A DNA stretch of 64,000 nt, taken from contig NZ_AP022576.1 of the NCBI RefSeq assembly GCF_010730355.1, positions 5,022,001-5,086,000 on the forward strand. Reading direction: 5' to 3'. Below, piece by piece: positions 1 through 64,000 of this stretch. Under the pieces are notes generated by a model. It was not told the DNA's origin. It ran no database searches and saw nothing but the letters and a program-made list of their open reading frames with translations. Position numbers and translations under genes: made by a program. The stretch's first letter is position 1, and each line of letters starts with the position of its first letter. Origin of the DNA: Mycobacterium florentinum. GTDB lineage: Bacteria > Actinomycetota > Actinomycetes > Mycobacteriales > Mycobacteriaceae.

Positions 1-185
1 CCCAGGTGATGCTCAACGGCGGCGCCAACGACCTGGGCGGCACGCTGATGGAGGAGACCATCTCCAGGATGGCCGGCTCCGAGTACGGGTCGGCCAAGAC
101 GGTGGCCGAGCTGACTGCGATCGCCCACGGCATCGGCCGCCCGGCGCGCCAGCGCACGACCGACTACAGCCCGCTGGCCGCGTAA
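1..185 (+). CDS. fbiC: FbiC (7,8-didemethyl-8-hydroxy-5-deazariboflavin synthase), C-terminal 60 residues only
   Basis: The window opens inside this gene; codons are in phase from base 3 and end at TAA 183-185. The visible tail contains [13 protein letters not shown] followed by SRMAGSEYG, typical of the C-terminal CofH-type radical SAM half of FbiC, which makes the deazaflavin chromophore of cofactor F420. The radical SAM cysteine motifs lie upstream of the window and cannot be checked. In M. tuberculosis fbiC (Rv1173) also precedes TB8.4. The assignment rests on this short tail plus synteny. Confidence 0.85.
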
Positions 186-195
186 TTGCGGTTTT

Positions 196-902
196 TTGTC
201 AGAGGCCCCGGGTATACCCGAGGCCGTGCAGCGAGTCATTTACCCCCGACGATTCCCGGAACGGCAGCCCTTCGTCGATGCGGTGCAACAGCGTCGACCC
301 GATAGCGGTACCTGGTGTGAAGCCTGGACCGTTCGCGACATCGTCATCCATCAAGCCGGCAACGCCGAGGAACTCGCCCGGGTGCTTGGGCGCGCATCTG
401 GCAGGCGAACCCGTCGGCACCCGCGGGTTCGAGGAGCGCGAGGGCCCACTGCGCGATCTCGGCGACGCCGACCTGTGGGACGCGCTGCTGGACCGGACGC
501 ACGATGAAGGTGCCCTGGTTCGCCGAACACATGCGCGAAAAGCGGGTGCTGCACGGCTGGGACATCACCGGTGATGACGAGGCGGCCCGGGTGCGGCTGT
601 CCGAGCCGTGGATGACCACGCACAGCGTGCTGGCGGTCGGGCGACCGCTGCTGGCCAAAGGGGTCAAGCAGCTGCGCACGGGCGAGCGGGTCGCCGCACG
701 GTTGCGCGTTGCCGGCACCGACGATGTGGTGCTCGAGGCGCGATCCGACCACACCACCATTGGATTCGCCGAGCCTGAGGGGCCGGCCGCCGCGCGCGTA
801 CTGCTGCTGTGGGGACGTCGCCCCGCCGATCCGTCGCGGGTCAGCAGCCGCGTCGGCCCGGAAACCCTGGGCCGGCTGCGGCTACTGCTCAGCGGTTACT
901 GA
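196..902 (+). pseudogene. Decayed maleylpyruvate-isomerase N-terminal-type (DinB-like, TIGR03083-like) protein
   Basis: Protein similarity continues across all three forward frames, so this is a broken gene. Frame 1 carries WCEAWTVRDIVIHQAGNAEE to about base 385. Frame 2 then carries LGAHLAGEPVGTRGFEERE up to about base 495. From about base 490 frame 3 carries WTGRTMKVPWFAEHMREK and HGWDITGDD to a TGA at 900-902. The first break fits a one-base insertion (an extra T near 384-386). The second looks like an internal deletion of roughly 30 codons, because the text jumps from LWDALL straight to WTGRT. Intact relatives are mycothiol-dependent or DinB-fold proteins of unclear substrate. A sequencing error could explain the first break but not the missing segment. 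The first codon used here (TTG 196) is a guess. Confidence 0.7.
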
Positions 903-910
903 GCCGAGGC

Positions 911-1246
911 TCAGTAGTTGTTACAGACGACCGCGACCTGCTGGATCGTGTTGAAGTACTTCGCGGCGGCCGGCATGCCCTGAATCTGCGCAGCCATCTG
1001 CTGGCGCTTGGGCGGCGGCGAGGCAAGGAACTGCCGGATGTAGTTCTGCGCGAACGGCGACGCGTTCAATTCCTGGGCTGTGGCCGGGTCGTTCGCGTTC
1101 AGCGCGGCCATCACCTGCGGGTAAGTGCAGGTCGTGTTGATGATCGGATCCAGCGGGTCTGCCGAAGCAACCCCCGCAGTGGCGCTCAGCGCCACCGCCG
1201 CAGCACCGACCGCGGCTGCCAGTTTGCCTAACGACAGCGTCATCAT
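911..1246 (-). CDS. TB8.4-like small secreted antigen
   Basis: This is a 111-residue exported protein, homologous to the immunogenic protein TB8.4 (Rv1174c). An N-terminal signal peptide has a hydrophobic core rich in Ala and Val (residues 5-26) and a VASA cleavage site before DPLDP, leaving about 82 mature residues. The mature part has two cysteines, one in TTCTYP and one in VVCNNY at the C-terminus, which could form a disulfide outside the cell. Two ATG codons stand in tandem at 1246 and 1243; a GGGGAAGG element about 9 bases upstream suits either. The gene is divergent from fdxC. Its molecular function is not known; in M. tuberculosis it is a T-cell antigen. Confidence 0.9.
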   Translation of the reverse strand: MMTLSLGKLAAAVGAAAVALSATAGVASADPLDPIINTTCTYPQVMAALNANDPATAQELNASPFAQNYIRQFLASPPPKRQQMAAQIQGMPAAAKYFNTIQQVAVVCNNY

Positions 1247-1408
1247 GCTTGGACACCTTCCCCGGATCTATGAAGCCAACGACGGCTACGTGATTTGCCC
1301 CAGCGGCTGCCGTCCCGGACGAGGCTACCAGCCGTTGCGGACGTTCTTTTCTTTCGCAGTTATTCGGACACCCCGCCCGGAATGTAACTATCAGCAGATC
1401 AACGTCTG

Positions 1409-1424
1409 GGTGACGTTCGTCACA
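1409..1424. promoter_or_regulatory. Candidate Crp (Rv3676-type) binding site
   Basis: The 16-mer GGTGACGTTCGTCACA fits the mycobacterial Crp pattern NGTGA-N6-TCACA, with perfect GTGACG/CGTCAC arms. It lies about 163 bp upstream of the TB8.4 start and 256 bp upstream of fdxC, so it could act on either gene. A second site of the same form is at 32741-32756. Assignment is by pattern only. Confidence 0.45.
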
Positions 1425-1522
1425 CGGAGGAAATCGTCTGACGAATCACGGTTGGCGATCGTGTCGACACGTTCGAATCGTCGGTGCGGCGACCTGCGTT
1501 GCTGCGAGACTGACCGTATGAA

Positions 1523-1550
1523 ACCGGGCAATCATCGTGGTGTGCCCGGT
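1523..1550. repeat. Inverted repeat upstream of fdxC
   Basis: Perfect 8-bp arms ACCGGGCA (1523-1530) and TGCCCGGT (1543-1550) are separated by 12 bases. The right arm ends 2 bases before the candidate -35 of fdxC, so it could be an operator or a small hairpin. Confidence 0.4.
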
Positions 1551-1552
1551 GG

Positions 1553-1579
1553 TTGACGTGTATGTGCAACGTCTAGTAT
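1553..1579 (+). promoter_or_regulatory. Candidate SigA-type promoter of fdxC-dapC
   Basis: TTGACG at 1553-1558 and TAGTAT at 1574-1579 are separated by 15 bases, slightly short for SigA but with good hexamers. Transcription from here would give a leader of about 90 bases before the GTG of fdxC. Confidence 0.4.
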
Positions 1580-1679
1580 CAGTAACCGAAAGCTTTGCTT
1601 ACGTGGCCGGAAGCGCCGCAGCGAGGCAAACAGCAGCCCACACTGAGCAATCTAAAGAGAAAACGTTGAGGAGACGTCC

Positions 1680-2006
1680 GTGACGTACACGATCGCCCAA
1701 CCCTGCGTCGACATCAAAGACAAGGCGTGCATCGAAGAATGCCCCGTCGACTGCATTTACGAGGGCGCACGGATGCTGTTCATCCACCCGGACGAATGCG
1801 TGGACTGCGGGGCCTGCGAGCCGGTATGTCCTGTCGAAGCGATCTACTACGAAGACGACGTGCCCGATCAGTGGAGCCAGTACACCCAGATCAACGCCGA
1901 CTTCTTTGTCGAGCTGGGTTCGCCCGGCGGCGCGGCCAAGGTCGGAATGACCGAGAATGATCCGCAAGCGGTCAAAGATCTGCCGCCGCAGGGCGAAGGA
2001 GACTAA
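1680..2006 (+). CDS. fdxC: 7Fe ferredoxin FdxC
   Basis: The product is a 108-residue cytosolic electron carrier. It has the two-cluster pattern of 7Fe ferredoxins: the early cysteines of CVDIKDKACIEECPVDC, then CVDCGACEPVCPVEAI, expected to hold one [3Fe-4S] and one [4Fe-4S] cluster. The GTG start is preceded by GGAG at a normal distance. It ends 9 bases before dapC, an arrangement conserved in mycobacteria (Rv1177-Rv1178), so the two are probably co-transcribed. Mycobacterial ferredoxins of this class can feed P450s and other oxidoreductases. The P450s near 31-37 kb are possible clients, but nothing in the sequence shows it. Confidence 0.93.
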   Translation: MTYTIAQPCVDIKDKACIEECPVDCIYEGARMLFIHPDECVDCGACEPVCPVEAIYYEDDVPDQWSQYTQINADFFVELGSPGGAAKVGMTENDPQAVKDLPPQGEGD

Positions 2007-2015
2007 GGGGGAGCA

Positions 2016-3137
2016 GTGGCGCAGGAGCCCAGGGGGGGCCGACCTGCTGTGTCGGCATCTCTGCCGGAGTTTCCCTGGGACACCCTGGCAGAGGCGAAAG
2101 CGTTGGCCGGTGCTCATCCGGACGGCGTCGTCGACTTGTCTATCGGGACCCCGGTAGACCCGGTCGCGCCGGTCATCCAAGAGGCGCTGGCGGCCGCCAG
2201 CGCCTCGCCCGGGTATCCCGCCACCGCCGGCACTGCCCAGCTGCGTGAATCCGCCGTCACGGCCTTGGCCCGACGCTTCGGCGTCACCGGGCTCGCCGAG
2301 TCCGCGGTACTGCCCGTGATCGGCACCAAGGAGCTCATCGCCTGGCTACCGACCCTGCTGGGGCTTGGCCCCGCGGATGTGGTCGTGGTTCCCGAACTGG
2401 CCTACCCGACGTATGACGTCGGTGCCCGGCTGGCCGGGGCACAGGTGGTCCGGGCGGATTCGCTGACCCAACTGGGGCCGCAATCGCCGGCCCTGGTCTA
2501 CCTGAACTCGCCGAGCAACCCGACCGGGCGCGTGCTGGGCCTCGATCACCTGCGCAAGGTCATCGGGTGGGCGCGGGAGCGCGATGTCGTGGTGGCTTCC
2601 GACGAGTGCTACCTCGGCCTGGGCTGGGAAGCCGAGCCGCTGTCGGTGTTGCATCCCGCCGTCTGCGACGGCGACCACTCCGGATTGCTGGCCGTGCACT
2701 CGCTGTCGAAGAGCTCGTCGCTCGCGGGGTACCGGGCCGGTTTCGTCGCCGGTGATCCCGGCCTGGTCGCCGAGCTGCTGGCGGTGCGCAAGCACGCCGG
2801 AATGATCGTGCCGACGCCGGTGCAGTCCGCCATGGTGGCAGCACTGGACGACGACGACCACGAGAAGGTGCAGCGCGAGTGCTACGCGCGGCGGCGCTTG
2901 ATCCTCGCGCCGGCGCTGCGCGCGGCCGGGTTCGCCATCGACGATTCCGAAGCCGGGCTGTATCTGTGGGCAACCCGCGGTGAGCCCTCTCGCGACAGCG
3001 TCGGGTGGTTGGCCGGCCGGGGCATCCTGGTGGCGCCCGGCGAGTTCTACGGTCCGCGCGGCGGGCAGCATGTCCGCGTCGCCCTGACAGCCACCGACGA
3101 GCGCATCGACGCCGCGGTGCAGCGGCTCACCGCATAG
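2016..3137 (+). CDS. dapC: Succinyldiaminopimelate transaminase DapC
   Basis: This 373-residue class I/II PLP aminotransferase would convert N-succinyl-2-amino-6-ketopimelate to N-succinyl-LL-diaminopimelate in the DAP/lysine branch that supplies peptidoglycan. Family signatures are NSPSNPTG (residues 164-171), the cofactor Asp in ASDECY (Asp196) and the Schiff-base Lys in SLSKSSSLAGYR (Lys232). The GTG start lies just after a GGGGGAG element 9 bases beyond fdxC. Two other genes of the pathway, dapD and dapE, are 40 kb away in this window. The length is close to Rv1178 (362 residues), with a slightly longer N-terminus. The DapC assignment rests on homology and synteny; related ArgD-like enzymes overlap in activity. 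Confidence 0.88.
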   Translation: MAQEPRGGRPAVSASLPEFPWDTLAEAKALAGAHPDGVVDLSIGTPVDPVAPVIQEALAAASASPGYPATAGTAQLRESAVTALARRFGVTGLAESAVLPVIGTKELIAWLPTLLGLGPADVVVVPELAYPTYDVGARLAGAQVVRADSLTQLGPQSPALVYLNSPSNPTGRVLGLDHLRKVIGWARERDVVVASDECYLGLGWEAEPLSVLHPAVCDGDHSGLLAVHSLSKSSSLAGYRAGFVAGDPGLVAELLAVRKHAGMIVPTPVQSAMVAALDDDDHEKVQRECYARRRLILAPALRAAGFAIDDSEAGLYLWATRGEPSRDSVGWLAGRGILVAPGEFYGPRGGQHVRVALTATDERIDAAVQRLTA

Positions 3138-3250
3138 CCAGCGCCCTGATTGCGAGAAATTGGGCGTCCGTCTGCCGCTGAGCAGGCGAAGCGGCACAAT
3201 GCATCGAAGGCATTACCAGCCGCTCGCTCTCGGGTAAGGAATGTTGTGTC

Positions 3251-5611
3251 GTGACAACTTCGGCTAGCAAACTGCGCCTCCCGCTGTCGGTCCAGGACAT
3301 CGCCAAGCGCATCTTCTTGGGAGAGCCGCTTATCACCGAGGAGCTGGCAGGCGAGAAACTGTCGAATCCGGTTGCCCTGGGCGCGCTTTCACCCGACGCG
3401 ATCTCGTCGACCGCCTATGGCCCCGAGCAGATTCTGATCGAACTGCTGCCGGCGGCGGGCCTGGCGGCGTTCGCCTTGTTGCTTCCCATCACCGGCGTCA
3501 TTCTGCTGATCCTGGTGTTGGTGACCGCGTCCTACCGGCAGGTCGTGATGGCCTACACGCGCGCGGGCGGGTCCTACATCGTGGCGCGCGAGAATTTCGG
3601 GCCGCGGGTCGCTCAGGTGGCCGCCGCGGCGCTGTTGATCGACTATGTGGTGACGGTCGCGGTGCAGGCGGCGGCCGGGACCGTGGCGGTGGTGTCGGCC
3701 ATCCCGTCGCTGGGGCCGCACAGCCTGCAAATCACGGTCGGCGTGGTGCTGCTCATCTGCTTCTTGAACCTGCGCGGGTTGAAGGAAGCGGGCTGGCAGT
3801 TCGCGTTCGCCACCTACTTCTTCATCGTCATGGTCGGCCTGACGATCGTGGTCGGCGTCGCGCGGGTGCTGATCGGCGACCTGCCCGTGTACGACCCCAT
3901 GCAGCTGCCAGGCACGGTGCCGGTGCACAAGGCGGACGGCTTGGTGATGGGCGCGACGATCCTGACCCTGCTGCGCTCGTTCGCCAACGGTGGTTCGTCG
4001 CTGACCGGGGTCGAGGCGATCTCCAACACCGTCGACCTGTTTCGAAAGCCGCAGGGCCGCAACGCACGTCGGGTGCTCACCGCGATGGCGACCGTCCTGG
4101 GGTTCCTGCTCGCCGGGGTCGCCTATCTCGCGTTCGAGACGCACGCGACGCCGTACGAGAGTGAATATCCGTCGGTACTGTCCCAGATCGCGCGTGCGGT
4201 CTTCGGTGGCGGCGTGCTCGGCAACATCTTCTACATCCTGGTTCAGACGGCCACGGCCGCGATTCTGTTCACCGGCGCGAACACCAGTTTCAACGGTTTC
4301 CCGGCGCTGGCGAGTTTCGTCGCCGAGGATCGTTTCCTGCCCCGGCAGTTGATGAAACGCGGTCACCGCCTGGTGTTTTCGAATGGCATCATCGCGCTCA
4401 CCGCACTGTCGGTGGTTTTGCTGGTGGTGACCGGCGGTTCGGTCAACGCGCTGGTGCCGTTCTACGCGATCGGTGTGTTCACCGGATTCTCGATGGCCGG
4501 CTACGGCATGACCAAACACCATCTGACCCATCGCGAGTCCGGTTGGCGAACCCGGTTGGTGATCAACCTGTCCGCGGGAATCCTGTCCACCGTCGTGGTC
4601 GCCATCTTCGCGGTGGCGAAGTTCACCGAGGGAGCCTGGCTGGTCGTCATCGTGTTCCCGGTGCTGGTTTTCATCCTGATGCGGCTGAATCAGGAATATC
4701 GCGCGGAGGCCGCAATTCTCGAGATGTTCCGCACCGAACGGCCCGATTTGGTGAAGTACGCGCGACACAAGGTGTTCGTGTTCGTGAACTCCGTCGATCT
4801 CGCCGTGATCGAAGCGCTGCGATACGGCAAGGGATTACGGGCCGACGAGATGATCGCGGTGCACTTCATGGTCGACGCCGCCTACGCCGCGCAAATACGA
4901 AAACGCTGGGATCACTTCGAACTCGACACCCGGCTGCGCGTCGTGGACTGCCCGGACCGGCGGATCATCCGCGCCGCGCAACTGTTCATCGCCAAGTCGA
5001 TTGACGAACAGCGGAACACCAACGTGACGGCGCTGTTGCCACGCCGCACGTACAACCCGTTGGTGGGCCGGCTGTTGCACGACCGCACCGCGGACAAGAT
5101 CGCCCGGGCGGTCAGCATGATCCCCGACGCCGCGGCGACGATCGTTCCCTACGACGTCCAGACGCGGATCGAGGAGGCGTACCCGGAACGCTTCGAGCAG
5201 CGAATCGCGCACGAACTCGAGAAGTTCGGCGAGTGGGTTACCCGCGGTGAGGACGAGAAAGTCGAAGCCTACGAACATCCCGATCCGTCGCGGTCGGTGA
5301 TCACCGTGGCGAGCCTGATTCCGGGGCGCCGCGCCACCTTCGAAGGACGGGTCAACGAGGTCGAGGACACCAGCAAGGGCCGGCGCACCATCCGGTCGAT
5401 CGTCGTCGGCGACCACAGCGGCGAGATCACCGTGGTGTTCCCGTCCGGGCACGGGGGAGCCGACATCCAGCCCGGCCAGCTGTTGCGAATCACCGGCAAG
5501 CCCAAGCAGAGCGGCAACCGGCCGATGTCGATGGTCGATCCGATGTACCACATCGTGGAAGATCCGGCCCAGGCCGGCAGGCCCGGGGCATCGCAACCCA
5601 GCGCCACCTGA
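3251..5611 (+). CDS. KimA-like APC-superfamily transporter with a C-terminal OB-fold domain
   Basis: This 786-residue protein has three parts. Residues about 1-45 are a cytosolic lead. Residues about 45-480 are an APC-type membrane domain of roughly 12 segments, opening with LGALSPDAISSTAYGPEQIL (41-60), which closely resembles the start of KimA/YdaO potassium importers. A long soluble domain follows. Residues about 682-772 look like a nucleic-acid-type OB fold, with TFEGRVNEVED, GDHSGEITVVF and GQLLRITGKPK as the strand and loop blocks. KimA proteins import K+ with protons and are controlled by c-di-AMP in Firmicutes. M. tuberculosis Rv2690c is a relative; the OB extension is unusual for a transporter. 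The GTG start sits about 110 bases after dapC. Potassium as substrate is inference from the motif; an amino-acid permease is the alternative. Confidence 0.72.
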   Translation: MTTSASKLRLPLSVQDIAKRIFLGEPLITEELAGEKLSNPVALGALSPDAISSTAYGPEQILIELLPAAGLAAFALLLPITGVILLILVLVTASYRQVVMAYTRAGGSYIVARENFGPRVAQVAAAALLIDYVVTVAVQAAAGTVAVVSAIPSLGPHSLQITVGVVLLICFLNLRGLKEAGWQFAFATYFFIVMVGLTIVVGVARVLIGDLPVYDPMQLPGTVPVHKADGLVMGATILTLLRSFANGGSSLTGVEAISNTVDLFRKPQGRNARRVLTAMATVLGFLLAGVAYLAFETHATPYESEYPSVLSQIARAVFGGGVLGNIFYILVQTATAAILFTGANTSFNGFPALASFVAEDRFLPRQLMKRGHRLVFSNGIIALTALSVVLLVVTGGSVNALVPFYAIGVFTGFSMAGYGMTKHHLTHRESGWRTRLVINLSAGILSTVVVAIFAVAKFTEGAWLVVIVFPVLVFILMRLNQEYRAEAAILEMFRTERPDLVKYARHKVFVFVNSVDLAVIEALRYGKGLRADEMIAVHFMVDAAYAAQIRKRWDHFELDTRLRVVDCPDRRIIRAAQLFIAKSIDEQRNTNVTALLPRRTYNPLVGRLLHDRTADKIARAVSMIPDAAATIVPYDVQTRIEEAYPERFEQRIAHELEKFGEWVTRGEDEKVEAYEHPDPSRSVITVASLIPGRRATFEGRVNEVEDTSKGRRTIRSIVVGDHSGEITVVFPSGHGGADIQPGQLLRITGKPKQSGNRPMSMVDPMYHIVEDPAQAGRPGASQPSAT

Positions 5612-5659
5612 GCGTTAACGTGGTGACGGCATAACCGTCGTTGCACGGAAAGGACAGCA

Positions 5660-6916
5660 GTGAAGCGATTGCGCGCAGTACTGGCGTCCATTGTGAGCCT
5701 CGCATTCACCGCCAACGGTTATCGGCCGTTGAGCAAGGGCGGCTACGGCTCGGTCTTCGCATTCGCCTATGGCGTGTTCGCCTCCGAGCTGCCGCTGCAG
5801 GTGCTCGGCGTCCAATTCACCACGCTGGCGGCGCTGTCCCGTCGGGTGCCCGCGCGGACCCGGCGCATCAGCTGGCTGCTGACGGCGGTATCGGGGTTGG
5901 GCCTGCTGGCGTTGCGCCATTTCGGGCACAAGGCCAACGAACCGCTGACCGCCGCGCTCGACGCCGGGCTGGGAACCCAGCGCCGAACCGAGTCGGGGGA
6001 CTTGTGGAAACGCCCGGCGCCCGGGGGTGCGACCGCGAAAAAGCCCGGCGCGGCACGCATGTTGCGCATCTATCGCGACTACGCGCATGACGGCGATATC
6101 AGCTACGGGGAGTGCGGTTCGCGCAACCACCTCGACATCTGGCGACGGCCCGACCTCGACCGCAACGGGCGTGCCCCGGTGTTACTGCAGATCCCAGGTG
6201 GCGCGTGGATGGTGGGAAACAAACGGGGACAAGCACATCCGCTGATGAGCCATCTGGCCGAACTGGGCTGGATTTGTGTGGCGATCAACTACCGGCTCAG
6301 CCCGCGCTCCACCTGGCCGGATCAGATCGTCGACGTCAAACGCGCGATCGCCTGGACGAAGGAGCACATCGCCTCCTACGGCGGTGACCCGGACTGGATT
6401 GCGATCACCGGGGGTTCGGCCGGCGGACATCTGACATCGCTGGCCGCGCTGACCCCCAACGATCCGCGGTTTCAGCCGGGCTTCGAAAGCGCCGACACCA
6501 GTGTGGATGTGGCCGTGCCGTTTTACGGCGTCTACGACTTCAACGCGACCGGCACCGCGATACATCCGCTGATGGCGGCGATGGTGGCCAAGAACGTGTT
6601 CAAGGTCAGTCGCACGGACATCGACGAGCCGTTCCGAGCGGCCTCGCCGATCGCCCACGTTCGTCCGGACGCCCCACCGTTTTTCGTGCTGCACGGCACC
6701 AACGACTCGCTGGTTCCGGTCGAACAGGCCCGCAGTTTCGTGGCGCGGCTGGGCGAGGTCAGCAACCAGCCCGTGGTCTACGCCGAGTTGCCTTGGGCGC
6801 AGCACGCGTTCGACATCTTCGGCTCGGCCCGCGCGGCACACGCCGCGGTGGCGGTCGAGCAGTTCCTTGCCGAAATGTATGTGCGCCGCAATCCGCTGCG
6901 GCAAACCGCGGGCTAG
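5660..6916 (+). CDS. Membrane-anchored alpha/beta hydrolase (hormone-sensitive-lipase-type esterase)
   Basis: This is a 418-residue esterase. The N-terminal 100 or so residues contain one or two hydrophobic segments (SYGVFASELPL region and WLLTAVSGLGLLAL), so the enzyme is probably membrane-tethered. The catalytic domain starts near residue 135, with an oxyanion-hole GGAW in QIPGGAWMVG, the nucleophile elbow GGSAGG, an Asp in HGTNDSLVPV and the His in WAQHAFD. The layout resembles the mycobacterial LipM/LipQ group, but I do not assign a name. The GTG start follows AAAGGACAG. It lies 48 bases after the transporter on the same strand and converges on the GAP-family gene. Substrate unknown; acyl esters or lipids are likely. 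Confidence 0.78.
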   Translation: MKRLRAVLASIVSLAFTANGYRPLSKGGYGSVFAFAYGVFASELPLQVLGVQFTTLAALSRRVPARTRRISWLLTAVSGLGLLALRHFGHKANEPLTAALDAGLGTQRRTESGDLWKRPAPGGATAKKPGAARMLRIYRDYAHDGDISYGECGSRNHLDIWRRPDLDRNGRAPVLLQIPGGAWMVGNKRGQAHPLMSHLAELGWICVAINYRLSPRSTWPDQIVDVKRAIAWTKEHIASYGGDPDWIAITGGSAGGHLTSLAALTPNDPRFQPGFESADTSVDVAVPFYGVYDFNATGTAIHPLMAAMVAKNVFKVSRTDIDEPFRAASPIAHVRPDAPPFFVLHGTNDSLVPVEQARSFVARLGEVSNQPVVYAELPWAQHAFDIFGSARAAHAAVAVEQFLAEMYVRRNPLRQTAG

Positions 6917-6946
6917 CGGGCTTGCGGCGCGCGGGCCGGCCGGGCG

Positions 6947-7639
6947 CTAAAGACTTCGCATGCCGATGAACACCAGCACGCCACCGGCCGCGGCCAGCAG
7001 GCTGGCCACCTCGACGCGCCGGCGCGAGCGGATCCAGATTTGCAGCGCGACCATCCAGTTACGTGTTTGGTCGGGCGCCAGCAGATAGGCCAGCAGCGGG
7101 ATCTCGACGAGCGCGAACGCCACGACGTGAAATATCAGGAGCGCGCTGAACTGCGTCATGGCGGCGGTGCCGGAGGCCACGATGGCGGCCAGCGCCGCCA
7201 GATAGTCCACGGATGGCAGTGCGATCCCGAGACCGGCCACCCCAGCCACCCACAGCGAACGCCCCTGCAGCAGCCGCCTGGAAAACCGGCCCAGGCCGTG
7301 ATGCTCGTGCAGGTCCGACTCGTCGGCGGAGCCGCGTTTGAACGCGCCGACCTTGTCTCGCAGCGCGACCTGTGCCGTTAGCACCACGGCGACAAGCAGC
7401 GCCGAACCGCCAATCAGAATCTGAAGTTTCGGCAAACTTACGTGCGGAGAACTCAGCAGTCTGCGCTGGAGTCCGAACACGACGGACAGGCCCACCGTCA
7501 TACCCATCGCGAAACCGCCGCAGAGGAATGCGAACAACTGCAGCATCGGCCTGGGTCGGTTCAGCATCAACACGGTCATGCCGATCCGGAACGGCTCGAC
7601 GCTCATTGCGAAGGCCATGACCAGAAGGGTGATCCACAT
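6947..7639 (-). CDS. GAP/Sap-family membrane protein (glycolipid-addressing type)
   Basis: This 230-residue polytopic protein has about six hydrophobic segments. It begins MWITLLVMAFAMSVEPFRIG, the usual opening of the mycobacterial GAP family (small membrane proteins such as Gap for glycopeptidolipids and Sap for sulfolipid-1, needed for surface delivery of the lipid). A cytosolic loop in the middle is charged and His-rich (SDLHEHHGLG). ATG 7639 was chosen because the family starts there. It lies downstream of the yeiH-cysNC-cysD-stf0 genes on the same strand, 169 bases after yeiH. Neighbouring a trehalose sulfotransferase makes a role in exporting a sulfated glycolipid attractive, but that is inference. 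A small hairpin in the gap could separate the transcripts. Confidence 0.75.
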   Translation of the reverse strand: MWITLLVMAFAMSVEPFRIGMTVLMLNRPRPMLQLFAFLCGGFAMGMTVGLSVVFGLQRRLLSSPHVSLPKLQILIGGSALLVAVVLTAQVALRDKVGAFKRGSADESDLHEHHGLGRFSRRLLQGRSLWVAGVAGLGIALPSVDYLAALAAIVASGTAAMTQFSALLIFHVVAFALVEIPLLAYLLAPDQTRNWMVALQIWIRSRRRVEVASLLAAAGGVLVFIGMRSL

Positions 7640-7777
7640 GTCAGGATTCGGCTGCCCGGACGTCCCACGTGGTGCGCATCGAACCGGGCAGACCAGCGCG
7701 TTCGCGTAGCAGAGCAACGACGGACGAGTGCTGCATGGGGATTACGTTACCGTCTGACTCGCGGACCGGCGTGTTGC

Positions 7778-7791
7778 GCCTCGCGAGAGGC
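7778..7791 (-). terminator. Small hairpin downstream of yeiH
   Basis: GCCTC (7778-7782) and GAGGC (7787-7791) pair around a GCGA loop, 18 bases beyond the yeiH stop. There is no T tract, as is common in mycobacteria. Stem-loop only; termination is a guess. Confidence 0.25.
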
Positions 7792-7808
7792 CGCGTCGCG
7801 TGCTCTCG

Positions 7809-8915
7809 CTAGGTGGTTACGCCCCAATGCAATACGCGCGATGTCAGCAGGACGATGCCCAGCGAGACCGTCGCGACAACTGTGAGTCCTATCACAGCCA
7901 CGACCAGCGGGCGCCACCCGGTGCGCGCGATTTGCCGGAAATCGGTGTTGAGCCCGACCCCGGCGAAGGTGAGCAGAAACGCCCACTTCGACACGTTCGC
8001 CAGGTTGGCGGTTTGCCCTTTCGTCAGCCAGCCCGCGGTCGCGATCGCCGATACCACCAGGAAACCCAGCACGAACTTCGGGAACTTCTGCCAGATGAAC
8101 GCGGCCTTGGCTTTTGCACCTGGGGCGATCTCATCGGCCTGTCCGCGCGCCGCCCAGTACAGCGCGAAACCGAGGACGACGAACCCGATCAGCGCGTTGC
8201 GGGTCGACTTCACCAGCACCGCGATCTTGCCGGCGTGGTCGGAGTACAGGTAGCCGGTGGCGGTGGTCTCGGCGGTGTTGTCCACGGAAAGACCTGCCCA
8301 CAAGCCGAATTCGTGGTCGGTAAGCCCGATCGCGTGACCCAGCGGTGGCAACACGAACAGCGACACCGCGCCGAGCGCCAGGATTGCCGCGATGGCGTAG
8401 CTGACGTCGGAGTTACGGGCGCGGATCGCACCCTTGGCCGCGATGATCGCCGACACTCCGCAAATCGATGTGCCGATCGCCAGCAGCGAGCCCAGCTTGC
8501 CCGACAACCCGAAAGCGCGCGCGACGACGATGATGACGGTCCCCGCGATCGTCATGTCCACCAGAATCTGGACCAGGCTGATCGCGCCGAGCTTGGCGAT
8601 GGCGCCGAGCACGAAACGCGCTCCCAGCACCACGATCCCGACCTTGAGCCAGAACTCGTAGGTCTGCACACCCGGACGAAATATCCGGTGCAAGCCGATG
8701 GTGTTGGTGATCAGCAGACCAATCACGATGGCCCACAACACGTATTCGATGTCCGGCACCCGCCAGTGTTCGTGTTTGGCCAACGTGTTCCACCAGATCT
8801 GGGCGTATTTGCCCAGCAGTCCGACGCCGATCAGCAGCAAAATCCCCGGCACGTAGTCCAGCGGTTGCCTGCTGGTAAACGTTGGTTCGTCCGGTTCGAC
8901 GCGAGTGGTACTCAC
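7809..8915 (-). CDS. YeiH-family (UPF0324) putative sulfate exporter
   Basis: This 368-residue inner-membrane protein has about ten hydrophobic segments and family blocks such as [19 protein letters not shown] text (here [16 protein letters not shown]), [17 protein letters not shown] and [10 protein letters not shown]. Members are annotated as sulfate exporters on limited evidence; some may move other anions. The GTG at 8915 is 4 bases after the stop of a tiny membrane ORF, so translation is probably coupled. It is in line behind stf0-cysD-cysNC, which suggests adjustment of the sulfate or sulfite pool while the sulfate activation complex is active. Direction and substrate cannot be read from sequence. 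Confidence 0.8.
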
Positions 8916-8919
8916 GCGA

Positions 8920-9036
8920 TCACCACGGAATCCTCGGGAGCGCGTTGGCTACCGCCAACGCCACGATCACACCGGCGACCAGCGTCGCCCACCAGTCCAC
9001 CGATATCGAACCGACCCGCTCGCGCCAATCACTCAC
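8920..9036 (-). CDS. Small single-span membrane protein (38 aa)
   Basis: A GTG-started ORF of 38 codons, easily missed by length cut-offs. The protein begins VSDWRERV, followed by a single hydrophobic span ([19 protein letters not shown]) and ends PRIPW. It lies 55 bases after cysNC and ends 4 bases before the yeiH start. The charged N-terminus and single span recall accessory subunits of transporters. No strong ribosome-binding site is visible upstream, which lowers confidence. No function is assigned. Confidence 0.45.
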
Positions 9037-9091
9037 GGACGCATACTGCCGGGCCCGGCGCCACCGGCCTAGTGATTGGCTCGCGCTGAAT

Positions 9092-11011
9092 CTAGCTGCC
9101 GGGTCGCTGCGGGCTGCGTTCGTCGAGCAACGCGATGACCCGAGCCGCGAGCTCGTCGATGTCGGCGTTGGTGTTTTCGAGCACCAGGTCCGGGTTTTCG
9201 GGTGGTTCATAGGGCGCGTCGACACCGGTCAACCCTTTGAGCTCGCCTCGGCGGGCCCGTGCGTAAAGGCCTTTGGGGTCGCGTTTTTCGCATTCGGCCA
9301 GCGAGGTGGCGACGTGCACCTCGATGAAAGGCAGCTTGGCGGCATCGTTGAGGGCGCGCGCGGTCTCGCGATCCGACTTCAGCGGTGACACCAGCGAGGC
9401 CAGCGCGACCACACCGGCATCGGCCAGCAGCCGGGTCAAATGGCCAACGCGCCTGATGTTTTCGGTGCGGTCGCCGGGGGAGAAGCCCAAGTCGTCGGAC
9501 AGGCCGTGCCGCAGGTTGTCGCCGTCCAGCAGGTAGGCCACCCGGCCGGACTCGACGAGTGCGCGCTCCACGGCCACCGCGATCGTCGACTTGCCGGAGG
9601 CGGGCAGGCCGGTGAACCAGATCGTCGCTCCCGACTGTCCGGTGGCTTGCCAGCGGTGGCTGCGGTCCAATGCCGAGGGATGCCAGCGAATGTCGGTGCG
9701 CGCGTGGGCGCCCGGCTTGACTTCTCTCGCCTCGATGATGGTGCCGGCGCCGACGGTGTCGTTGGTGGTTTCGTCGATCAGGATGAACGCGCCGCTATCG
9801 CGGTTGTCGGCATAAGGGTCGGCGATGACGATCGAGCTGGTCCGCAATGTCACGGTACCGATATCGTTGAGCGTCAACTCAATTGGCTGATCGAGCTCGT
9901 CCAGCGTCTCCGGGTCGAGCCGCGAGTGCAGCTCCTGGACCGTCGTTCGCACGGTCCTGGTGGTCTGCTTGAGGGCCAGCCGGTCGCCGGCCCGCAGCGG
10001 GGTGTCGATGAACCAGCACACGGTTGCGTCGAGCTCGCGGGCCAGCACCGGCAGGACCGGGTCTTCCGCCCCGCTGACAAAGACGTCACCGCGTCCCACG
10101 TCGATGTCGTCGGCGAGTTCGATCGAAACCGACAGCGGGGCAACACCTGTGGAGCGGTCTTCGTCGAGGGTATCCAGCGCGGTCACCGTCGAGCGGGTGC
10201 CGGCGGGCAGCGAGATCACCGGGTCGCCGACGGACAGCGTTCCCGCCGCGAGCCGTCCGGTGTAGCGGCGACGCTGGTCTTCGGTCGGTCGTGACACCCA
10301 CTGCACGGGTAGGCGCAATCGCGACGCCTCGGCGTTCGGTGCGGCCAGCTCGACGCCTTCCAGGTACTCCAGCAGGGTGGGTCCGCTGTACCACGGCGTG
10401 TTCTCGGAGCGGTGCACGACATTGTCGCCGTGCTTGGCCACGATCGGGATCACCGCGATGTCCACATTGCCCAGCCGTGCCGCCAGCTGGCCAAGCTCGT
10501 CGTCGACTTTGTTGAACCCGGTCTGGTCGAAGTCGATCAGGTCGATCTTGTTGACCGTGGCGACAAAGTGCTTGATGCCCAACAGCTTTGCGATGCGGGC
10601 ATGTCTGCGGGTCTGGCGCAGTACCCCGGCGCGCGCGTCGACCAGCAGGATCGCCACGTGCGCGTTGGACGCACCGGTAAACATGTTGCGGGTGTAGCGC
10701 TCGTGGCCGGGGGTGTCGGCCAAGATGTAGCTGCGCGTGGCCGTTGAAAAGAAGCGGTAGGCGACGTCGATGGTGATGCCCTGTTCGCGCTCGGCGCGCA
10801 GACCGTCGGACAGCGCCGCGAGATCCGCCACGCCCTCTTCGTCGGTCACGGCTTCCAGGTGGTCCAGCGGCAGGCTATCGGTGTCGTGCATAAGCCGACC
10901 GATCAGGGTGCTCTTGCCATCGTCGACCGAGCCCGCGGTGGTGATACGCAGCAGCTGACGCGTGATGCCCTTGAAATGCGTTGTCGTTTCCGCATTTTGG
11001 GTGGTGGTCAT
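9092..11011 (-). CDS. cysNC: Bifunctional sulfate adenylyltransferase subunit 1 / APS kinase CysNC
   Basis: This 639-residue fusion makes PAPS from sulfate together with CysD. The N-terminal half is a translation-factor-like GTPase: P-loop GSVDDGKST (27-35), DTPGHERYTRN (G3) and NKIDLIDF (G4), followed by two beta-barrel domains. The C-terminal half is APS kinase with its own P-loop GLPASGKST (468-476) and the RDPKGLYARARRGE block. All motifs are intact. The ATG at 11011 shares one base with the cysD stop (TGATG), so the two are translationally coupled, as in M. tuberculosis Rv1285-Rv1286. Here the pair lies directly behind stf0, which consumes PAPS. Confidence 0.95.
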   Translation of the reverse strand: MTTTQNAETTTHFKGITRQLLRITTAGSVDDGKSTLIGRLMHDTDSLPLDHLEAVTDEEGVADLAALSDGLRAEREQGITIDVAYRFFSTATRSYILADTPGHERYTRNMFTGASNAHVAILLVDARAGVLRQTRRHARIAKLLGIKHFVATVNKIDLIDFDQTGFNKVDDELGQLAARLGNVDIAVIPIVAKHGDNVVHRSENTPWYSGPTLLEYLEGVELAAPNAEASRLRLPVQWVSRPTEDQRRRYTGRLAAGTLSVGDPVISLPAGTRSTVTALDTLDEDRSTGVAPLSVSIELADDIDVGRGDVFVSGAEDPVLPVLARELDATVCWFIDTPLRAGDRLALKQTTRTVRTTVQELHSRLDPETLDELDQPIELTLNDIGTVTLRTSSIVIADPYADNRDSGAFILIDETTNDTVGAGTIIEAREVKPGAHARTDIRWHPSALDRSHRWQATGQSGATIWFTGLPASGKSTIAVAVERALVESGRVAYLLDGDNLRHGLSDDLGFSPGDRTENIRRVGHLTRLLADAGVVALASLVSPLKSDRETARALNDAAKLPFIEVHVATSLAECEKRDPKGLYARARRGELKGLTGVDAPYEPPENPDLVLENTNADIDELAARVIALLDERSPQRPGS

Positions 11012-11925
11012 CAGAAGTAGCCCTCTCGCTTGCGGTCTTCCATGGCGGCGGCCGACGTGCGGTCGTCGGCGCGGGTCTCGCCGCGTTCGGACACGGTTGC
11101 CGCTGAGATCTCGGTGATGACACCGGTGATGTCGGTGGCCTCGGAGCGCACCGCCCCGGTGATGGTCAGGTCGCCGACGGTGCGGTAGCGCACCCACTCG
11201 ACGGCCGACGATTCGCCGTTCTGCGGGGTGGCGTACGCCGACACCGCCAGCAGGATGCCGTCACGCTGGAATACCTCGCGTTCGTGTGCGTAGTAAATCG
11301 ACGGTATCTCAAGGTTTTCCAGCTCGATGTAACGCCAGACGTCGAGCTCGGTCCAGTTGCTCAGCGGGAATACCCGGACCTGCTCGCCCTTCTTGATCCG
11401 GCCGTTGTACAGCGTCCAGGGCTCTGGGCGCTGAGCCCGGGGATCCCATTGCCCGAACTCGTCGCGGAAGCTCAGGATGCGTTCTTTGGCGCGGGCCCGC
11501 TCCTCGTCGCGGCGGGCACCGCCGAAGGCGGCATCGAACTCACCGGCCTCCAGCGCGTCGAGCAGGGTGCGCGTCTGGGCCCGGTTGCGTGATGCGCCGG
11601 GGCCCGGATCGGGAACCCGGCCATTGTCGATGGACTCCTGCACCGAGGCGACGATCAGCTTGTGTCCCTGGCCCGTGACTCGGCGGTCGCGAAACTCGAT
11701 GACCTCGTCGAAGTTGTGGCCGGTGTCGACGTGCATCACCGGAAACGGCAGCGGCAATGGTCGAAAAGCTTTCTCCGCCAACCGAAGCAGCACGATCGAA
11801 TCTTTGCCTGCCGAGAACAGCAGGACGGGTCGCTCCAGCTCGGCGACCACCTCGCGGATGATGTGCACGGCTTCTGCTTCCAGCAGCCGCAATTCGTCGA
11901 CACGAGTCTCGGTCGTGGTGGTCAT
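11011..11925 (-). CDS. cysD: Sulfate adenylyltransferase subunit 2 CysD
   Basis: This 304-residue ATP pyrophosphatase-fold subunit adenylates sulfate to APS, with the GTPase CysN driving the reaction. The PP-loop is visible as [18 protein letters not shown] near residues 41-58, and [16 protein letters not shown] and SLRCR-type blocks are replaced by the usual CysD text ([16 protein letters not shown]). The ATG at 11925 overlaps the stf0 stop by four bases (ATGA). Possible in-frame starts further upstream lie inside stf0 and are not used. It is second in the stf0-cysD-cysNC unit. Confidence 0.95.
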
Positions 11926-12725
11926 GTCGGGAGTCCCTCTCTTTCGGCGTCCGCCCGGTACCGGTCCACCCATTCGTCGGAACGCTTGTCGGCTTGCCGC
12001 TCCAGCACCGGGTCGGGCGCAAGATTCGGGTCCATCCCCAGTGCCTCGAGAATGGAACCCACCACCGAGGTGAGATTGCGCCACAGTACCGGGTACGGAA
12101 TCTCCATCGGCTTGACGTCTTCCTCGGCGAACCAATTCCGCCAGCCTTGCTCCTGGCCGCGCAGCATCGTGATGACGTGCGCGATCGCGCCCGCGTGGTA
12201 GGTGGCACGCGCGTCGCGGACCGGATCGGGCCTGCCCCGCCACACCCGGGTCTGCACCGCCCGCCAGAACGACACCGCCTGCGAGACCACGTCGGGCCGA
12301 TAGACGTAGACCAGCAGCGGGTCCTCACCGACGACGTCGCGGATCGCGGACAACAGGCCGGGGCCCGACCGGTCGGGCAAGCCGCCCGCGCGCTGCAACA
12401 GCAGCGGTGTCTGGTTCCACATCAGCTTGCCGCCCCAGACGCCGTTCGGCGTTCGGCCGACCGTGCGGACGTAGTCGCGCCAGATTTCGGCCGGCGCAAG
12501 GTCCGGCTTTCCTTCGTCCAGCGGATCGAGCAGGCTCAGGATCGACTGGTCCCCGACACCGGCGAACCACTCGCGCGGTTGGGGGGACTGGCTGGTGGTC
12601 GGCAGGTACTGAAAGAACTCCTGGGGCTCGCCGGCCACGCCGGTCGCGCGCAGCGATTCGACGAGCAGTGTGCTGCCACTGCGCTGGGAAGCCAGCACCA
12701 AATAGGACGACGGATTTACTGCCAC
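11922..12725 (-). CDS. stf0: Trehalose 2-sulfotransferase Stf0
   Basis: This 267-residue enzyme transfers sulfate from PAPS to the 2-position of trehalose, the first step toward sulfolipids in M. tuberculosis and the source of trehalose-2-sulfate in other mycobacteria. The PAPS loop is [14 protein letters not shown] at the N-terminus; [22 protein letters not shown] and [17 protein letters not shown] match the M. smegmatis protein as I remember it, and the C-terminal [11 protein letters not shown] block is kept. GTG 12725 gives exactly the length of that homolog; TTG 12731 is the alternative. It heads the cysD-cysNC cluster with a four-base overlap, so donor synthesis and use would be made from one transcript. 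Confidence 0.93.
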
Positions 12726-12731
12726 CAGCAA

Positions 12732-12759
12732 AGCCTAGCCGGATGCAAACCCGCTGCAA
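12732..12759 (-). promoter_or_regulatory. Candidate promoter giving a leaderless stf0 mRNA
   Basis: On the minus strand TTGCAG (12759-12754) and TAGGCT (12737-12732) are 16 bases apart. The -10 ends 6 bases before the GTG at 12725, so transcription would begin at or next to the start codon. Leaderless mRNAs are common in mycobacteria, and there is no clear ribosome-binding site here. Confidence 0.4.
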
Positions 12760-12809
12760 CACGCAGAATTACGTTCACACTGAGCATAACTCGCGGCCGA
12801 ATTCGCGCG

Positions 12810-12836
12810 GTGCTCGTGCGGTTCGCTGACGAGCAC
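12810..12836. repeat. Inverted repeat between narI and stf0
   Basis: Perfect arms GTGCTCGT (12810-12817) and ACGAGCAC (12829-12836) flank an 11-base loop. It lies 95 bases beyond the narI stop and about 85 bases upstream of stf0, so it could be the nar terminator or an operator of the sulfur cluster. Confidence 0.4.
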
Positions 12837-12930
12837 TATTCTGGCTCAATGGCACCGAGGTCTGGATTGCGATCGTCAATTCGGCGGCATTTCGGAGATC
12901 CGCCAGCGCCGCGACCCGAACGGCTTTTGG

Positions 12931-13665
12931 TCACCAACCGCGACGGCGAGGCGCTGTACCGGCCATATCGGTCTCCTTGGCCTTCACTTCGCGGCTGCGG
13001 TAGACCATGTAGGGCCGGAACAAGTAGACGACTGGCGCGCTGAACACGTGAACCAGCCGGGTGAACGGCCAGATGGTGAACAGCACCATGCCGATCAGCG
13101 CGTGCAGTTGGTAGTCCAACGGCGCGTTGATCATCACCTCGCCGTGCGGCTGGAATATCCAGATCCGGCGGAACCACATGCCGACGGTGTAGCGGTAGTG
13201 GAACTCGCCGCCGTGCGGCCCGGTGCCGATCAGATCGCAGTACAGGCCGACCACAATGGCCAGCACCAGCACCACATACATCACCTTGTCGCTGCGGGTG
13301 GTGGCCACGGTCACCGCCGGGCGGGTGAACCGCCGGTAGATCAGCAACCCGATTCCGATCAGCGTCGCGATGCCGGCCATCGACCCGAGGGCGACCGCCT
13401 GCAGGTGATAGAGGTGGTCGCTCATTTTCAGCATCTGAGTGATCCGCGGCGGGATGAACAGCCCCATCACATGTCCGGCGAACACGGCCAGGATGCCGAA
13501 ATGGAAGATCGGGCTGGCGATGCTGAGCAGCCGCGACTCGTAGATCTGCGAGGACCGGGAGGTCCAGCCGAATTTGTCATAGCGGTAGCGCCACCAGGTA
13601 CCGACGATCAGGACCGACAGGGTGACATACGGCGCGATGTCCCAGAACAGGACGTTGCTAAACAC
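12931..13665 (-). CDS. narI: Respiratory nitrate reductase gamma subunit NarI
   Basis: This 244-residue diheme cytochrome b anchors NarGH to the membrane and takes electrons from menaquinol. About five membrane segments are visible, starting FWDIAPYVTLSVLIVGTWWRY, with His residues in FHFGILAVFAGHVMGL and HALIGMVLFTIWPFTRLVH suited to heme ligation. The GTG at 13665 lies inside the end of narJ (8-base overlap). It is the last gene of the narGHJI set. Confidence 0.95.
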   Translation of the reverse strand: MFSNVLFWDIAPYVTLSVLIVGTWWRYRYDKFGWTSRSSQIYESRLLSIASPIFHFGILAVFAGHVMGLFIPPRITQMLKMSDHLYHLQAVALGSMAGIATLIGIGLLIYRRFTRPAVTVATTRSDKVMYVVLVLAIVVGLYCDLIGTGPHGGEFHYRYTVGMWFRRIWIFQPHGEVMINAPLDYQLHALIGMVLFTIWPFTRLVHVFSAPVVYLFRPYMVYRSREVKAKETDMAGTAPRRRGW

Positions 13666-14326
13666 GGGGCGTTCCTTTGCGCGGCGGTACGGTTAACTGA
13701 AATGGTTGCAGCCCAACAGATTCCGCGGGTGGTCCGGCCTTCGCCAGCCGCTGGGCGCGGCGCACCTCTTGATCGGTCGCCACCGGCAGGGTCGCGCAGA
13801 CGGCCGCCACGGTGGGCTCGTAGGGCGAGTCGGCGTCGGCCAGCGCGCCCCGCAACACGTCGATCGGGACCCGGTGTTCGGTCAACAGCCGCCGCCCGAC
13901 CTCGGGATCGACGGTCGCGGCGAATTCGAGAACCACGGGCAGGTGATCCGGCGCCTCGTGCCGCGGCGGCTCCACACCCGCCTTGCGATAGGCGGTGGCG
14001 AACTCGAGCATCTCCCGGCCGCGGTTGCGGGTATCTCCCGCGGTCCAATACGTCAGGTACATCGTGGCGCGGCGCCGCATGTCGAACGTCGCGACGTAGT
14101 CCGTCGCGGCCGCCATCGGCTCGCGGGCGCGCAACGCGAGGGCGGTCCGCTCGAGCAACTCCGCCGCCGGACCGCTGATGTGGCTGAGCAATTCGTCGAC
14201 GGTGTCCAAGCGCCCCGGCAGCTGACCGTCCGGGTAGGCCAACAGCAGCGACGCCGCCTGCCACACCAGCCGGTCCTGCATCGTCCGGGTGGCGACCCGA
14301 TCACGGAATCCGGACGGCAGCCTCAT
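13658..14326 (-). CDS. narJ: Nitrate reductase assembly chaperone NarJ (delta subunit)
   Basis: This 222-residue cytosolic TorD-family chaperone is needed to insert the molybdenum cofactor into NarG before membrane docking. Characteristic text is QDRLVWQAASLLLAYPDG, YVATFDMRRRATMYLTYWTAGDTRNRG and DHLPVVLEFAA. ATG 14326 overlaps the narH stop by four bases (ATGA); upstream in-frame starts lie inside narH and are rejected. The 8-base overlap with narI keeps all four subunits coupled. Confidence 0.94.
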   Translation of the reverse strand: MRLPSGFRDRVATRTMQDRLVWQAASLLLAYPDGQLPGRLDTVDELLSHISGPAAELLERTALALRAREPMAAATDYVATFDMRRRATMYLTYWTAGDTRNRGREMLEFATAYRKAGVEPPRHEAPDHLPVVLEFAATVDPEVGRRLLTEHRVPIDVLRGALADADSPYEPTVAAVCATLPVATDQEVRRAQRLAKAGPPAESVGLQPFQLTVPPRKGTPRV

Positions 14327-15906
14327 GTCCGGCGCTCCTCCGGAAACATGCCGGCGGGCACCTTGCTGCCGTCCCAGTTGAGCAGGTTCACCCTGGACCG
14401 CTGCTGCGCGTGGAATGTCTCCACGGACACCGGCGCCGGTTCCGGCTCGTACATGCCCGGGCCGCCGTCGGTGTCCAGCGAGCAACCCATCTGCTCCAGG
14501 TCACGGGCCTGCGGGTCGAAGGCCGTCGGAATGACATAGCGCTCTTCGTATTTCGCGATGGCGAGCAGCCGGTACATCTCGTAGATCTGTTCTTCGGTCA
14601 TCCCCACCGAGTGCGGTATGTGGGGCTGGGTTTCGCGCCCGAGGTTGATGTCGCGCATGTACGAGCGCATCGCCGCGAGCCGCTGCAGCACGCCCTCGAC
14701 CACGCCGGTGTCGCCCGCGGTGAACAGTTCGGCCAGATACTGCATCGGGATGCGCAACGCATCCAGCGCGCCGAACAGGTTGCCCAGGTCCTCACCGTCG
14801 TGGCCGTCGCGGCTGACAGCGTCGACCACCGGCGACAGCGGCGGGATGTACCAAACCATCGGCATGGTGCGGTATTCCGGGTGCAGCGGCAGCGCCACCT
14901 TGTACGTGTGGATCAGCGCGTAGACCGGGGAGCGCTGCGCGGCCTCGATCCATTCCTCGGAGATGCCGCCCTCGCGCGCGGCGGCGATCACCTGGGGATC
15001 ATTGGGGTCCAACAGGATTCGGCACTGCGCCTCGTAGAGGTCGGTATCGTTTTCCACCGACGCTGCCTCCAGCACCCGATCGACGTCGTAGAGGACCAGG
15101 CCCAGATAGCGCAGCCGTCCGACGCAGGTCTCCGAGCAGATGGTGGGCAGGCCGACCTCCATCCGCGGGTAGCACAGGGTGCACTTCTCGGCCTTGCCGG
15201 TCTTGTGGTTGAAATACACCTTCTTGTAAGGACATCCGGACACGCACATCCGCCAGCCGCGGCAGCGGTCCTGGTCGACCAGCACGATGCCGTCCTCGCT
15301 GCGTTTGTACATCGCACCGGACGGGCACGATGCCACGCAGGATGGGTTGAGGCAGTGCTCGCAGATGCGGGGCAGGTAGAACATGAAGGTCTCTTCGAGC
15401 GAGAGCTTCACCTCTTCGCTGACTTTCTTCAGGATCGGGTCCTTGGCCAGGGTCTCCGGCGAGCCGGCCAGGTTGTCGTCCCAGTTAGGGCCCCAGGACA
15501 CCTTCATCGGTTTGCCGGTGAGCTGGCTCCTTGGCGCGGCCGTCGGGAAGGTGTCACCCGCGGGGGCGGTGGTCAGGTTCTCGTAGTCGTACGTCCACGG
15601 CTCGTAGTAGTCGTCGATGACGGGCAATCTGGGGTTGGCGAAAATTCGCAATAGCTTCTGGATGCGGCCGCCGTCGCGCAACCGCAGCCGGCCCCGCTTG
15701 TCGCGGATCCAGCCGCCGCGCCACCGCTCCTGGTCCTCGTAGGTGCGCGGATAGCCTTGGCCGGGACGGGTTTCCACGTTGTTGAACCACACATACTCGG
15801 TGCCGGCGCGGTTGGTCCACGTCTGCTTGCAGGTGACCGAACAGGTGTGGCAGCCGATGCACTTGTCGAGGTTCATCACCATCGCCAGCTGCGCCATGAC
15901 TTTCAT
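14323..15906 (-). CDS. narH: Nitrate reductase beta subunit NarH
   Basis: This 527-residue iron-sulfur subunit carries electrons from NarI to NarG. Four cysteine groups are visible: CIGCHTCSVTC near residue 17, CEHCLNPSCVASCPSG, CRGWRMCVSGCPYKK and CTLCYPRMEVGLPTICSETC. In the third group Trp replaces one Cys (CRGW), the known change that makes this centre [3Fe-4S] in NarH proteins. The start ATG AAA GTC ATG offers two initiators; 15906 overlaps the narG stop by one base. All the Cys groups expected are present, so the subunit looks functional. Confidence 0.95.
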   Translation of the reverse strand: MKVMAQLAMVMNLDKCIGCHTCSVTCKQTWTNRAGTEYVWFNNVETRPGQGYPRTYEDQERWRGGWIRDKRGRLRLRDGGRIQKLLRIFANPRLPVIDDYYEPWTYDYENLTTAPAGDTFPTAAPRSQLTGKPMKVSWGPNWDDNLAGSPETLAKDPILKKVSEEVKLSLEETFMFYLPRICEHCLNPSCVASCPSGAMYKRSEDGIVLVDQDRCRGWRMCVSGCPYKKVYFNHKTGKAEKCTLCYPRMEVGLPTICSETCVGRLRYLGLVLYDVDRVLEAASVENDTDLYEAQCRILLDPNDPQVIAAAREGGISEEWIEAAQRSPVYALIHTYKVALPLHPEYRTMPMVWYIPPLSPVVDAVSRDGHDGEDLGNLFGALDALRIPMQYLAELFTAGDTGVVEGVLQRLAAMRSYMRDINLGRETQPHIPHSVGMTEEQIYEMYRLLAIAKYEERYVIPTAFDPQARDLEQMGCSLDTDGGPGMYEPEPAPVSVETFHAQQRSRVNLLNWDGSKVPAGMFPEERRT

Positions 15907-18900
15907 CAGTAGGTCACCTCCTGGCGGCGACGGCGCACTATGGTCACCTCGTCGCGCTGGTTGCCGGTGGGCCCCAGGTAGTTGAACGCGAACGCGTGCT
16001 GGCCGTAGCCGCCGGCCAGGTGGCTGGGCTTGATCCGCACCCGGGTAAGCGCGTTGTGGTTACCGCCGCGCTTGTTGTTGGTCTCGGTGCGCGGCGTGTC
16101 CACGGTGCGTTCCTGCACGTGGTAGACGAACACCACGCCGTCGGGCATCCGGTGGCTGACGATCGCCCGGCACACGTAGATGCCGTTGGCGTTGACCGCC
16201 TCCACCCAATCATTGTCCTGCACTTGGATTTTGGCCGCGTCGCCCGGGCTCATCCACATGGTCGGGCCGCCGCGCGACAACGACAGCATGTACAGGTTGT
16301 CCTGGTAGGTGGAGTGGAAAGACCACTTCGAGTGTGGCGTGAGATACCGCACCGTCAGGCCGATCCCGTCCTCGGTCGGCCCCAGTGCGGGCTGGCCGAA
16401 CAAACGCTTCATGTCCAGCGGCGGGCGGAAGACCGGCAGGTGCTCGCCGAGTTCCTCGATCCAGTCGTGGGCCAGATAGAAATGCATCCGGCCGGTCAGG
16501 GTGTGGAACGGCTTGAGGTTTTCGATGTTGATGGTGAACGGCGCGTAGCGTCGACCGCCCGTTTCGCTGCCCGACCATTCCGGGCTGGTGACCACGGGAA
16601 CCGGCCGCGCCTGGGTGTCGGCGTAGCTGATGCGCTTGTCCTCGCTGCCCTCGGCCAGATGCACCAGCCGCTGGCCGGTGCGCTTCTCCAGCTCGTGGAA
16701 GCCCTCGACGGCGAGCCGGCCGTTGGTCGTTCCCGACAGCAGCAGCAGGACGTCGGCCATCCGCGCGGCGGTGGTGATGGCTGGACGACCTGCTCCCACA
16801 CCGGAATTCATCACCCCGAACTTGGCGGCGAGCTCCTCGACCTCGCGGAACGGGTGCACCGTGACGCCCTTGGTGGTCAGCCCGAATTTCTCCACCAGCG
16901 GCCCCAGCGTGACCCACTTGTCGTAGATCGCGCCGTAGTCGCGCTCCACCACGGTGAGCTTGGCCATCGTCCGCCCGGGCACGGGTGTCGCGCCGGTGTG
17001 CAGCCAATCGGATTCGGTGCCATCGGGATAGGCCATCGCGTCCGGTGTGTCGTGCTGCAGCGCGGTGAGCACCACGTCGCTGCGGGTGCCCAAATGCCCC
17101 TTGGCCATGGCGCTGAACGCGCGGGCGATCGCGCCGAAAGCGTCGAAGTCCGAACGCGTTTCCCAGGGCGGGTCGGTCGCGGCGCTGAACGCGTGCACGT
17201 AGGGGTGCATGTCCGTGCTGGAGATATCCGACTTCTCGTACCAGGTCGCGGCCGGCAGCACGACGTCGGACACCAGCGTCGTCGAGGTCATCCGGAAGTC
17301 GATCGACATCATCAGGTCGAGCTTGCCCTCCGGGATGTCCCCGTCGCACGCCACGTCGAGGGGCCGGACTCCGTCCTCCGGCGGCTGCGCCGTGGCGTTG
17401 GAATCGGTTCCCAGCAGATGACGCAGGAAGTACTCGCCGCCCTTGCCCGACGAACCAATCAGGTTGGCGCGCCACACGGTAAGCACCCGCGGCCAGTTGC
17501 CCGGATTGTCGGGTTCGGTGACGGCGAGCTTGAGCTTGCGCTGACCGAGCTGCTCGGCGACGTACTCGGCGACGTCGCGCCCGGCGGCGCGGGCCTCGTC
17601 GGCGACGTCGAGGCTGGAGCGGTCGAACTGCGGGTAGAACGGGCTCCACCCCATGGCCGTCGCCGACGCCAGCAGGTCCATGGTGTGCTTGCCCGCGAAC
17701 CTGCCTCGGCCCACCGGGCTGGACAGCTTGTCGGCGCCGTACCCGTCGTAGCGCCACTGGTCGGTATGCGCATACCAGTACGAGGCCCCCGGCACCTGCC
17801 GCGGCGGGCGCGTCCAGTCGGTGGCCATCGACATCGTCTGAAAACCGGTGAGCGGCCGCACCTTCTCCTGGCCGACGTAATGGGCCCAGCCACCGCCGTT
17901 GCGGCCCATCGACCCGGTCAGCATCAGCAGCGCCAGCACCGCGCGGTAGATCGCGTCGCTGTGGAACCAGTGGCAGATGCCGCCGCCCATGATGATCATC
18001 GAGCGGCCGCCGGATTCCTCTGCGCTGCGCGCGAATTCCCGGGCCACCCGGATGGCCTGCGCGGCCGACACCCCGGTGATCGCCTCCTGCCAGGCCGGCG
18101 TGTTCTGCTGGGTCGCGTCGTCGTAGCCGGTGGGCCATTCGCCCGGCAGGCCCGGCCGCGCCACCGCATACTGCGCGAGCATCAGGTCGAAGACGGTGCA
18201 CACCAGGTGCTTACCGACGCGGCGGATCGGGACACCGCGCGCCACGGTGGTGCCTTCGCCGTCGACCGTGTCGAAGCTGGGCAGATGTACCAGCGCGGCG
18301 TCGTCATTTCCGTTGGCGCCGTGTGCATCCCGCACACTCAGCGCCGGGACCAGGCCGCCGAGGTCCAGGTTCCACTTTCCGACGCCGTCCTCGCCGTAGC
18401 GGAATCCCAGCGAGCCGTGCGGCACCACGACCTTGTTAGTGGCGGCGTCCAACAGCGCGGGCTTGAGCGCCGCGTTCTCCGAACTCCTAAAGGCCTCCCC
18501 CAGATCCGCTGCCGTCAGGTTCTTCCCGGGCACCAGCATGTCGCCGCGCTCTTCCAGCTTGATCAGGAACGGCAGATCGGTGTAGCGGCGCGCGAAGTCG
18601 GCGAAGAACGGAACCTGGTTGTGCACATAGCATTCCGAGAGGATGACGTGGCCCATCGCCATGGCCAGCGCGCCGTCGGTGCCGGCCGCGCACGGCATCC
18701 ACTCGTCGGCGAACTTGGTGTTGTCGGCGTAGTCGGGGCTGACGGTCACCACCTTGGTGCCGCGGTAGCGCGCTTCGGCCATCCAGTGCGCGTCGGGGGT
18801 GCGGGTGATCGGGACGTTGGAGCCCCACATCATCAAATAGGCCGCGTCCCACCAGTCACCGGATTCGGGCACATCGGTCTGGTCGCCGAACACCTGGGGC

Positions 18901-19613
18901 GAGGCCACCGGAAGGTCCGCGTACCAGTCGTAGAACGACGTCATCGGAGCGCCGATCAATTCGTAGAACCGCGAGCCGGCGGCGTACGAGACCATCGACA
19001 TCGCCGGGATCGGGGAGAACCCGGCGACCCGGTCCGGGCCGTAGGTCTTGATCGTGTGCACGTGGGCGGCGGCGATCATCTCGGTGGCCTCGGCCCAGGT
19101 GACGCGCACCAGGCCGCCCTTGCCGCGGGCCTGCTGATAGCGGCGCCGGCGCTCGGGGTCGGCCTGGATGTCGGCCCAGGCCGCAACGGGGTCGCCCAGC
19201 CGGGCCTTGGCCTCGCGGAACATCTCCACCAGCACCCCGCGGGCGTACGGGTAGCGCACCCGGGTGGGCGAGTAGCTGTACCAGGAGAACGAGGCGCCGC
19301 GCGGGCAACCGCGCGGCTCGTACTCGGGGCGGTCCGGGCCCACCGACGGATAGTCGGTCTGCTGGGTTTCCCAGGTGATGATCCCGTCCTTGACGTAGAT
19401 CTTCCACGAGCACGATCCCGTGCAGTTCACACCGTGCGTGGACCGGACCACCTTGTCGTGGCTCCAGCGGTCACGGTAGAAGACGTCGCCCTCGCGGCCA
19501 CCCTGGCGGGTGACCGTGCGCAGATCCTTCGAGAACTCGCCGGGCGTGAAGAAGCGCCCGCTGCGCGCTAGCAGCTCTTCGAGCGGCCCACCGATGCGAG
19601 GTGTGACAGTCAA
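15906..19613 (-). CDS. narG: Nitrate reductase alpha subunit NarG
   Basis: This 1235-residue molybdenum catalytic subunit reduces nitrate to nitrite on the cytosolic face. The FS0 cluster ligands appear in STHGVNCTGSCSWKIYVKDG (His plus Cys) and PRGCPRGASFSW, and the Mo-coordinating Asp is in TSFYDWYADLP. I chose the TTG at 19613, giving LTVTPRIGGPLEELL, because it matches the M. tuberculosis N-terminus and has GGAGGAGGGA immediately upstream; an ATG at 19643 has no such site. It lies 63 bases behind the hemerythrin-like gene on the same strand, so it may be co-transcribed with it. In M. tuberculosis narGHJI sits upstream of fbiC (Rv1161-1164), so its place differs here. Confidence 0.95.
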   Translation of the reverse strand: MTVTPRIGGPLEELLARSGRFFTPGEFSKDLRTVTRQGGREGDVFYRDRWSHDKVVRSTHGVNCTGSCSWKIYVKDGIITWETQQTDYPSVGPDRPEYEPRGCPRGASFSWYSYSPTRVRYPYARGVLVEMFREAKARLGDPVAAWADIQADPERRRRYQQARGKGGLVRVTWAEATEMIAAAHVHTIKTYGPDRVAGFSPIPAMSMVSYAAGSRFYELIGAPMTSFYDWYADLPVASPQVFGDQTDVPESGDWWDAAYLMMWGSNVPITRTPDAHWMAEARYRGTKVVTVSPDYADNTKFADEWMPCAAGTDGALAMAMGHVILSECYVHNQVPFFADFARRYTDLPFLIKLEERGDMLVPGKNLTAADLGEAFRSSENAALKPALLDAATNKVVVPHGSLGFRYGEDGVGKWNLDLGGLVPALSVRDAHGANGNDDAALVHLPSFDTVDGEGTTVARGVPIRRVGKHLVCTVFDLMLAQYAVARPGLPGEWPTGYDDATQQNTPAWQEAITGVSAAQAIRVAREFARSAEESGGRSMIIMGGGICHWFHSDAIYRAVLALLMLTGSMGRNGGGWAHYVGQEKVRPLTGFQTMSMATDWTRPPRQVPGASYWYAHTDQWRYDGYGADKLSSPVGRGRFAGKHTMDLLASATAMGWSPFYPQFDRSSLDVADEARAAGRDVAEYVAEQLGQRKLKLAVTEPDNPGNWPRVLTVWRANLIGSSGKGGEYFLRHLLGTDSNATAQPPEDGVRPLDVACDGDIPEGKLDLMMSIDFRMTSTTLVSDVVLPAATWYEKSDISSTDMHPYVHAFSAATDPPWETRSDFDAFGAIARAFSAMAKGHLGTRSDVVLTALQHDTPDAMAYPDGTESDWLHTGATPVPGRTMAKLTVVERDYGAIYDKWVTLGPLVEKFGLTTKGVTVHPFREVEELAAKFGVMNSGVGAGRPAITTAARMADVLLLLSGTTNGRLAVEGFHELEKRTGQRLVHLAEGSEDKRISYADTQARPVPVVTSPEWSGSETGGRRYAPFTINIENLKPFHTLTGRMHFYLAHDWIEELGEHLPVFRPPLDMKRLFGQPALGPTEDGIGLTVRYLTPHSKWSFHSTYQDNLYMLSLSRGGPTMWMSPGDAAKIQVQDNDWVEAVNANGIYVCRAIVSHRMPDGVVFVYHVQERTVDTPRTETNNKRGGNHNALTRVRIKPSHLAGGYGQHAFAFNYLGPTGNQRDEVTIVRRRRQEVTY

Positions 19614-19676
19614 GGGCCATCCCTCCTCCAGGGCACCGTCCAAGCTGGGCTCGATTTGTCGTGAACGTTCGGTGCG

Positions 19677-20162
19677 CTATAGGGACCGCACCAGGACCGT
19701 CTTGCCCTTAGTACGCAGTCTGTGCAGGCGCGAGCCACGTAATTGCTCGATTTTCGCGGCCATCTTGTTGCCGAGTTCCTCCAGTTCGGCATCGGTGATC
19801 GTCACCTCCGGCGGGGCCGGGCACATGTCGCGTTCCTCTTCGTCGGCATGCGCCTCCAGCACGGTCTTGAAGGAGTTCCACTCGTCTTCGTAGCGCGGCG
19901 CGCTCTGCGGTGTCTTGAGCAACACCGACAGCTGGTCAATCACCTGGCGGTGCTCGGCGTGGGCGACCGCGATCAACTGGCTGGCCTGTCCGAGCGCGGG
20001 ATAGAAAAGGTCGTCTTCGATGCGGAAATGAATGTCGAGTTCGAGCATCATCTGGTCGAAAAGGCCATGGCGCTCGGGACTATTCACCGGCGCCTCGCTG
20101 ACCTTGCGACCAAAGCCCTTGATCACCTTGTGGTGTTCCTTCAGCACGTCGTAGGCATTCAT
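19677..20162 (-). CDS. Hemerythrin-like (HHE domain) protein
   Basis: This 161-residue cytosolic four-helix protein has the His and Glu ligand pattern of HHE proteins: H in KEHHKVIKGFG, DIHFRIEDDLFYP, HAEHRQVIDQL and LEAHADEEERDMCP. Such proteins bind a di-iron centre and react with oxygen, NO or peroxide; mycobacterial members influence redox and NO responses. Its ATG overlaps the stop of the Rieske gene by four bases, and narG starts 63 bases downstream. Placement in front of nitrate reductase suggests a role in handling NO or in iron-centre protection during nitrate respiration. The sequence alone does not prove that. Confidence 0.87.
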   Translation of the reverse strand: MNAYDVLKEHHKVIKGFGRKVSEAPVNSPERHGLFDQMMLELDIHFRIEDDLFYPALGQASQLIAVAHAEHRQVIDQLSVLLKTPQSAPRYEDEWNSFKTVLEAHADEEERDMCPAPPEVTITDAELEELGNKMAAKIEQLRGSRLHRLRTKGKTVLVRSL

Positions 20163-21133
20163 TCCATGATTCCTTTCCGGGCACTGTGTCCTTTCCTGCC
20201 GAGAGCGGGTTGCCGCTCGCCGCGGACCTCGACCACCCCGTCAACCAATCTGGCCTCATACCACGGCAAGGCCGTCGACGCGGGGCCACGTACGACCTCG
20301 CCCGATTCCGTCGAGAACCACGAGCCGTGCCACGGGCACACGAGCCTGCCGCGATCGATCCAGCCATCAGCCATCGGCGCGGCCAAGTGAGGACAGAACT
20401 CCCCGAAAGCCACCACCTGCCCGGGACTTGTCTGGCAAACCACCAGTCCCACCCCGTCGACGTCGACGCGTACCGGCCTGCCGTTCAACGAGGTCGCCGA
20501 GAGCACGGGTGTCCATTGCGTGGTGCGCAGCCGACTGCCGGACTGATCGATTCCGATCCCGGACTCGAATACCAGGGCCCCACCGAGATAGCCGCCAGCG
20601 GCAGTAATCAGATAACCCAGTGCGGTAAAGGCGATTCCACGACGATTGCGCCCCTTATGGCGGTCCCACCAAGACTGGGCGTACAGCGCCGTCGCCGCCA
20701 GGTTCAGTACTCCATGGATGAGCCCCACCCGGCGGTCTTCCTCGTGAGTGTGTTGCCAATCGGTGGCCCCGGTGGCGGCCGAGCCGATGCTGGCCAGGAT
20801 CCCTACCCCTAAAGCGCGCCGGGCGAACCGTGATGCGACGACGGCCTCGACCCGCGGTTCGAACGGCAGCGCGCTCAGCATATCCAGCGCGACTGTGGTA
20901 CCCACCGCTCCGGTCGTCAACGAGGCCAGCGGCGGATGCACCGGATGTCCGAGCCATACACCGTTCAACGCATTGGTGACGGTGTCGCGCGCACCGCCCA
21001 ACGCGTTGTAGCCGAGGCTTAGCGCGTGTTCCAGTCGATAACTTGACCGGTCGAGCCACTCTTGCCGACCGATCGCCGACAGCACTTGCCGTCCGAGCTG
21101 CCAGCTCCGGCGGCCTCTTATCCGGGCAACCAT
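20159..21133 (-). CDS. Membrane DUF2231 protein with C-terminal Rieske [2Fe-2S] domain
   Basis: The protein has 324 residues. Residues about 55-190 form a DUF2231-type membrane domain of about four spans (GHPVHPPLASLTTGAVGTT, HGVLNLAATALYAQ, GYLITAAGGYLGGALVF). Residues about 205-305 form a Rieske domain whose cluster ligands are CPH (247-249) and CPWH (266-269). The spacing and the GSW after the second box are normal, so a [2Fe-2S] cluster should form. ATG 21133 has GGGGGGAAAGG upstream. It is the first gene of a run into the hemerythrin and narGHJI genes and may deliver or sense electrons at the membrane. The partner is unknown. Confidence 0.82.
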   Translation of the reverse strand: MVARIRGRRSWQLGRQVLSAIGRQEWLDRSSYRLEHALSLGYNALGGARDTVTNALNGVWLGHPVHPPLASLTTGAVGTTVALDMLSALPFEPRVEAVVASRFARRALGVGILASIGSAATGATDWQHTHEEDRRVGLIHGVLNLAATALYAQSWWDRHKGRNRRGIAFTALGYLITAAGGYLGGALVFESGIGIDQSGSRLRTTQWTPVLSATSLNGRPVRVDVDGVGLVVCQTSPGQVVAFGEFCPHLAAPMADGWIDRGRLVCPWHGSWFSTESGEVVRGPASTALPWYEARLVDGVVEVRGERQPALGRKGHSARKGIME

Positions 21134-21477
21134 GGCGCGAAATCCTTTCCCCCCGGCTGGACGACGACGCCACGAGAGCCCTAGTAAAGGGAGAGCGGCC
21201 CGCTGTGCCTGCCGGCGATGGTGTTGACGACGAAGGCTGGCGCTATCGATTTGGTAACCATGCGTGGCATCAGCAACCACCCACCGAGAAGCTGCCGGAC
21301 ATCATCGCCTTCGGCAAATATTTCTTACGCATAGCTTTGCTATAACAAACACGTTAGACGCGCTGTGGGACGTCTGGTCGGCTCTCAGATAGTTAGCAGT
21401 CACCTCATAGCAATGCGTCAGGCAAGCCGCCCTGGTCTATTGGCTCTGGCAACCGGCGCAAGGAGACGGCGCGGACG
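21134..21477. other. Intergenic region upstream of the Rieske-hemerythrin-nar genes (344 bp)
   Basis: No coding sequence is supported. The stretch around 21315-21355 is clearly AT-richer than its surroundings and holds an inverted repeat at 21331-21343. I found no full DosR (DevR) box. Confidence 0.5.
21331..21343. promoter_or_regulatory. Operator-like inverted repeat upstream of the Rieske gene
   Basis: ATAGC TTT GCTAT is a perfect 5-bp inverted repeat in the AT-rich part of the region, about 200 bases before the Rieske start. It may be a regulator site for the downstream genes; the binder is unknown. Confidence 0.3.
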
Positions 21478-23088
21478 TCAAGCTGAGCGCTCCAGCACCC
21501 GCAGTCCCAGCGAAAAAAGCAGCCGCACCTCGGGATCACCCAGCGATGTCGACAGCAGCTTCTCGATCCGGCGCACCCGATAGCGAACGGTGTTCGGGTG
21601 TACCTGTAGCCAGTGCGCGGCCGCGCCGATGTCGCCGAAGCTGTCCAGGTAGACCCGTAGCGTCTCCGCCAGCACCGGGTCCTGCGCCCGCAGATCGCGT
21701 ATCCGTGGATCGACCAACCGCTCGTCGGTTCCGATCGTCGTCACGATCTCGTCGAGCAGGACGGTGGTGCGCGCCTCGGCCAGCGACGTCACCTGCCCGA
21801 TCGAAATCGGGTGCCGCTCAGCACTATCGAGTACGCGGTCGACCTCGCTGCGCGCCGTTGCGATCCCGGCCAGGCCGGCCACCGGCGCCGCGATGACGGC
21901 CCGCAGCTCGACCCCGAGTTCGGTGCGCAGCGCGCTGATCGTGCCGCGGACCCACGACGTGATCGACCGGGCGGTCGACGTCTGGGGCAGTAGCACATAC
22001 ATTCGCGAGCCCTGCGACGCGACCTGAGCGTCTCGTCGAAATGCGCTGGCGCTCAACGCTAAAACGTCGGTGAGTCGGGCGTGACGGGATCCGGTGCCGG
22101 TGGTGTCCCAGGCGATCAGCGCGGCGGTGCCGCCGGGGTCCAGGCCCAGCTCGCGGGCGATCCCCGCCACGTCGGCCGGCGCCGCGGCCGTGTCGGGGTC
22201 GGTCAGGCCGAGCAGTTGTTGCACCCGTCGCGCATGCGTTGACGGCCGCGCCGCCAGCCGAAACATGATGCGGGCGGCCAACACCGCCGCGCCGTGCAGG
22301 ATCTCCTCGGCGTCGTCGGCCAGCGGCGCCGACCCCTGTTGCACCCAGATGGTTCCGGCGAACACCGGCGGTCGGCGCGGTCCGGCCGGCCGCTGGTAGA
22401 TCCCGATCGCCAGCCGCGGGCGCAGACCCAACTCCGGGCGCTCGTCGACGCGCACCACCTCGTCGCTGCTGCGCAGCGCGTCGAAAATGCCCCATTGGCC
22501 GATCCACTCCAGGTGCTCGGGTGGCCCCGCCCGGCCCAGGATGGAAAGCCGGCGCAGCTCGTCGGCCTCGTCGTTGGAGGCCGAGTAGGCGAGCACCTGC
22601 GACTGCGCGTTTTCGATGCTGACCATGCCGTGGATGCGATCGGCCAGCGATTGCGCCAAGCCGAACAGATCGGTGCCGGAGTCTTCCATCGGATCGGCGC
22701 GATCCCCGTGGTGCTCCAAGACGTGGTTGACCAATTGGTAGAGCCGCTCCCAGCGGGCCTGCGGCTCGACGGCCACCACCGCCGACCCGGCCGCGACGGC
22801 CGTGGCCACCAGCGTGGTCGACGGCTCCTTGGCGAAGATCGCCACCGGCGCACGCTCGCGTGCCTGCTTGTCGATCCACCGCAGCGCCTCGTCGTCGCCG
22901 ACCCCCAGCAGGAAGAACACATCGGCGGAGCCCGCCGCCGCCGCCAGGCCCAGCCGGACGTCGTCGGAATCGATCAGCGCCGCCGATGCCACCGGCAGGT
23001 CCAGGCCGCGTGGGGCGTCCACCAAGCTGACCAGCGTCGCATCCAGGGCGAGCAGCAGCTGACCCAGTCCGACCCCAGGCACCCGCAT
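21478..23088 (-). CDS. pruC: PruC, PucR-type activator of proline utilisation
   Basis: This 536-residue regulator is homologous to Rv1186c, which activates pruAB in response to proline. The N-terminal part is a PucR-like sensory region, the middle is GGDEF-like CdaR text (GTAALIAWDTTG, SQGSRMYVLLPQ) and the C-terminal helix-turn-helix is DIGAAAHWLQVHPNTVRYRVRRIEKLL near residues 490-520. The gene is divergent from pruA across 83 bases that carry repeated half-sites. The ATG at 23088 is close to the first half-site, so autoregulation is possible. The length equals that of M. tuberculosis (538). Confidence 0.9.
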   Translation of the reverse strand: MRVPGVGLGQLLLALDATLVSLVDAPRGLDLPVASAALIDSDDVRLGLAAAAGSADVFFLLGVGDDEALRWIDKQARERAPVAIFAKEPSTTLVATAVAAGSAVVAVEPQARWERLYQLVNHVLEHHGDRADPMEDSGTDLFGLAQSLADRIHGMVSIENAQSQVLAYSASNDEADELRRLSILGRAGPPEHLEWIGQWGIFDALRSSDEVVRVDERPELGLRPRLAIGIYQRPAGPRRPPVFAGTIWVQQGSAPLADDAEEILHGAAVLAARIMFRLAARPSTHARRVQQLLGLTDPDTAAAPADVAGIARELGLDPGGTAALIAWDTTGTGSRHARLTDVLALSASAFRRDAQVASQGSRMYVLLPQTSTARSITSWVRGTISALRTELGVELRAVIAAPVAGLAGIATARSEVDRVLDSAERHPISIGQVTSLAEARTTVLLDEIVTTIGTDERLVDPRIRDLRAQDPVLAETLRVYLDSFGDIGAAAHWLQVHPNTVRYRVRRIEKLLSTSLGDPEVRLLFSLGLRVLERSA

Positions 23089-23089
23089 G

Positions 23090-23130
23090 TTGTCCGATCT
23101 TACTATACAAATCGGAGGATCTTGTCCGAT
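23090..23130. promoter_or_regulatory. Repeated half-sites in the pruC / pruA promoter
   Basis: TTGTCCGAT occurs twice in direct orientation (23090-23098 and 23122-23130), with ATCGGA (23111-23116) inverted between them, so ATCGGA and the second TCCGAT form an inverted pair with 8 bases between. Between the repeats lies an AT-rich stretch TACTATACAA. They are the obvious candidates for PruC binding. Confidence 0.5.
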
Positions 23131-23171
23131 CAGCCAACAGAACGAGCGGCCGCAGCGAGGATCCTGGCACC

Positions 23172-24803
23172 ATGGATGCGATCACCCAGGTGCCGACGCC
23201 GGTCAACGAGCCGGTCCACGACTACGCCCCGCACTCGCCCGAACGCGCCCGACTTCACACCAAACTGGCCGCGCTCGCCGATCATCCGATCGAACTCCCA
23301 CACGTCATCGCCGGCAAACATCGGATGGGCGACGGTGAGCGCATCGATGTCGTCCAGCCGCACCGGCACGCCGCCACGCTGGGCACGCTGACCAACGCCG
23401 GGCACGCCGACGCGACGGCCGCCATCGAAGCCGCCATGGCCGCCAAGAAGGACTGGGCGGCATTGCCTTTCGACGAGCGCGCCGCGGTGTTCCTGCGTGC
23501 CGCCGACCTGCTGGCCGGTCCGTGGCGGGAGAAGATCGCCGCCGCCACCATGCTCGGCCAATCCAAGTCCGTCTACCAGGCCGAGATCGATTCCCCGTGC
23601 GAGCAGATCGACTTCTGGCGATTCAACGTGGCTTTCGCCCGTCAGATCATGGCGCAGCAGCCGGTCAGCGGACCGGGGGAGTGGAACCGCAGCGAGTACC
23701 GCCCGCTGGACGGCTTCGTCTACGCGATCACGCCGTTCAACTTCACCTCGATCGCGGGCAATCTGCCGACCGCGCCCGCGCTGATGGGCAACACCGTGGT
23801 GTGGAAGCCGTCGATCACCCAGACGCTGTCGGCGTATCTGACCATGCAGCTGCTCGAGGCCGCCGGCTTGCCGCCCGGGGTGATCAATCTGGTCACCGGT
23901 GACGGCCTCGCGGTTTCCGATGTGGCACTGGCCGATCCGCGGCTGGCCGGCATCCACTTCACCGGGTCGACGGCCACCTTCCAGCATCTGTGGCAGCAAG
24001 TGGGCACCAATATCGGCCGCTACCACAGCTATCCGCGACTGGTCGGTGAGACCGGCGGCAAGGACTTCGTGGTCGCGCACGCCTCGGCGCGCCCGGATGT
24101 GCTGTGTACGGCGCTGATTCGCGGGGCGTTCGACTACCAGGGCCAGAAGTGCTCCGCGGCGTCACGGGCGTTCATCCCGCATTCGGTGTGGCAGCGGATG
24201 GGCGACGATTTCCTCGGTGCGACGGCAACACTGAGCTACGGTGACATCACCGACCTCACCAACTACGGCGGCGCGCTGATCGACCGCCGGGCCTTCGCCA
24301 AGAACGTCACCGCCATCGAGCGGGCCAAGGGCGCCGCGGGTGTCACGATCGCGGTGGGTGGCGAATACGACGACAGCGTCGGCTATTTCGTCCGCCCGAC
24401 CGTGCTGCTGTCGGACGACGCGGGCGACGAGGCGTTTTCGACCGAGTACTTCGGCCCGCTGCTGTCGGTCCATGTCTACCCGGACGACCGCTACGAAGAC
24501 ATCCTCGACGTGATCGACACCGGTACGCGCTACGCGCTGACCGGTGCGGTGATCGCCGACGACCGCCAGGCCGTGCTCACTGCCCAGGACCGGCTGCGGT
24601 TCGCGGCCGGCAACTTCTACGTCAACGACAAGCCGACCGGGGCCGTCGTCGGGCGCCAGCCGTTCGGTGGATCGCGCGGCTCGGGCACCAACGATAAGGC
24701 CGGCTCGGTGCTGAACCTGCTGCGCTGGACGTCCGCGCGCACCATCAAGGAGACATTCGTCCCAGCCACGCAGTACACCTACCCGCACATGGGGTCCGAC
24801 TGA
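23172..24803 (+). CDS. pruA: 1-pyrroline-5-carboxylate dehydrogenase PruA
   Basis: This 543-residue NAD-dependent aldehyde dehydrogenase oxidises glutamate-gamma-semialdehyde to glutamate, the second step of proline catabolism. Visible motifs are the catalytic Glu region VGETGGKDFVV, the nucleophile Cys in [15 protein letters not shown] and the NAD-fold text in ITPFNFTSIAGN. It matches the actinobacterial PruA (RocA, Rv1187). The stop overlaps the pruB start by one base, so the two enzymes are coupled and probably pass the reactive intermediate. Expression is presumably PruC-dependent. Confidence 0.95.
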   Translation: MDAITQVPTPVNEPVHDYAPHSPERARLHTKLAALADHPIELPHVIAGKHRMGDGERIDVVQPHRHAATLGTLTNAGHADATAAIEAAMAAKKDWAALPFDERAAVFLRAADLLAGPWREKIAAATMLGQSKSVYQAEIDSPCEQIDFWRFNVAFARQIMAQQPVSGPGEWNRSEYRPLDGFVYAITPFNFTSIAGNLPTAPALMGNTVVWKPSITQTLSAYLTMQLLEAAGLPPGVINLVTGDGLAVSDVALADPRLAGIHFTGSTATFQHLWQQVGTNIGRYHSYPRLVGETGGKDFVVAHASARPDVLCTALIRGAFDYQGQKCSAASRAFIPHSVWQRMGDDFLGATATLSYGDITDLTNYGGALIDRRAFAKNVTAIERAKGAAGVTIAVGGEYDDSVGYFVRPTVLLSDDAGDEAFSTEYFGPLLSVHVYPDDRYEDILDVIDTGTRYALTGAVIADDRQAVLTAQDRLRFAAGNFYVNDKPTGAVVGRQPFGGSRGSGTNDKAGSVLNLLRWTSARTIKETFVPATQYTYPHMGSD

Positions 24804-25759
24804 TGGCCGGCGCATTCGCCAACACCCTTCGGCCCGCGATCATGGCCGCCAGCCGGCGCCCAGGATTGCGGCGTGCCGCCGAGGGGCTGCCGGTCACCCG
24901 CAAGGTGGTGCACCGCTTCGTTCCCGGCGAGACGATCGGATCGGCGCTCAATAGCGTTGCTGTCCTGCGTTATTCGAACCGCCTGGTCAGCGTCGACTAT
25001 CTGGGCGAGGACGTCCTGAACGTCGACGGCGCCGATGCGGCGGTGCGGATCTACCTCGACCTGATCGAGAATTCGGGCCGGCTGGGCGAATCCGGCGACA
25101 TTGCGCCTTTGGAAGTCTCGGTGAAGTTGTCCGCGCTGGGGCAGTCGCTGGAAGGCGACGGCGAGAAGATTGCCCGGGAGAACGCCTGGTCGATCTGCGA
25201 CGCGGCGCGGCGCGCCGGGGTCTGGGTGACGGTGGACGCCGAGAACCACACCACCACCGATTCGACACTGTCCATCGTGCGCGATCTGCGGGCCGAATTT
25301 CCTTGGCTGGGCGCGGTTTTGCAGGCCTACCTGAAGCGCACGCTGGGCGACTGCCGGGAATTCGCCGGGGCCCGGATCCGGCTCTGCAAGGGCGCCTACG
25401 ACGAACCGGCATCGGTGGCCTATCGCGACCGCGATGAGGTCACCGACTCGTACCTGGCCTGCCTGCGGGTGCTGATGGCCGGCTCGGGGTATCCGATGGT
25501 GGCCTCGCATGACCCCGCGATCATCGAGGCGGTCCCGGCCATCGTCGGCGAATCGGGCCGTGGCACGGATGGTTTCGAATACCAGATGCTGTACGGCATT
25601 CGTGACGACGAGCAGCGCCGACTGGCCGACGCCGGCAACCACGTGCGGGTCTACGTGCCGTTTGGCACGCAGTGGTACGGATACTTCATGCGCCGGCTCG
25701 CCGAACGGCCCGCCAACCTGACGTTCTTCCTGCGAGCTCTGGCCCAACGCGGGCACTGA
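24803..25759 (+). CDS. pruB: Proline dehydrogenase PruB
   Basis: This 318-residue monofunctional FAD enzyme oxidises proline to pyrroline-5-carboxylate, passing electrons to the quinone pool. The beta-barrel blocks include VSVKLSALGQSLEGDG, WVTVDAENHTTTDSTL, RIRLCKGAYDEPASVAYRD and the C-terminal VRVYVPFGTQWYGYFMRRLAERPAN, which carries the RR proline-binding pair. It overlaps pruA by one base and is followed by a strong inverted repeat. Confidence 0.94.
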   Translation: MAGAFANTLRPAIMAASRRPGLRRAAEGLPVTRKVVHRFVPGETIGSALNSVAVLRYSNRLVSVDYLGEDVLNVDGADAAVRIYLDLIENSGRLGESGDIAPLEVSVKLSALGQSLEGDGEKIARENAWSICDAARRAGVWVTVDAENHTTTDSTLSIVRDLRAEFPWLGAVLQAYLKRTLGDCREFAGARIRLCKGAYDEPASVAYRDRDEVTDSYLACLRVLMAGSGYPMVASHDPAIIEAVPAIVGESGRGTDGFEYQMLYGIRDDEQRRLADAGNHVRVYVPFGTQWYGYFMRRLAERPANLTFFLRALAQRGH

Positions 25760-25772
25760 GTGTGCATCCACG

Positions 25773-25836
25773 GCGTCGAGTGTGCGCTCAGGGCGGTGAG
25801 TGCGCGCCCAGGGCGCCGTCAGCGCACACTCGACGC
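25773..25836. repeat. Inverted repeat with perfect 16-bp arms after pruB
   Basis: GCGTCGAGTGTGCGCT (25773-25788) pairs exactly with AGCGCACACTCGACGC (25821-25836) around 32 bases. The loop itself holds another GAGTGCGC unit, and two GAGTGTGC units (25757-25764, 25778-25785) precede it. It could terminate both pruB and the convergent TetR gene. A related copy lies at 49211-49267, so this may be a dispersed mycobacterial palindrome. Confidence 0.6.
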
Positions 25837-25852
25837 GGTCACCCGGCGAACG

Positions 25853-26467
25853 CTATTGAGCGCGGCGCGGTCGTGGGCGCTCGCTGGCGAAGCCGCGTAC
25901 CACATGGGCGCAGACGAACTCGGTGACTACCTTGGGGTCGTCCATATCCCGGATCGGTGACGGAGTGCTGAACAGCGAGAACAGGATTCGCGCGAACCAT
26001 TCGCCCGCGGCTTCGATGTCGAGGTCCTTGCGGACGTCGCCGGTCAGCTTGGCCGCAGACAGATAGGGCGAGAGGAAGTCCACGCATTCACGCAGCAGCA
26101 CCGCCGCGTCCTTGGTCAGCAGCAGGCTGATCGCTTCTTCGTCGAAGTACTCCTCGGACGCCATCACCCGTCGTGCCTGCGTCACGAATACCGCGGCCGC
26201 ACACAGCTTGTCCTCGAGCGTGCCGCCCCCGTCCATCGCCATGGACATCTCGCGATAGAACCACTCCGACGCATGCTCGGCGCACGCCTCGATGATCGCG
26301 GCCTTGTCGCTGAAGTATTCGTAGATGGTGCTGCGGGACACCCCGGCCCGCTTGGCGATGTCGACGATCGTCGCCTTCTGCAAACCCTGCTTGCCGAAGC
26401 ACCAAAACGCGGACTCGACGATGAGCTCGCGGGTATCGGCCGCCTGGGCCAAGTCCGAAGCCGTCAT
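25853..26467 (-). CDS. TetR-family regulator at the end of the igr-like operon
   Basis: This 204-residue protein has a TetR N-terminal helix-turn-helix (residues about 14-60) with ATIVDIAKRAGVSRSTIYEYF, and a divergent ligand domain. It starts 24 bases after the stop of the Ltp2-like gene, in the same direction, so it is probably the last cistron of the cluster and may repress it, with an acyl-CoA as likely signal. Ligand and operator are unknown; the divergent promoter at 32.6-32.8 kb is the first place to look. It does not look like KstR or KstR2, judged from memory. Confidence 0.82.
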   Translation of the reverse strand: MTASDLAQAADTRELIVESAFWCFGKQGLQKATIVDIAKRAGVSRSTIYEYFSDKAAIIEACAEHASEWFYREMSMAMDGGGTLEDKLCAAAVFVTQARRVMASEEYFDEEAISLLLTKDAAVLLRECVDFLSPYLSAAKLTGDVRKDLDIEAAGEWFARILFSLFSTPSPIRDMDDPKVVTEFVCAHVVRGFASERPRPRRAQ

Positions 26468-26491
26468 GGCCCCCTCCCCTTCACGACGCGC

Positions 26492-27658
26492 CTACCCGGC
26501 CGGCGCGAGAATCAAGCCACTCGTCGGCACCCCGGTGCCGGAGGTGACCAACACGTGTTCGACGTTGTCGACCTGGTTGTACGACGTCCCCCGAACCTGA
26601 CGCACGCCTTCGGTGATCCCGTTCATACCGTGGATATAGGCCTCGCCGAGCAACCCGCCATTGGTGTTGATCGGGAATTCCCCGCCCAGCGACAGCCGCT
26701 GCACGGTGGCGAAGTCTTTGGCCTCGCCCCGCCCGCAGAAGCCGAGCTCCTCGAGCTGGGTGAACACGAACGGCGTGAAATGGTCGTAGATGAACGCGGT
26801 TTGGATGTCCTGGGGTTTGAGGCCCGAGTCACGCCATAGCCGGTCGGCGACCACGCCCATCTCCGGGAGTCCGGTGATGTCGTTGCGGTAGTAGCTGGTC
26901 ATCATTTCCCCGTCGGCGGCCGCGCCCTGCGCGGCGGCGGTGATGATCGCCGGCGGTTGCTTCAGGTCGCGGGCGCGTTCGGCACTGGTCACCACCAGTG
27001 CGACACCGCCGTCGCTCTCCTGACAGCAATCCAGCAGTCGCAGCACGGGTTCGACGATCCAGCGGGACTTCTGGTGGTCTTCCAGCGTGATCGGGCGCTG
27101 ATAGAACCACGCGTCGGGATTGGTTGCGGCGTGCTTACGGTCGATGACGGCGATACGGCCGAAGTCGGAGTTGGTGACCCCATAGGTCGACATGTAGCGC
27201 TGCGCGTGCATCGCGACCCACGATGCGGGAGTGAGCAATCCGAATGGCGCGTAGTGCGCCATGAACAGCGGTGTCTCCGCCATGCTGCGTCCGCTGCCGC
27301 CGAACCGGAATCCCGAGCGTTCGTTGAAGGCACGCCAGCACACCACCACATCGGCGACACCGGTTGCGACGGCCATCGCCGCATGCACGACGGTGCCCGC
27401 GGCCGCACCACCGCCGTGATGCACGCGGGAGAAGAAGCTGAGGTCGCCGATGCCGACATTGCGGGCGATGTCGATCTCGTCGCTGGAGTCCATCGTGAAG
27501 GTGACCATGCCGTCGACGTCGGCGGGCGTCAGGCCCGCGTCGTCGAGTGCGGCGCTGACCGCCTCGCACGCCAATTGCAGCTCGCTGCGCCCGGATTCCT
27601 TGGAGAACTCGGTCTGGCCGATGCCCGCGATCGCGGTTGCGCCGGGAAGCCGGCTCAT
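26492..27658 (-). CDS. Ltp2-like thiolase-superfamily aldolase
   Basis: This 388-residue protein of the SCP-x thiolase group resembles Ltp2, the retro-aldolase that cleaves the last side-chain carbons from the steroid C17. Typical blocks are TAIAGIGQTEFSK, SRVHHGGGAAAGTV, the Tyr291 region AFIYDHFTPFV and Tyr341 in EAYIHGMNG. Ltp2 is reported to use tyrosines and not the thiolase cysteine; both tyrosines are present and no Cys lies at the usual nucleophile place. ATG 27658 overlaps the MaoC stop by four bases. It depends on a DUF35 partner, present here as a separate gene (29234-29644). The substrate could be a sterol or another CoA thioester. Confidence 0.82.
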   Translation of the reverse strand: MSRLPGATAIAGIGQTEFSKESGRSELQLACEAVSAALDDAGLTPADVDGMVTFTMDSSDEIDIARNVGIGDLSFFSRVHHGGGAAAGTVVHAAMAVATGVADVVVCWRAFNERSGFRFGGSGRSMAETPLFMAHYAPFGLLTPASWVAMHAQRYMSTYGVTNSDFGRIAVIDRKHAATNPDAWFYQRPITLEDHQKSRWIVEPVLRLLDCCQESDGGVALVVTSAERARDLKQPPAIITAAAQGAAADGEMMTSYYRNDITGLPEMGVVADRLWRDSGLKPQDIQTAFIYDHFTPFVFTQLEELGFCGRGEAKDFATVQRLSLGGEFPINTNGGLLGEAYIHGMNGITEGVRQVRGTSYNQVDNVEHVLVTSGTGVPTSGLILAPAG

Positions 27659-28110
27659 GCGCCCGCTCCGTCGAGCAGGCTGAGGATCGCGGTGCCCGAG
27701 ACATGATCGCCAAGGCTGTTGGCGCCCCTGAAGGTAACCTCGACGAAGTTCTCGCTCCCCGCCCCTTCGGTCTTGCCGGTCACGCTGCCGGTGAAGCGCA
27801 GCGGGTCGTCGGGGAAGCACGGCACGCCCAGGCGGATGGACAGATTCTTGACCATCGCCTCGGGGCCGGCCCAGTCGGTGAGGAAGCGCACGCAATACCC
27901 GTTGGTGGTCAAGATGTTCATGAACAGGTTGGGCGAGCCCTGCTTCTTGGCGTATTCGACATCGTGGTGCACCGGCATGAAGTCACGCGAGGCGATCGCG
28001 CCGGCCACGATCATCGTTGTGGTGATCGGGATTTCGAGCGGGGTGACCTCGTCCCCGATGTTGATGTCGGCCCACTTCAAGGTGGTGGTGCGGTTTGCGG
28101 TCGTCGTCAT
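27655..28110 (-). CDS. MaoC-like enoyl-CoA hydratase, ChsH1-like
   Basis: This 151-residue single hot-dog hydratase carries the catalytic pattern D-x-x-P-V-H-H-D in SRDFMPVHHDVEYAK, as in ChsH1 of the cholesterol igr operon. ChsH1 works only as a complex with the MaoC half of ChsH2; the corresponding half here is probably the protein at 29641-30192. The start at ATG 28110 is 11 bases after the stop of the upstream dehydrogenase. The stop overlaps the aldolase start by four bases. It would hydrate the 2,3-enoyl-CoA made by the two acyl-CoA dehydrogenases. Confidence 0.8.
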   Translation of the reverse strand: MTTTANRTTTLKWADINIGDEVTPLEIPITTTMIVAGAIASRDFMPVHHDVEYAKKQGSPNLFMNILTTNGYCVRFLTDWAGPEAMVKNLSIRLGVPCFPDDPLRFTGSVTGKTEGAGSENFVEVTFRGANSLGDHVSGTAILSLLDGAGA

Positions 28111-28121
28111 CGGTTTCCTTC

Positions 28122-29222
28122 TCAGTAGGTGCTGCCGATACCGGCCAGCTGCGCGGGGGCGGGACCAAGAGCGAGCTCGTTGTGCTTGGCCCAGAGGAAA
28201 TAGCGGTGCAGGGGATAGGTGATGTCGATCCCGATGCCGCCGTGCACGTGCTGGGTGGTGGACGCGACACGGGCGCCCGCGTCGGCGGCCCAGAACTTCG
28301 CGATGCGCGCCGCCCGCCCAGCGTCTGTCAAGGGGCGCTCGTTCGCGATCAGCCAGGCCGCGTGCCACGTGGTCCAGCGCATCGCCTCGACGTCGATGAA
28401 CGCGTCGGCCAGCCGCTGTTGCACGGCCTGGAAGCTGCCGATCGGACGCCCGAATTGCTCACGCCCGCTGGTGTATTCCGCGGCGATCTGCAGGGCCCGC
28501 TCCGCCACGCCGAGCTGGATCGCGCACAGCCCGAGCAGCGCCCGGGTGTACAGGGATTCGATCGGTCCGTCCAGCCGGTCGGCCGCCGAAACGGTTGCAC
28601 CATCGAGGAATACGTCGGCATGCGGTTCACGGCTGGTGGTCGCGACCGGGCGGATCTCGACGCCGGGGGCATCGCAGGCCAGCAGGAACAGACTGACCTG
28701 ATCGTCGTCGGTGCCGGCGGGCACCAGCACGGTGTCGGCGAGCTGGGCGGCCGGTACCAGTTCTTTGGCGCCGTCCAGCCGCCAGTTCTGGCCGTCGCGA
28801 ACGGCTTTGGTGGCCGGGCTCGTCGGGTCGGAACGCCCGGGTTCTTGCAGCCCGGCGGTCACGATGCGTGTTCCGGAGATGACGCCGGGCAAGAATCTTT
28901 GCTGCTGCTCCGGATTCCCGTGCCGGGCAATCGAATCCGCGCCCAGCACCAAGGTCGCATAGGCCGGCACCGGGGCCACGCTGCGACCCACTTCGGCCAG
29001 CAGCACGCCGAGTTCCAGGAAGCCGCCGCCGTTACCGCCCAACGATTCCGGCAACCCGGCACCCAGTAGATCGGAGGCCGCGAGTTCCTTCCAGAGTGCG
29101 GCGTCGTAGCGGATCTCGCCGGCTTCGAGTTCGGTGAGTCGCTCCGGGGTGGCGCGACGCTCGAACAGCTCGCGGGCCAGCTTGCGGATGGTCTCTTGTT
29201 CTTCGGTGAAGGTGAAGTCCAT
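28122..29222 (-). CDS. Acyl-CoA dehydrogenase, ChsE1/FadE28-like subunit
   Basis: This 366-residue flavoprotein has the acyl-CoA dehydrogenase fold from MDFTFTEEQETIRKLAREL to YPLHRYFLWAKHNELALG. Text such as GLPESLGGNGGGFLELGVLLAEVGRSVAPVPA and HVHGGIGIDITYPLHRYF resembles the smaller, FAD-contacting partner of the heterotetrameric alpha2beta2 dehydrogenases (FadE28-type) that act on short steroid side chains. It is separated from its probable partner (30189-31394) by the MaoC and DUF35 genes, an order different from the adjacent pair in the igr operon. Confidence 0.8.
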   Translation of the reverse strand: MDFTFTEEQETIRKLARELFERRATPERLTELEAGEIRYDAALWKELAASDLLGAGLPESLGGNGGGFLELGVLLAEVGRSVAPVPAYATLVLGADSIARHGNPEQQQRFLPGVISGTRIVTAGLQEPGRSDPTSPATKAVRDGQNWRLDGAKELVPAAQLADTVLVPAGTDDDQVSLFLLACDAPGVEIRPVATTSREPHADVFLDGATVSAADRLDGPIESLYTRALLGLCAIQLGVAERALQIAAEYTSGREQFGRPIGSFQAVQQRLADAFIDVEAMRWTTWHAAWLIANERPLTDAGRAARIAKFWAADAGARVASTTQHVHGGIGIDITYPLHRYFLWAKHNELALGPAPAQLAGIGSTY

Positions 29223-29233
29223 GACTCCTGGGC

Positions 29234-29644
29234 CTAGCTGCTCGGCCGGAACTGGTGCAGCACAAGGTCTTCGGAACCAGAACCGTCGAATGCCTGGTAG
29301 AAAACCTCGACCGGCATTCCGACGGTAACGTCCGCCGGGTCGATCTCACACAGGTTCGACACCAGCCGCACCCCTTCGTCGAGCTCCACAAGCACCACGA
29401 TGTAGGGGTACTCGAAGAACGGGAACTTGGGTTCGTGCGGCATCACGTAGCTGTAGACGGTGCCGCGGCCCGAGGATTCGATGGCTTCCCACTCCAGGGA
29501 ACGGCAGTGCGGGCACATGGGCCGCGCGGGATTGCGCAGCGTTCCACATCCCTTGCAGCGCTGGATCAGCAGCTTGTGCTCGCGCAGCCCGTTCCAGAAG
29601 AACTCGGTGTCCGGACTGATGGCCGGGGCCAGCCGGGTGCTCAT
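29234..29644 (-). CDS. DUF35/OB-fold zinc-ribbon protein (free-standing ChsH2 C-terminal domain)
   Basis: This 136-residue protein has a zinc ribbon CKGCG-TLRNPARPMCPHC near residues 31-48, followed by an OB-fold (GTVYSYVMPHEPKFPFFEYPYIVVLVELDEG). In ChsH2 this same domain follows the hydratase on one chain and binds Ltp2 to give the active aldolase. Here it starts at ATG 29644, four bases overlapping the upstream MaoC stop (ATGA), so the two domains are separate but translationally coupled. It is the likely partner of the Ltp2-like protein. Confidence 0.85.
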   Translation of the reverse strand: MSTRLAPAISPDTEFFWNGLREHKLLIQRCKGCGTLRNPARPMCPHCRSLEWEAIESSGRGTVYSYVMPHEPKFPFFEYPYIVVLVELDEGVRLVSNLCEIDPADVTVGMPVEVFYQAFDGSGSEDLVLHQFRPSS

Positions 29645-30192
29645 GCGGTCTCCGGCTTGAAGCGCAGCACCCGAAATCGCTGCCGGCCCAACACTTCGCC
29701 GTTCTGATCGGAGTAGGTGATCACCCAGGTCAGGAAGAAGCCGGATCCCTTCGCCGTCTTCTTCTCCTCGGAGACCTCCTCGAACACCGACGTCGCGCTG
29801 ATCACGTCGCCGAGCCGGGGGTAGCGCTCGATCTCGAATTCCGAGTTGGTCGCCACCGTGCTGCTGTATCCGGCGTCGTCGAGGAACGCCGTGGGGTTGT
29901 CCTTGATCTCCATCGGCGCGCCGCCGCGCTCTCCGATCCCCTCCAGCTTGGGCGACGGCATCGTCCAGGTCTGCAACATCACCGGCGGCGACACGATGCC
30001 GGTGAACCGCGACGCGGCCGCGAACTCCGGATCGAGGTACACCGGGTTCATGTCGTCGAGCGCGTAGGCCCAATGCCGGATCATCGGCTGGTTCACCGGA
30101 TCCGGTGCCACGGTGGGCTTTCCGCTGCCCGCGGTGGGCTTATTGACGAGCCCCCGCAACTTGGCGAGGAACTCGGGATCTTGGTTGGTCAC
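29641..30192 (-). CDS. MaoC-like protein, free-standing ChsH2 N-terminal domain
   Basis: This 183-residue hot-dog protein has LDDMNPVYLDPEFAAAS at the site where active hydratases have D-x-x-P-x-H; Tyr replaces the catalytic His. In ChsH1-ChsH2, ChsH1 supplies the active site and ChsH2 the acyl pocket, which fits this change. The N-terminal lead (MTNQDPEFLAKLRGLVNKPT) resembles ChsH2. GTG 30192 overlaps the dehydrogenase stop by four bases, and its own stop overlaps the DUF35 start. Confidence 0.82.
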   Translation of the reverse strand: MTNQDPEFLAKLRGLVNKPTAGSGKPTVAPDPVNQPMIRHWAYALDDMNPVYLDPEFAAASRFTGIVSPPVMLQTWTMPSPKLEGIGERGGAPMEIKDNPTAFLDDAGYSSTVATNSEFEIERYPRLGDVISATSVFEEVSEEKKTAKGSGFFLTWVITYSDQNGEVLGRQRFRVLRFKPETA

Positions 30193-31394
30193 GTGCTGGA
30201 TCCTCCTGACTTGTCTGTGGCCCGTAGGTCGCGAGGTGCTCGCGGCATGCCCAATCCCGCCATAGCGATGATGTCACGTTGAATTTCGTTGGCTCCGCCG
30301 CCGAACGTGTTGATGACCGCGAACCGGTACGCGGACTCCAGTGCCCCGCGCAGCGGTGCATCGTTGCCCCGGCGTAATCCGTTGTGGTCCAGCACTTCCA
30401 GCAATTGGCGGGCCACCTGTTGGGTGAGTTCGGTGCCGAACACCTTGGCGGCCGACGCCTCGCCCATGTTGAGCACGCCCTTGGTCATCGCCGCATTGAC
30501 CCGCATGTTGACCAGCTTGTACGCGGCGACCTGCGCTTCGACCCGGGCCAGGGTCAGCCGAACCCACGGCTGGTCGATGACGCGCCCGTCGTCGAGCTCG
30601 GTGCGACGGGCCCAGTCCAGTGTCTTCTCGAACAGCGGCTCGAGCGCACCGAGATTGCCCAGGGCCGCGCGCTCGAAGTTCAACTGCGTGGTGATCAGCT
30701 GCCAGCCTTGATGCTCACCGCCGACCAGGGCGCTGGCCGGGACCCGCACGTTGTCGTAGAACGTGTAGAAGGTGGAAATGCCCGGCATGGTGTGCAACGG
30801 CTGCCAGGAGAAACCGGGCGACGACGTCGGCACGATGAGGATCGAAATCCCCTTGTGCTTCTTGGCATTCGGATCGGTGCGGGCGGCCAGCCAGATGTAG
30901 TCGGCATACGCGGCGCCGCTGGTGAACATCTTCTGCCCGTTGATCACGTAGTCGTCTCCGTCGCGAACCGCGGTGGTACGTACCGATGCCAGGTCGCTGC
31001 CGGCCCCGGGCTCGGAATACCCGATCGCGAACTCGACGCTCCCGTCGAGAATCGACGGCAGGAACCTCTGCTTCTGTTCTTCGGTGCCGCACTGCATCAG
31101 CGTCGGCCCGACCGTGTTGAGCGTCACCAGCGGGATCGGAGCGTCGACCCGGCGTGCCTCCTCGGAGAAGATGAACTGCTCGATCGCCGAGAAGCCGCGC
31201 CCGCCATACTCTTTGGGCCAGCCGACGCCGAGCAGATCGGCCGCGGCCAGGGCGCGCACGCACTCGCGTACTTCCGGCCCGCCCTCGATGCGATCCTTGA
31301 TCGCGTCAATGCGCTCGGGTGTCATCACCCGTTCCAGCGTGCTGCGGATCTCGGCGCGCAACTGCTCCTGCTCGGGTGTGTACTCGAGGTGCAT
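30189..31394 (-). CDS. Acyl-CoA dehydrogenase, ChsE2/FadE29-like subunit
   Basis: This 401-residue flavoprotein carries the standard blocks YSEPGAGSDLASVRT (flavin-adenine loop), NGQKMFTSGA and C-terminal GGGANEIQRDIIAMAG, typical of the FadE29-like partner that carries the catalytic base. It starts 3 bases after the P450 stop and is linked to the MaoC gene by a GTGA overlap. With the FadE28-like subunit at 28122-29222 it should form an alpha2beta2 dehydrogenase for a bulky acyl-CoA. Confidence 0.83.
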   Translation of the reverse strand: MHLEYTPEQEQLRAEIRSTLERVMTPERIDAIKDRIEGGPEVRECVRALAAADLLGVGWPKEYGGRGFSAIEQFIFSEEARRVDAPIPLVTLNTVGPTLMQCGTEEQKQRFLPSILDGSVEFAIGYSEPGAGSDLASVRTTAVRDGDDYVINGQKMFTSGAAYADYIWLAARTDPNAKKHKGISILIVPTSSPGFSWQPLHTMPGISTFYTFYDNVRVPASALVGGEHQGWQLITTQLNFERAALGNLGALEPLFEKTLDWARRTELDDGRVIDQPWVRLTLARVEAQVAAYKLVNMRVNAAMTKGVLNMGEASAAKVFGTELTQQVARQLLEVLDHNGLRRGNDAPLRGALESAYRFAVINTFGGGANEIQRDIIAMAGLGMPRAPRDLRATDKSGGSST

Positions 31395-31397
31395 CGC

Positions 31398-32600
31398 TCA
31401 GCCGCCCGTCCCGAGCCGCACCGGCATGCGCTTGACTCCCGGCACCATCGTGGCCCGCATCCGGTCCACCTCACCCACCAACTCCAGCGTCGGGAAGCGC
31501 CGCAGCAGTTCGTCGAACATGACCGTGGCTTCCAGGCGCGCCAATTGGGCACCGATGCAGGAATGTTCGCCGCAACCGAACGCGATGTGCGGGTTCGGAT
31601 GCCGGGTCACCCTGAATTCTTCGGAGTCCGAACCGAATATGTCCTCATCCCGGTTGGCCGAGCCGTACAGCATCACCACCACCTCGCCGGCGCGGATCCG
31701 CTGACCGCGGATCTCGACATCGGCGGTCGCGGTGCGGGCCATGTGAACCACCGGGCTGTTCCACCGCAGCATCTCCTCGACGGCGGCCGGGATCAGCGTC
31801 GGGTCCTCGACCAGCAGGCGGCGCTGGCCGGGGTGGGCGATCAGCGCGAGTGTGCCGAGCGCGATTAGATTGCGGGTGGTTTCGTTTCCGGCGACCAGCA
31901 ACAGGAACGCGAAGTTGAGCAGGTCCTCGTCGGTGAGCCGTTCCTCGTCGATCTCGGCGTCGGCCAACACGGACAGCAAATCGTCGCGGGGATGGATGCG
32001 CCGGGCGGCGATCAGCTGCTGGAAGTACTCGTAGAGTTGCCCGGCCGCCACCAGCGGGTCGAGCTCGATCTCCGGATCGGCCGTTCCGGTGGCCGCATCC
32101 GACCAGGCCCGGAATTGCTCCCAGTCGTCGGGCGGGGCGCCGATCAACTCGGCGATCATCCTCGTCGGAAGGGGAGCGGCGATCTGTTCGGCGAACTCGT
32201 GGACCGAACCCGGTTCGATGCCATCGAGAATGCCCGCCACGATCTCGCGGATCTTCGGCTCGAGCACCGACACCCGGCGCCGGGTGAATCCCGAGTTGAT
32301 CAGCTTGCGCATCTGCCGGTGGCGCGGTGGGTCGGTGAAGATGAGGCTGCCCTGCTGCACCGGGTTGGGCAGCTGCGGATCGGGAATGGTGACGCCCTGG
32401 GTCGAGGTGAACAGGGCAGGGTTGCTCGACACGAAGCGGATGTCCTCGTACTTCAGCAGCGCCCAGAAATTGGTGACGTCGTTCCAGCACACCGGCGCGC
32501 TTGCGCGCAGTTCCCGGTACGCCGGGTAGGGATTGCCCGCATAGAAGTCGGGGGAGTGCAATGGAAAACTCGGCGAGCGCAGCGGTGGATGAGTCTGCAC
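31398..32600 (-). CDS. Cytochrome P450 (first of two paralogs)
   Basis: This 400-residue soluble P450 has the heme loop FGCGEHSCIGAQLAR (Cys near residue 348), the I-helix AGNETTRN and an ExxR in EEMLRWN-type text. GTG 32600 was chosen: it follows GGGAGG at 6 bases and gives VQTHPPLRSPSF, parallel to the MQTSFPLHSPDF start of the paralog at 36491-37654; ATG 32642 is the alternative and has no ribosome-binding site. It heads the igr-like operon, where cyp125 stands in the cholesterol version, but its heme loop differs from CYP125. It would need a ferredoxin such as FdxC. Substrate unknown. Confidence 0.88.
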   Translation of the reverse strand: MQTHPPLRSPSFPLHSPDFYAGNPYPAYRELRASAPVCWNDVTNFWALLKYEDIRFVSSNPALFTSTQGVTIPDPQLPNPVQQGSLIFTDPPRHRQMRKLINSGFTRRRVSVLEPKIREIVAGILDGIEPGSVHEFAEQIAAPLPTRMIAELIGAPPDDWEQFRAWSDAATGTADPEIELDPLVAAGQLYEYFQQLIAARRIHPRDDLLSVLADAEIDEERLTDEDLLNFAFLLLVAGNETTRNLIALGTLALIAHPGQRRLLVEDPTLIPAAVEEMLRWNSPVVHMARTATADVEIRGQRIRAGEVVVMLYGSANRDEDIFGSDSEEFRVTRHPNPHIAFGCGEHSCIGAQLARLEATVMFDELLRRFPTLELVGEVDRMRATMVPGVKRMPVRLGTGG

Positions 32601-32669
32601 GGCCGGCCTCCCTGGCGCTTCGGCGGGATCGCAATCCGACATATTGCCGCAAAGTGTCCTGCGACGTTG

Positions 32670-32699
32670 TGTCTACTCTGAGCTGCCCAACCCTGTCAA
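32670..32699 (-). promoter_or_regulatory. Candidate SigA promoter of the P450/igr-like operon
   Basis: On the minus strand a perfect TTGACA (32699-32694) is followed 18 bases later by TAGACA (32675-32670). The start of transcription would be near 32662, about 60 bases before GTG 32600 and 20 before ATG 32642. Confidence 0.4.
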
Positions 32700-32740
32700 T
32701 ATGTCTGCAACGCGTGTAATAGCCCGGAATTCACGAGATT

Positions 32741-32756
32741 GGTGATTGACGTCACA
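32741..32756. promoter_or_regulatory. Candidate Crp-type site in the P450 / aldehyde dehydrogenase divergent promoter
   Basis: GGTGATTGACGTCACA fits NGTGA-N6-TCACA, as does the site at 1409-1424. It lies 41 bases upstream of the P450 -35 hexamer and 55 bases before the ALDH start. It also contains the TGACGTCA palindrome. A second palindrome, GGTGTACACC, follows at 32765-32774 and may be a TetR operator. Confidence 0.45.
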
Positions 32757-32811
32757 GGTGCATGGGTGTACACCGGGTGTTTAGATGACCGACCGTCGGG
32801 TGAGGATGCAG

Positions 32812-34281
32812 ATGACCGAGCTACAAACTCCGAAAACTCTTGTCGACACCTACCAGCTCTACATCGACGGCAACTGGGTCGAGCCGGCCGACGGTCGCTA
32901 CGACGACATCTCCCCGGCCAGCGAACAGGTCATCGCCACCGCGCCCGACGCGAGCATCGCGCAGGTCGGCGACGCGATCGCGGCCGCGCGGCGTGCCTTC
33001 GACAGCGGACCGTGGGGCACGATGAGCGCCGCGCAGCGCGCCGCGTGCCTCAGTCAGCTGGGCGATGCGCTGATGAAGCACGCCGACGACTTCTTCGCGC
33101 TGTCTCAGTCGGAGTGGGGCTGCGTCGCCAACGAGCGCGTCATGCAGATCGACGGCGCCGGGTTCATGTCCATCTACGCCGCGCAGCTCGCCACCGAGCT
33201 GGCCGACCAAGAGGTCACCGGGATGGGCGCGGGAACCACCGTGCTGCGCCACGAACCGCTGGGCGTGGTGTCGGTGCTGACGCCGTGGAATTTCCCGCAC
33301 TGTCTCAACGTCATGAAGCTGAATCACGCCCTGGCCGCGGGAAACACCGTGGTGCTCAAGCCCTCACCGCTGACACCGCTGGCCGGACTTGCGCTCGCGC
33401 GGATCATCGACGAATTCACCGACATACCACCGGGTGTCGTCAACGTGGTCACTCCCTCGGGCGTCGAGGCGGCCAAGCTGCTCACCACGGATCCGCGCAT
33501 CGACATGGTCAGCTTCACCGGCAGCTCCGTCGTCGGGCGCCAGGTCATGTCCGCCGCCGGGGACACGATGAAGAGGATCTTGCTGGAGCTCGGCGGCAAG
33601 TCGGCGAGCATCGTGCTCGACGACACGGAGATCACCGACGACATGCTGCAGCAGATGCTGTTCGACGGCTGCTCGCTGCACGCCGGGCAGGCCTGCATCC
33701 TGCACAGCCGGCTGCTGCTCCCCGATTCGCTGCACGACGAGGTCGTCGATCGGCTCGCCGCACTGGCCCGGGCGGTCAAGGTCGGCGACCCCACCGATCC
33801 CGAGGTGCAGATGGGTCCGCTGATCAGCGCGGCGCAGCGCGACCGGGTCGAGGCGCACGTCGTCGGTGCGCTCAATGACGGCGCCACGCTGGTGACCGGC
33901 GGGCGTCGTCCGCCGGGACTGGACTCCGGCTTCTACTTCGAGCCGACGATTCTGACCGGCGTCGCGCCGAATTCGACTATCGCGCAAGAGGAAGTGTTCG
34001 GTCCGGTGATGACCGTGCTGCGCTACCGCGACGACGAGGACGCCGTCGCGATCGCGAACAACTCGCAGTACGGACTTTCCGGCGCCGTCTGGGGTGGCGA
34101 CGTGGATCGCGCCGTCCGCATCGCGCGCCGCATCCGCACCGGGCAGATCGCCGTCAACGGTTGCAGTCCGGGTGGCGCACCGTTCGGCGGCTTCAAACTG
34201 AGCGGACTGGGCCGGGAGGGCGGTGGCATCGGCGGGATACACCAGTACATGGAGCAGATGGCCATCGGGGTACCCGCGTGA
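32812..34281 (+). CDS. NAD(P)-dependent aldehyde dehydrogenase
   Basis: This is a 489-residue enzyme of the ALDH superfamily. Motifs: LTPWNFPHCLNVMKLNHAL (cofactor loop), LLELGGKSASIVLDD with the catalytic Glu, and the nucleophile Cys in HAGQACILHSRLLLP. The start is uncertain: ATG 32785, 32806 or 32812; the last has GTGAGG at a normal distance. It is divergent from the P450 operon and overlaps the CoA transferase by four bases (GTGA). A P450 oxidising a terminal methyl to alcohol and aldehyde, this enzyme, and a CoA transferase would give an acyl-CoA, so the three form a plausible activation route. Substrate unknown. Confidence 0.88.
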   Translation: MTELQTPKTLVDTYQLYIDGNWVEPADGRYDDISPASEQVIATAPDASIAQVGDAIAAARRAFDSGPWGTMSAAQRAACLSQLGDALMKHADDFFALSQSEWGCVANERVMQIDGAGFMSIYAAQLATELADQEVTGMGAGTTVLRHEPLGVVSVLTPWNFPHCLNVMKLNHALAAGNTVVLKPSPLTPLAGLALARIIDEFTDIPPGVVNVVTPSGVEAAKLLTTDPRIDMVSFTGSSVVGRQVMSAAGDTMKRILLELGGKSASIVLDDTEITDDMLQQMLFDGCSLHAGQACILHSRLLLPDSLHDEVVDRLAALARAVKVGDPTDPEVQMGPLISAAQRDRVEAHVVGALNDGATLVTGGRRPPGLDSGFYFEPTILTGVAPNSTIAQEEVFGPVMTVLRYRDDEDAVAIANNSQYGLSGAVWGGDVDRAVRIARRIRTGQIAVNGCSPGGAPFGGFKLSGLGREGGGIGGIHQYMEQMAIGVPA

Positions 34282-36494
34282 CGGGACCCCTCACCGGGCT
34301 CCATGTCGTCGAAATCGCTTCTGAAATCTCGGGTCCCTATGCGGCCAAGCTGCTTGTCGACCTCGGTGCCGACGTCGTCAAAATCGAGCCGCCCGACGGA
34401 GATCCGTTGCGGCAGTGGGGCCCGTTTCCGCCCGGGCGTGCCGGCCGGGAAGGCGGACTCTTCGAGTACCTCAATGCCGGCAAACGTGTTGCCGCGCTGG
34501 ACGATGCCCGTGAGCTGATCACGCACGCGCACCTGCTGGTCGAAAACTGTCTGCCCGGCACGCTGGACCTATGGGGATTCGACCGCGACACTCTGAACGA
34601 GATCAACCGGAACCTGTTGGTGCTCCGGATATCTCCCTTTGGGCAGTCCGGGCCGTGGCGAGGCCGGTCGGCCACGTCGCTGACCCTGCAGGCGGTGTCG
34701 GGTTGGGTCAGCGCCCGCGATCCCGACCGCCCGCCGGTGCAGGTGGGCGCCCGGATCTCCGAATATGTCGCGGGCGCCTATGGCGCGTTGGGCGCCTTGA
34801 CCACGCTGCGACTGCGGCCCGCTGGTCAGGTGCGGGAAGTCGACGTCTCCGAATTCGAGTCGCTGTTGTCGACGCTGCCCTATCCGATGCTGATGGCGCA
34901 GAAGATGCAAAGTCTCGGCTTGCCCAGCAACGCTCGGGGAGCCCCGATGCTGGGTGTCGTTCGCGCGGCCGACGGCTGGGTAGGGATCAACTGTCTGACG
35001 GGTCAGCACTGGCTGGACGTGTGTGCGATGCTCGGCCTGCCAGAGTTCGCCGAGCAACAGATCGCGATCATGATGGGTGGCCCGGAGCGCGCCGAATTCT
35101 ATGTTCGCGCAGAGCGTTTGCTCGCTGAGCAAACCGTCGCGGAGATCGTCGAGCTGTGTCAGGCGTTGCGCATTCCGGCCGCCCCGGTCAACGACGGCGC
35201 CACCGTGCTGGAATGTCCGCAATACGTCACACGCGAGTTCTTTGTCGATGACGGGGAATTCCGGCGCCCCGGATCGCCGTTCCGGTTCACCAAGGGGCCG
35301 GTGGGACAGCATCAACCGGCGCCCGCGCAGACGTCGGGGCCCCTTCCGTTCGCGGGACTGAAAGTCCTTGACCTGAGCACCTTCTGGGCCGGGGCCTATT
35401 TGACCTGCTACCTGGGCGCGTTCGGCGCCGACATCGTCAAGGTGGAGTCCATTCAACGGCCCGACGGTTTTCGCTACTCGGGCGCGTTTCCGTTCGAGGG
35501 CGATGACTGGTACGAGCGCAGTGGACTATGGCAGGCCACCAACCTCAATAAGAAAGATCTGACGCTGGACCTGACGTCGCCGCGGGGCCTGGAGATCGCC
35601 AAGCGGCTGGTCGCGCAGGCCGATGTTGTGGTGGAGAACTTCTCACCGCGCGTCGTCGAAAACTTCGGTCTGGACTACGAGTCCCTGGTGGCATTGAATC
35701 CCGACGTGATATTCGTCAGGATGCCAGGTTTCGGCTTGCACGGGCCTTGGCGCGATTACGTCGGTTGGGCGTTGAACTTCGAGCAGACAGCCGGGATGTC
35801 AGCAGTCACGGGATATCCCGACGGGCCGCCGTGCAACCCGCAAGGGCCCGCCGACCCGATCGTCGGCGTGCACGCAGGGGTCGCGCTGCTCGCCGCGCTC
35901 GAACATCGCACCCGTACCGGCTCAGGCCAGTTGATCGAGGTCGCCCAGATCGAGGTCGCCGCGTGTGTGACCGCCGAGCCGGTGATCGAGTATTCGATGA
36001 ATGGGGTCGTCTCGCCGCGGCAAGGCAACCGCCAGCGTGGCTACCTGCAGGGCGTCTACCCGACGGCCGCCGACGGTGCTTGGGTAGCGGTGTCGCTGCC
36101 CGACGACGGCGCGCTCGACCACGACGCGTTCGATGAGCTGGTCGCCGCCTGGACGCACCCGCAGCAGCCGGCCGACATCGTTGAAACCCTTCGTGCACAA
36201 GGTATTGCGGCCGAGCAGGTGATCACCGGCGAGCAGATGTATGACCCGGAATTCGCCGTCCAACTCGACGCGCGCGGCTTCTACGAAGAGTTCGAACATC
36301 CCATCACCGGCCCGCACCGCTATCCCGGCTGGCCATTTCGCATCACCCCCGGGCCGCGCCGCCACCACCGCAGCGCCCCACCCACCCTCGGGCAGCACAA
36401 CGCGGAAATCCTGCGCGCCCTGGGTTTGTCCGACGACGACGTGGCCGCGCTGCGGGCAGAACGGGTGATCGGCGAGCGGGTGCAGGGCGCCTAG
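34278..36494 (+). CDS. Double-length family III (CaiB/BaiF) CoA transferase
   Basis: This 738-residue protein is two CaiB domains in tandem (about 1-345 and 355-738). Each half opens with an L-x-V-x-[ED]-x-[AS] block (LTGLHVVEIASEISGP; FAGLKVLDLSTFWAG) and LG-AFGAD/ADVVK-type text. The catalytic Asp position is Asp526 in PADPIVGVHAG of the second half, but the equivalent of the first half is Glu162 in GARISEYVAGAYG. So only the second half has a normal nucleophile. GTG 34278 overlaps the ALDH stop by four bases, and the TAG stop overlaps the P450 stop on the other strand (shared CTAG). It likely loads CoA on an acid made by the P450 and ALDH. Confidence 0.87.
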   Translation: MTGPLTGLHVVEIASEISGPYAAKLLVDLGADVVKIEPPDGDPLRQWGPFPPGRAGREGGLFEYLNAGKRVAALDDARELITHAHLLVENCLPGTLDLWGFDRDTLNEINRNLLVLRISPFGQSGPWRGRSATSLTLQAVSGWVSARDPDRPPVQVGARISEYVAGAYGALGALTTLRLRPAGQVREVDVSEFESLLSTLPYPMLMAQKMQSLGLPSNARGAPMLGVVRAADGWVGINCLTGQHWLDVCAMLGLPEFAEQQIAIMMGGPERAEFYVRAERLLAEQTVAEIVELCQALRIPAAPVNDGATVLECPQYVTREFFVDDGEFRRPGSPFRFTKGPVGQHQPAPAQTSGPLPFAGLKVLDLSTFWAGAYLTCYLGAFGADIVKVESIQRPDGFRYSGAFPFEGDDWYERSGLWQATNLNKKDLTLDLTSPRGLEIAKRLVAQADVVVENFSPRVVENFGLDYESLVALNPDVIFVRMPGFGLHGPWRDYVGWALNFEQTAGMSAVTGYPDGPPCNPQGPADPIVGVHAGVALLAALEHRTRTGSGQLIEVAQIEVAACVTAEPVIEYSMNGVVSPRQGNRQRGYLQGVYPTAADGAWVAVSLPDDGALDHDAFDELVAAWTHPQQPADIVETLRAQGIAAEQVITGEQMYDPEFAVQLDARGFYEEFEHPITGPHRYPGWPFRITPGPRRHHRSAPPTLGQHNAEILRALGLSDDDVAALRAERVIGERVQGA

Positions 36495-37654
36495 CTGCCG
36501 AAGCGAACCGGCATGCGTGTCACCAGGGGCAGCATCGTGGCCGGCATCCGGTGCACCGCGCCGGCCAACTCCACATCGGGAAAGCGATCCAGCAGCTCAC
36601 CGAAGAACACCGTCGCCGTCAGGCGGGCCAATTGCGCACCGACACAGGCATGTTCACCGCAGCCGAAAGCGATGTGCGGGTTCGGGCTCCGGGTCACCCT
36701 GAATTCCTCGGAGTCGGAACCGAATACCTCCTCGTCCCGGTTGGCCGACCCGTATAGCAGCACCACCATGTCGCCCTCGGCGATCCGCTGACCGCGAATC
36801 TCGACCTCGGCCGTCGCGGTGCGGGCCATGTGTGTCACCGGGCTGGTCCAGCGCAACATCTCCTCGACGGCGCCCGCGATCTTCGCCGGATCCTCGACGA
36901 GTAGCCGGCGTTGATCGGGATGCGCGATCAACGCCTCAGTACCGAGCGCGAGCAGACTGCGGGTGGTCTCGTTACCGGATGCCAGCAGCAGAAACGAAAA
37001 GTCAAGCAGCTCTTCGTCGCTGAGTCGATGCCCGTCGGACTGCGCGTCGGAAAGCACCGAGAACAACTCGGCGTCCCGAACCGCAATCAGCTGGCGCACG
37101 CAATGGAAGAGCCGGCCGCCGGTCTCGAAGGGGTCGAGATCGGTCGCGGTCTGGGCGGTGCCGATCACGGTATCCGTCCACGCCCGGAATTGTTCCCAGT
37201 CGTCGCGCCCCACACCGAGCAGCGCGGCGATCACTCGCGCGGGCAGGGGCGCGGCGATCGTGTCGATGAAATCGTGCACGGAGCCGGGTGTAACGCCATC
37301 GAGTATCCCGCCCACGATCTCGCGGATTGTCGGTTCCAGCAGGGCGGCTTGGCGCCGGGTGAATCCGCAGTTGATCAGCGTGCGCAGCTGCCGGTGCCGC
37401 GGCGGGTCCATGAAGATGAGGCTGTTCTGCTGGACCGGATTCGGCAGGCCCGGCGCGGGAATGTTGATTCCCCTGGTGGAGGTGAACAGGGCCGGATTGG
37501 TCGACACGAAACGGATGTCGTCGTAGCGCAGCAACGCCCAGAACTTGGCGACGTCGTTCCAGCACACCGGCGCGCTCGCGCGCAGCTGCCGGTACACCGG
37601 GTATGGATCGCCCGCGTAGAAGTCGGGGGAGTGCAACGGAAACGAAGTCTGCAT
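36491..37654 (-). CDS. Cytochrome P450 (second paralog)
   Basis: This 387-residue P450 is very similar to the one at 31398-32600 (shared SPDFYAGDPYPVYRQLRAS, NDVAKFWALL, EVEIRGQRI, GSANRDEEVFGSDSEEFRVTR). The heme loop is FGCGEHACVGAQLAR and the I-helix SGNETTRS. Its ATG 37654 is preceded by GGAAGGCAGG. It is the product of a duplication in this island, now separated from its twin by ALDH and CoA transferase. It converges on the CoA transferase with overlapping stops at 36491-36494. The two may split positions or stereochemistry of one substrate. Confidence 0.9.
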   Translation of the reverse strand: MQTSFPLHSPDFYAGDPYPVYRQLRASAPVCWNDVAKFWALLRYDDIRFVSTNPALFTSTRGINIPAPGLPNPVQQNSLIFMDPPRHRQLRTLINCGFTRRQAALLEPTIREIVGGILDGVTPGSVHDFIDTIAAPLPARVIAALLGVGRDDWEQFRAWTDTVIGTAQTATDLDPFETGGRLFHCVRQLIAVRDAELFSVLSDAQSDGHRLSDEELLDFSFLLLASGNETTRSLLALGTEALIAHPDQRRLLVEDPAKIAGAVEEMLRWTSPVTHMARTATAEVEIRGQRIAEGDMVVLLYGSANRDEEVFGSDSEEFRVTRSPNPHIAFGCGEHACVGAQLARLTATVFFGELLDRFPDVELAGAVHRMPATMLPLVTRMPVRFGS

Positions 37655-37704
37655 GGCAACAGCCTGCCTTCCGTCGTCGGCACGTCGCATGCCAAGCTGC
37701 TGAC

Positions 37705-38613
37705 ATGGTCTTCGAAATCGCCCGCCCAAAACTAGAAGGAAACGTCGCTGTCGGCGAGGACCGCCAAATCGGGTTCGCCGAATTCGGTGACCCGCAGGGC
37801 CGGGCGGTGTTCTGGCTGCACGGCACACCGGGCGCCCGCCGGCAGATTCCGACCGAGGCCCGCGTCTACGCCGAGGACCACGGCATCCGGTTGATCGGCC
37901 TGGACCGCCCCGGAATCGGATCGTCGACACCGCATCTCTACCGGAACATCGCCGCCTTCGCCGACGACCTGCGCACGATTGCCGACATTCTCGGCATAGA
38001 CAAGATGGCCGTCATCGGCCTGTCCGGCGGCGGTCCGTACGCCCTCGCGTCAGCCGCGCGGCTGCCCGATCGGGTGGTGGCGGCCGGGATCCTCGGCGGC
38101 GTCGCGCCGTTCGTCGGCGACGAAGGCATCACCAGCGGCCTGATGAACCTGGGCAAGCGGGTGGCGCCGCTGTTGCGCCTGGGCGGTGACCCGTTGCGGA
38201 TCGGCGCCAGCCTGCTGGTCCGGTCGATCCGTCCGGTCGCGAACACCGCGCTGTCTCTGTACGCCGCGATATCGCCCGAAGGCGACCGGCGGCTGCTCAC
38301 CCGGCCCGAGTTCGGGGCCATGTTCCTCGACGACCTCCTCAACGGCAGCCGCAAGCAGCTGGCCGCGCCGTTCAACGACGTCGTCCTGTTCACCCAGGAC
38401 TGGGGCTTCCGGCTGGACGAGATCAAGGTCCCGGTCCGCTGGTGGCATGGCGACAGCGACCACATCGTGCCCTTTGCCCACGGCGAGCACGTGGTGGCCA
38501 AGCTGGCCGACTGCGAACTGTTCGTGCTGCCGGGCGAAAGCCACCTCGCCGGGTTGGGCCGTGGCGAAGAGATCCTCTCCACGCTGATGAAAATATGGGA
38601 TGAGCAGGCCTGA
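37705..38613 (+). CDS. Alpha/beta-fold hydrolase (Rv1191-like)
   Basis: This 302-residue hydrolase has the oxyanion HGTPGARR, the nucleophile elbow GLSGGGPYALA (Ser), an Asp in HGDSDHIVPF and His in LPGESHLAGLG. The family includes epoxide hydrolases, esterases and haloperoxidase-like enzymes; no substrate can be read. ATG 37705 is the only good in-frame start. It precedes fadD36 by 36 bases on the same strand, as in M. tuberculosis (Rv1191 and Rv1193 flank Rv1192), so they may be co-transcribed. Confidence 0.85.
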   Translation: MVFEIARPKLEGNVAVGEDRQIGFAEFGDPQGRAVFWLHGTPGARRQIPTEARVYAEDHGIRLIGLDRPGIGSSTPHLYRNIAAFADDLRTIADILGIDKMAVIGLSGGGPYALASAARLPDRVVAAGILGGVAPFVGDEGITSGLMNLGKRVAPLLRLGGDPLRIGASLLVRSIRPVANTALSLYAAISPEGDRRLLTRPEFGAMFLDDLLNGSRKQLAAPFNDVVLFTQDWGFRLDEIKVPVRWWHGDSDHIVPFAHGEHVVAKLADCELFVLPGESHLAGLGRGEEILSTLMKIWDEQA

Positions 38614-38649
38614 CGTCACCTCCCCGACGACTGTCGGTAACCTGCTGAA

Positions 38650-40071
38650 GTGCTGCTGGAATCGCTGAACCCCTCTGCCGTCACCGCCACCGACATCCCC
38701 GATGCGGTCAAGATCGACGGCACCGTATTGAGCCGCAGTGACCTGGTCGGTGGTGCGACGTCGGTGGCCGAACGCGTCGCCGGCGCGGACCGGGTTGCGG
38801 TGCTGGCCACCCCGAGCGTGTCGACCGTGCTGGCGATCACCGGCTGCCTGATCGCCGGCGTCCCGTTCGTCCCGGTGCCCTCCGATGTCGGCGCGGCCGA
38901 ACGCCGGCACATGTTGACCGACTCCGGCGCGCGGGCCTGGTTGGGCCCCGAGCCCGACGAGCTGGAGGGCTTGGCGCACATCCCGGTGCGCCTGCACGCC
39001 CGCTCCTGGCACCGCTATCCCGAGCCGGCGCCCGAGGCCACCGCCATGGTCATCTACACCTCGGGCACCACCGGAGCGCCCAAGGGTGTGGTGGTCAGCC
39101 GCCGGGCGATCGCCGCCGACATCGATGCGCTGACGCAGGCCTGGCAGTGGACACCTGACGACGTGCTGGTGCACGGGTTGCCGCTGTTCCACATCCACGG
39201 GTTGGTGCTGGGCCTGCTCGGCTCGTTGCGGGTCGGAAATCGCTTCGTACACACCGGAAAACCGACACCGGCCGGCTATGCCAAGGCCCACACGGAATCC
39301 GGCGGCACCCTGTACTTCGCGGTGCCGACGGTGTGGTCGCGGGTGGTGGGCGATCAGGCGTCCGCCGAGGCGCTGCGCTCGGCACGGCTGCTGGTGTCGG
39401 GTAGCGCGGCGCTGCCGGTGCCGGTGTTCGACCGGCTCGAGCAGCTGACCGGGCACCGGCCCATCGAACGCTACGGCGCCTCGGAGTCGTTGATCACGGT
39501 GTCGACGCGCGCCGACGGTGAGCGCCGCCCGGGCTGGGTCGGCCTGCCGCTGGCCGGGATCGAGACCAGACTGCTCGACGACGCGGGCAACTCCGTTCCG
39601 CATGACGGGGAAACCGTTGGAAAGCTTCATGTTCGGGGTCCGACCCTGTTCGACGGATACCTGAATCGGCCGGAGGCCACCGCCGAGGTTTTCGATGCCG
39701 ACGGCTGGTACCACACCGGCGATGTCGCGGTGGTCGACGCCGGGGGGATGCACCGCATCGTCGGCCGCGAATCGGTCGACCTGATCAAATCGGGCGGATA
39801 CCGCATCGGTGCGGGCGAAATCGAGACGTCGCTCCTCGGGCATCCGGGTGTGCAGGAAGCGGCCGTGGTCGGCATGCCCGACGACGACCTGGGCCAGCGC
39901 ATCGTCGCGTTCGTCGTCGGCGCGTCGGATCTCAACACCGATGAACTGATCAACTTTGTCGCCCAAGACCTTTCGATACACAAGCGGCCGCGCGAGGTGC
40001 GGCTCGTAGAAGCGTTGCCGCGCAACGCGATGGGCAAGGTCGTCAAGAAGCAGCTGCTGTCCGAGGGCTGA
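38650..40071 (+). CDS. fadD36: Acyl-CoA synthetase FadD36
   Basis: This 473-residue ANL enzyme is short because the N-terminal domain is compact. AMP-binding motif YTSGTTGAPKGVV (near residue 137), YGASES and the hinge YHTGDVAVV with a C-terminal Lys in NAMGKVVKKQL are all present, so adenylation and thioesterification should both work. GTG start at 38650. In M. tuberculosis the ortholog is Rv1193. Chain length is not predictable. Confidence 0.9.
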   Translation: MLLESLNPSAVTATDIPDAVKIDGTVLSRSDLVGGATSVAERVAGADRVAVLATPSVSTVLAITGCLIAGVPFVPVPSDVGAAERRHMLTDSGARAWLGPEPDELEGLAHIPVRLHARSWHRYPEPAPEATAMVIYTSGTTGAPKGVVVSRRAIAADIDALTQAWQWTPDDVLVHGLPLFHIHGLVLGLLGSLRVGNRFVHTGKPTPAGYAKAHTESGGTLYFAVPTVWSRVVGDQASAEALRSARLLVSGSAALPVPVFDRLEQLTGHRPIERYGASESLITVSTRADGERRPGWVGLPLAGIETRLLDDAGNSVPHDGETVGKLHVRGPTLFDGYLNRPEATAEVFDADGWYHTGDVAVVDAGGMHRIVGRESVDLIKSGGYRIGAGEIETSLLGHPGVQEAAVVGMPDDDLGQRIVAFVVGASDLNTDELINFVAQDLSIHKRPREVRLVEALPRNAMGKVVKKQLLSEG

Positions 40072-40106
40072 GCTCACGCGTTAGGCCCGCATCGACGTGG
40101 TAACCG

Positions 40107-40122
40107 ACACATCACAATGTGT
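40107..40122. promoter_or_regulatory. Operator-like inverted repeat upstream of the MHS transporter
   Basis: ACACAT (40107-40112) and ATGTGT (40117-40122) are perfect inverted arms around CACA, about 130 bases before the MHS transporter start. It may be a regulator site. Binder unknown. Confidence 0.3.
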
Positions 40123-40253
40123 GTTGTCAGCTGCCGCTTTGCGTGACACGCAGGATATTGCCAGGCTAGTCGTGCGGCGAGATTTCGCACCTTCGCCTAC
40201 CTTCGTTGGGGAACGACCGCAGGGACCACCGACGCAAAAAGGGGCACTAACGG

Positions 40254-41576
40254 ATGGGTGAGTCGATGCGTCCGGCGGGCGCTGTGACGACGATCGCGGA
40301 CCAGCCGCGCGCCACACCCATGGCGCGTGTCGCGGTCTCGTGCCTGGTCGGCTCGGCAATCGAGTTCTACGACTTCCTGATCTACGGCACCGCCGCGGCG
40401 CTGGTGTTCCCCGCCGTGTTCTTCCCGAACCTCACACCCGGCGTGGCCATGATCGCCTCGATGGGAACCTTCGCCACGGCATTCCTGTCCCGGCCCGTCG
40501 GTGCGGCCGTCTTCGGGTACTTCGGTGACCGGCTGGGCCGCAAGAAGACGCTGATCTCGACGCTGGTGATCATGGCGGTGGCCACCGTGAGCGTCGGCCT
40601 GGTGCCCAGCACCGCGTCCATCGGGATGGCGGCGCCGTTGATCCTGATGGGGCTGCGGCTGCTGCAGGGGTTCGCGGTGGGCGGCGAATGGGCCGGGTCG
40701 GCCTTGCTGAGCGCCGAATACGCGCCCGGCGGCCGACGCGGCCTGTACGGCATGTTCACCCTGCTCGGCGGTGGTGTCGCCGGAGTGCTGAGCAGCCTGA
40801 CCTTCCTCGGTGTCAACGTCACGATCGGCGAATACAGCCCCGAGTTCCTGCAGTGGGGATGGCGGATCCCCTTCCTGATCAGCGCGGCATTGATCGCGCT
40901 GGCGTTGTATGTGCGGCTCAACATCGACGAGACGCCGGTGTTCGCCGAGGAAAAAGCCCGCGACCTGGTGCCGAAAGCGCCGCTGGCCGAGGTGTTTCGC
41001 CTGCAGGGCCGCGAGATCCTGTTGGCCGCCGGCAGCGTGCTGTCCACGATGGCGTTCTGCTACATGGGCAACACCTACTTCACCATGTACGCACACACCC
41101 ACCTGGGCTATACGCGAGGCTTCATCTGGTCGGTCGGTGTGCTCAGCGGTCTGGTCAGCATCGCGAGCGTGGTGGCCTCCGCGGTGCTGTGTGATCGAGT
41201 GGGCCGGCGCCGGCTGATGCTGGTGGGCTGGGCGGCCTCGGTGCCGTGGGCGTTCGTGGTGGTCCCCTTGATCGACACCGGCAACAAGGCGTTGTATGCC
41301 GTCGCGATTGTCGGCACCTTCGCCGTCTCCGGCATCGGCAGCGGACCCGTCGGGGCTTTCATTCCCGAACTTTTCGCCACCCGCTACCGCTACAGCGGCT
41401 CGGCACTGGCGATAAACCTGGCCGGCGTGATCGGCGGGGCCCTGCCGCCGCTGATCGCGGGAACGCTGCTGGCGACTTACGGCAGCTGGTCGATCGGAGT
41501 CATGCTCGCCGCCCTCGCGTTGATCAGCCTGGTCTGCACCTATCTGCTGCCGGAGACCCGCGGCACATCGCTGTAG
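40254..41576 (+). CDS. MHS-family MFS transporter (Rv1200-like)
   Basis: This 440-residue protein has 12 membrane segments and belongs to the metabolite:H+ symporter group. Marks are SAIEFYDFLIYGTAAALVF at segment 1, FGDRLGRKKTLI after segment 2 and LLQGFAVGGEWAGSALL at segment 4. Such carriers take up organic acids. It converges on dapD with 3 bases between stops. Substrate unknown. Confidence 0.9.
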   Translation: MGESMRPAGAVTTIADQPRATPMARVAVSCLVGSAIEFYDFLIYGTAAALVFPAVFFPNLTPGVAMIASMGTFATAFLSRPVGAAVFGYFGDRLGRKKTLISTLVIMAVATVSVGLVPSTASIGMAAPLILMGLRLLQGFAVGGEWAGSALLSAEYAPGGRRGLYGMFTLLGGGVAGVLSSLTFLGVNVTIGEYSPEFLQWGWRIPFLISAALIALALYVRLNIDETPVFAEEKARDLVPKAPLAEVFRLQGREILLAAGSVLSTMAFCYMGNTYFTMYAHTHLGYTRGFIWSVGVLSGLVSIASVVASAVLCDRVGRRRLMLVGWAASVPWAFVVVPLIDTGNKALYAVAIVGTFAVSGIGSGPVGAFIPELFATRYRYSGSALAINLAGVIGGALPPLIAGTLLATYGSWSIGVMLAALALISLVCTYLLPETRGTSL

Positions 41577-41579
41577 CCG

Positions 41580-42524
41580 TTAGTTGGCGTGCAGGTCCTC
41601 GTTGAGGGCGATGCCCTGCCCGCCGCGGGCCACCACCTCCACGGCGCCGCTGACCGAATTGCGGCGGAACAACAGGTTGTTGCCGCCGGAGAGCTCCAGG
41701 GCCTTCAGCGTTTTGCCCTCTGGCGTAAGAACTTTGGTGCCCGCGGTGACATACAGGCCGGCCTCGACGACACAGTCGTCGCCCAGCGAGATGCCCAGTC
41801 CCGCGTTGGCACCGAGCAGGCACCGCTTGCCGATCGAAATGACTTCCGTGCCACCGCCGGACAGCGTGCCCATGATCGATGCGCCGCCGCCGATGTCCGA
41901 CCCGTCGCCGACCACCACGCCGCCGGAGATCCGGCCTTCCACCATCGAGGCGCCCAGCGTGCCGGCGTTGAAGTTGACGAAGCCCTCGTGCATCACGGTG
42001 GTGCCCGGCGCCAGATGCGCACCGAGGCGGACCCGGTCGGCGTCGGCGATGCGGACGCCGGTGGGCATCACGTAGTCGACCATCCGCGGGAACTTGTCGA
42101 CGCCGTAGACGGTCACCTGTCCCTTGCGGCGCAGCCGCGCGCGGACCGCCTCGAAACCCTCGACCGCGCAGGGCCCGTGATTAGTCCACACCACATTGGT
42201 CAATACCCCGAACAAGCCGCCGGCGTTCAGCCCATGCGGCGCAACCAGGCGGTGAGACAGCAAATGCAGCCGCAGGTAGGCGTCGTAGGCGTCGGCGGCC
42301 ACATCGTCGAGTGAGCCGATGACCGTGCGCACGGCCACCGTGTCGGTATTGCGGTCGTCGTCGCGTCCGACCAATGCGGCCAGCTCGGGCGGCACATCGG
42401 ACAGCGCGAGGCGCGAGGTACCGCTGGTGCCCGACTCCGTCAGTTCCGGTGCGGGGAACCACGTGTCGAGGATCGATCCGTCCGGGGCCAGTGTCGCCAG
42501 CCCGATACCTGCAGCTCCAGTCAC
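41580..42524 (-). CDS. dapD: Tetrahydrodipicolinate N-succinyltransferase DapD
   Basis: This 314-residue hexapeptide-repeat enzyme uses succinyl-CoA to make N-succinyl-2-amino-6-ketopimelate. The left-handed helix repeats run about 170-260 ([49 protein letters not shown]). The N-terminal domain and the C-terminal [21 protein letters not shown] block match Rv1201c. With DapC (2.0 kb) and DapE (43.5 kb) three steps of this essential route are in the window. GTG start. Confidence 0.94.
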
Positions 42525-42619
42525 GGCGGTCAGGTTACTTTCCCGTCCGAGCGGACACCAAAAGGCCCCGGTTTGCGATAACTAATGCTTGCGTTACTCA
42601 GCTCCGGGCGGCTATTCTG

Positions 42620-42643
42620 CTAAGTAACGACATAGTTAGTCAG
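42620..42643. promoter_or_regulatory. AT-rich imperfect inverted repeat between dapD and the hypothetical gene
   Basis: CTAAGTAACG (42620-42629) and AGTTAGTCAG (42634-42643) are imperfect inverted arms (about 7 of 10) around ACAT, in the AT-richest part of the divergent promoter, some 80 bases before ATG 42724. It may be a TetR-like operator, but is weak. Confidence 0.25.
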
Positions 42644-42723
42644 AAAATGTGTGCCGCAGGCAACGCCAACTGTGCCGAAATTGATTGTCCTGCAGCACAA
42701 CCAGATGCTGAGGAGTGCACAGC

Positions 42724-43461
42724 ATGAGCGATCTACTCGACGACGTCCTCGCCGCCTACGGGGGGCTGAAGCGGTGGCGTGAGGTTCGCACCGTCTCCAC
42801 CGGTGTGCGGTCGTGGGGGCGGACCTGGACGGGCAAGGGGCAGCCGACCCTGTTCGGTGGTGTCACCGCCGAGGCTCAAACGACCCGGCAGGCGTCGGCT
42901 GTCCATCCGTTCACCGACGAGTCTTCCCGCGGCTTCTACACCCCGGACCGGGTGTGGATCGAGTCCGCGGACGGGACGGTTCTAGAAGATCGGCACCAGC
43001 CGCGGGATGCCTTCGCGGGCCACGTTCGCGAAACGCCGTGGGATCACTTGCACGGCCTGTACTTCGGCGGCTACGCCCTGTGGAACTACTTCAACCAGCC
43101 GTTCGTGGCCGCCCTGCCCGGCGTCGACGCGCAGGAGATCGACCCCTGGCACGAGGGGCCCGGGCAGGACTGGCGGCGGCTGCGGCTGACATTTCCTCGG
43201 CATGTCCACACCCACAGCACGGTCATGGATCTCTACATCGACAGCGACGGGCTCATCGCCCGCGAGGACTACGCGCCCGAGGTGCTCGGTGGCGGCCCGG
43301 CCGCCCACTATCTGTACGACTACGCCGAACACGACGGCATCATGTTTCCCGGTACGCGAAAGGTGGTGCCGCGCCCCGCGGATGACCGCGCGGTGGTGCC
43401 GAGCGATCCCGACTCTTTGCTGATCGGGATCGAGTTCAGCGGCGGCTACGTGCTGGGCTGA
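42724..43461 (+). CDS. Conserved hypothetical protein (245 aa)
   Basis: I do not recognise this gene. The protein is soluble, with no signal peptide, and rich in Tyr, Trp and His ([72 protein letters not shown]). The alternating short beta-strand text ending in [11 protein letters not shown] resembles lipocalin-like or LolA-like beta-sheets. GAGGAG lies 7-8 bases before ATG 42724; an ATG 9 bases upstream is less well placed. It is divergent from dapD and 34 bases before dapE. Confidence 0.72.
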
Positions 43462-43495
43462 CCGTTTTGGCCCAACCGCCCATTACGCTGGTTGC

Positions 43496-44584
43496 GTGCT
43501 GGACTTGCATGGGGATCCGATCGCGTTGACCGCGGCGCTGGTCGACATCCCCAGCGAGTCGCGAGACGAAGCGCGTATTGCCGACGAGGTCGAGGCCGCG
43601 CTGCGCGCGCAGACGTCGGGCTTCGAGATCGTGCGCAACGGCAACGCCGTGCTGGCACGCACCCAGCGCAACCGGCCGTCGCGGGTGCTGCTGGCCGGTC
43701 ACCTCGACACCGTCCCCGTCGCCGAAAACCTGCCCAGCCATCGCTCGACCGCCGACGAGGGCGACGTGCTGTACGGCTGCGGCACCTCGGATATGAAATC
43801 CGGCGACGCCGTCTTCCTGCATCTGGCCGCCACGGTGGCCGAACCGGCACACGACCTGACGCTGGTGCTCTACGACTGCGAGGAAATCGACGCTGCCGCA
43901 AACGGTTTGGGCCGCATCGAGCGCGAGTTGCCGGACTGGCTGGCCGCCGACGTCGCCATCCTGGGCGAGCCCACCGCGGGCTACATTGAGGCCGGTTGCC
44001 AGGGCACGCTGCGAGTCGTCGTCAGCGCCACCGGAACTCGCGCACATTCGGCACGTTTCTGGTTGGGCGACAACGCAATTCACAAACTGGGTAGCGTGCT
44101 GGAGCGGTTGGCCCAGTACCGGGCGCGCACCGTCGACATCGACGGCTGCCAGTACCGAGAAGGCTTGTCGGCCGTGCGGGTCGACGGCGGCGTGGCAGGC
44201 AACGTCATTCCCGACGCCGCCTCGGTCACCGTCAATTACCGCTTCGCGCCCGACCGCTCGCTGACCGAGGCGCTGCAACATGTGCACGACGTGCTCGACG
44301 GGCTCGACGTGCGGATCGAGCAGACCGACGGCGCGGCGGGTGCGCTACCCGGCCTGTCGCAGCCGGCCGCCAAGGCGCTGGTCGAGGCCGCCGGGGGACA
44401 GGTGCGGGCCAAATACGGCTGGACGGACGTGTCCCGGTTCGCCGCGCTGGGCATCCCGGCGATCAACTTCGGGCCCGGCGATCCCAACCTGGCGCACACC
44501 CGCGACGAGCGGGTGCCCGTCGCCGCGATCACCGCCGCGGTCGACATGCTCCGGCCCTACCTGGGTGGTTCAGCAGGCGGCTAA
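43496..44584 (+). CDS. dapE: Succinyl-diaminopimelate desuccinylase DapE
   Basis: This 362-residue M20 metallopeptidase removes the succinyl group to give LL-diaminopimelate. Zinc ligands and catalytic residues are in [12 protein letters not shown] (His, Asp), [15 protein letters not shown] (bridging Asp) and [14 protein letters not shown] (catalytic Glu-Glu), and the distal His is in RTHDER-type text [11 protein letters not shown] start. The stop TAA overlaps the stop of the opposite gene. Confidence 0.94.
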
Positions 44585-46716
44585 GCGCACTGCTGGGCCT
44601 GCGCGGCCGCATTGGCGGCCGCCGCGTGCAAGCCGACGGCCGTCAGCTCCTCGGCCACCGCGCGCAGCGCTTCTCCGTCGTTAGTCGCCCGCGCTTTGGC
44701 ATGAGCCAGCGCGAGCTGACCCGCCACGCAGTCGACCTCGTCGCACAGCCGGGCCAGCGGATCCACCGCGCGGATATCGCCGAGGCGGACGGCCTCGTGC
44801 CAGACGCGCAGCGCCACCGCCGACTGGCCGCGGCGTTCGGCCATCCGGGCCGCGTCGCGGGCCGCCGCGATCGCCCCGTGGGAGTCGCGTTCGGCAGCCA
44901 GCCGCCAGGCCCGGGCCACCCCCAGCTCGGGGGTGAACAGCGCCGACTTGGTCCCATGCCGAGATTCGGCTCTGCTCAAGGCTTTTGCCGAGCCGGCGAT
45001 GTCACCCTGCTGGGCCAGCGCGGTGGCCAGCAGCATCAGCGACAGCGGCCCCCACGAATAGCCGGTGCGTTCCAGGGCGGCGGTCGCCGGGCCCAGCAGT
45101 GCGGCGGCCTCCGCGAATCTGCCGGCGGCGATCAGCATGTGCGCCAGCAGCACCTCACCGATCGCCCGGCCGGGCTGCTGCAATTCGGCGAAATCGGTGA
45201 ACTGCTGGGCCAGTTCGGTCGCCGTCTCGACCCGGCCCGCCATCAGCAGGGTCGTCGTCTCGCCCAGCCCGACCGTGAAGCGCAGCAGCCCGGGGTGCTC
45301 GGCGTTAAGGGCACGCTGCGCCAGCGGCTCGACGTCGGCGAACCGGCCCTGGCGGGCCGAGCACAGCGTCGCCGCGCTCGCTGCCCAGGCCACCGCCTGG
45401 TCGTCGGCGGCCGGCGAGTCCAGCACCCGATGCGCGATCTCGACCGCGCCCTCGATGTTGCCGGCGTTCATCGCGAAGGTTGCGCTCAGCGCGTCGAGCG
45501 TGAGGCGCGGGCCGACATCGGCGACCCGATTGCGGATGGTCAGCAGGAATGCGGTGGCCCGCTCCGGCTCGCTGAGCATGAAGAATTGATTGGCCGCCCG
45601 CAACAGGGTCCACGCCATCAGCTCTTCTTCGGACAGCGCCGCGGAGTCGACCGCGGCCAGCAGCTCCTCCGCCTCTCGGCCACGGCCCTGAAACGCCAGC
45701 GAATTCGCCAGCGGCAGCCGCGCCGCCAGTGCCGCGGAGTCGTCGCAGCGCTGCAGCGCGGAGCGGGCGAATCGCTCGCCGAGCGTGAGATCACCGAGCC
45801 GCAGCGCCTGCTGGGCGGCGTCGACAACCTCGGCCACCGGCTGCGGGGCGTCGCTGTCCAGCGCCAGGGAGGCCAGCCGCAGCCGGTCGGACAGGTGCTC
45901 CGACGGATGTCGGGACTGCAGCTCGACCAATTCGGTGCGCCGCCGCCGGGCACCGTCGGCGCCCAGCGCGGCACGGGCGCGTTCGGAGAACAGCGGATGG
46001 GCGGTGTAAACCACCGGATCGTCGGCATGCTCGTCGCGCACCCGGGTTTCCGCCGCACCCCAGTCCTGCGCCTCGCTGACCGCGCCGTCGCCGGCCAGCA
46101 CGGTGAGATCGGCCAACGACAGCGGCTCTTGGACGGCGAGATAGTCGAGCACCGCGCGTGCCGCCGTGGGCAACTCGGCGATGAAGGTGTCGACCTCGCC
46201 CGCGCTGGTGGCTTCGCCGGGCGCGTCGACGTCGATCCGTTCCAGCAGGCCGTCGGTCCACAGCGCCGCGATGGCCTCGGGTGCCGCGTCCGCGCGGGCG
46301 GTGACGATCATCCGGGCGGTGCCGGACAGTGCCAGCTGGTAGACCAGGGTGGCGGACAGGATGTCCAGGTCGTGGGCGTCGTCGACGATCAGCAACAGCT
46401 CGCCCTGCCGGTCGCGGCTCAGCGATGCCCGGGCCGCCCGCAATAACGCGGCCGGCTTGCCGATGTCGGCGATGTCCACGATGTGGCTGAAGGCGCCGAA
46501 CGGGACCACGCGCTCGGTCGGGGTGCCGGTGACCCAGCGGATGAACGTGCTCGGGTTGCCGTTCGAGAAGTGTTCGGCGGCCAGCCGCGCCAGGGTGGAC
46601 TTGCCGACACCGTCGGGTCCGAGCACCACCGCACCGCGCCGCGCCCCGTCACCCAGGGCTGATTCCAGTTGTTCCAACGTGGACGCGTGCTGCGGGACGT
46701 TCCATCGAATCGGCAT
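44581..46716 (-). CDS. AAA/NACHT-type ATPase with TPR-like repeats, LAL regulator lacking HTH
   Basis: This 711-residue protein has a Walker [12 protein letters not shown] (31-41) and Walker [12 protein letters not shown] (106-116), then about 400 residues of alpha-helical TPR-like repeats to the C-terminus (QAQQCA). The layout is that of LuxR-family LAL/MalT regulators, but these end with a LuxR helix-turn-helix and here the chain stops after the repeats. The stop overlaps dapE on the other strand, leaving no room downstream. M. tuberculosis Rv1204c occupies this position and is shorter. It may act as a signalling scaffold or a regulator by partner. Confidence 0.78.
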
Positions 46717-46815
46717 CGCCGAATTTTATTGCGATGCGGTGTCCGGCCGGTGACTAGCCAGCGTGAAAGACCCATATTTGCACGGTTCGAAGGGCTTTGG
46801 TCTACGTTGGCGGTT

Positions 46816-47379
46816 ATGCGCCCCGACGGCGATCCCTCAAGCGAGTGGGCGGTCTGCGTCTACTGTGCGTCCGGCCCGACGCACCCCGAATTGCTTGATC
46901 TGGCCAGCGAACTCGGCGAAGCGATCGCCGATCGCGGCTGGACTTTGGTGTGGGGCGGCGGCCACGTTTCGGCGATGGGCGCGGTGGCCAGTGCGGCACG
47001 TGCGCACGGCGGCCGGACGGTGGGCGTGATCCCGGAACACCTGATGCGGCGCGAGCTCGCCGACAAAAAAGCCGACGAGCTTATCGTCACCGACACGATG
47101 CGCGAGCGCAAGCGCGTCATGGAAGACCGCGCCGACGCGTTCATCGTGCTGCCGGGCGGGATCGGCACCCTCGACGAGTTGTTCGAGGCGTGGACGACAG
47201 GCTATCTGGGTATGCACGACAAACCCGTGGTGATGCTGGATACCTGGGGTCACTACGAGGGCTTGTGGGTGTGGTTGAACGACTTGCTTGACCGCGGTTA
47301 CATCTCGCAGGTGGCGATGGACACGCTGGTGCTGGTCGATAAGGTGAATGACGCAATCGAGGCGTGCGCCCCTGTCTGA
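46816..47379 (+). CDS. LOG-family cytokinin riboside 5'-monophosphate phosphoribohydrolase (Rv1205-like)
   Basis: This 187-residue enzyme has the Rossmann text VYCASGPT, GGGHVSAMGAVASAARAHGG and the family signature PGGIGTLDELFEAWT with MRERKRVMEDRADAF preceding it. LOG proteins release adenine-type cytokinins; Rv1205 does so, and cytokinin breakdown aldehydes matter for M. tuberculosis NO sensitivity when proteasomal control fails. ATG 46816 lacks a strong ribosome-binding site and may be leaderless. It is followed by fadD6 34 bases on. Confidence 0.88.
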   Translation: MRPDGDPSSEWAVCVYCASGPTHPELLDLASELGEAIADRGWTLVWGGGHVSAMGAVASAARAHGGRTVGVIPEHLMRRELADKKADELIVTDTMRERKRVMEDRADAFIVLPGGIGTLDELFEAWTTGYLGMHDKPVVMLDTWGHYEGLWVWLNDLLDRGYISQVAMDTLVLVDKVNDAIEACAPV

Positions 47380-47412
47380 GGTCGGCTGCGTCAAGGGGAA
47401 TCGAGGGAGCAC

Positions 47413-49197
47413 GTGTCCGGTCTCGGCGGGGGAGCACGCAGACGGATCGGCGTGACGGACATCGCGTCGGGACTGCCGGGCGTACTGGCCGACATGCCGG
47501 TGATCGTCCGCGGCGCGCTGACCGGGCTGTTGGCCCAGCCGGGCTCGCACCGGTCGATCGGCAGCGTGTTCCAGGACCGTGCCGCACGCTACGGGGACAA
47601 GGTCTTCCTGCGCTTCGGCGACCAGCAGCTGACCTACCGTGAGGCCAACGCGGTCGCCAACCGGTACGCCGCCGTCCTGGCCGCGCGCGGTGTCGGCCAC
47701 GGCGACGTGGTCGCGATCATGCTGCGTAACTCGCCCAACACCGTGCTGGCGATGCTGGCCACCGTCAAATGCGGGGCCGTCGCGGGCATGCTCAACTACC
47801 ACCAGCGCGGCGAGGTGCTGGCGCACAGCCTGGGCCTGCTCGGCGCCAAGGTGCTGATCGCGGAGACCGACCTGGTCAGCGCCGTCGCCGAGTCGGGTTC
47901 CGCGGGCACCGCCAACACGCTGACCATCGAGGACGTGGAGCACTTCGCCGCCGGCGCGGTGGCCACCAACCCGCATTCGGTGGCGGCCGTACAGGCCCGC
48001 GACACCGCCTTCTACATCTTCACGTCGGGCACCACCGGGTTCCCCAAGGCCAGCGTGATGACGCATCTGCGGTGGCTCAAGGCGCTGGCGGCGTTCGGCG
48101 GATTGGGGTTGCGGCTGAAGAGCTCCGACACGCTGTACAGCTGCCTGCCGCTGTATCACAACAACGCGCTGACGGTGGCGCTGTCGTCGGCGATCAACTC
48201 CGGGGCGACGCTGGCGCTGGGCAAGTCGTTTTCGGCCTCCCGGTTTTGGGACGAGGTGATCGACAGCCAGGCCACGGCGTTCATCTACATCGGCGAGATC
48301 TGCCGCTATCTGCTCAACCAGCCGCCCAAGGACACCGACCGCAAGCACAAGGTGCGCCTGATCGCCGGCAACGGACTGCGCCCGGAGATCTGGAAGGAAT
48401 TCACCAAGCGCTTCGGCATCTCGCGGGTGTGTGAGTTCTACGCCTCCAGCGAGGGCAATACGGCGTTCATCAATATCTTCAACGTGCCCGGGTCGACCGG
48501 CATCGCGCCGATGCCGCTGGTGTATGTCGAGTACGACCCCGACACCGGGGAGCCGCTGCGCGACGCCGACGGCCGGGTGAACCGCGTGCCGGCCGGTCAG
48601 CCCGGTCTGTTGCTCAGCCCCGTCAACCGGTTGCAACCGTTCGACGGCTACACCGACAAGACGTCGAGCGAAAAGAAGTTGGTGCGCAACGCTTTTCGCG
48701 ACGGCGACTGTTATTTCAATTCCGGCGACGTGATGAGCCCGCAGGGCATGCGGCACGCGGCGTTCGTCGATCGGCTCGGCGACACCTTCCGCTGGAAGGG
48801 GGAGAACGTCGCCACCACACAGGTGGAGGCGGCGCTGGCGTCGGACGAGACCGTCGAGGAGTGCACCGTCTTCGGCGTCGAGGTGCCAGACACCGGCGGG
48901 CGTGCCGGGATGGCCGCGGTGCAATTGCGCGACGGCGCGGAGTTCGACGGCAAGGTGCTCGGACGTGCGGTGTACGGGCAGCTGCCCGCATACGCGCTGC
49001 CGCTGTTCGTGCGGGTGGTCAAGACGCTCGAGCACACCACGACGTTCAAGAGCCGCAAGGTGGAGTTGCGCGAGCAGGCCTACGGGCCCGCCGTGACCGA
49101 CCCCCTGTACGTCCTGGCCGGCCGAGACGACGGGTATGTGCCCTACTACGACGAATATCCGGATGAGGTAGCGGCGGGTAAGCGCCCGCAAGGCTGA
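47413..49197 (+). CDS. fadD6: Long-chain acyl-CoA synthetase / fatty-acid transport FadD6
   Basis: This 594-residue ANL/FATP-like enzyme carries FYIFTSGTTGFPKASVM (AMP loop), ICRYLLNQPPKDTDR, YASSEGNTAFINIFN, and FRDGDCYFNSGDVM with FRWKGENVATTQVE (FATP signature). The C-terminal Lys region KVELREQAYGP is complete. GTG 47413 chosen; GTG 47452 is the alternative. The ortholog is Rv1206, which sits in the same order before folP2. Confidence 0.92.
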   Translation: MSGLGGGARRRIGVTDIASGLPGVLADMPVIVRGALTGLLAQPGSHRSIGSVFQDRAARYGDKVFLRFGDQQLTYREANAVANRYAAVLAARGVGHGDVVAIMLRNSPNTVLAMLATVKCGAVAGMLNYHQRGEVLAHSLGLLGAKVLIAETDLVSAVAESGSAGTANTLTIEDVEHFAAGAVATNPHSVAAVQARDTAFYIFTSGTTGFPKASVMTHLRWLKALAAFGGLGLRLKSSDTLYSCLPLYHNNALTVALSSAINSGATLALGKSFSASRFWDEVIDSQATAFIYIGEICRYLLNQPPKDTDRKHKVRLIAGNGLRPEIWKEFTKRFGISRVCEFYASSEGNTAFINIFNVPGSTGIAPMPLVYVEYDPDTGEPLRDADGRVNRVPAGQPGLLLSPVNRLQPFDGYTDKTSSEKKLVRNAFRDGDCYFNSGDVMSPQGMRHAAFVDRLGDTFRWKGENVATTQVEAALASDETVEECTVFGVEVPDTGGRAGMAAVQLRDGAEFDGKVLGRAVYGQLPAYALPLFVRVVKTLEHTTTFKSRKVELREQAYGPAVTDPLYVLAGRDDGYVPYYDEYPDEVAAGKRPQG

Positions 49198-49210
49198 AGC
49201 CCGACGGCGC

Positions 49211-49267
49211 CGAGTGCGCGCTGACGGCGACGACACGCCGTGACAACGCGCCATGGCGTCACACTCG
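49211..49267. repeat. Palindrome-like element between fadD6 and folP2
   Basis: CGAGTGCGCGCTGACGGCG (49211-49229) resembles the left arm of the 25773-25836 element (15 of 19 matches), and CACTCG (49262-49267) closes it as an inverted end. The arms pair over six bases, extended with mismatches. It is probably a second copy of the same dispersed element. Confidence 0.4.
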
Positions 49268-49317
49268 ATCGCCGATCCCCGGGCCAGGCGCCGGCGGTGA
49301 CCGGGCAGTATGGACGT

Positions 49318-50193
49318 GTGCAGTCAACTCTGTGCGGCCGACCCGTGGCCGGGGATCGCGCGCTGGTCATGGCGATCATCAACCGCACACCGGACTCGTT
49401 CTTCGACAACGGTGCGACCTTCAGCGACGAAGCGGCCCGGGATGCCGTGCACCGGGCGATCGCCGATGGTGCCGACCTGATCGACGTGGGCGGCGTCAAG
49501 GCGGGCCCGGGCGAGAACGTCGACGCGAACACGGAGATCGCCCGGCTGGTGCCGTTCATCGAATGGCTGCGGGGCGCGTATCCGGATCAGCTGATCAGCG
49601 TCGACACCTGGCGCTCCGAAGTCGCCAGGCTGGCCTGCGCGGCGGGCGCGGACCTGATCAACGACACCTGGGCCGGCGTCGACCCCGCCTTGCCGGAGGT
49701 CGCCGCCGAGCTCGGGGTGGGCCTGGTGTGTTCGCACACCGGCGGAGCGCAGCCGCGCACCCGTCCGTTCCGGGTGAGTTTCGGCACAACCACCCGCGGA
49801 GTGGTCGACGACGTGATTCGTCAGGTCACCGGGGCCGCCGAACGCGCGGTCGCGGCCGGAGTGGCCCCCGACCGGGTGTTCATCGACCCGACTCACGACA
49901 TGGGCAAGAACACCTTCCACGGGCTGGTCCTGTTGCGCCACGTGAGCGAACTTGTTAATACCGGATGGCCCGTGCTCATGGCTTTGAGCAACAAGGACTT
50001 CGTCGGGGAGACTCTGGGTGTGGGATTGACGGAACGCCTTGAGGGAACGTTGGCGGCGACCGCGCTGGCAGCGGCCGCCGGCGTGCGCGTGTTCCGGGTG
50101 CACCAGGTCGCGGCGACCCGGCGGGTGCTGGAAATGGTCGCCTCGATCCAGGGCATTCGCCCGCCGGCGCGCACCGTGAGGGGACTGGCATGA
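49318..50193 (+). CDS. folP2: Dihydropteroate synthase paralog FolP2
   Basis: This 291-residue TIM-barrel protein resembles DHPS: MAIINRTPDSFFDNG, DLIDVGGVKAGPGENV, DLINDTWAG and PVLMALSNKDFVGETL. In M. tuberculosis FolP2 is reported not to have DHPS activity, and FolP1 carries it. The Arg-x-His pattern for pABA binding near the C-terminus (FRVHQVAATRR) is kept. GTG 49318 gives the shared N-terminus VQSTLCGRPVAGDR; GTG 49297 is also possible. ATGA overlap with gpgS suggests a linked role. Confidence 0.86.
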   Translation: MQSTLCGRPVAGDRALVMAIINRTPDSFFDNGATFSDEAARDAVHRAIADGADLIDVGGVKAGPGENVDANTEIARLVPFIEWLRGAYPDQLISVDTWRSEVARLACAAGADLINDTWAGVDPALPEVAAELGVGLVCSHTGGAQPRTRPFRVSFGTTTRGVVDDVIRQVTGAAERAVAAGVAPDRVFIDPTHDMGKNTFHGLVLLRHVSELVNTGWPVLMALSNKDFVGETLGVGLTERLEGTLAATALAAAAGVRVFRVHQVAATRRVLEMVASIQGIRPPARTVRGLA

Positions 50194-51185
50194 CGGCATC
50201 GGAGTTGGTGGCCGGCGATCTCGCCGCCGGGGCCGTCGCGGCCCGGCCCGGCGACGTCTGGCTGTCCAACCGCAGTTCGAGTCGTCCCGGCCGGACGCTG
50301 CGGCAATTGGAAGAGGCGAAGGCGGGGCGCACGATCTCGGTGGTGCTGCCGGCGCTCAACGAGGAAGCAACCATCGCCTCGGTCATCGACAGCATTTCAC
50401 CGCTGGTCGACGGGTTGGTCGACGAGCTGATCGTGCTGGACTCCGGCTCGACCGACGAGACCGAGATCCGCGCCATCGCGGCCGGTGCCCGCGTGATCAG
50501 CCGGGAACAGGCGCTGCCCGAGGTCGCGACCCGGTCCGGCAAGGGCGAGGCGTTGTGGCGCTCGCTGGCGGTGACCAGCGGCGACATCGTCGTGTTCGTC
50601 GACTCCGACCTGCTCGACCCGCACCCGATGTTCGTGCCCTGGCTGGTCGACCCGCTGCTTACCGAAGACGGCGTTCACCTGGTCAAGAGCTTCTACCGGC
50701 GGCCCCTGATGGTCCGCGAGGCCGACGGTGTCGAAGATGAGGATGGCCGTGCGCCCTCCACCGGTGGGGGGCGGGTGACCGAGCTGGCCGCCCGGCCGTT
50801 GCTGGCGGCGCTGCGGCCTGAGCTGGGCTGCATCTTGCAGCCGTTGGGCGGCGAATACGCGGCCAGCCGGGAGCTGCTGAGCTCGCTGCCGTTCGCGCCG
50901 GGCTACGGCGTGGAGATCGGCCTGCTGATCGACACCTTCGACCGGTTGGGGCTGGACGCGATCGCCCAGGTCAATCTCGGTGTGCGGGCGCACCGCAACC
51001 GGCCGCTGGCCGAGCTGGGCGCGATGAGCCGCCAGGTGATCGCGACTCTGCTCTCGCGCTGCGGCGTTCCCGACTCCGGGGCTGGATTGACCCAATTCTT
51101 CGCCGACGGCGAGGGCTACACCCAGCACACCTGGCCGGTGTCGCTGGCCGACCGGCCGCCGATGAACGGGGTCAGGCCCCGATAG
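50190..51185 (+). CDS. gpgS: Glucosyl-3-phosphoglycerate synthase GpgS
   Basis: This 331-residue GT81 glycosyltransferase makes glucosyl-3-phosphoglycerate from UDP-glucose and 3-phosphoglycerate, the first step toward methylglucose lipopolysaccharides. The nucleotide-sugar fold is VVLPALNEEATIASVID, the metal motif is DSDLLDP, and LDSGSTDET is present. It starts inside the end of folP2 with a four-base overlap, as in Rv1207-Rv1208. The glgM/glgC pair 1.4 kb on also handles alpha-glucan. Confidence 0.93.
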   Translation: MTASELVAGDLAAGAVAARPGDVWLSNRSSSRPGRTLRQLEEAKAGRTISVVLPALNEEATIASVIDSISPLVDGLVDELIVLDSGSTDETEIRAIAAGARVISREQALPEVATRSGKGEALWRSLAVTSGDIVVFVDSDLLDPHPMFVPWLVDPLLTEDGVHLVKSFYRRPLMVREADGVEDEDGRAPSTGGGRVTELAARPLLAALRPELGCILQPLGGEYAASRELLSSLPFAPGYGVEIGLLIDTFDRLGLDAIAQVNLGVRAHRNRPLAELGAMSRQVIATLLSRCGVPDSGAGLTQFFADGEGYTQHTWPVSLADRPPMNGVRPR

Positions 51186-51234
51186 GGCCCCCACGCTCCC
51201 CGCCCTGTCGGTGGTATAGGGCACTATCGATTCC

Positions 51235-51591
51235 GTGGCGTTGGTCTTGCTCTACATCGTGGTGTTGGTGCTGGTGGCGATCGTGCTGTTCGGCGCGGCG
51301 AGCTTGCTGTTCGGGCGTGGTGAGCAGTTGCCGCCGCTGCCGCGGGGGACGACGGCGACGGTGCTGCCCGCCTACGGCGTCACCGGCTCCGACGTCGACG
51401 CCGTCAAGTTCACCCAGGTGCTGCGCGGATACAAGACCAGCGAGGTGGACTGGGTGCTGGACCGGCTGGCCCGCGAGCTCGAGGCGCTGCGGGGTCAGCT
51501 GGCGGCGGTCAACGCGGCCGGGACGGACGCGCGCACCGACACCGTCGACGCGGTCCACGGCGAGGACGGCCCGGGCGAGGATCCGGCGTGA
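51235..51591 (+). CDS. Small membrane protein with DivIVA-like motif (Rv1209-like)
   Basis: This 118-residue protein has one N-terminal membrane span (residues about 2-27, LLYIVVLVLVAIVLFGAASL) followed by a DivIVA-type motif VDAVKFTQVLRGYKTSEVDW and a short coiled coil (VLDRLARELEALRGQL). Such motifs sit at sites of wall growth. GTG start. It overlaps the tag start by four bases (GTGA) and is conserved beside gpgS. Exact role unknown. Confidence 0.8.
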   Translation: MALVLLYIVVLVLVAIVLFGAASLLFGRGEQLPPLPRGTTATVLPAYGVTGSDVDAVKFTQVLRGYKTSEVDWVLDRLARELEALRGQLAAVNAAGTDARTDTVDAVHGEDGPGEDPA

Positions 51592-52166
51592 CCGATGACG
51601 GGCTGATTCGCTGCAGCTGGGCGGTGGGCCGGCCCGGGCCCGACTTCGATCTGTACCGCGACTATCACGACCAGGAATGGGGCCGCCCGCTGCGCGGCCG
51701 GGTGGCGCTGTTCGAGCGGATGAGTCTGGAGGCCTTTCAGAGCGGCCTGTCGTGGTTGACGATCCTGCGCAAACGGGAGAATTTCCGGCGCGCCTTCTCC
51801 GGGTTCGACATCGAGAAAGTTGCGCGCTTTACCGACGCCGATGTGCGACGGCTGATGGCCGACGCCGGCATCGTCCGCAACCAGGCCAAGATCGACGCGA
51901 CGATTGCCAATGCGCGCGCGGCGGCGGAATTGGGCACGTCGGAAGACCTGTCCGACCTGCTGTGGTCGTTTGCGCCGCCGCCGCGGCCCCGTCCCGCCGA
52001 CGAATCCGAAATCCCTTCCGCTACCCATGAATCCAAGGCAATGGCGAAGGAACTCAAACGCCGCGGATTCCGTTTCGTGGGCCCCACCACCGCGTACGCG
52101 CTGATGCAGGCGACCGGGATGGTTGACGACCACGTCCGTGATTGCTGGGTTCCCCCGCCTCGCTGA
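51588..52166 (+). CDS. tag: DNA-3-methyladenine glycosylase I
   Basis: This 192-residue Tag-family base-excision repair enzyme removes 3-methyladenine. Matches include the opening CSWAVGRPGPDFDLYRDYHDQEWG, the FERMSLEAFQSGLSWLTILRKRENFRRAF core and the zinc-snap Cys/His residues (Cys near 6, His near 21, and C-terminal HVRDC). GTG start, coupled to the previous gene. Ortholog: tagA (Rv1210). Confidence 0.92.
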   Translation: MTDDGLIRCSWAVGRPGPDFDLYRDYHDQEWGRPLRGRVALFERMSLEAFQSGLSWLTILRKRENFRRAFSGFDIEKVARFTDADVRRLMADAGIVRNQAKIDATIANARAAAELGTSEDLSDLLWSFAPPPRPRPADESEIPSATHESKAMAKELKRRGFRFVGPTTAYALMQATGMVDDHVRDCWVPPPR

Positions 52167-52379
52167 CGACCCGGGACACCGACCCGGCAAACCCGCCTCC
52201 TAACCCCCGCAGAAGTCGCTACGGACGGGTCTTGTGCATTTAGTGAGCGGAATAGGGAACAATGGGGGGGTGATTTGGCAGTTCAAAGTCGGGTATGGCT
52301 GGAAATCCGCTGGCGGGACTAGCTCGCCGCCGACCAGGCTCGCGAGGACGGGCCAACTCGAATCTGGAGGGAGCACTCG

Positions 52380-52547
52380 ATGGCGGCGATGAAGCCCCGG
52401 ACCGGAGACGGTCCTCTGGAAGCGACTAAGGAGGGGCGCGGCATCGTAATGCGGGTACCACTTGAAGGTGGTGGCCGTCTCGTTGTCGAGTTGACACCCG
52501 ACGAAGCCGCCGCCCTGGGCGACGAACTCAAAGGCGTCACCAGCTGA
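52380..52547 (+). CDS. DUF3117 small protein (Rv1211-like)
   Basis: A 55-residue protein MAAMKPRTGDGPLEATKEGR continuing IVMRVPLEGGGRLVVELTPDEAAALGDELKG, nearly invariant in Actinobacteria. GGAGGG lies about 9 bases before ATG 52380. The homolog in M. tuberculosis (Rv1211) has been described as calmodulin-like, though no EF-hand is visible here; that role is uncertain. It sits alone on the plus strand, convergent with glgM. Confidence 0.88.
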   Translation: MAAMKPRTGDGPLEATKEGRGIVMRVPLEGGGRLVVELTPDEAAALGDELKGVTS

Positions 52548-52576
52548 GTCCTCCGCACCGAAGGTGTCGGGGGCAG

Positions 52577-53740
52577 CTAAGAACACACCTTCCGGTAGAT
52601 CTCTAGCGTCTGCTCAGCGACGTGCGCCCAGGAGAACTCCTCGATGCAACGCTGACGTCCGGCGCGCCCGTAGCGCTCGGCTCTCGCCGGGTCCGTGACG
52701 AGTTCATTGACCGCTTGAGCCAATCTCCGCTGATATCCGCGTGCGTCCTCGGCGTCGTAATGCACCAGCGTGCCGGTGACTCCGTCGACCACCACCTCCG
52801 GAATTCCGCCAACGTCGGAGGCCACCACCGCGGTTGCGCACGCCATCGCCTCGAGGTTCACGATGCCCAATGGCTCGTACACCGACGAGCACACGAAAAC
52901 TGTCGCCGCCGAAAGTATTTCGCGTAGTTCCCCGATGGGCAGCATTTCCTGGATCCAGAACACGCCGCTGCGGGTGCGGGCGAGCTCGTCGACCGCGGTG
53001 CGGACTTCGTCGGCGATCTCCGGGGTATCGGGAGCGCCGGCGCACAACACCAATTGCACGTCGGGGCTGAAATGGTGCGCGGCAGCGACCAAGTGGCCGA
53101 CGCCCTTCTGCCGGGTGATCCGGCCGACGAACGCGACCATCGGCCGGTTCGGGTCGACCCCGATCTCGGCCAGCACCGACCCGGTGTCCACCGGTCCGGC
53201 CGGATACCAGACGTCGCTGTCCACCCCGTTGCGGATGACATGCACCTGGCTGGGATCCAGCGTGGGGTAGACCCGCAGCACGTCCTCGCGCATCCCGGAG
53301 CTCACCGCGATCACCGCATCGGCCGCCAGCACCGCGGTGCGCTCCACCCAGGACGACACCCGGTAGCCGCCGCCGAGTTGCTCGGCCTTCCACGGCCGCA
53401 GCGGTTCCAGCGAGTGGGCGGTCAGAATGTGCGGGATGTCATAGAGCAACGCGGTCAGGTGCCCGGCCATCCCGGTGTACCAGGTGTGTGAATGCACGAC
53501 CGTCGCCTCGGCCGCGGCACTGGCCATCACCAGATCCGTGGACAGCGTGGCCAGCGCGGCGTTGGCGTCGTGCAGGCGCGCGTCGGGCTCATGCGCGATC
53601 GCGCCCGGGCGGGGTGCACCCATGCAGTGCACGTCGACCGCGCACAGTCGGCGCAGTTGGGCGACGAGTTCGGTGACGTGTACGCCGGCTCCCCCGTAGA
53701 CGTCTGGTGGGTACTCCCGAGTCATCATCGCCACCCGCAT
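52577..53740 (-). CDS. glgM: Alpha-maltose-1-phosphate synthase GlgM
   Basis: This 387-residue GT4 glycosyltransferase (GlgA in older lists, Rv1212c) makes maltose-1-phosphate from ADP-glucose and glucose-1-phosphate for the GlgE route to capsular alpha-glucan and MGLP precursors. The two Rossmann domains show REYPPDVYGGAGVHVTELV, HTWYTGMAGHLTALL, VGRITRQKGVGHLV and the donor-binding EPLGIVNLEAMACATAVVASDVGG. ATG 53740 is used; a further ATG 9 bases upstream is possible. It is divergent from glgC, its ADP-glucose supplier. Confidence 0.93.
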   Translation of the reverse strand: MRVAMMTREYPPDVYGGAGVHVTELVAQLRRLCAVDVHCMGAPRPGAIAHEPDARLHDANAALATLSTDLVMASAAAEATVVHSHTWYTGMAGHLTALLYDIPHILTAHSLEPLRPWKAEQLGGGYRVSSWVERTAVLAADAVIAVSSGMREDVLRVYPTLDPSQVHVIRNGVDSDVWYPAGPVDTGSVLAEIGVDPNRPMVAFVGRITRQKGVGHLVAAAHHFSPDVQLVLCAGAPDTPEIADEVRTAVDELARTRSGVFWIQEMLPIGELREILSAATVFVCSSVYEPLGIVNLEAMACATAVVASDVGGIPEVVVDGVTGTLVHYDAEDARGYQRRLAQAVNELVTDPARAERYGRAGRQRCIEEFSWAHVAEQTLEIYRKVCS

Positions 53741-53872
53741 ACACCGCACCGTAGTTTGCTTGCGATGTCGCTCGCGAGTCGGATGGAAAAGCCGCTGGTG
53801 AATTCCGCGCCGCCGCGCGCCAGGCGGCGCAATCGATTACGGTGAGCGGCGCGTCAAGTTTGCCAAATACCT

Positions 53873-53889
53873 TGACGGACAGCCCGTCA
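53873..53889. promoter_or_regulatory. Inverted repeat in the glgM / glgC divergent promoter
   Basis: TGACGG (53873-53878) and CCGTCA (53884-53889) are perfect arms around ACAGC, about 60 bases before the glgC start and 130 from glgM. A regulator site is likely by position; the protein is not known. Confidence 0.4.
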
Positions 53890-53950
53890 GAACGGCGGCC
53901 GGGGGGATTCCCCCTGGCAGCGGTTCGCGACGGCCGATAGGTTTGGAGCC

Positions 53951-55165
53951 ATGAGGGAAGCACCACACGTGCTGGGTATCGTCCTGGCCGGCGGTGAGGG
54001 CAAGCGGCTGTATCCGCTCACCGCGGACCGGGCCAAGCCCGCAGTTCCCTTCGGCGGCGCCTATCGCCTGATCGACTTCGTGCTCTCCAACCTCGTCAAT
54101 GCTCGCTATCTGAGGATCTGCGTTCTCACGCAATACAAGTCGCATTCACTTGACCGACACATTTCGCAGAACTGGCGGTTGTCCGGCCTGGCCGGCGAGT
54201 ACATCACCCCGGTGCCGGCACAGCAGCGTCTCGGCCCGCGCTGGTACACCGGCTCGGCGGACGCGATCTATCAGTCGCTGAACCTGATCTACGACGAAGA
54301 CCCGGACTACATAGTGGTTTTCGGCGCCGACCACGTGTACCGGATGGACCCCGAGCAGATGGTCCACTTCCACATCAACAGCGGGGCCGGCGCGACCGTC
54401 GCGGGCATCCGGGTGCCGCGCACCGAGGCCTCGGCGTTCGGTTGCATCGACTCCGACGACTCCGGGCGGATCCGCAGCTTCGTCGAGAAGCCGCTCCAGC
54501 CGCCGGGCACCCACGATGACCCGGAGACCACGTTCGTCTCGATGGGCAATTACATCTTCACCACCAAGGTGCTCGTCGACGCGATCCGCGCCGACGCCGA
54601 CGACGACCACTCGGATCACGACATGGGTGGCGACATCATTCCGCGGTTGGTGGGCGACGGGTTGGCCGCGGTCTACGACTTCAACGACAACGAGGTGCCC
54701 GGCGCCACCGACCGCGACCGGGCCTACTGGCGCGACGTCGGGACGCTGGACGCGTTCTACGACGCGCACATGGATCTGGTGTCGGTGCACCCCGTCTTCA
54801 ATCTGTACAACCGGCGCTGGCCGATTCGCGGCGCCACGGAGAACCTGGCGCCGGCGAAGTTCGTCAACGGTGGCTCCGCCCAGGAGTCGGTGGTCGGCGC
54901 CGGCAGCATCATCTCGGCCGCCTCGGTGCGCAACTCCGTGCTGTCGTCGAACGTGGTGGTCGACGACGGCGCCATCGTCGAGGGCAGTGTGATCATGCCG
55001 GGGACCCGGGTGGGCCGCGGCGCGGTGGTTCGCCACGCGATCCTGGACAAGAACGTCGTGATCGGACCCGGCGAAATGGTCGGGGTGGATCTGGAAAAGG
55101 ATCGGGAACGCTTTGCGATCAGCGCCGGCGGCGTGGTCGCGGTCGGCAAGGGCGTCTGGGTCTAG
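53951..55165 (+). CDS. glgC: Glucose-1-phosphate adenylyltransferase GlgC
   Basis: This 404-residue enzyme makes ADP-glucose. Motifs: [44 protein letters not shown] and a C-terminal left-handed beta-helix ([37 protein letters not shown]). Length equals Rv1213. ATG preceded by GGAG. It supplies GlgM, transcribed away from it. Confidence 0.95.
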
Positions 55166-55172
55166 TTCCCGG

Positions 55173-56852
55173 TCAGCCGGGGATTTCCGGTATCAACAGA
55201 TGCGCGTCGTACCGCGGGCCCCAGTGCAGCGTGATGCGACCTTTCGCTGAGTTGGCGTAGGCGGCGGGCATCTGACCGATCAGCGGATTGGTCGGGCACA
55301 ACCACCGTCCCGCGACCACCAGGCGCAGCTGTTCGCCCGCGCGGAACTGCGTCGCCGACGGGCCCAGCGCGACGTCGACGGCGACCACCTCGCCGCCGGA
55401 GAGCGGTTGCGGCTCGGTGCAACGCGGGACGGGTTCCCATGGCTGCGACAGCGCGGGGTCGAGCGCGCGCAACGCCACCCGCTGCCACCCGGTGGTCACC
55501 CGGTCGCGGCCGTAGCCGTAGGACCCCTCGAATCCGACGTAGCGTCCGTGGCGCCACTTCTCGACGCCGACGAACAGGTTCGCGTCGTCGCAACCTTCCA
55601 GCTCAACCCACAACCGTGCGGCCATCGGCCCGGTCAGCTCGAGGTCCGCGGGGAGCGTCCAGCTGAATGCGGCTGCGCGAGAGCGTGTTTCGAAAGCCAC
55701 GCTGCCCGGCGTCTGGGGCTGCTCGGGTGTCAACAGCCCGGGTTCACCCAGATATAAAGCCCGCCAACGTGTTCGGGCCAGTGGCCACTCGGATTCTTCG
55801 CGGATGGCGGTGACGGTCTCGCGATCCTCGCGCACCTCGAGCCGTATGCTGCGCGAACCGGCCACGCCGTTCAACACGTCGCGGAAGAAGCTCAGCTGCT
55901 CGGTCCGGCCGGCGTCGGAGTAGAAGGTCACCCATTTGCCGCCGCGATGGGTGTAGAGGCGGGCGTGCTTGGAGCCGCATTGGGTGAACGCCCGGATCGA
56001 GCCGCGGCTGTGCAGGTTGTTGTCCGAGAAGCTGCCGCACACCAGCATCGGCACCGTGATCGCGGTCAGGTCGGGCACCACCGAGCGCCACAAGTCGTCG
56101 CGCAGCGGATGATCCTGCTGTACCCGTGCGAAGTCATAGCTCTGCCGCGTGCGGCGCAAGTTGCGGGACCAGAGCCGAGTGAAGCCGGTCTCGCGGACGC
56201 CGCCCGGAAAGGCCAAGTCGCGGTAGGCGTCGGTGAAACCTTCCCAAGGGCAGATCGCGCGCAACGCCGGCGGTTGCAGGGCGGCGACGGCGTACTGGCT
56301 GATGGCCAGATAGGACACACCGAGCATGACCACATTGCCGTCGCACCAGGGCTGGTCGGCGATCCACTGCACCAGGTCGTAGGTGTCCTCGGCCTCTTGC
56401 CGCGACAGCAGCTTGCCGGTACCGGCGGAATGCCCGCAGCCGCGCGAGTCGGCATTGACCACGATGAATCCCTGCGGCACCCACCACGCCGGGTCCGGCG
56501 CCTCCCAACCCGTCAGGGTGGAGAAAGCCAGTGGGGTGGGCTGGCGCAAGACGCGGTACTGGGTCGAGAACGTCGACTTCTTGCCGCGCCGCCTCGGTAG
56601 CTCGTCCTTGCCGTACGGATGGATGCTCAGGATGACCGGGCGCGCTTCTTGGCCCTTTCGAAAGATGTTGATACGCAATATGGTTCCGTCACGAGTTGGC
56701 ACGTCGACGTCGCGATCGATCGCGATGTCGGCCGGTGGCTCGGTGACGGTGACCGGTGGTCTAGCGATCCCGCGAATCCGGTCCAGCGCGTACCGCAGGG
56801 CGCCGGGGCGTCGCCATGGTGCGTCCAGGGCAGGGGCTGAATTTTGGACCAC
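55173..56852 (-). CDS. CocE/NonD-family serine hydrolase (Rv1215c-like)
   Basis: This 559-residue hydrolase has the elbow GVSYLAISQYAVAALQ (Ser), the CocE block CPWEGFTDAYRDLAFPGGVRETGF and a C-terminal jelly-roll. Likely an acyl esterase or X-prolyl peptidase type. It converges on glgC, 7 bases apart. GTG start. Unknown substrate. Confidence 0.87.
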   Translation of the reverse strand: MVQNSAPALDAPWRRPGALRYALDRIRGIARPPVTVTEPPADIAIDRDVDVPTRDGTILRINIFRKGQEARPVILSIHPYGKDELPRRRGKKSTFSTQYRVLRQPTPLAFSTLTGWEAPDPAWWVPQGFIVVNADSRGCGHSAGTGKLLSRQEAEDTYDLVQWIADQPWCDGNVVMLGVSYLAISQYAVAALQPPALRAICPWEGFTDAYRDLAFPGGVRETGFTRLWSRNLRRTRQSYDFARVQQDHPLRDDLWRSVVPDLTAITVPMLVCGSFSDNNLHSRGSIRAFTQCGSKHARLYTHRGGKWVTFYSDAGRTEQLSFFRDVLNGVAGSRSIRLEVREDRETVTAIREESEWPLARTRWRALYLGEPGLLTPEQPQTPGSVAFETRSRAAAFSWTLPADLELTGPMAARLWVELEGCDDANLFVGVEKWRHGRYVGFEGSYGYGRDRVTTGWQRVALRALDPALSQPWEPVPRCTEPQPLSGGEVVAVDVALGPSATQFRAGEQLRLVVAGRWLCPTNPLIGQMPAAYANSAKGRITLHWGPRYDAHLLIPEIPG

Positions 56853-56882
56853 GCCTCCACCCTAGAACGGCTCCGGCGTGGC

Positions 56883-57557
56883 CTACCAGACGTAGGGCAG
56901 CAACCGATAGCGCACGTGCTGGGTGTATTGGCGGTACCCGGGCAGTTGCTCGGTCAGCAGCTTCTCTTCGTCGAGGATGCGGAAGATGATCACCGCCTGG
57001 GCAGGGATCACGAACAGCAGTCCCCAATAGGAGCCGAGCGCCAGCGGGATGCCGATCGTCATGACGAAGTTGCCGACGTACATCGGGTGCCGCACATGCT
57101 TGTAGACGCCGCTGGATACCAGCGTCTGGCCCGATTCCACCGTGACCGTCGCCGCGGCGTAGGCATTCTGGATCACCACCACCATCGCGATACCGAGCCC
57201 GATCGCGACTAGGGCATCACCCAGCAGCGACACCCAGCCGGGCACCCGCGACCAGCCCATTCGTTGGTCGTAGGCACTGAACACCAGCATTGCGGTGAAG
57301 GCCACGAATGCGCCGGTGATCACGACCTTCTGCAAGGTTCGCCCTTCGGCCCCGGGGCCGGCGTGCATCCGGCGTTCCAGCGCGGCGGGGTTGGTGCGGT
57401 ACAGGTAGATCGTCGGCAGGATCGTCACCACTATGGCGGTCGCGATGAAAGCCCATGCCTGCCAATAGTCGAGCGTCCCGGCCGGCAGGAACAGCAGCAG
57501 CCCCAGGATGGCCAGTCCGAAAACCGACGATGCCGTCGCCCGAATAGCGGTGTTCAT
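56883..57557 (-). CDS. ICMT-like membrane methyltransferase (Rv1216c-like)
   Basis: This 224-residue protein has five or six spans and the isoprenylcysteine-methyltransferase-type C-terminus SGVYKHVRHPMYVGNFVMTIGIPLAL followed by EEKLLTEQLPGYRQYTQHVRYRLLP. It overlaps the ABC permease stop by four bases (ATGA), so belongs to the raaS export locus. A methyl acceptor is unknown; some members act on lipids. Confidence 0.83.
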   Translation of the reverse strand: MNTAIRATASSVFGLAILGLLLFLPAGTLDYWQAWAFIATAIVVTILPTIYLYRTNPAALERRMHAGPGAEGRTLQKVVITGAFVAFTAMLVFSAYDQRMGWSRVPGWVSLLGDALVAIGLGIAMVVVIQNAYAAATVTVESGQTLVSSGVYKHVRHPMYVGNFVMTIGIPLALGSYWGLLFVIPAQAVIIFRILDEEKLLTEQLPGYRQYTQHVRYRLLPYVW

Positions 57558-59185
57558 GAGCGCAGGTCCCTTCGACGGAATGCCATGACTCCCAACATGA
57601 TCAGCGCCGCGTCGAGGACCAGCAGCCACAGCAGCGGCACGGCACTGAAGCTGTCGCCGACCCGCGGAACATGGGCGAACGGCTCGAGATCGAGGATCCA
57701 TTGCGGGAAGCCCGCCAGCGAACCGATCAGGTATAGGGCGATGAACGCGATCAGTACCCCCCACGCCACCGGCGTGAAACGTGGTGCGACACCGAACAAT
57801 GCGACCGTCACGGCCGACGCCAGCCAGACGGCCGGCAACTGTGCGGCCGCGGTGCCGATCACCATGGCCAGCTTGCCGTCGAGGTCGCCGGCCGCGACGC
57901 CGTAGAGCAGCCCGCCGGCCGCTCCGGCGACCAGCATCGCCACGGCCGACCCGAGCAGCGCGGATACTAAATGGCTTGCCAACCAACGAGTTCGGGATAC
58001 CGCGCCGGCCAGTGTCGTCTCGGCGCGCAGGCCGGATTCTTCTTGGTGCGGTCGCAGCGTCAGCGAGATGGCAAAGGCGGATGCCACCATGCCCATCATG
58101 TTGAACGCCACTGCGATGAAGGCATCCTCCAGCACGGAGGTGCCGCCCATCCGTGCGACGATGTCGCGTGCCATGCCGCCGCCGATCTCGTCGCCGATGC
58201 CATGCGCCACGCTGCCCATCACCAGCCCGTACAGGCACAGGCCCACCGTCCACAGCAGCAGTGCGCCGCGGTCCAGCCGCCAGGTCAGCCCGAACACGTT
58301 GCTCAACGAGGGCGTGGCGGTGGCCGGGCCGGCACGCTCGGCGACGAGTCCGGCTCCGACGTCGCGGCCGGCCAGCAGTCGATACGCCATGGCGGTCAGG
58401 GCGATCGCGGTGGCCAGATGCAGCAGCAGCACCCACCAGTGATCACCCGCGTAGGGCCGCACCTGCAGCGACCAGCCCAGCGGCGAAAACCAGGACAGCG
58501 TGCCGGAGCTGGCATCGCCGATGGCCCGCAGCGTGAATGCGGCTCCCAGCACCGCGAAGGCGGCACCGCGAGCGAAGCGCGCGCTCGGCGATAGCTGGGC
58601 GGTCACCGCGGCCACCGCCGTGAACACCATGCCGGAACCGGCCAGCGCGGCACCGAATGCCAGCGACCCGCCGGCCGGGACCGTGGTGGTCAGCAAGCCC
58701 GCCGCACCGATCGCGCCGGTCGCGATCGAGGCGCCGAACGACAGGATCAGCGCCGCGGTCAGGCTGGCGTACCGGCCCACCCCGGTCGAGTCCACCAGTT
58801 CGGTCCGGCCGCTTTCCTCGTCGGCACGGGTATGCCGGATCATCGTGAGAATGACGGCGACGGCGATCAGCACGTGGAACATCCCGGCTTTCCAAATGCC
58901 CACGGCGCCAAGGCTGTCGTTGTAGACCTGACCGTAGAGGGCGCGCTGCGCCGGGCTGGCCATGATGGTCGCCGCGAATCCGGCGCGGGCGGCCTGGGTG
59001 GAGTACACCTTCTCGATACTCCCGATGTAGACCGTCGCCAACGGGAGCGACAGCAGCAGAATCCACAGCGGCATCGAGACCCGGTCGCGGCGCAGATACA
59101 GGCGCAGCATGCCCAGCGTTCCGGTGAAGTTCGAACTTCGCTGCGGGGCCGAGTGTTCCGGGCGTTCCAGGGTTGGGGTGCTCAT
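57554..59185 (-). CDS. ABC exporter permease (Rv1217c-like)
   Basis: This 543-residue membrane protein has about twelve spans in two halves, starting MLRLYLRRDRVSMPLWILLLSLPLA. It pairs with the ATPase upstream (one-base overlap of stop and start). In M. tuberculosis Rv1217c-Rv1218c exports several drugs. ATG 59185. Expression is under RaaS. Confidence 0.9.
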   Translation of the reverse strand: MSTPTLERPEHSAPQRSSNFTGTLGMLRLYLRRDRVSMPLWILLLSLPLATVYIGSIEKVYSTQAARAGFAATIMASPAQRALYGQVYNDSLGAVGIWKAGMFHVLIAVAVILTMIRHTRADEESGRTELVDSTGVGRYASLTAALILSFGASIATGAIGAAGLLTTTVPAGGSLAFGAALAGSGMVFTAVAAVTAQLSPSARFARGAAFAVLGAAFTLRAIGDASSGTLSWFSPLGWSLQVRPYAGDHWWVLLLHLATAIALTAMAYRLLAGRDVGAGLVAERAGPATATPSLSNVFGLTWRLDRGALLLWTVGLCLYGLVMGSVAHGIGDEIGGGMARDIVARMGGTSVLEDAFIAVAFNMMGMVASAFAISLTLRPHQEESGLRAETTLAGAVSRTRWLASHLVSALLGSAVAMLVAGAAGGLLYGVAAGDLDGKLAMVIGTAAAQLPAVWLASAVTVALFGVAPRFTPVAWGVLIAFIALYLIGSLAGFPQWILDLEPFAHVPRVGDSFSAVPLLWLLVLDAALIMLGVMAFRRRDLRS

Positions 59186-60102
59186 TATGCCGAGACCTTC
59201 TTTTCGGTGCGTCCGGTGTTGTAGTGGCGCAAGAAGAGCTCCTCGAGCGTTGGGGGCTGGCTGACCAGGCTGCGCACACCGGCGTCGCCCAGCACCCGGA
59301 TGAGTTCTCCGAGACTTTCGCTGTCGACCTGCGCGCGCAGTGTGTTGCCCTCGACGCTGACGTCCTCGACGCCTTTGATTCGGGTGAGATCGCCCGGATT
59401 GCCGATCATTTCGGCCTTGATGGACGTGCGGCTCAAATGCCGCATCGAGTCCAGCGAACCGCTCTCGATGGTCTGGCCGGCCCGGATGATGGTCACCGTT
59501 TGGCACAGGGCTTCCGTCTCGGCCAGGATGTGGCTGGACAGCAAGACCGTCGCGCCACGGTCGCGCGCCTCGGCAACACATTGCTGAAAGATGTTCTCCA
59601 TCAGCGGGTCCAGGCCGCTGCTGGGCTCGTCCAACAGCAGCAGACTGGCCCGCGATGAGAAGGCCGAAATCAGGGAGACCTTTTGGCGGTTGCCCTTGGA
59701 GTAGGTCCGCGACTTCTTGGTCGGGTCGAGGTCGAAGCGCTCGATCAGCTCCGCGCGGCGGGCGTCGTCGATGCCGCCGCGCATGCGGGCCAACAAGTCG
59801 ATGGTCTCGCCGCCGGTTAATGACGGCCAGAGCGTGACATCACCTGGCACATAAGCGATTTGGCGGTGTAGTTCGACGGCGTCGGTCCACGGGTCACCGC
59901 CGAGCAGCCGCACGCTTCCGCCGTCGGCCTTCACCAGGCCCAACAGGATGCGGATGGTGGTCGACTTGCCGGCGCCGTTGGGGCCGAGAAAGCCGTGGAC
60001 TTCACCTTGACGCACCGTGAGGTCGAGACCGTCCAGCGCCCGCACCGCACCGAAGTTCTTGGTGAGGTTGCGGATTTCGATGGGCGCGATATCAGCTGCC
60101 AT
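59185..60102 (-). CDS. ABC exporter ATP-binding protein (Rv1218c-like)
   Basis: This 305-residue ATPase has Walker [10 protein letters not shown], signature YSKGNRQKV (atypical SKGNRQ in place of LSGGQ), Walker [14 protein letters not shown] and H-loop SSHILAE. ATG 60102 has GGAG upstream and overlaps the raaS stop by eleven bases; ATG 60120 is the longer option. All parts for export are present with Rv1217c-like permease. Confidence 0.93.
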
Positions 60103-60730
60103 GGGATTCTCCTTGATCATCGGCGGCCAGGAATGCGTCGTACATGGTGCGGTCCGTCATCAGACCTTCGGTGTAGATCTCGAGGGCGGGCAGTACCATA
60201 TCGCGGGCGTAGTCGCGAAGAACGGCCCGCAAATCTGTTGGGGTTGGATGCATTTGGATGTAGAGCAGCAGACCGCCGCCCGAGGTGATGGCCAAAAACT
60301 TAGCCCTGGCGTGCGGATCGCGGCTGGGCTTGATCGTCCCGGCCCGCACGCCGTCGGCGAAGTAATCCTCGGCGTTGTCAATCATTCGCTGCCACAACAT
60401 CATCGCCAGCTCACCGCCGGTCTGCAGGCTGCGCACCACGTAGCCCGTCAACGCCGCGTAGGACTCGATCTCCGCCATCTGCGCGAGCCAGCTGGCCGGA
60501 TCGTTGGACGTGAGCGCTTCCGACTTGCTGTCGTGGATCTCTTCGGCGACGTAGTCGTCGCACGCCTTGCGCAGGCCTTCCTTCGACCCGAAGTGATGAA
60601 TGACCAGTGCGGCGCTCACGCCCGCGGCCTCGGCGATGGTGCGCAGCCCGACACCGAAGCCGTGCTCGGCGAATTGCTCGATCGCCGCATCGCGGATTCG
60701 CGCGGCGGCGGTCAGGTCGACTGAACGCAT
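60092..60730 (-). CDS. raaS: TetR-family repressor RaaS (Rv1219c)
   Basis: This 212-residue regulator has the helix-turn-helix [24 protein letters not shown] (about 27-50) and a TetR ligand domain. In M. tuberculosis RaaS represses its own operon with the Rv1218c-Rv1217c exporter and responds to long-chain acyl-CoA. The start ATG 60730 lies inside the first of two operator palindromes. It opens the four-gene operon raaS-ATPase-permease-ICMT-like. Confidence 0.92.
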
Positions 60731-60756
60731 GTTCAGGACACTAAACGCGCGTTCAG
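60721..60756. promoter_or_regulatory. Two RaaS operator palindromes
   Basis: CTGAACGCATGTTCAG (60721-60736) and CTAAACGCGCGTTCAG (60741-60756) have the same inverted form, the first perfect with arms CTGAAC/GTTCAG. Centres are 20 bases apart, so two dimers would sit on one helix face. The first covers the raaS start codon (CAT on this strand at 60728-60730). Confidence 0.7.
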
Positions 60757-60802
60757 TCGAAGGTCAAGGGGACACCCCGTAAGGGATGCGTAAAGGTTTT
60801 GG

Positions 60803-60884
60803 GCGGCGAGTGCCCGGCTAGCCGGGCACGCAACACCGAACCCCCGGCTGGCCGGGCGCTCGTGCGGAGCGGCGAGTGCCCGGC
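60803..60884. repeat. GC-rich palindrome and direct repeats beyond the O-methyltransferase
   Basis: GTGCCCGGCTAGCCGGGCAC (60810-60829) is a perfect 20-bp palindrome. GCGGCGAGTGCCCGGC occurs at 60803-60818, overlapping it, and again at 60869-60884, ending 3 bases before the methyltransferase stop codon. It could terminate the methyltransferase gene. Confidence 0.55.
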
Positions 60885-60887
60885 CGG

Positions 60888-61556
60888 CTAGTCGCGGACG
60901 GCGGCCAGCACGCCGTCACCCAGCGGCACCAGCGCGGGCGTCAGCCGCTCGTCCTCGGCGATCAACCGGGCCGCCTCCCGAACCGCGACCACGTCGGCGT
61001 CTCGCGCCGCGGGATCGCCGGCGCGCCCGCCCAGCGCCGAGCCGTGCACGACGATGATCCCGCCGGACCGCAGCAGCCGCACGCCCTCGACGACGTAATC
61101 GGGCTGGTCGATCGGGTCGGCGTCGACGAACACCAGGTCATAGGACTCGTCGGCGAGCCGGGTGAGGACCTCCTGGGCCCGGCCGCTGATCAGCCTGGTG
61201 CGCGACGGGCCGATGCCGGCTTCGGAGAAGGCCTGCTTGGCCAGCCGCAAATACTCGGGCTCGATGTCGATCGTGGTCAGCACACCGTCGTCGCTCATGC
61301 CCGACAGCAGCCAGAGTCCGCTGACCCCGGCGCCGGTGCCCACCTCCGCGACCGCCTTGCCGCCGCTGAGCTTGGTCAGCAGGCTCAGCAGGGCGCCGAC
61401 GGCCGGCGTCACCGCCCGGGCGCCGATGTCGACGGAACGTTCGCGCGCGCCGGCCAGAATCGCGTCCTCGGATATCGACCCCTCCGCGTGTGCGGAGAGC
61501 AATTCGGCCCGACTGGGGGCCGCCTGGCCGGGGGTTTCTTCCTCGGTGCCGTCCAT
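60888..61556 (-). CDS. SAM-dependent O-methyltransferase (Rv1220c-like)
   Basis: This 222-residue class I methyltransferase has [18 protein letters not shown] (SAM motif I), [18 protein letters not shown] and the metal-binding [13 protein letters not shown], as in COMT-like enzymes. ATG 61556 fits the family start; ATG 61574 is possible. Located divergent from sigE and conserved there in mycobacteria. Substrate unknown. Confidence 0.9.
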
Positions 61557-61697
61557 GCCCGCAGCGTATTGCATGGCGGCGCACAGTTTGTCAGGCGCGC
61601 CTGAGCCGGGCGGTTTCCGACACGCCCGGGACGGCCGGCGCCGCCTAAGTCACTTCGTTGCGGATATGCCCTGCTTGCGCCAGGTAACGATAAGGTT

Positions 61698-61716
61698 TCT
61701 CAGCCAAACCTCAGAT
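61698..61716 (+). promoter_or_regulatory. Candidate MprA box upstream of sigE
   Basis: Direct 8-bp units TCTCAGCC (61698-61705) and CCTCAGAT (61709-61716) repeat every 11 bases, as in MprA sites. In M. tuberculosis MprA binds upstream of sigE. It lies 43 bases before the first ATG of sigE. Confidence 0.45.
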
Positions 61717-61758
61717 TGCTCCTATATCGCCCATACGCCGATGCGCGACGGTGTCGGT

Positions 61759-62514
61759 ATGGAACGTGGAGGACGTTGGGCGGGGAATACAGATTGGCGA
61801 CTTCGTGTTGCCGCTGAAAACGAGCTGCCGTCACTCGGCAGGGCAAATTATGCGGAGGATTCGATCAACACCACTCTCTTGAGCCCGAGCACCATGTCGC
61901 ACGCCCAGGAACTCCCGGACGACGAATGGGTCGAGCAGGCCGAGGGGTTGCAGGGCACGGCGGTGTTCGACGCAACCGGGGACAAGACCACCATGCCGTC
62001 CTGGGACGAGCTGGTGCGTCAGCACGCCGACCGGGTGTACCGGCTGGCCTACCGGCTCTCGGGTAACCAGCAAGACGCCGAGGACCTCACCCAGGAGACA
62101 TTCATCCGGGTCTTTCGGTCGGTGCAGAACTATCAGCCCGGGACATTCGAGGGCTGGCTGCACCGCATCACCACCAACTTGTTCCTCGACATGGTGCGCC
62201 GGCGCACCCGCATCCGGATGGAAGCGCTGCCGGAGGACTACGACCGGGTCCCGGCCGACGAGCCCAACCCCGAGCAGATCTATCATGACGCGCGCCTTGG
62301 GCCGGACCTGCAGGCCGCGCTGGATTCGCTGCCGCCGGAGTTTCGTGCCGCGGTAGTGCTGTGCGACATCGAGGGCCTGTCCTACGAGGAGATCGGCGCC
62401 ACCCTGGGCGTCAAGCTGGGCACCGTTCGCAGCCGGATCCACCGCGGACGTCAGGCTTTGCGCGACTACCTGGCCGCGCATTCCGAGCCGGAAACTCCCG
62501 CCAAATCGGCTTAG
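61759..62514 (+). CDS. sigE: ECF sigma factor SigE
   Basis: This 251-residue extracytoplasmic stress sigma factor has region 2 ([34 protein letters not shown]) and region 4 ([40 protein letters not shown]). The first 45 residues diverge from M. tuberculosis, and an alternative start at Met46 (61894, MSHAQE) matches the internal start used there. Controls envelope, detergent and phosphate stress and, with MprAB, persistence. rseA, its anti-sigma, follows after 118 bases. Confidence 0.95.
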
Positions 62515-62632
62515 TCCGGTTCATGGCACGGCCCACGGGCCGATAATCATGCGATTTCGCAAGATCCATGGCGGTGCTGGGCACCTAGTCGCGCTACATT
62601 CGAGGGGTACGTGGCAGCGAAAGGAGCTGGTG

Positions 62633-63028
62633 ATGGCCGACCGGGGACATGTGTTCCGCCGCGCGTTCTCCTGGCTCCCGGCCCAGTTCGCCTCCCAGAG
62701 TGATGCGCCGGTCGGCGCGCCGCGTCAATTCGGCTCGACCGAGCATCTGTCCGTCGAAGCGATCGCCGCGTTCGTCGACGGTGAGCTGCGGATGAACGCC
62801 CACTTGCGGGCGGCCCATCACCTCTCGCTGTGCCCGCAATGCGCGAGCGAAGTCGACGATCAGAGCCGGGCGCGGGCCGCGCTGCGCGACTCCCACCCGA
62901 TCCGCATCCCGAGCACCCTGCTCGGAATGCTGTCGGAGATCCCGCACTATCCGCCCGACGACACGCCCTCGCGGGCGTCCGACCGTTTCGCTGACCGCGA
63001 TGTGCGCGACCAGCGTAAGCGCCGGTAG
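62633..63028 (+). CDS. rseA: Anti-sigma-E factor RseA
   Basis: This 131-residue zinc-associated anti-sigma protein has H63-x3-C67-x2-C70 (HLSLCPQC) and the helix HLSVEAIAAFVDGELRMNAHLRAAHH. Thr36 in STEHLS corresponds to the Thr phosphorylated by PknB in M. tuberculosis, which marks RseA for ClpC1P2. AGGAG lies upstream of ATG 62633; GTG 62630 adjacent is possible. The C-terminus is shorter than in Rv1222. Confidence 0.93.
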   Translation: MADRGHVFRRAFSWLPAQFASQSDAPVGAPRQFGSTEHLSVEAIAAFVDGELRMNAHLRAAHHLSLCPQCASEVDDQSRARAALRDSHPIRIPSTLLGMLSEIPHYPPDDTPSRASDRFADRDVRDQRKRR

Positions 63029-63087
63029 CGCTCGGGTTGCCCCAGCTCGTGGGTTCATGCCGACCGGTTAGCGACCGTGGATACTAG

Positions 63088-64000
<913 letters not shown>

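Follow-up and report, generated by a model that had tools for sequence, protein, structure and literature searches.

A split-ChsH2 side-chain cleavage operon of Mycobacterium florentinum as a probable third class beside igr and cas

Genes that repeat the parts list of the cholesterol side-chain operon (igr) may be a second copy of that operon, a bile-acid (cas) operon, or something of their own kind, and the locus described here in Mycobacterium florentinum raises this question. The window, that is, the whole stretch of 64,000 nucleotides that was analysed, had been described in an earlier note as holding an igr-like set of a P450, two acyl-CoA dehydrogenases (ACADs), two MaoC proteins, a DUF35 protein and an Ltp2-like protein, and every one of these genes was found at its place (Table 1). 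Among the titles and abstract openings searched, which covered few subscription papers, no account of an operon of this type was found.

Layout of the operon and the separate DUF35 protein

The order on the minus strand is P450a, ACADa, MaoC1 with Tyr for His, DUF35, ACADb, the catalytic MaoC2, the Ltp2-like aldolase and TetR, with neighbouring genes joined by 4-base overlaps or separated by gaps of at most 24 bases. MaoC1 starts with GTG in a GTGA overlap with ACADa, and both the DUF35-MaoC1 and the Ltp2-MaoC2 junctions are ATGA overlaps. For P450a, the GTG start is preferred because the upstream ATG falls within the palindrome.

Table 1. Positions of the operon and its neighbours in the window.
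Feature	Coordinates	Strand	Remark
P450a	32600-31398 (GTG start; ORF also from ATG 32642)	-	own clade; putative tail hydroxylase
ACADa	31394-30189	-	steroid-type ACAD heteromer, probable catalytic subunit
MaoC1	30192-29641	-	ChsH2 MaoC domain as free protein; NPVY
DUF35 (zinc ribbon + OB fold)	29644-29234	-	free protein; expected Ltp2 partner
ACADb	29222-28122	-	likely partner subunit of ACADa
MaoC2	28110-27655	-	ChsH1-type catalytic hydratase subunit (RDFMPVHHD)
Ltp2-type aldolase	27658-26492	-	Tyr291 (YDHF) and Tyr341 (EAYIHG) kept
TetR-family regulator	26467-25853	-	last gene of the unit
Operator-like palindrome GACA..TT.....AA..TGTC	32638-32658	.	just downstream of the presumed P450a promoter
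ALDH	32785-34281	+	divergent partner
CaiB2, double type III CoA-transferase	34278-36494	+	4-base overlap with ALDH
P450b	36491-37930	-	71% identity to P450a; less conserved neighbour
AMP-binding acyl-CoA ligase, PRK07787 type	38650-40071	+	not diagnostic of the operon

The DUF35 protein consists of the Pfam domains zf-ChsH2 and OB_ChsH2_C and scores 129 bits against TcChsH2-DUF35, while MaoC1 and MaoC2 match FAS1_DH_region and MaoC_dehydratas, respectively. At E <= 0.001, the PDB matches of MaoC1 are all of a single chain type, found in 4w78/4wnb (104 bits), with the NPVY of MaoC1 lying over NPIY; the best match of MaoC2 is the other chain type (105 bits). The names ChsH1 and ChsH2 are swapped between these two entries; the NPIY chain was assigned to ChsH2 because the accessible part of PMC11321319 places the replacement of the catalytic His by Tyr in that subunit. 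Thus, one subunit carries the Asp/His dyad and the other Tyr for His, and the division of labour as in ChsH1-ChsH2 proposed in the earlier note is supported. The same applies to its observation that the hydratase and DUF35 parts of ChsH2 are two genes. The MaoC1 frame ends before DUF35 in all 80 related loci that were kept, the frames are likewise separate in L188 and L208-L210, and MaoC1 homologues (best 120 of 1536) are 174-196 amino acids long, with no room for DUF35; therefore, the split is not a matter of chance.

The Ltp2-like protein scores 589 bits against Thermomonospora curvata Ltp2 (6ok1) and 680 bits against the NCBIfam model PRK07855, whose cut-off is 469. Both YDHF and the Tyr of E[AG]Y[IL]HG are present in 52 of 52 aligned rows, as opposed to the YDCY/YDCF motif of Sal-type aldolases. 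ACADa reaches 408 bits to 4x28_A, and the Glu of its NFERAAL aligns with that of NHERVAL, a residue which we take to have a role in the catalytic subunit; ACADb reaches 295 bits to Tcur3481 and 259 bits to 4x28_D. Judged by homology, the operon enzymes belong to the ChsE/ChsH/Ltp2 families with their catalytic residues kept.

Placement beside igr, cas and proteobacterial operons

A true igr operon with a fused ChsH2, for which the earlier note had advised a search, lies elsewhere in the same genome (C1:4277084-4283024), and the comparison with igr (in M. tuberculosis cyp125-fadE28-fadE29-chsH2-chsH1-ltp2) was made through this copy. The two share their enzyme families, one catalytic and one Tyr-for-His hydratase subunit, and an Ltp2 with YDHF and a second Tyr. 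The window operon nevertheless differs in its split ChsH2, in carrying a TetR gene and a palindrome of its own where igr relies on KstR, and in the divergent ALDH-CaiB2 pair, which has no match in the 20 kb of L106, the genome's own igr locus. Its gene order is not FadE28-FadE29-ChsH2-ChsH1-Ltp2 with CYP125 but ACAD-ChsH2-ACAD-ChsH1-Ltp2, which is the casL-M-N-O-P order of the Rhodococcus bile-acid operon given in a table of PMC8399759, in the part seen. P450a has ancestral CYP125 (CYP125MRCA) as its best PDB match at 339 bits, against 469 bits for the genome's own CYP125, to which it is 35% identical, whereas CYP125 membership requires more than 40%; it forms its own clade (100, starred).

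A six-gene tree divides igr, cas and window-type operons into three clades, each with a starred support of 100, as does a tree of Ltp2 alone; the trees, which the earlier note had called for by component, place the window operon in neither the igr nor the cas clade. A supported branch of the six-gene tree has the window type on the same side as the cas and proteobacterial operons. For ACADb, the ACAD tree shows a grouping with another ACAD pair (L124/L127), supported at 84 without a star. An igr paralogue as to kind was rejected on gene order, clade and KstR, and the label "igr-like" is not supported in this sense; a cas orthologue was rejected on clade and CasG. Another genus (L188) has the complete unit CaiB2/ALDH-P450a-ACADa-MaoC1-DUF35-ACADb-MaoC2-Ltp2-TetR, which is also found as a second copy (L208-L210), with 57-83% identity in the enzymes and 49-62% in TetR.

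The cas loci have a fused ChsH2 and CasG/CasI ligases nearby (all seven proteins, from 5 of 10 loci, exceed the CasG/CasI cut-offs, an eighth ligase being left out), and no P450 match in the stretches examined. The Scd2/Shy2/Sal2 type (Comamonas ORF40-44; Novosphingobium ES2-1 plasmid, L116) has the same enzyme set, with Ltp2 58-63% identical in L116 and L118 (TA441 not included), but its ChsH2 is fused in nature and no ALDH-CaiB2 pair is annotated in the stretches examined; the MaoC and DUF35 halves of C. testosteroni TA441 ORF40, expressed separately, gave both activities, according to the available portion of PMC12502768. Shy-Sal, which acts on a C5 bile-acid side chain with the aldehyde oxidised by Sad, follows a similar hydratase-aldolase-ALDH logic, although at the two sites that read YDHF and Tyr in the window type, Sal has YDCY and Gln (PMC12329534, as far as its text was accessible). 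Mycolicibacterium neoaurum atf1-chsH4-chsE6-kstR3, likened by description alone, also places a free DUF35 beside an aldolase with its own regulator, but has no MaoC among the four genes named in the accessible text of PMC10398937.

Retained core, upper module and putative control

Among the 80 related loci, 29 have lost the ACADs (ACADb is a fragment in 3), and in these CaiB2 is lost in 28 and P450a in 22, half of the 29 showing scars, while MaoC1, DUF35, MaoC2, Ltp2 and ALDH are present in all 29; ALDH is found in 79 of the 80, the remaining one lying off the contig. On independent pairs, ACADa and ACADb were lost together in 10 of 10, and CaiB2 too in 8 of 10. The retained hydratase, DUF35, aldolase and ALDH genes are under purifying selection in the eight ACAD-less pairs tested (dN/dS 0.06-0.14). 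Since dN/dS of the core and ALDH is 1.2-1.7 times that of complete pairs, and in four cases (ALDH of L028 and L038; Ltp2 of L072 and L090) no single match covers the gene, slow decay is possible in some of these lineages. A second-copy ACADa lies elsewhere in 18 of the 29 ACAD-less genomes and was not seen in 11, where draft assemblies may hide copy 2; by plain count copy 2 goes with loss, but the association is not significant on independent pairs (5 well supported, p 0.06-1). The MaoC1/MaoC2-DUF35-Ltp2-ALDH core is best read as the retained unit, with a locally dispensable upper module of P450, CaiB2 and ACADs.

One locus, L233, keeps TetR-P450a-ALDH without the core, with an Ltp2 3' scar left, and thus ALDH may serve the P450, which weakens the argument from ALDH that the aldolase releases an aldehyde. 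The AMP-ligase is kept in 28 of the 29 ACAD-less loci but also stands in five of five empty sites (L232, L234-L237), and so is not tied to the operon; this speaks against the ligase and an alpha/beta hydrolase as pathway members, as they were first taken, and a hint of unsaturated acid entry was dropped for the same reason.

Of 62 regions, 59 have the palindrome at the promoter, against a mean of 1.0 for shuffled sequence, and it is also found in 18 of the 22 loci without P450a (shuffled 0.52), L061 belonging to both sets; its exact site occurs once in the genome, as does a reversed control pattern. No exact KstR box, which we take to be TnnAACnnGTTnnA, was found in the window, as against two in the genome's own igr promoter; one KstR-like site with one mismatch lies in the same stretch as the palindrome, and a strict promoter-consensus scan gave no match. 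We infer that the palindrome is a putative operator at which TetR, rather than KstR, would control both directions.

Proposed pathway and rival explanations

We favour, with somewhat more confidence than doubt, the reading that this is a hydratase/retro-aldol side-chain cleavage operon of a third class, next to igr and cas, and probably acts on a bulky acyl-CoA. That the window holds a second igr, its isoenzymes turning 17-hydroxy-3-oxo-pregnene-20-carboxyl-CoA into androstenedione and propionyl-CoA in degradation of the cholesterol C3 side chain and being kept for dosage or conditions, is unlikely: Ltp2 is 67-69% identical to the genome's own igr Ltp2 and keeps both catalytic Tyr, and MaoC1 is of the ChsH2 type, but the remaining parts are just 31-48% identical (ACADa and igr FadE29, 48%), 17 Ltp2 positions (including H81, G88, N163, F299, N333 and L336) depart from residues common to igr and cas, and a ketone product needs neither ALDH nor CaiB2, apart from the separate clade and the lack of an exact KstR box. 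A mycobacterial bile-acid C3 side-chain operon is less probable still; the cas order and the shared side of the supported branch fit it, but the clade, the split ChsH2 and a P450 in front, superfluous for a carboxylated substrate, do not, and no protein of the genome passes the CasG cut-off (best 464 of 750, against 848-1004 in four cas loci).

It is also improbable that the substrate is a non-steroid branched acyl-CoA (a terpenoid, methyl-branched lipid or aryl-propionate), with DUF35 and Ltp2 working in the manner of other free-DUF35 aldolases. A free DUF35/OB-fold gene accompanies an Ltp2-like protein and CaiB in L113, L117 and L247 (on pIBU218, a relative considered as IpfD, an identity that we do not claim), and P450a is close to the CYP124/142/125 group in the PDB match list; nevertheless, MaoC1 resembles in the PDB only the steroid-type ChsH2 MaoC domain, and both characterised sister clades, igr and cas, act on steroids in the parts of the literature available.

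In the favoured third-class pathway, P450a would oxidise a methyl group at the end of a bulky tail, probably of isoprenoid or steroid-like nature, CaiB2 would load CoA onto the resulting acid, and the ACADa-ACADb heteromer would, by homology, form the alpha,beta-enoyl-CoA. MaoC1-MaoC2 would hydrate it, MaoC2 through Asp/His and MaoC1 holding the bulky part. Bound to the free DUF35, Ltp2 would then perform a retro-aldol cleavage of the beta-hydroxyacyl-CoA, Tyr291 serving as the base and Tyr341 as the acid by analogy with TcLtp2. The substrate would thereby lose two or three carbons, as acetyl- or propionyl-CoA, and a carbonyl product would remain; ALDH may oxidise an aldehyde from either the aldolase or the P450. 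TetR at the conserved palindrome would set expression both ways, and after local loss of the upper module, a second copy, as seen by ACADa, may stand elsewhere, as in the 18 genomes above. Of the earlier suggestion, shortening of a bulky, perhaps sterol-like acyl-CoA stands as far as bulk is concerned, while the igr kind does not; the proposed assay substrate, 17-hydroxy-3-oxo-pregn-4-ene-20-carboxyl-CoA, is reduced to one candidate because order, clade, P450 and KstR are not those of igr, and an aldehyde product is as likely as a 17-ketone since ALDH is constant. More tentatively, the core might be a free-standing Ltp2-class C-C scissor with an aldehyde product, acting on more than one enoyl-CoA and supplied by an upper module of P450, CoA-transferase and ACAD pair that a paralogous operon may provide in trans; the ChsH2 split would then be what frees the aldolase from the hydratase.

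The window-type aldolase was found in 85 of 198 sampled Mycobacterium genomes, about two in five. This third type of gene set, apparently made for shortening the side chain of a bulky fatty or steroid-like molecule, with a putative switch of its own and a separate scaffold protein, occurs in many slow-growing mycobacteria, besides the cholesterol and bile-acid versions. The labels "lipid-transfer protein" and "cholesterol side chain" can hide three different operons. In this operon, nature itself puts to the test whether hydratase and aldolase must be held together by DUF35, and the recurrent disappearance of the upper module opens a route to the core's real substrate. Some mycobacteria are opportunistic pathogens, and many members of the genus probably break down an as yet unnamed bulky lipid.

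Identity and class of the operon

The locus is real and conserved. The minus-strand series reads P450a, ACADa (one of two acyl-CoA dehydrogenases), MaoC1, DUF35, ACADb, MaoC2, Ltp2 and TetR, with 4-base overlaps at ACADa/MaoC1, MaoC1/DUF35 and MaoC2/Ltp2 and gaps of 3, 11, 11 and 24 bases at the remaining junctions (genome 6.22 Mb; window at C1:5022001-5086000). Divergent from P450a on the plus strand lie ALDH and CaiB2, a double type III CoA-transferase, which overlap each other by 4 bases, and beyond them P450b (in relatives often incomplete or undetected), then an alpha/beta hydrolase, an AMP-ligase and a transporter of the metabolite/H+ symporter type; the outer flanks carry PucR/PutA/ProDH on one side and DapD/DapE-like genes on the opposite side. 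By Pfam, the window also holds respiratory nitrate reductase subunits, and the genome has 91 P450 matches, some genes being split over two rows.

Coordinates of features and loci discussed in the text
Feature	Position or loci	Remark
P450a	window 31398-32642	with P450b flanks ALDH-CaiB2
P450b	window 36491-37930	71% identical to P450a; with P450a flanks ALDH-CaiB2
Nitrate reductase beta and gamma subunits	window 12931-15906	
Canonical igr operon, same genome	C1:4277084-4283024	ChsH2 fused (316 aa)
Split form on R. rhodochrous plasmid	L113 10544-13176	
mce-type genes after CaiB2	L244 2289-9603	
ACADb gone without scar, DUF35/MaoC2 touching	L028, L038, L051, L053, L054, L056, L087, L090, L092, L097-L099, L101, L104	

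ACADa aligns with 4x28_A (408 bits), and ACADb with both Tcur3481 (295 bits) and 4x28_D (259 bits); we take these chain types to represent the paired subunits of ACAD heteromers that act on steroids. The best PDB match of P450a is CYP125MRCA (339 bits), with CYP125, CYP142 and CYP124 at 237-262, and it forms a clade of its own with P450b and its orthologues. With PRK07855 (cut-off 469) Ltp2 reaches 680 bits, and its best PDB match, at 589 bits, is TcLtp2 of 6ok1 (second-best match 189). Its Tyr291 (YDHF) and Tyr341 (EAYIHG), both kept in 52/52 aligned Ltp2 proteins of three classes, align with the catalytic tyrosines of TcLtp2, whose roles are described in passages of PMC12329534. DUF35 matches the DUF35 domain of ChsH2 in 6ok1 (129 bits), MaoC1 has a ChsH2-type MaoC chain as its sole PDB match and carries Tyr for His, as does ChsH2 (passages of PMC11321319), and MaoC2 best matches a ChsH1-type chain. 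Families and residues thus agree with the parts list of the earlier note (P450, two ACADs, MaoC, DUF35, MaoC, Ltp2-like) and with the division of labour which it proposed for the two MaoC proteins.

Its label of a second igr-like operon, with the cholesterol substrate this implied, fared less well. The true igr that it advised looking for is present elsewhere in the genome with a fused ChsH2, whereas ChsH2 of the window is split into MaoC1 and DUF35; identities between the two operons are 67% for Ltp2, 48% for ACADa, 41% for DUF35, 40% for MaoC1, 39% for MaoC2, 35% for P450a (against the genome's own CYP125) and 31% for ACADb. Among 35 regions fetched around Ltp2 matches, 32 picked favouring multi-copy genomes and 3 around copy 2 (a second window-type operon in some genomes), the tblastn order was igr in 18, ACADa-ChsH2(fused)-ACADb-ChsH1-Ltp2 in 10, window type in 4 (L188, L208-L210) and different in 3. 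The group of ten corresponds to the bile-acid operon, cas, since all seven ligases tested, from 5/10 of its loci, exceeded NCBIfam cut-offs (CasG 4, CasI 3); cas shares its gene order with the window type, but its ChsH2 is fused. No protein of M. florentinum exceeds the CasG cut-off (best 464 vs 750). In a concatenated six-gene tree of 35 rows (quick search, midpoint root, long branches for three other rows), igr (15), cas (10) and the window type (7) form three clades, each at a starred 100, and a further branch with starred 100 puts the window type on the same side as cas and the proteobacterial operons. It also stays together in single Ltp2, ACAD, MaoC1 and MaoC2 trees (starred 96 to 100); within the ACAD tree, ACADb groups with another mycobacterial ACAD pair (L124/L127) at 84. 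The trees place the window type in neither the igr nor the cas clade. Low identities, cas-like order, split ChsH2 and a separate clade lead us to reject a second igr, and a cholesterol substrate is not supported.

Distribution and loss of the dehydrogenases

A genome scan found 252 MaoC1 relatives, of which the best 80 were analysed, titled Mycobacterium with one Mycolicibacterium; judged by core genes (MaoC1, DUF35, MaoC2, Ltp2), the named species that come closest are M. ahvazicum, M. triplex and M. montefiorense. Within these best 80 of 252, MaoC1, DUF35 and MaoC2 occur in 80/80, always with separate MaoC1 and DUF35 frames, Ltp2 in 78/80 (none in L031, near a contig end; partial in L034) and ALDH in 79/80 (L057 runs off the contig). 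Across the genus, window-type Ltp2 (E <= 1e-200) is found in 85/198 genomes; by identity alone, 53 of the listed rows are of copy-1 type, the window's kind (>= 84%), and 42 of copy-2 type (80-83%), 10 genomes having both. MaoC1 (E <= 1e-50) occurs in 5/396 phylum-wide genomes, one outside the genus, an actinobacterium of another family in which MaoC1 and MaoC2 stand as a pair, no neighbouring DUF35 being found, divergent from a cas-order operon. Of six mycobacterial genomes inspected that lack window-type Ltp2, five have an empty site that retains the AMP-ligase, and the sixth (L233) keeps TetR-P450a-ALDH, the palindrome described below and the Ltp2 3' end. Another split form is encoded on an R. 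rhodochrous plasmid, with two CaiB, two MaoC, a free DUF35 and Ltp2 (63-64%), and, nearby, FAD oxidoreductases as well as a P450 that shares 41% identity with the CYP125 of M. florentinum; the ibuprofen plasmid pIBU218 (L247) carries an Ltp2-like protein (55%), a free OB-fold protein, enoyl-CoA hydratase and CaiB.

Both ACADs are present in 51/80 loci, with CaiB2 in 48 and P450a in 50/50 readable. The other 29 lack ACADa, and ACADb is absent (26) or a fragment (3); these retain the core and ALDH in 29, P450a in 7 and CaiB2 in 1. In 14/29 the DUF35 and MaoC2 frames abut or overlap, and of the other 15, 14 hold a start or end remnant of ACADb in the gap (shuffled 0.08 and 0.0; search expressions tuned by eye), so that at least these 14 represent deletions sparing the flanking frames. 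The tree used for counting losses had 78 rows, made up of the window and the loci left after three incomplete ones were dropped, and 17/75 of its branches were starred. On it, ACAD loss took 18 changes, of which at least 10 fell on well supported branches; both ACADs were lost together in 10/10 independent pairs, and CaiB2 with them in 8/10, two showing no difference. In eight ACAD-less pairs dN/dS was 0.057 for Ltp2, 0.080 for MaoC1, 0.104 for MaoC2, 0.138 for DUF35 and 0.140 for ALDH, vs 0.033, 0.049, 0.069, 0.106 and 0.119 in eight complete pairs, and hence the core is under selection without local ACADs, slightly relaxed. One match failed to cover the gene in 4/145 gene/locus combinations (5 genes, 29 loci); the Ltp2 match in M. 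triplex (L026) is spread over two frames, which looks like a frameshift, and in L239 the match covers only the larger part of Ltp2.

Could copy 2 have made the dehydrogenases dispensable? Three genomes gave its operon complete (L208-L210), with enzymes 60-83% identical to those of the window, and a further one (L123) gave part of it. Counted by ACADa (>= 88%) rather than as a complete operon, in all 29 ACAD-less and 21 of the 51 complete genomes, copy 2 was found in 21/50, namely 18/29 ACAD-less vs 3/21 complete (Fisher p 0.0012), and in 18/22 without P450a vs 3/28 with it (p 3.8e-7). Independent pairs point in the same direction (five well supported pairs, p 0.06-1). Copy 2 is not visible in 11 ACAD-less genomes, 7 of which keep P450a; these 11 include 8/14 scarless ones (L028, L038, L051, L054, L056, L098, L099, L104). 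By these counts, redundancy with copy 2 is one route to loss, not the only one. In one genome (G264), four MlaD or Mce4_CUP1 genes (mce-type transport) follow CaiB2 of a copy-2-type operon; none occurred among the few copy-2 neighbours scanned in G374.

The ALDH-P450a region and its palindrome

A palindrome, GGACA-N10..16-TGTC[C/G] or GACA-N11..15-TGTC, occurs in 59/62 ALDH-P450a regions (57 of the 80 loci plus the window, L188 and L208-L210; of these 57, 56 have P450a and one, L061, lacks a full copy; shuffled mean 1.0), and is retained in 18/22 loci without P450a (shuffled 0.52). The window-site pattern matches one place in the genome, as does the reversed control pattern. Upstream of the palindrome, the conserved words ATTGACAG (47/62) and GTAGACAC (54/62) can be read as a putative promoter; a strict promoter consensus scan of the regions gave no match. 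Exact KstR boxes were absent from the window and numbered two upstream of the genome's own igr operon, and a one-mismatch form occurred in 3/62 regions, the window's included.

Predicted reactions and the split of ChsH2

Families, residues, gene order, clades, palindrome and loss pattern are direct observations; the reaction series that we infer would run through P450, CoA, dehydrogenation, hydration, retro-aldol and ALDH steps. The constant ALDH partner suggests, by analogy with Shy-Sal-Sad, in which an aldehyde is formed, that an aldehyde arises rather than only a 17-ketone; the P450 may instead be its source, as L233 keeps TetR-P450a-ALDH without the core. Window-type Ltp2 departs at 17 positions from the residues that igr and cas share. 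Some of these positions (F299, N333, L336) lie close in sequence to the catalytic Tyr motifs, and the differences would fit another substrate.

The partner of Ltp2 is the DUF35 of ChsH2, according to passages of PMC12329534 and PMC11321319. Halves of a ChsH2-type protein of C. testosteroni, expressed apart, gave both activities (passages of PMC12502768), and therefore a natural split of ChsH2 is workable. The split takes away the covalent tether between hydratase and aldolase.
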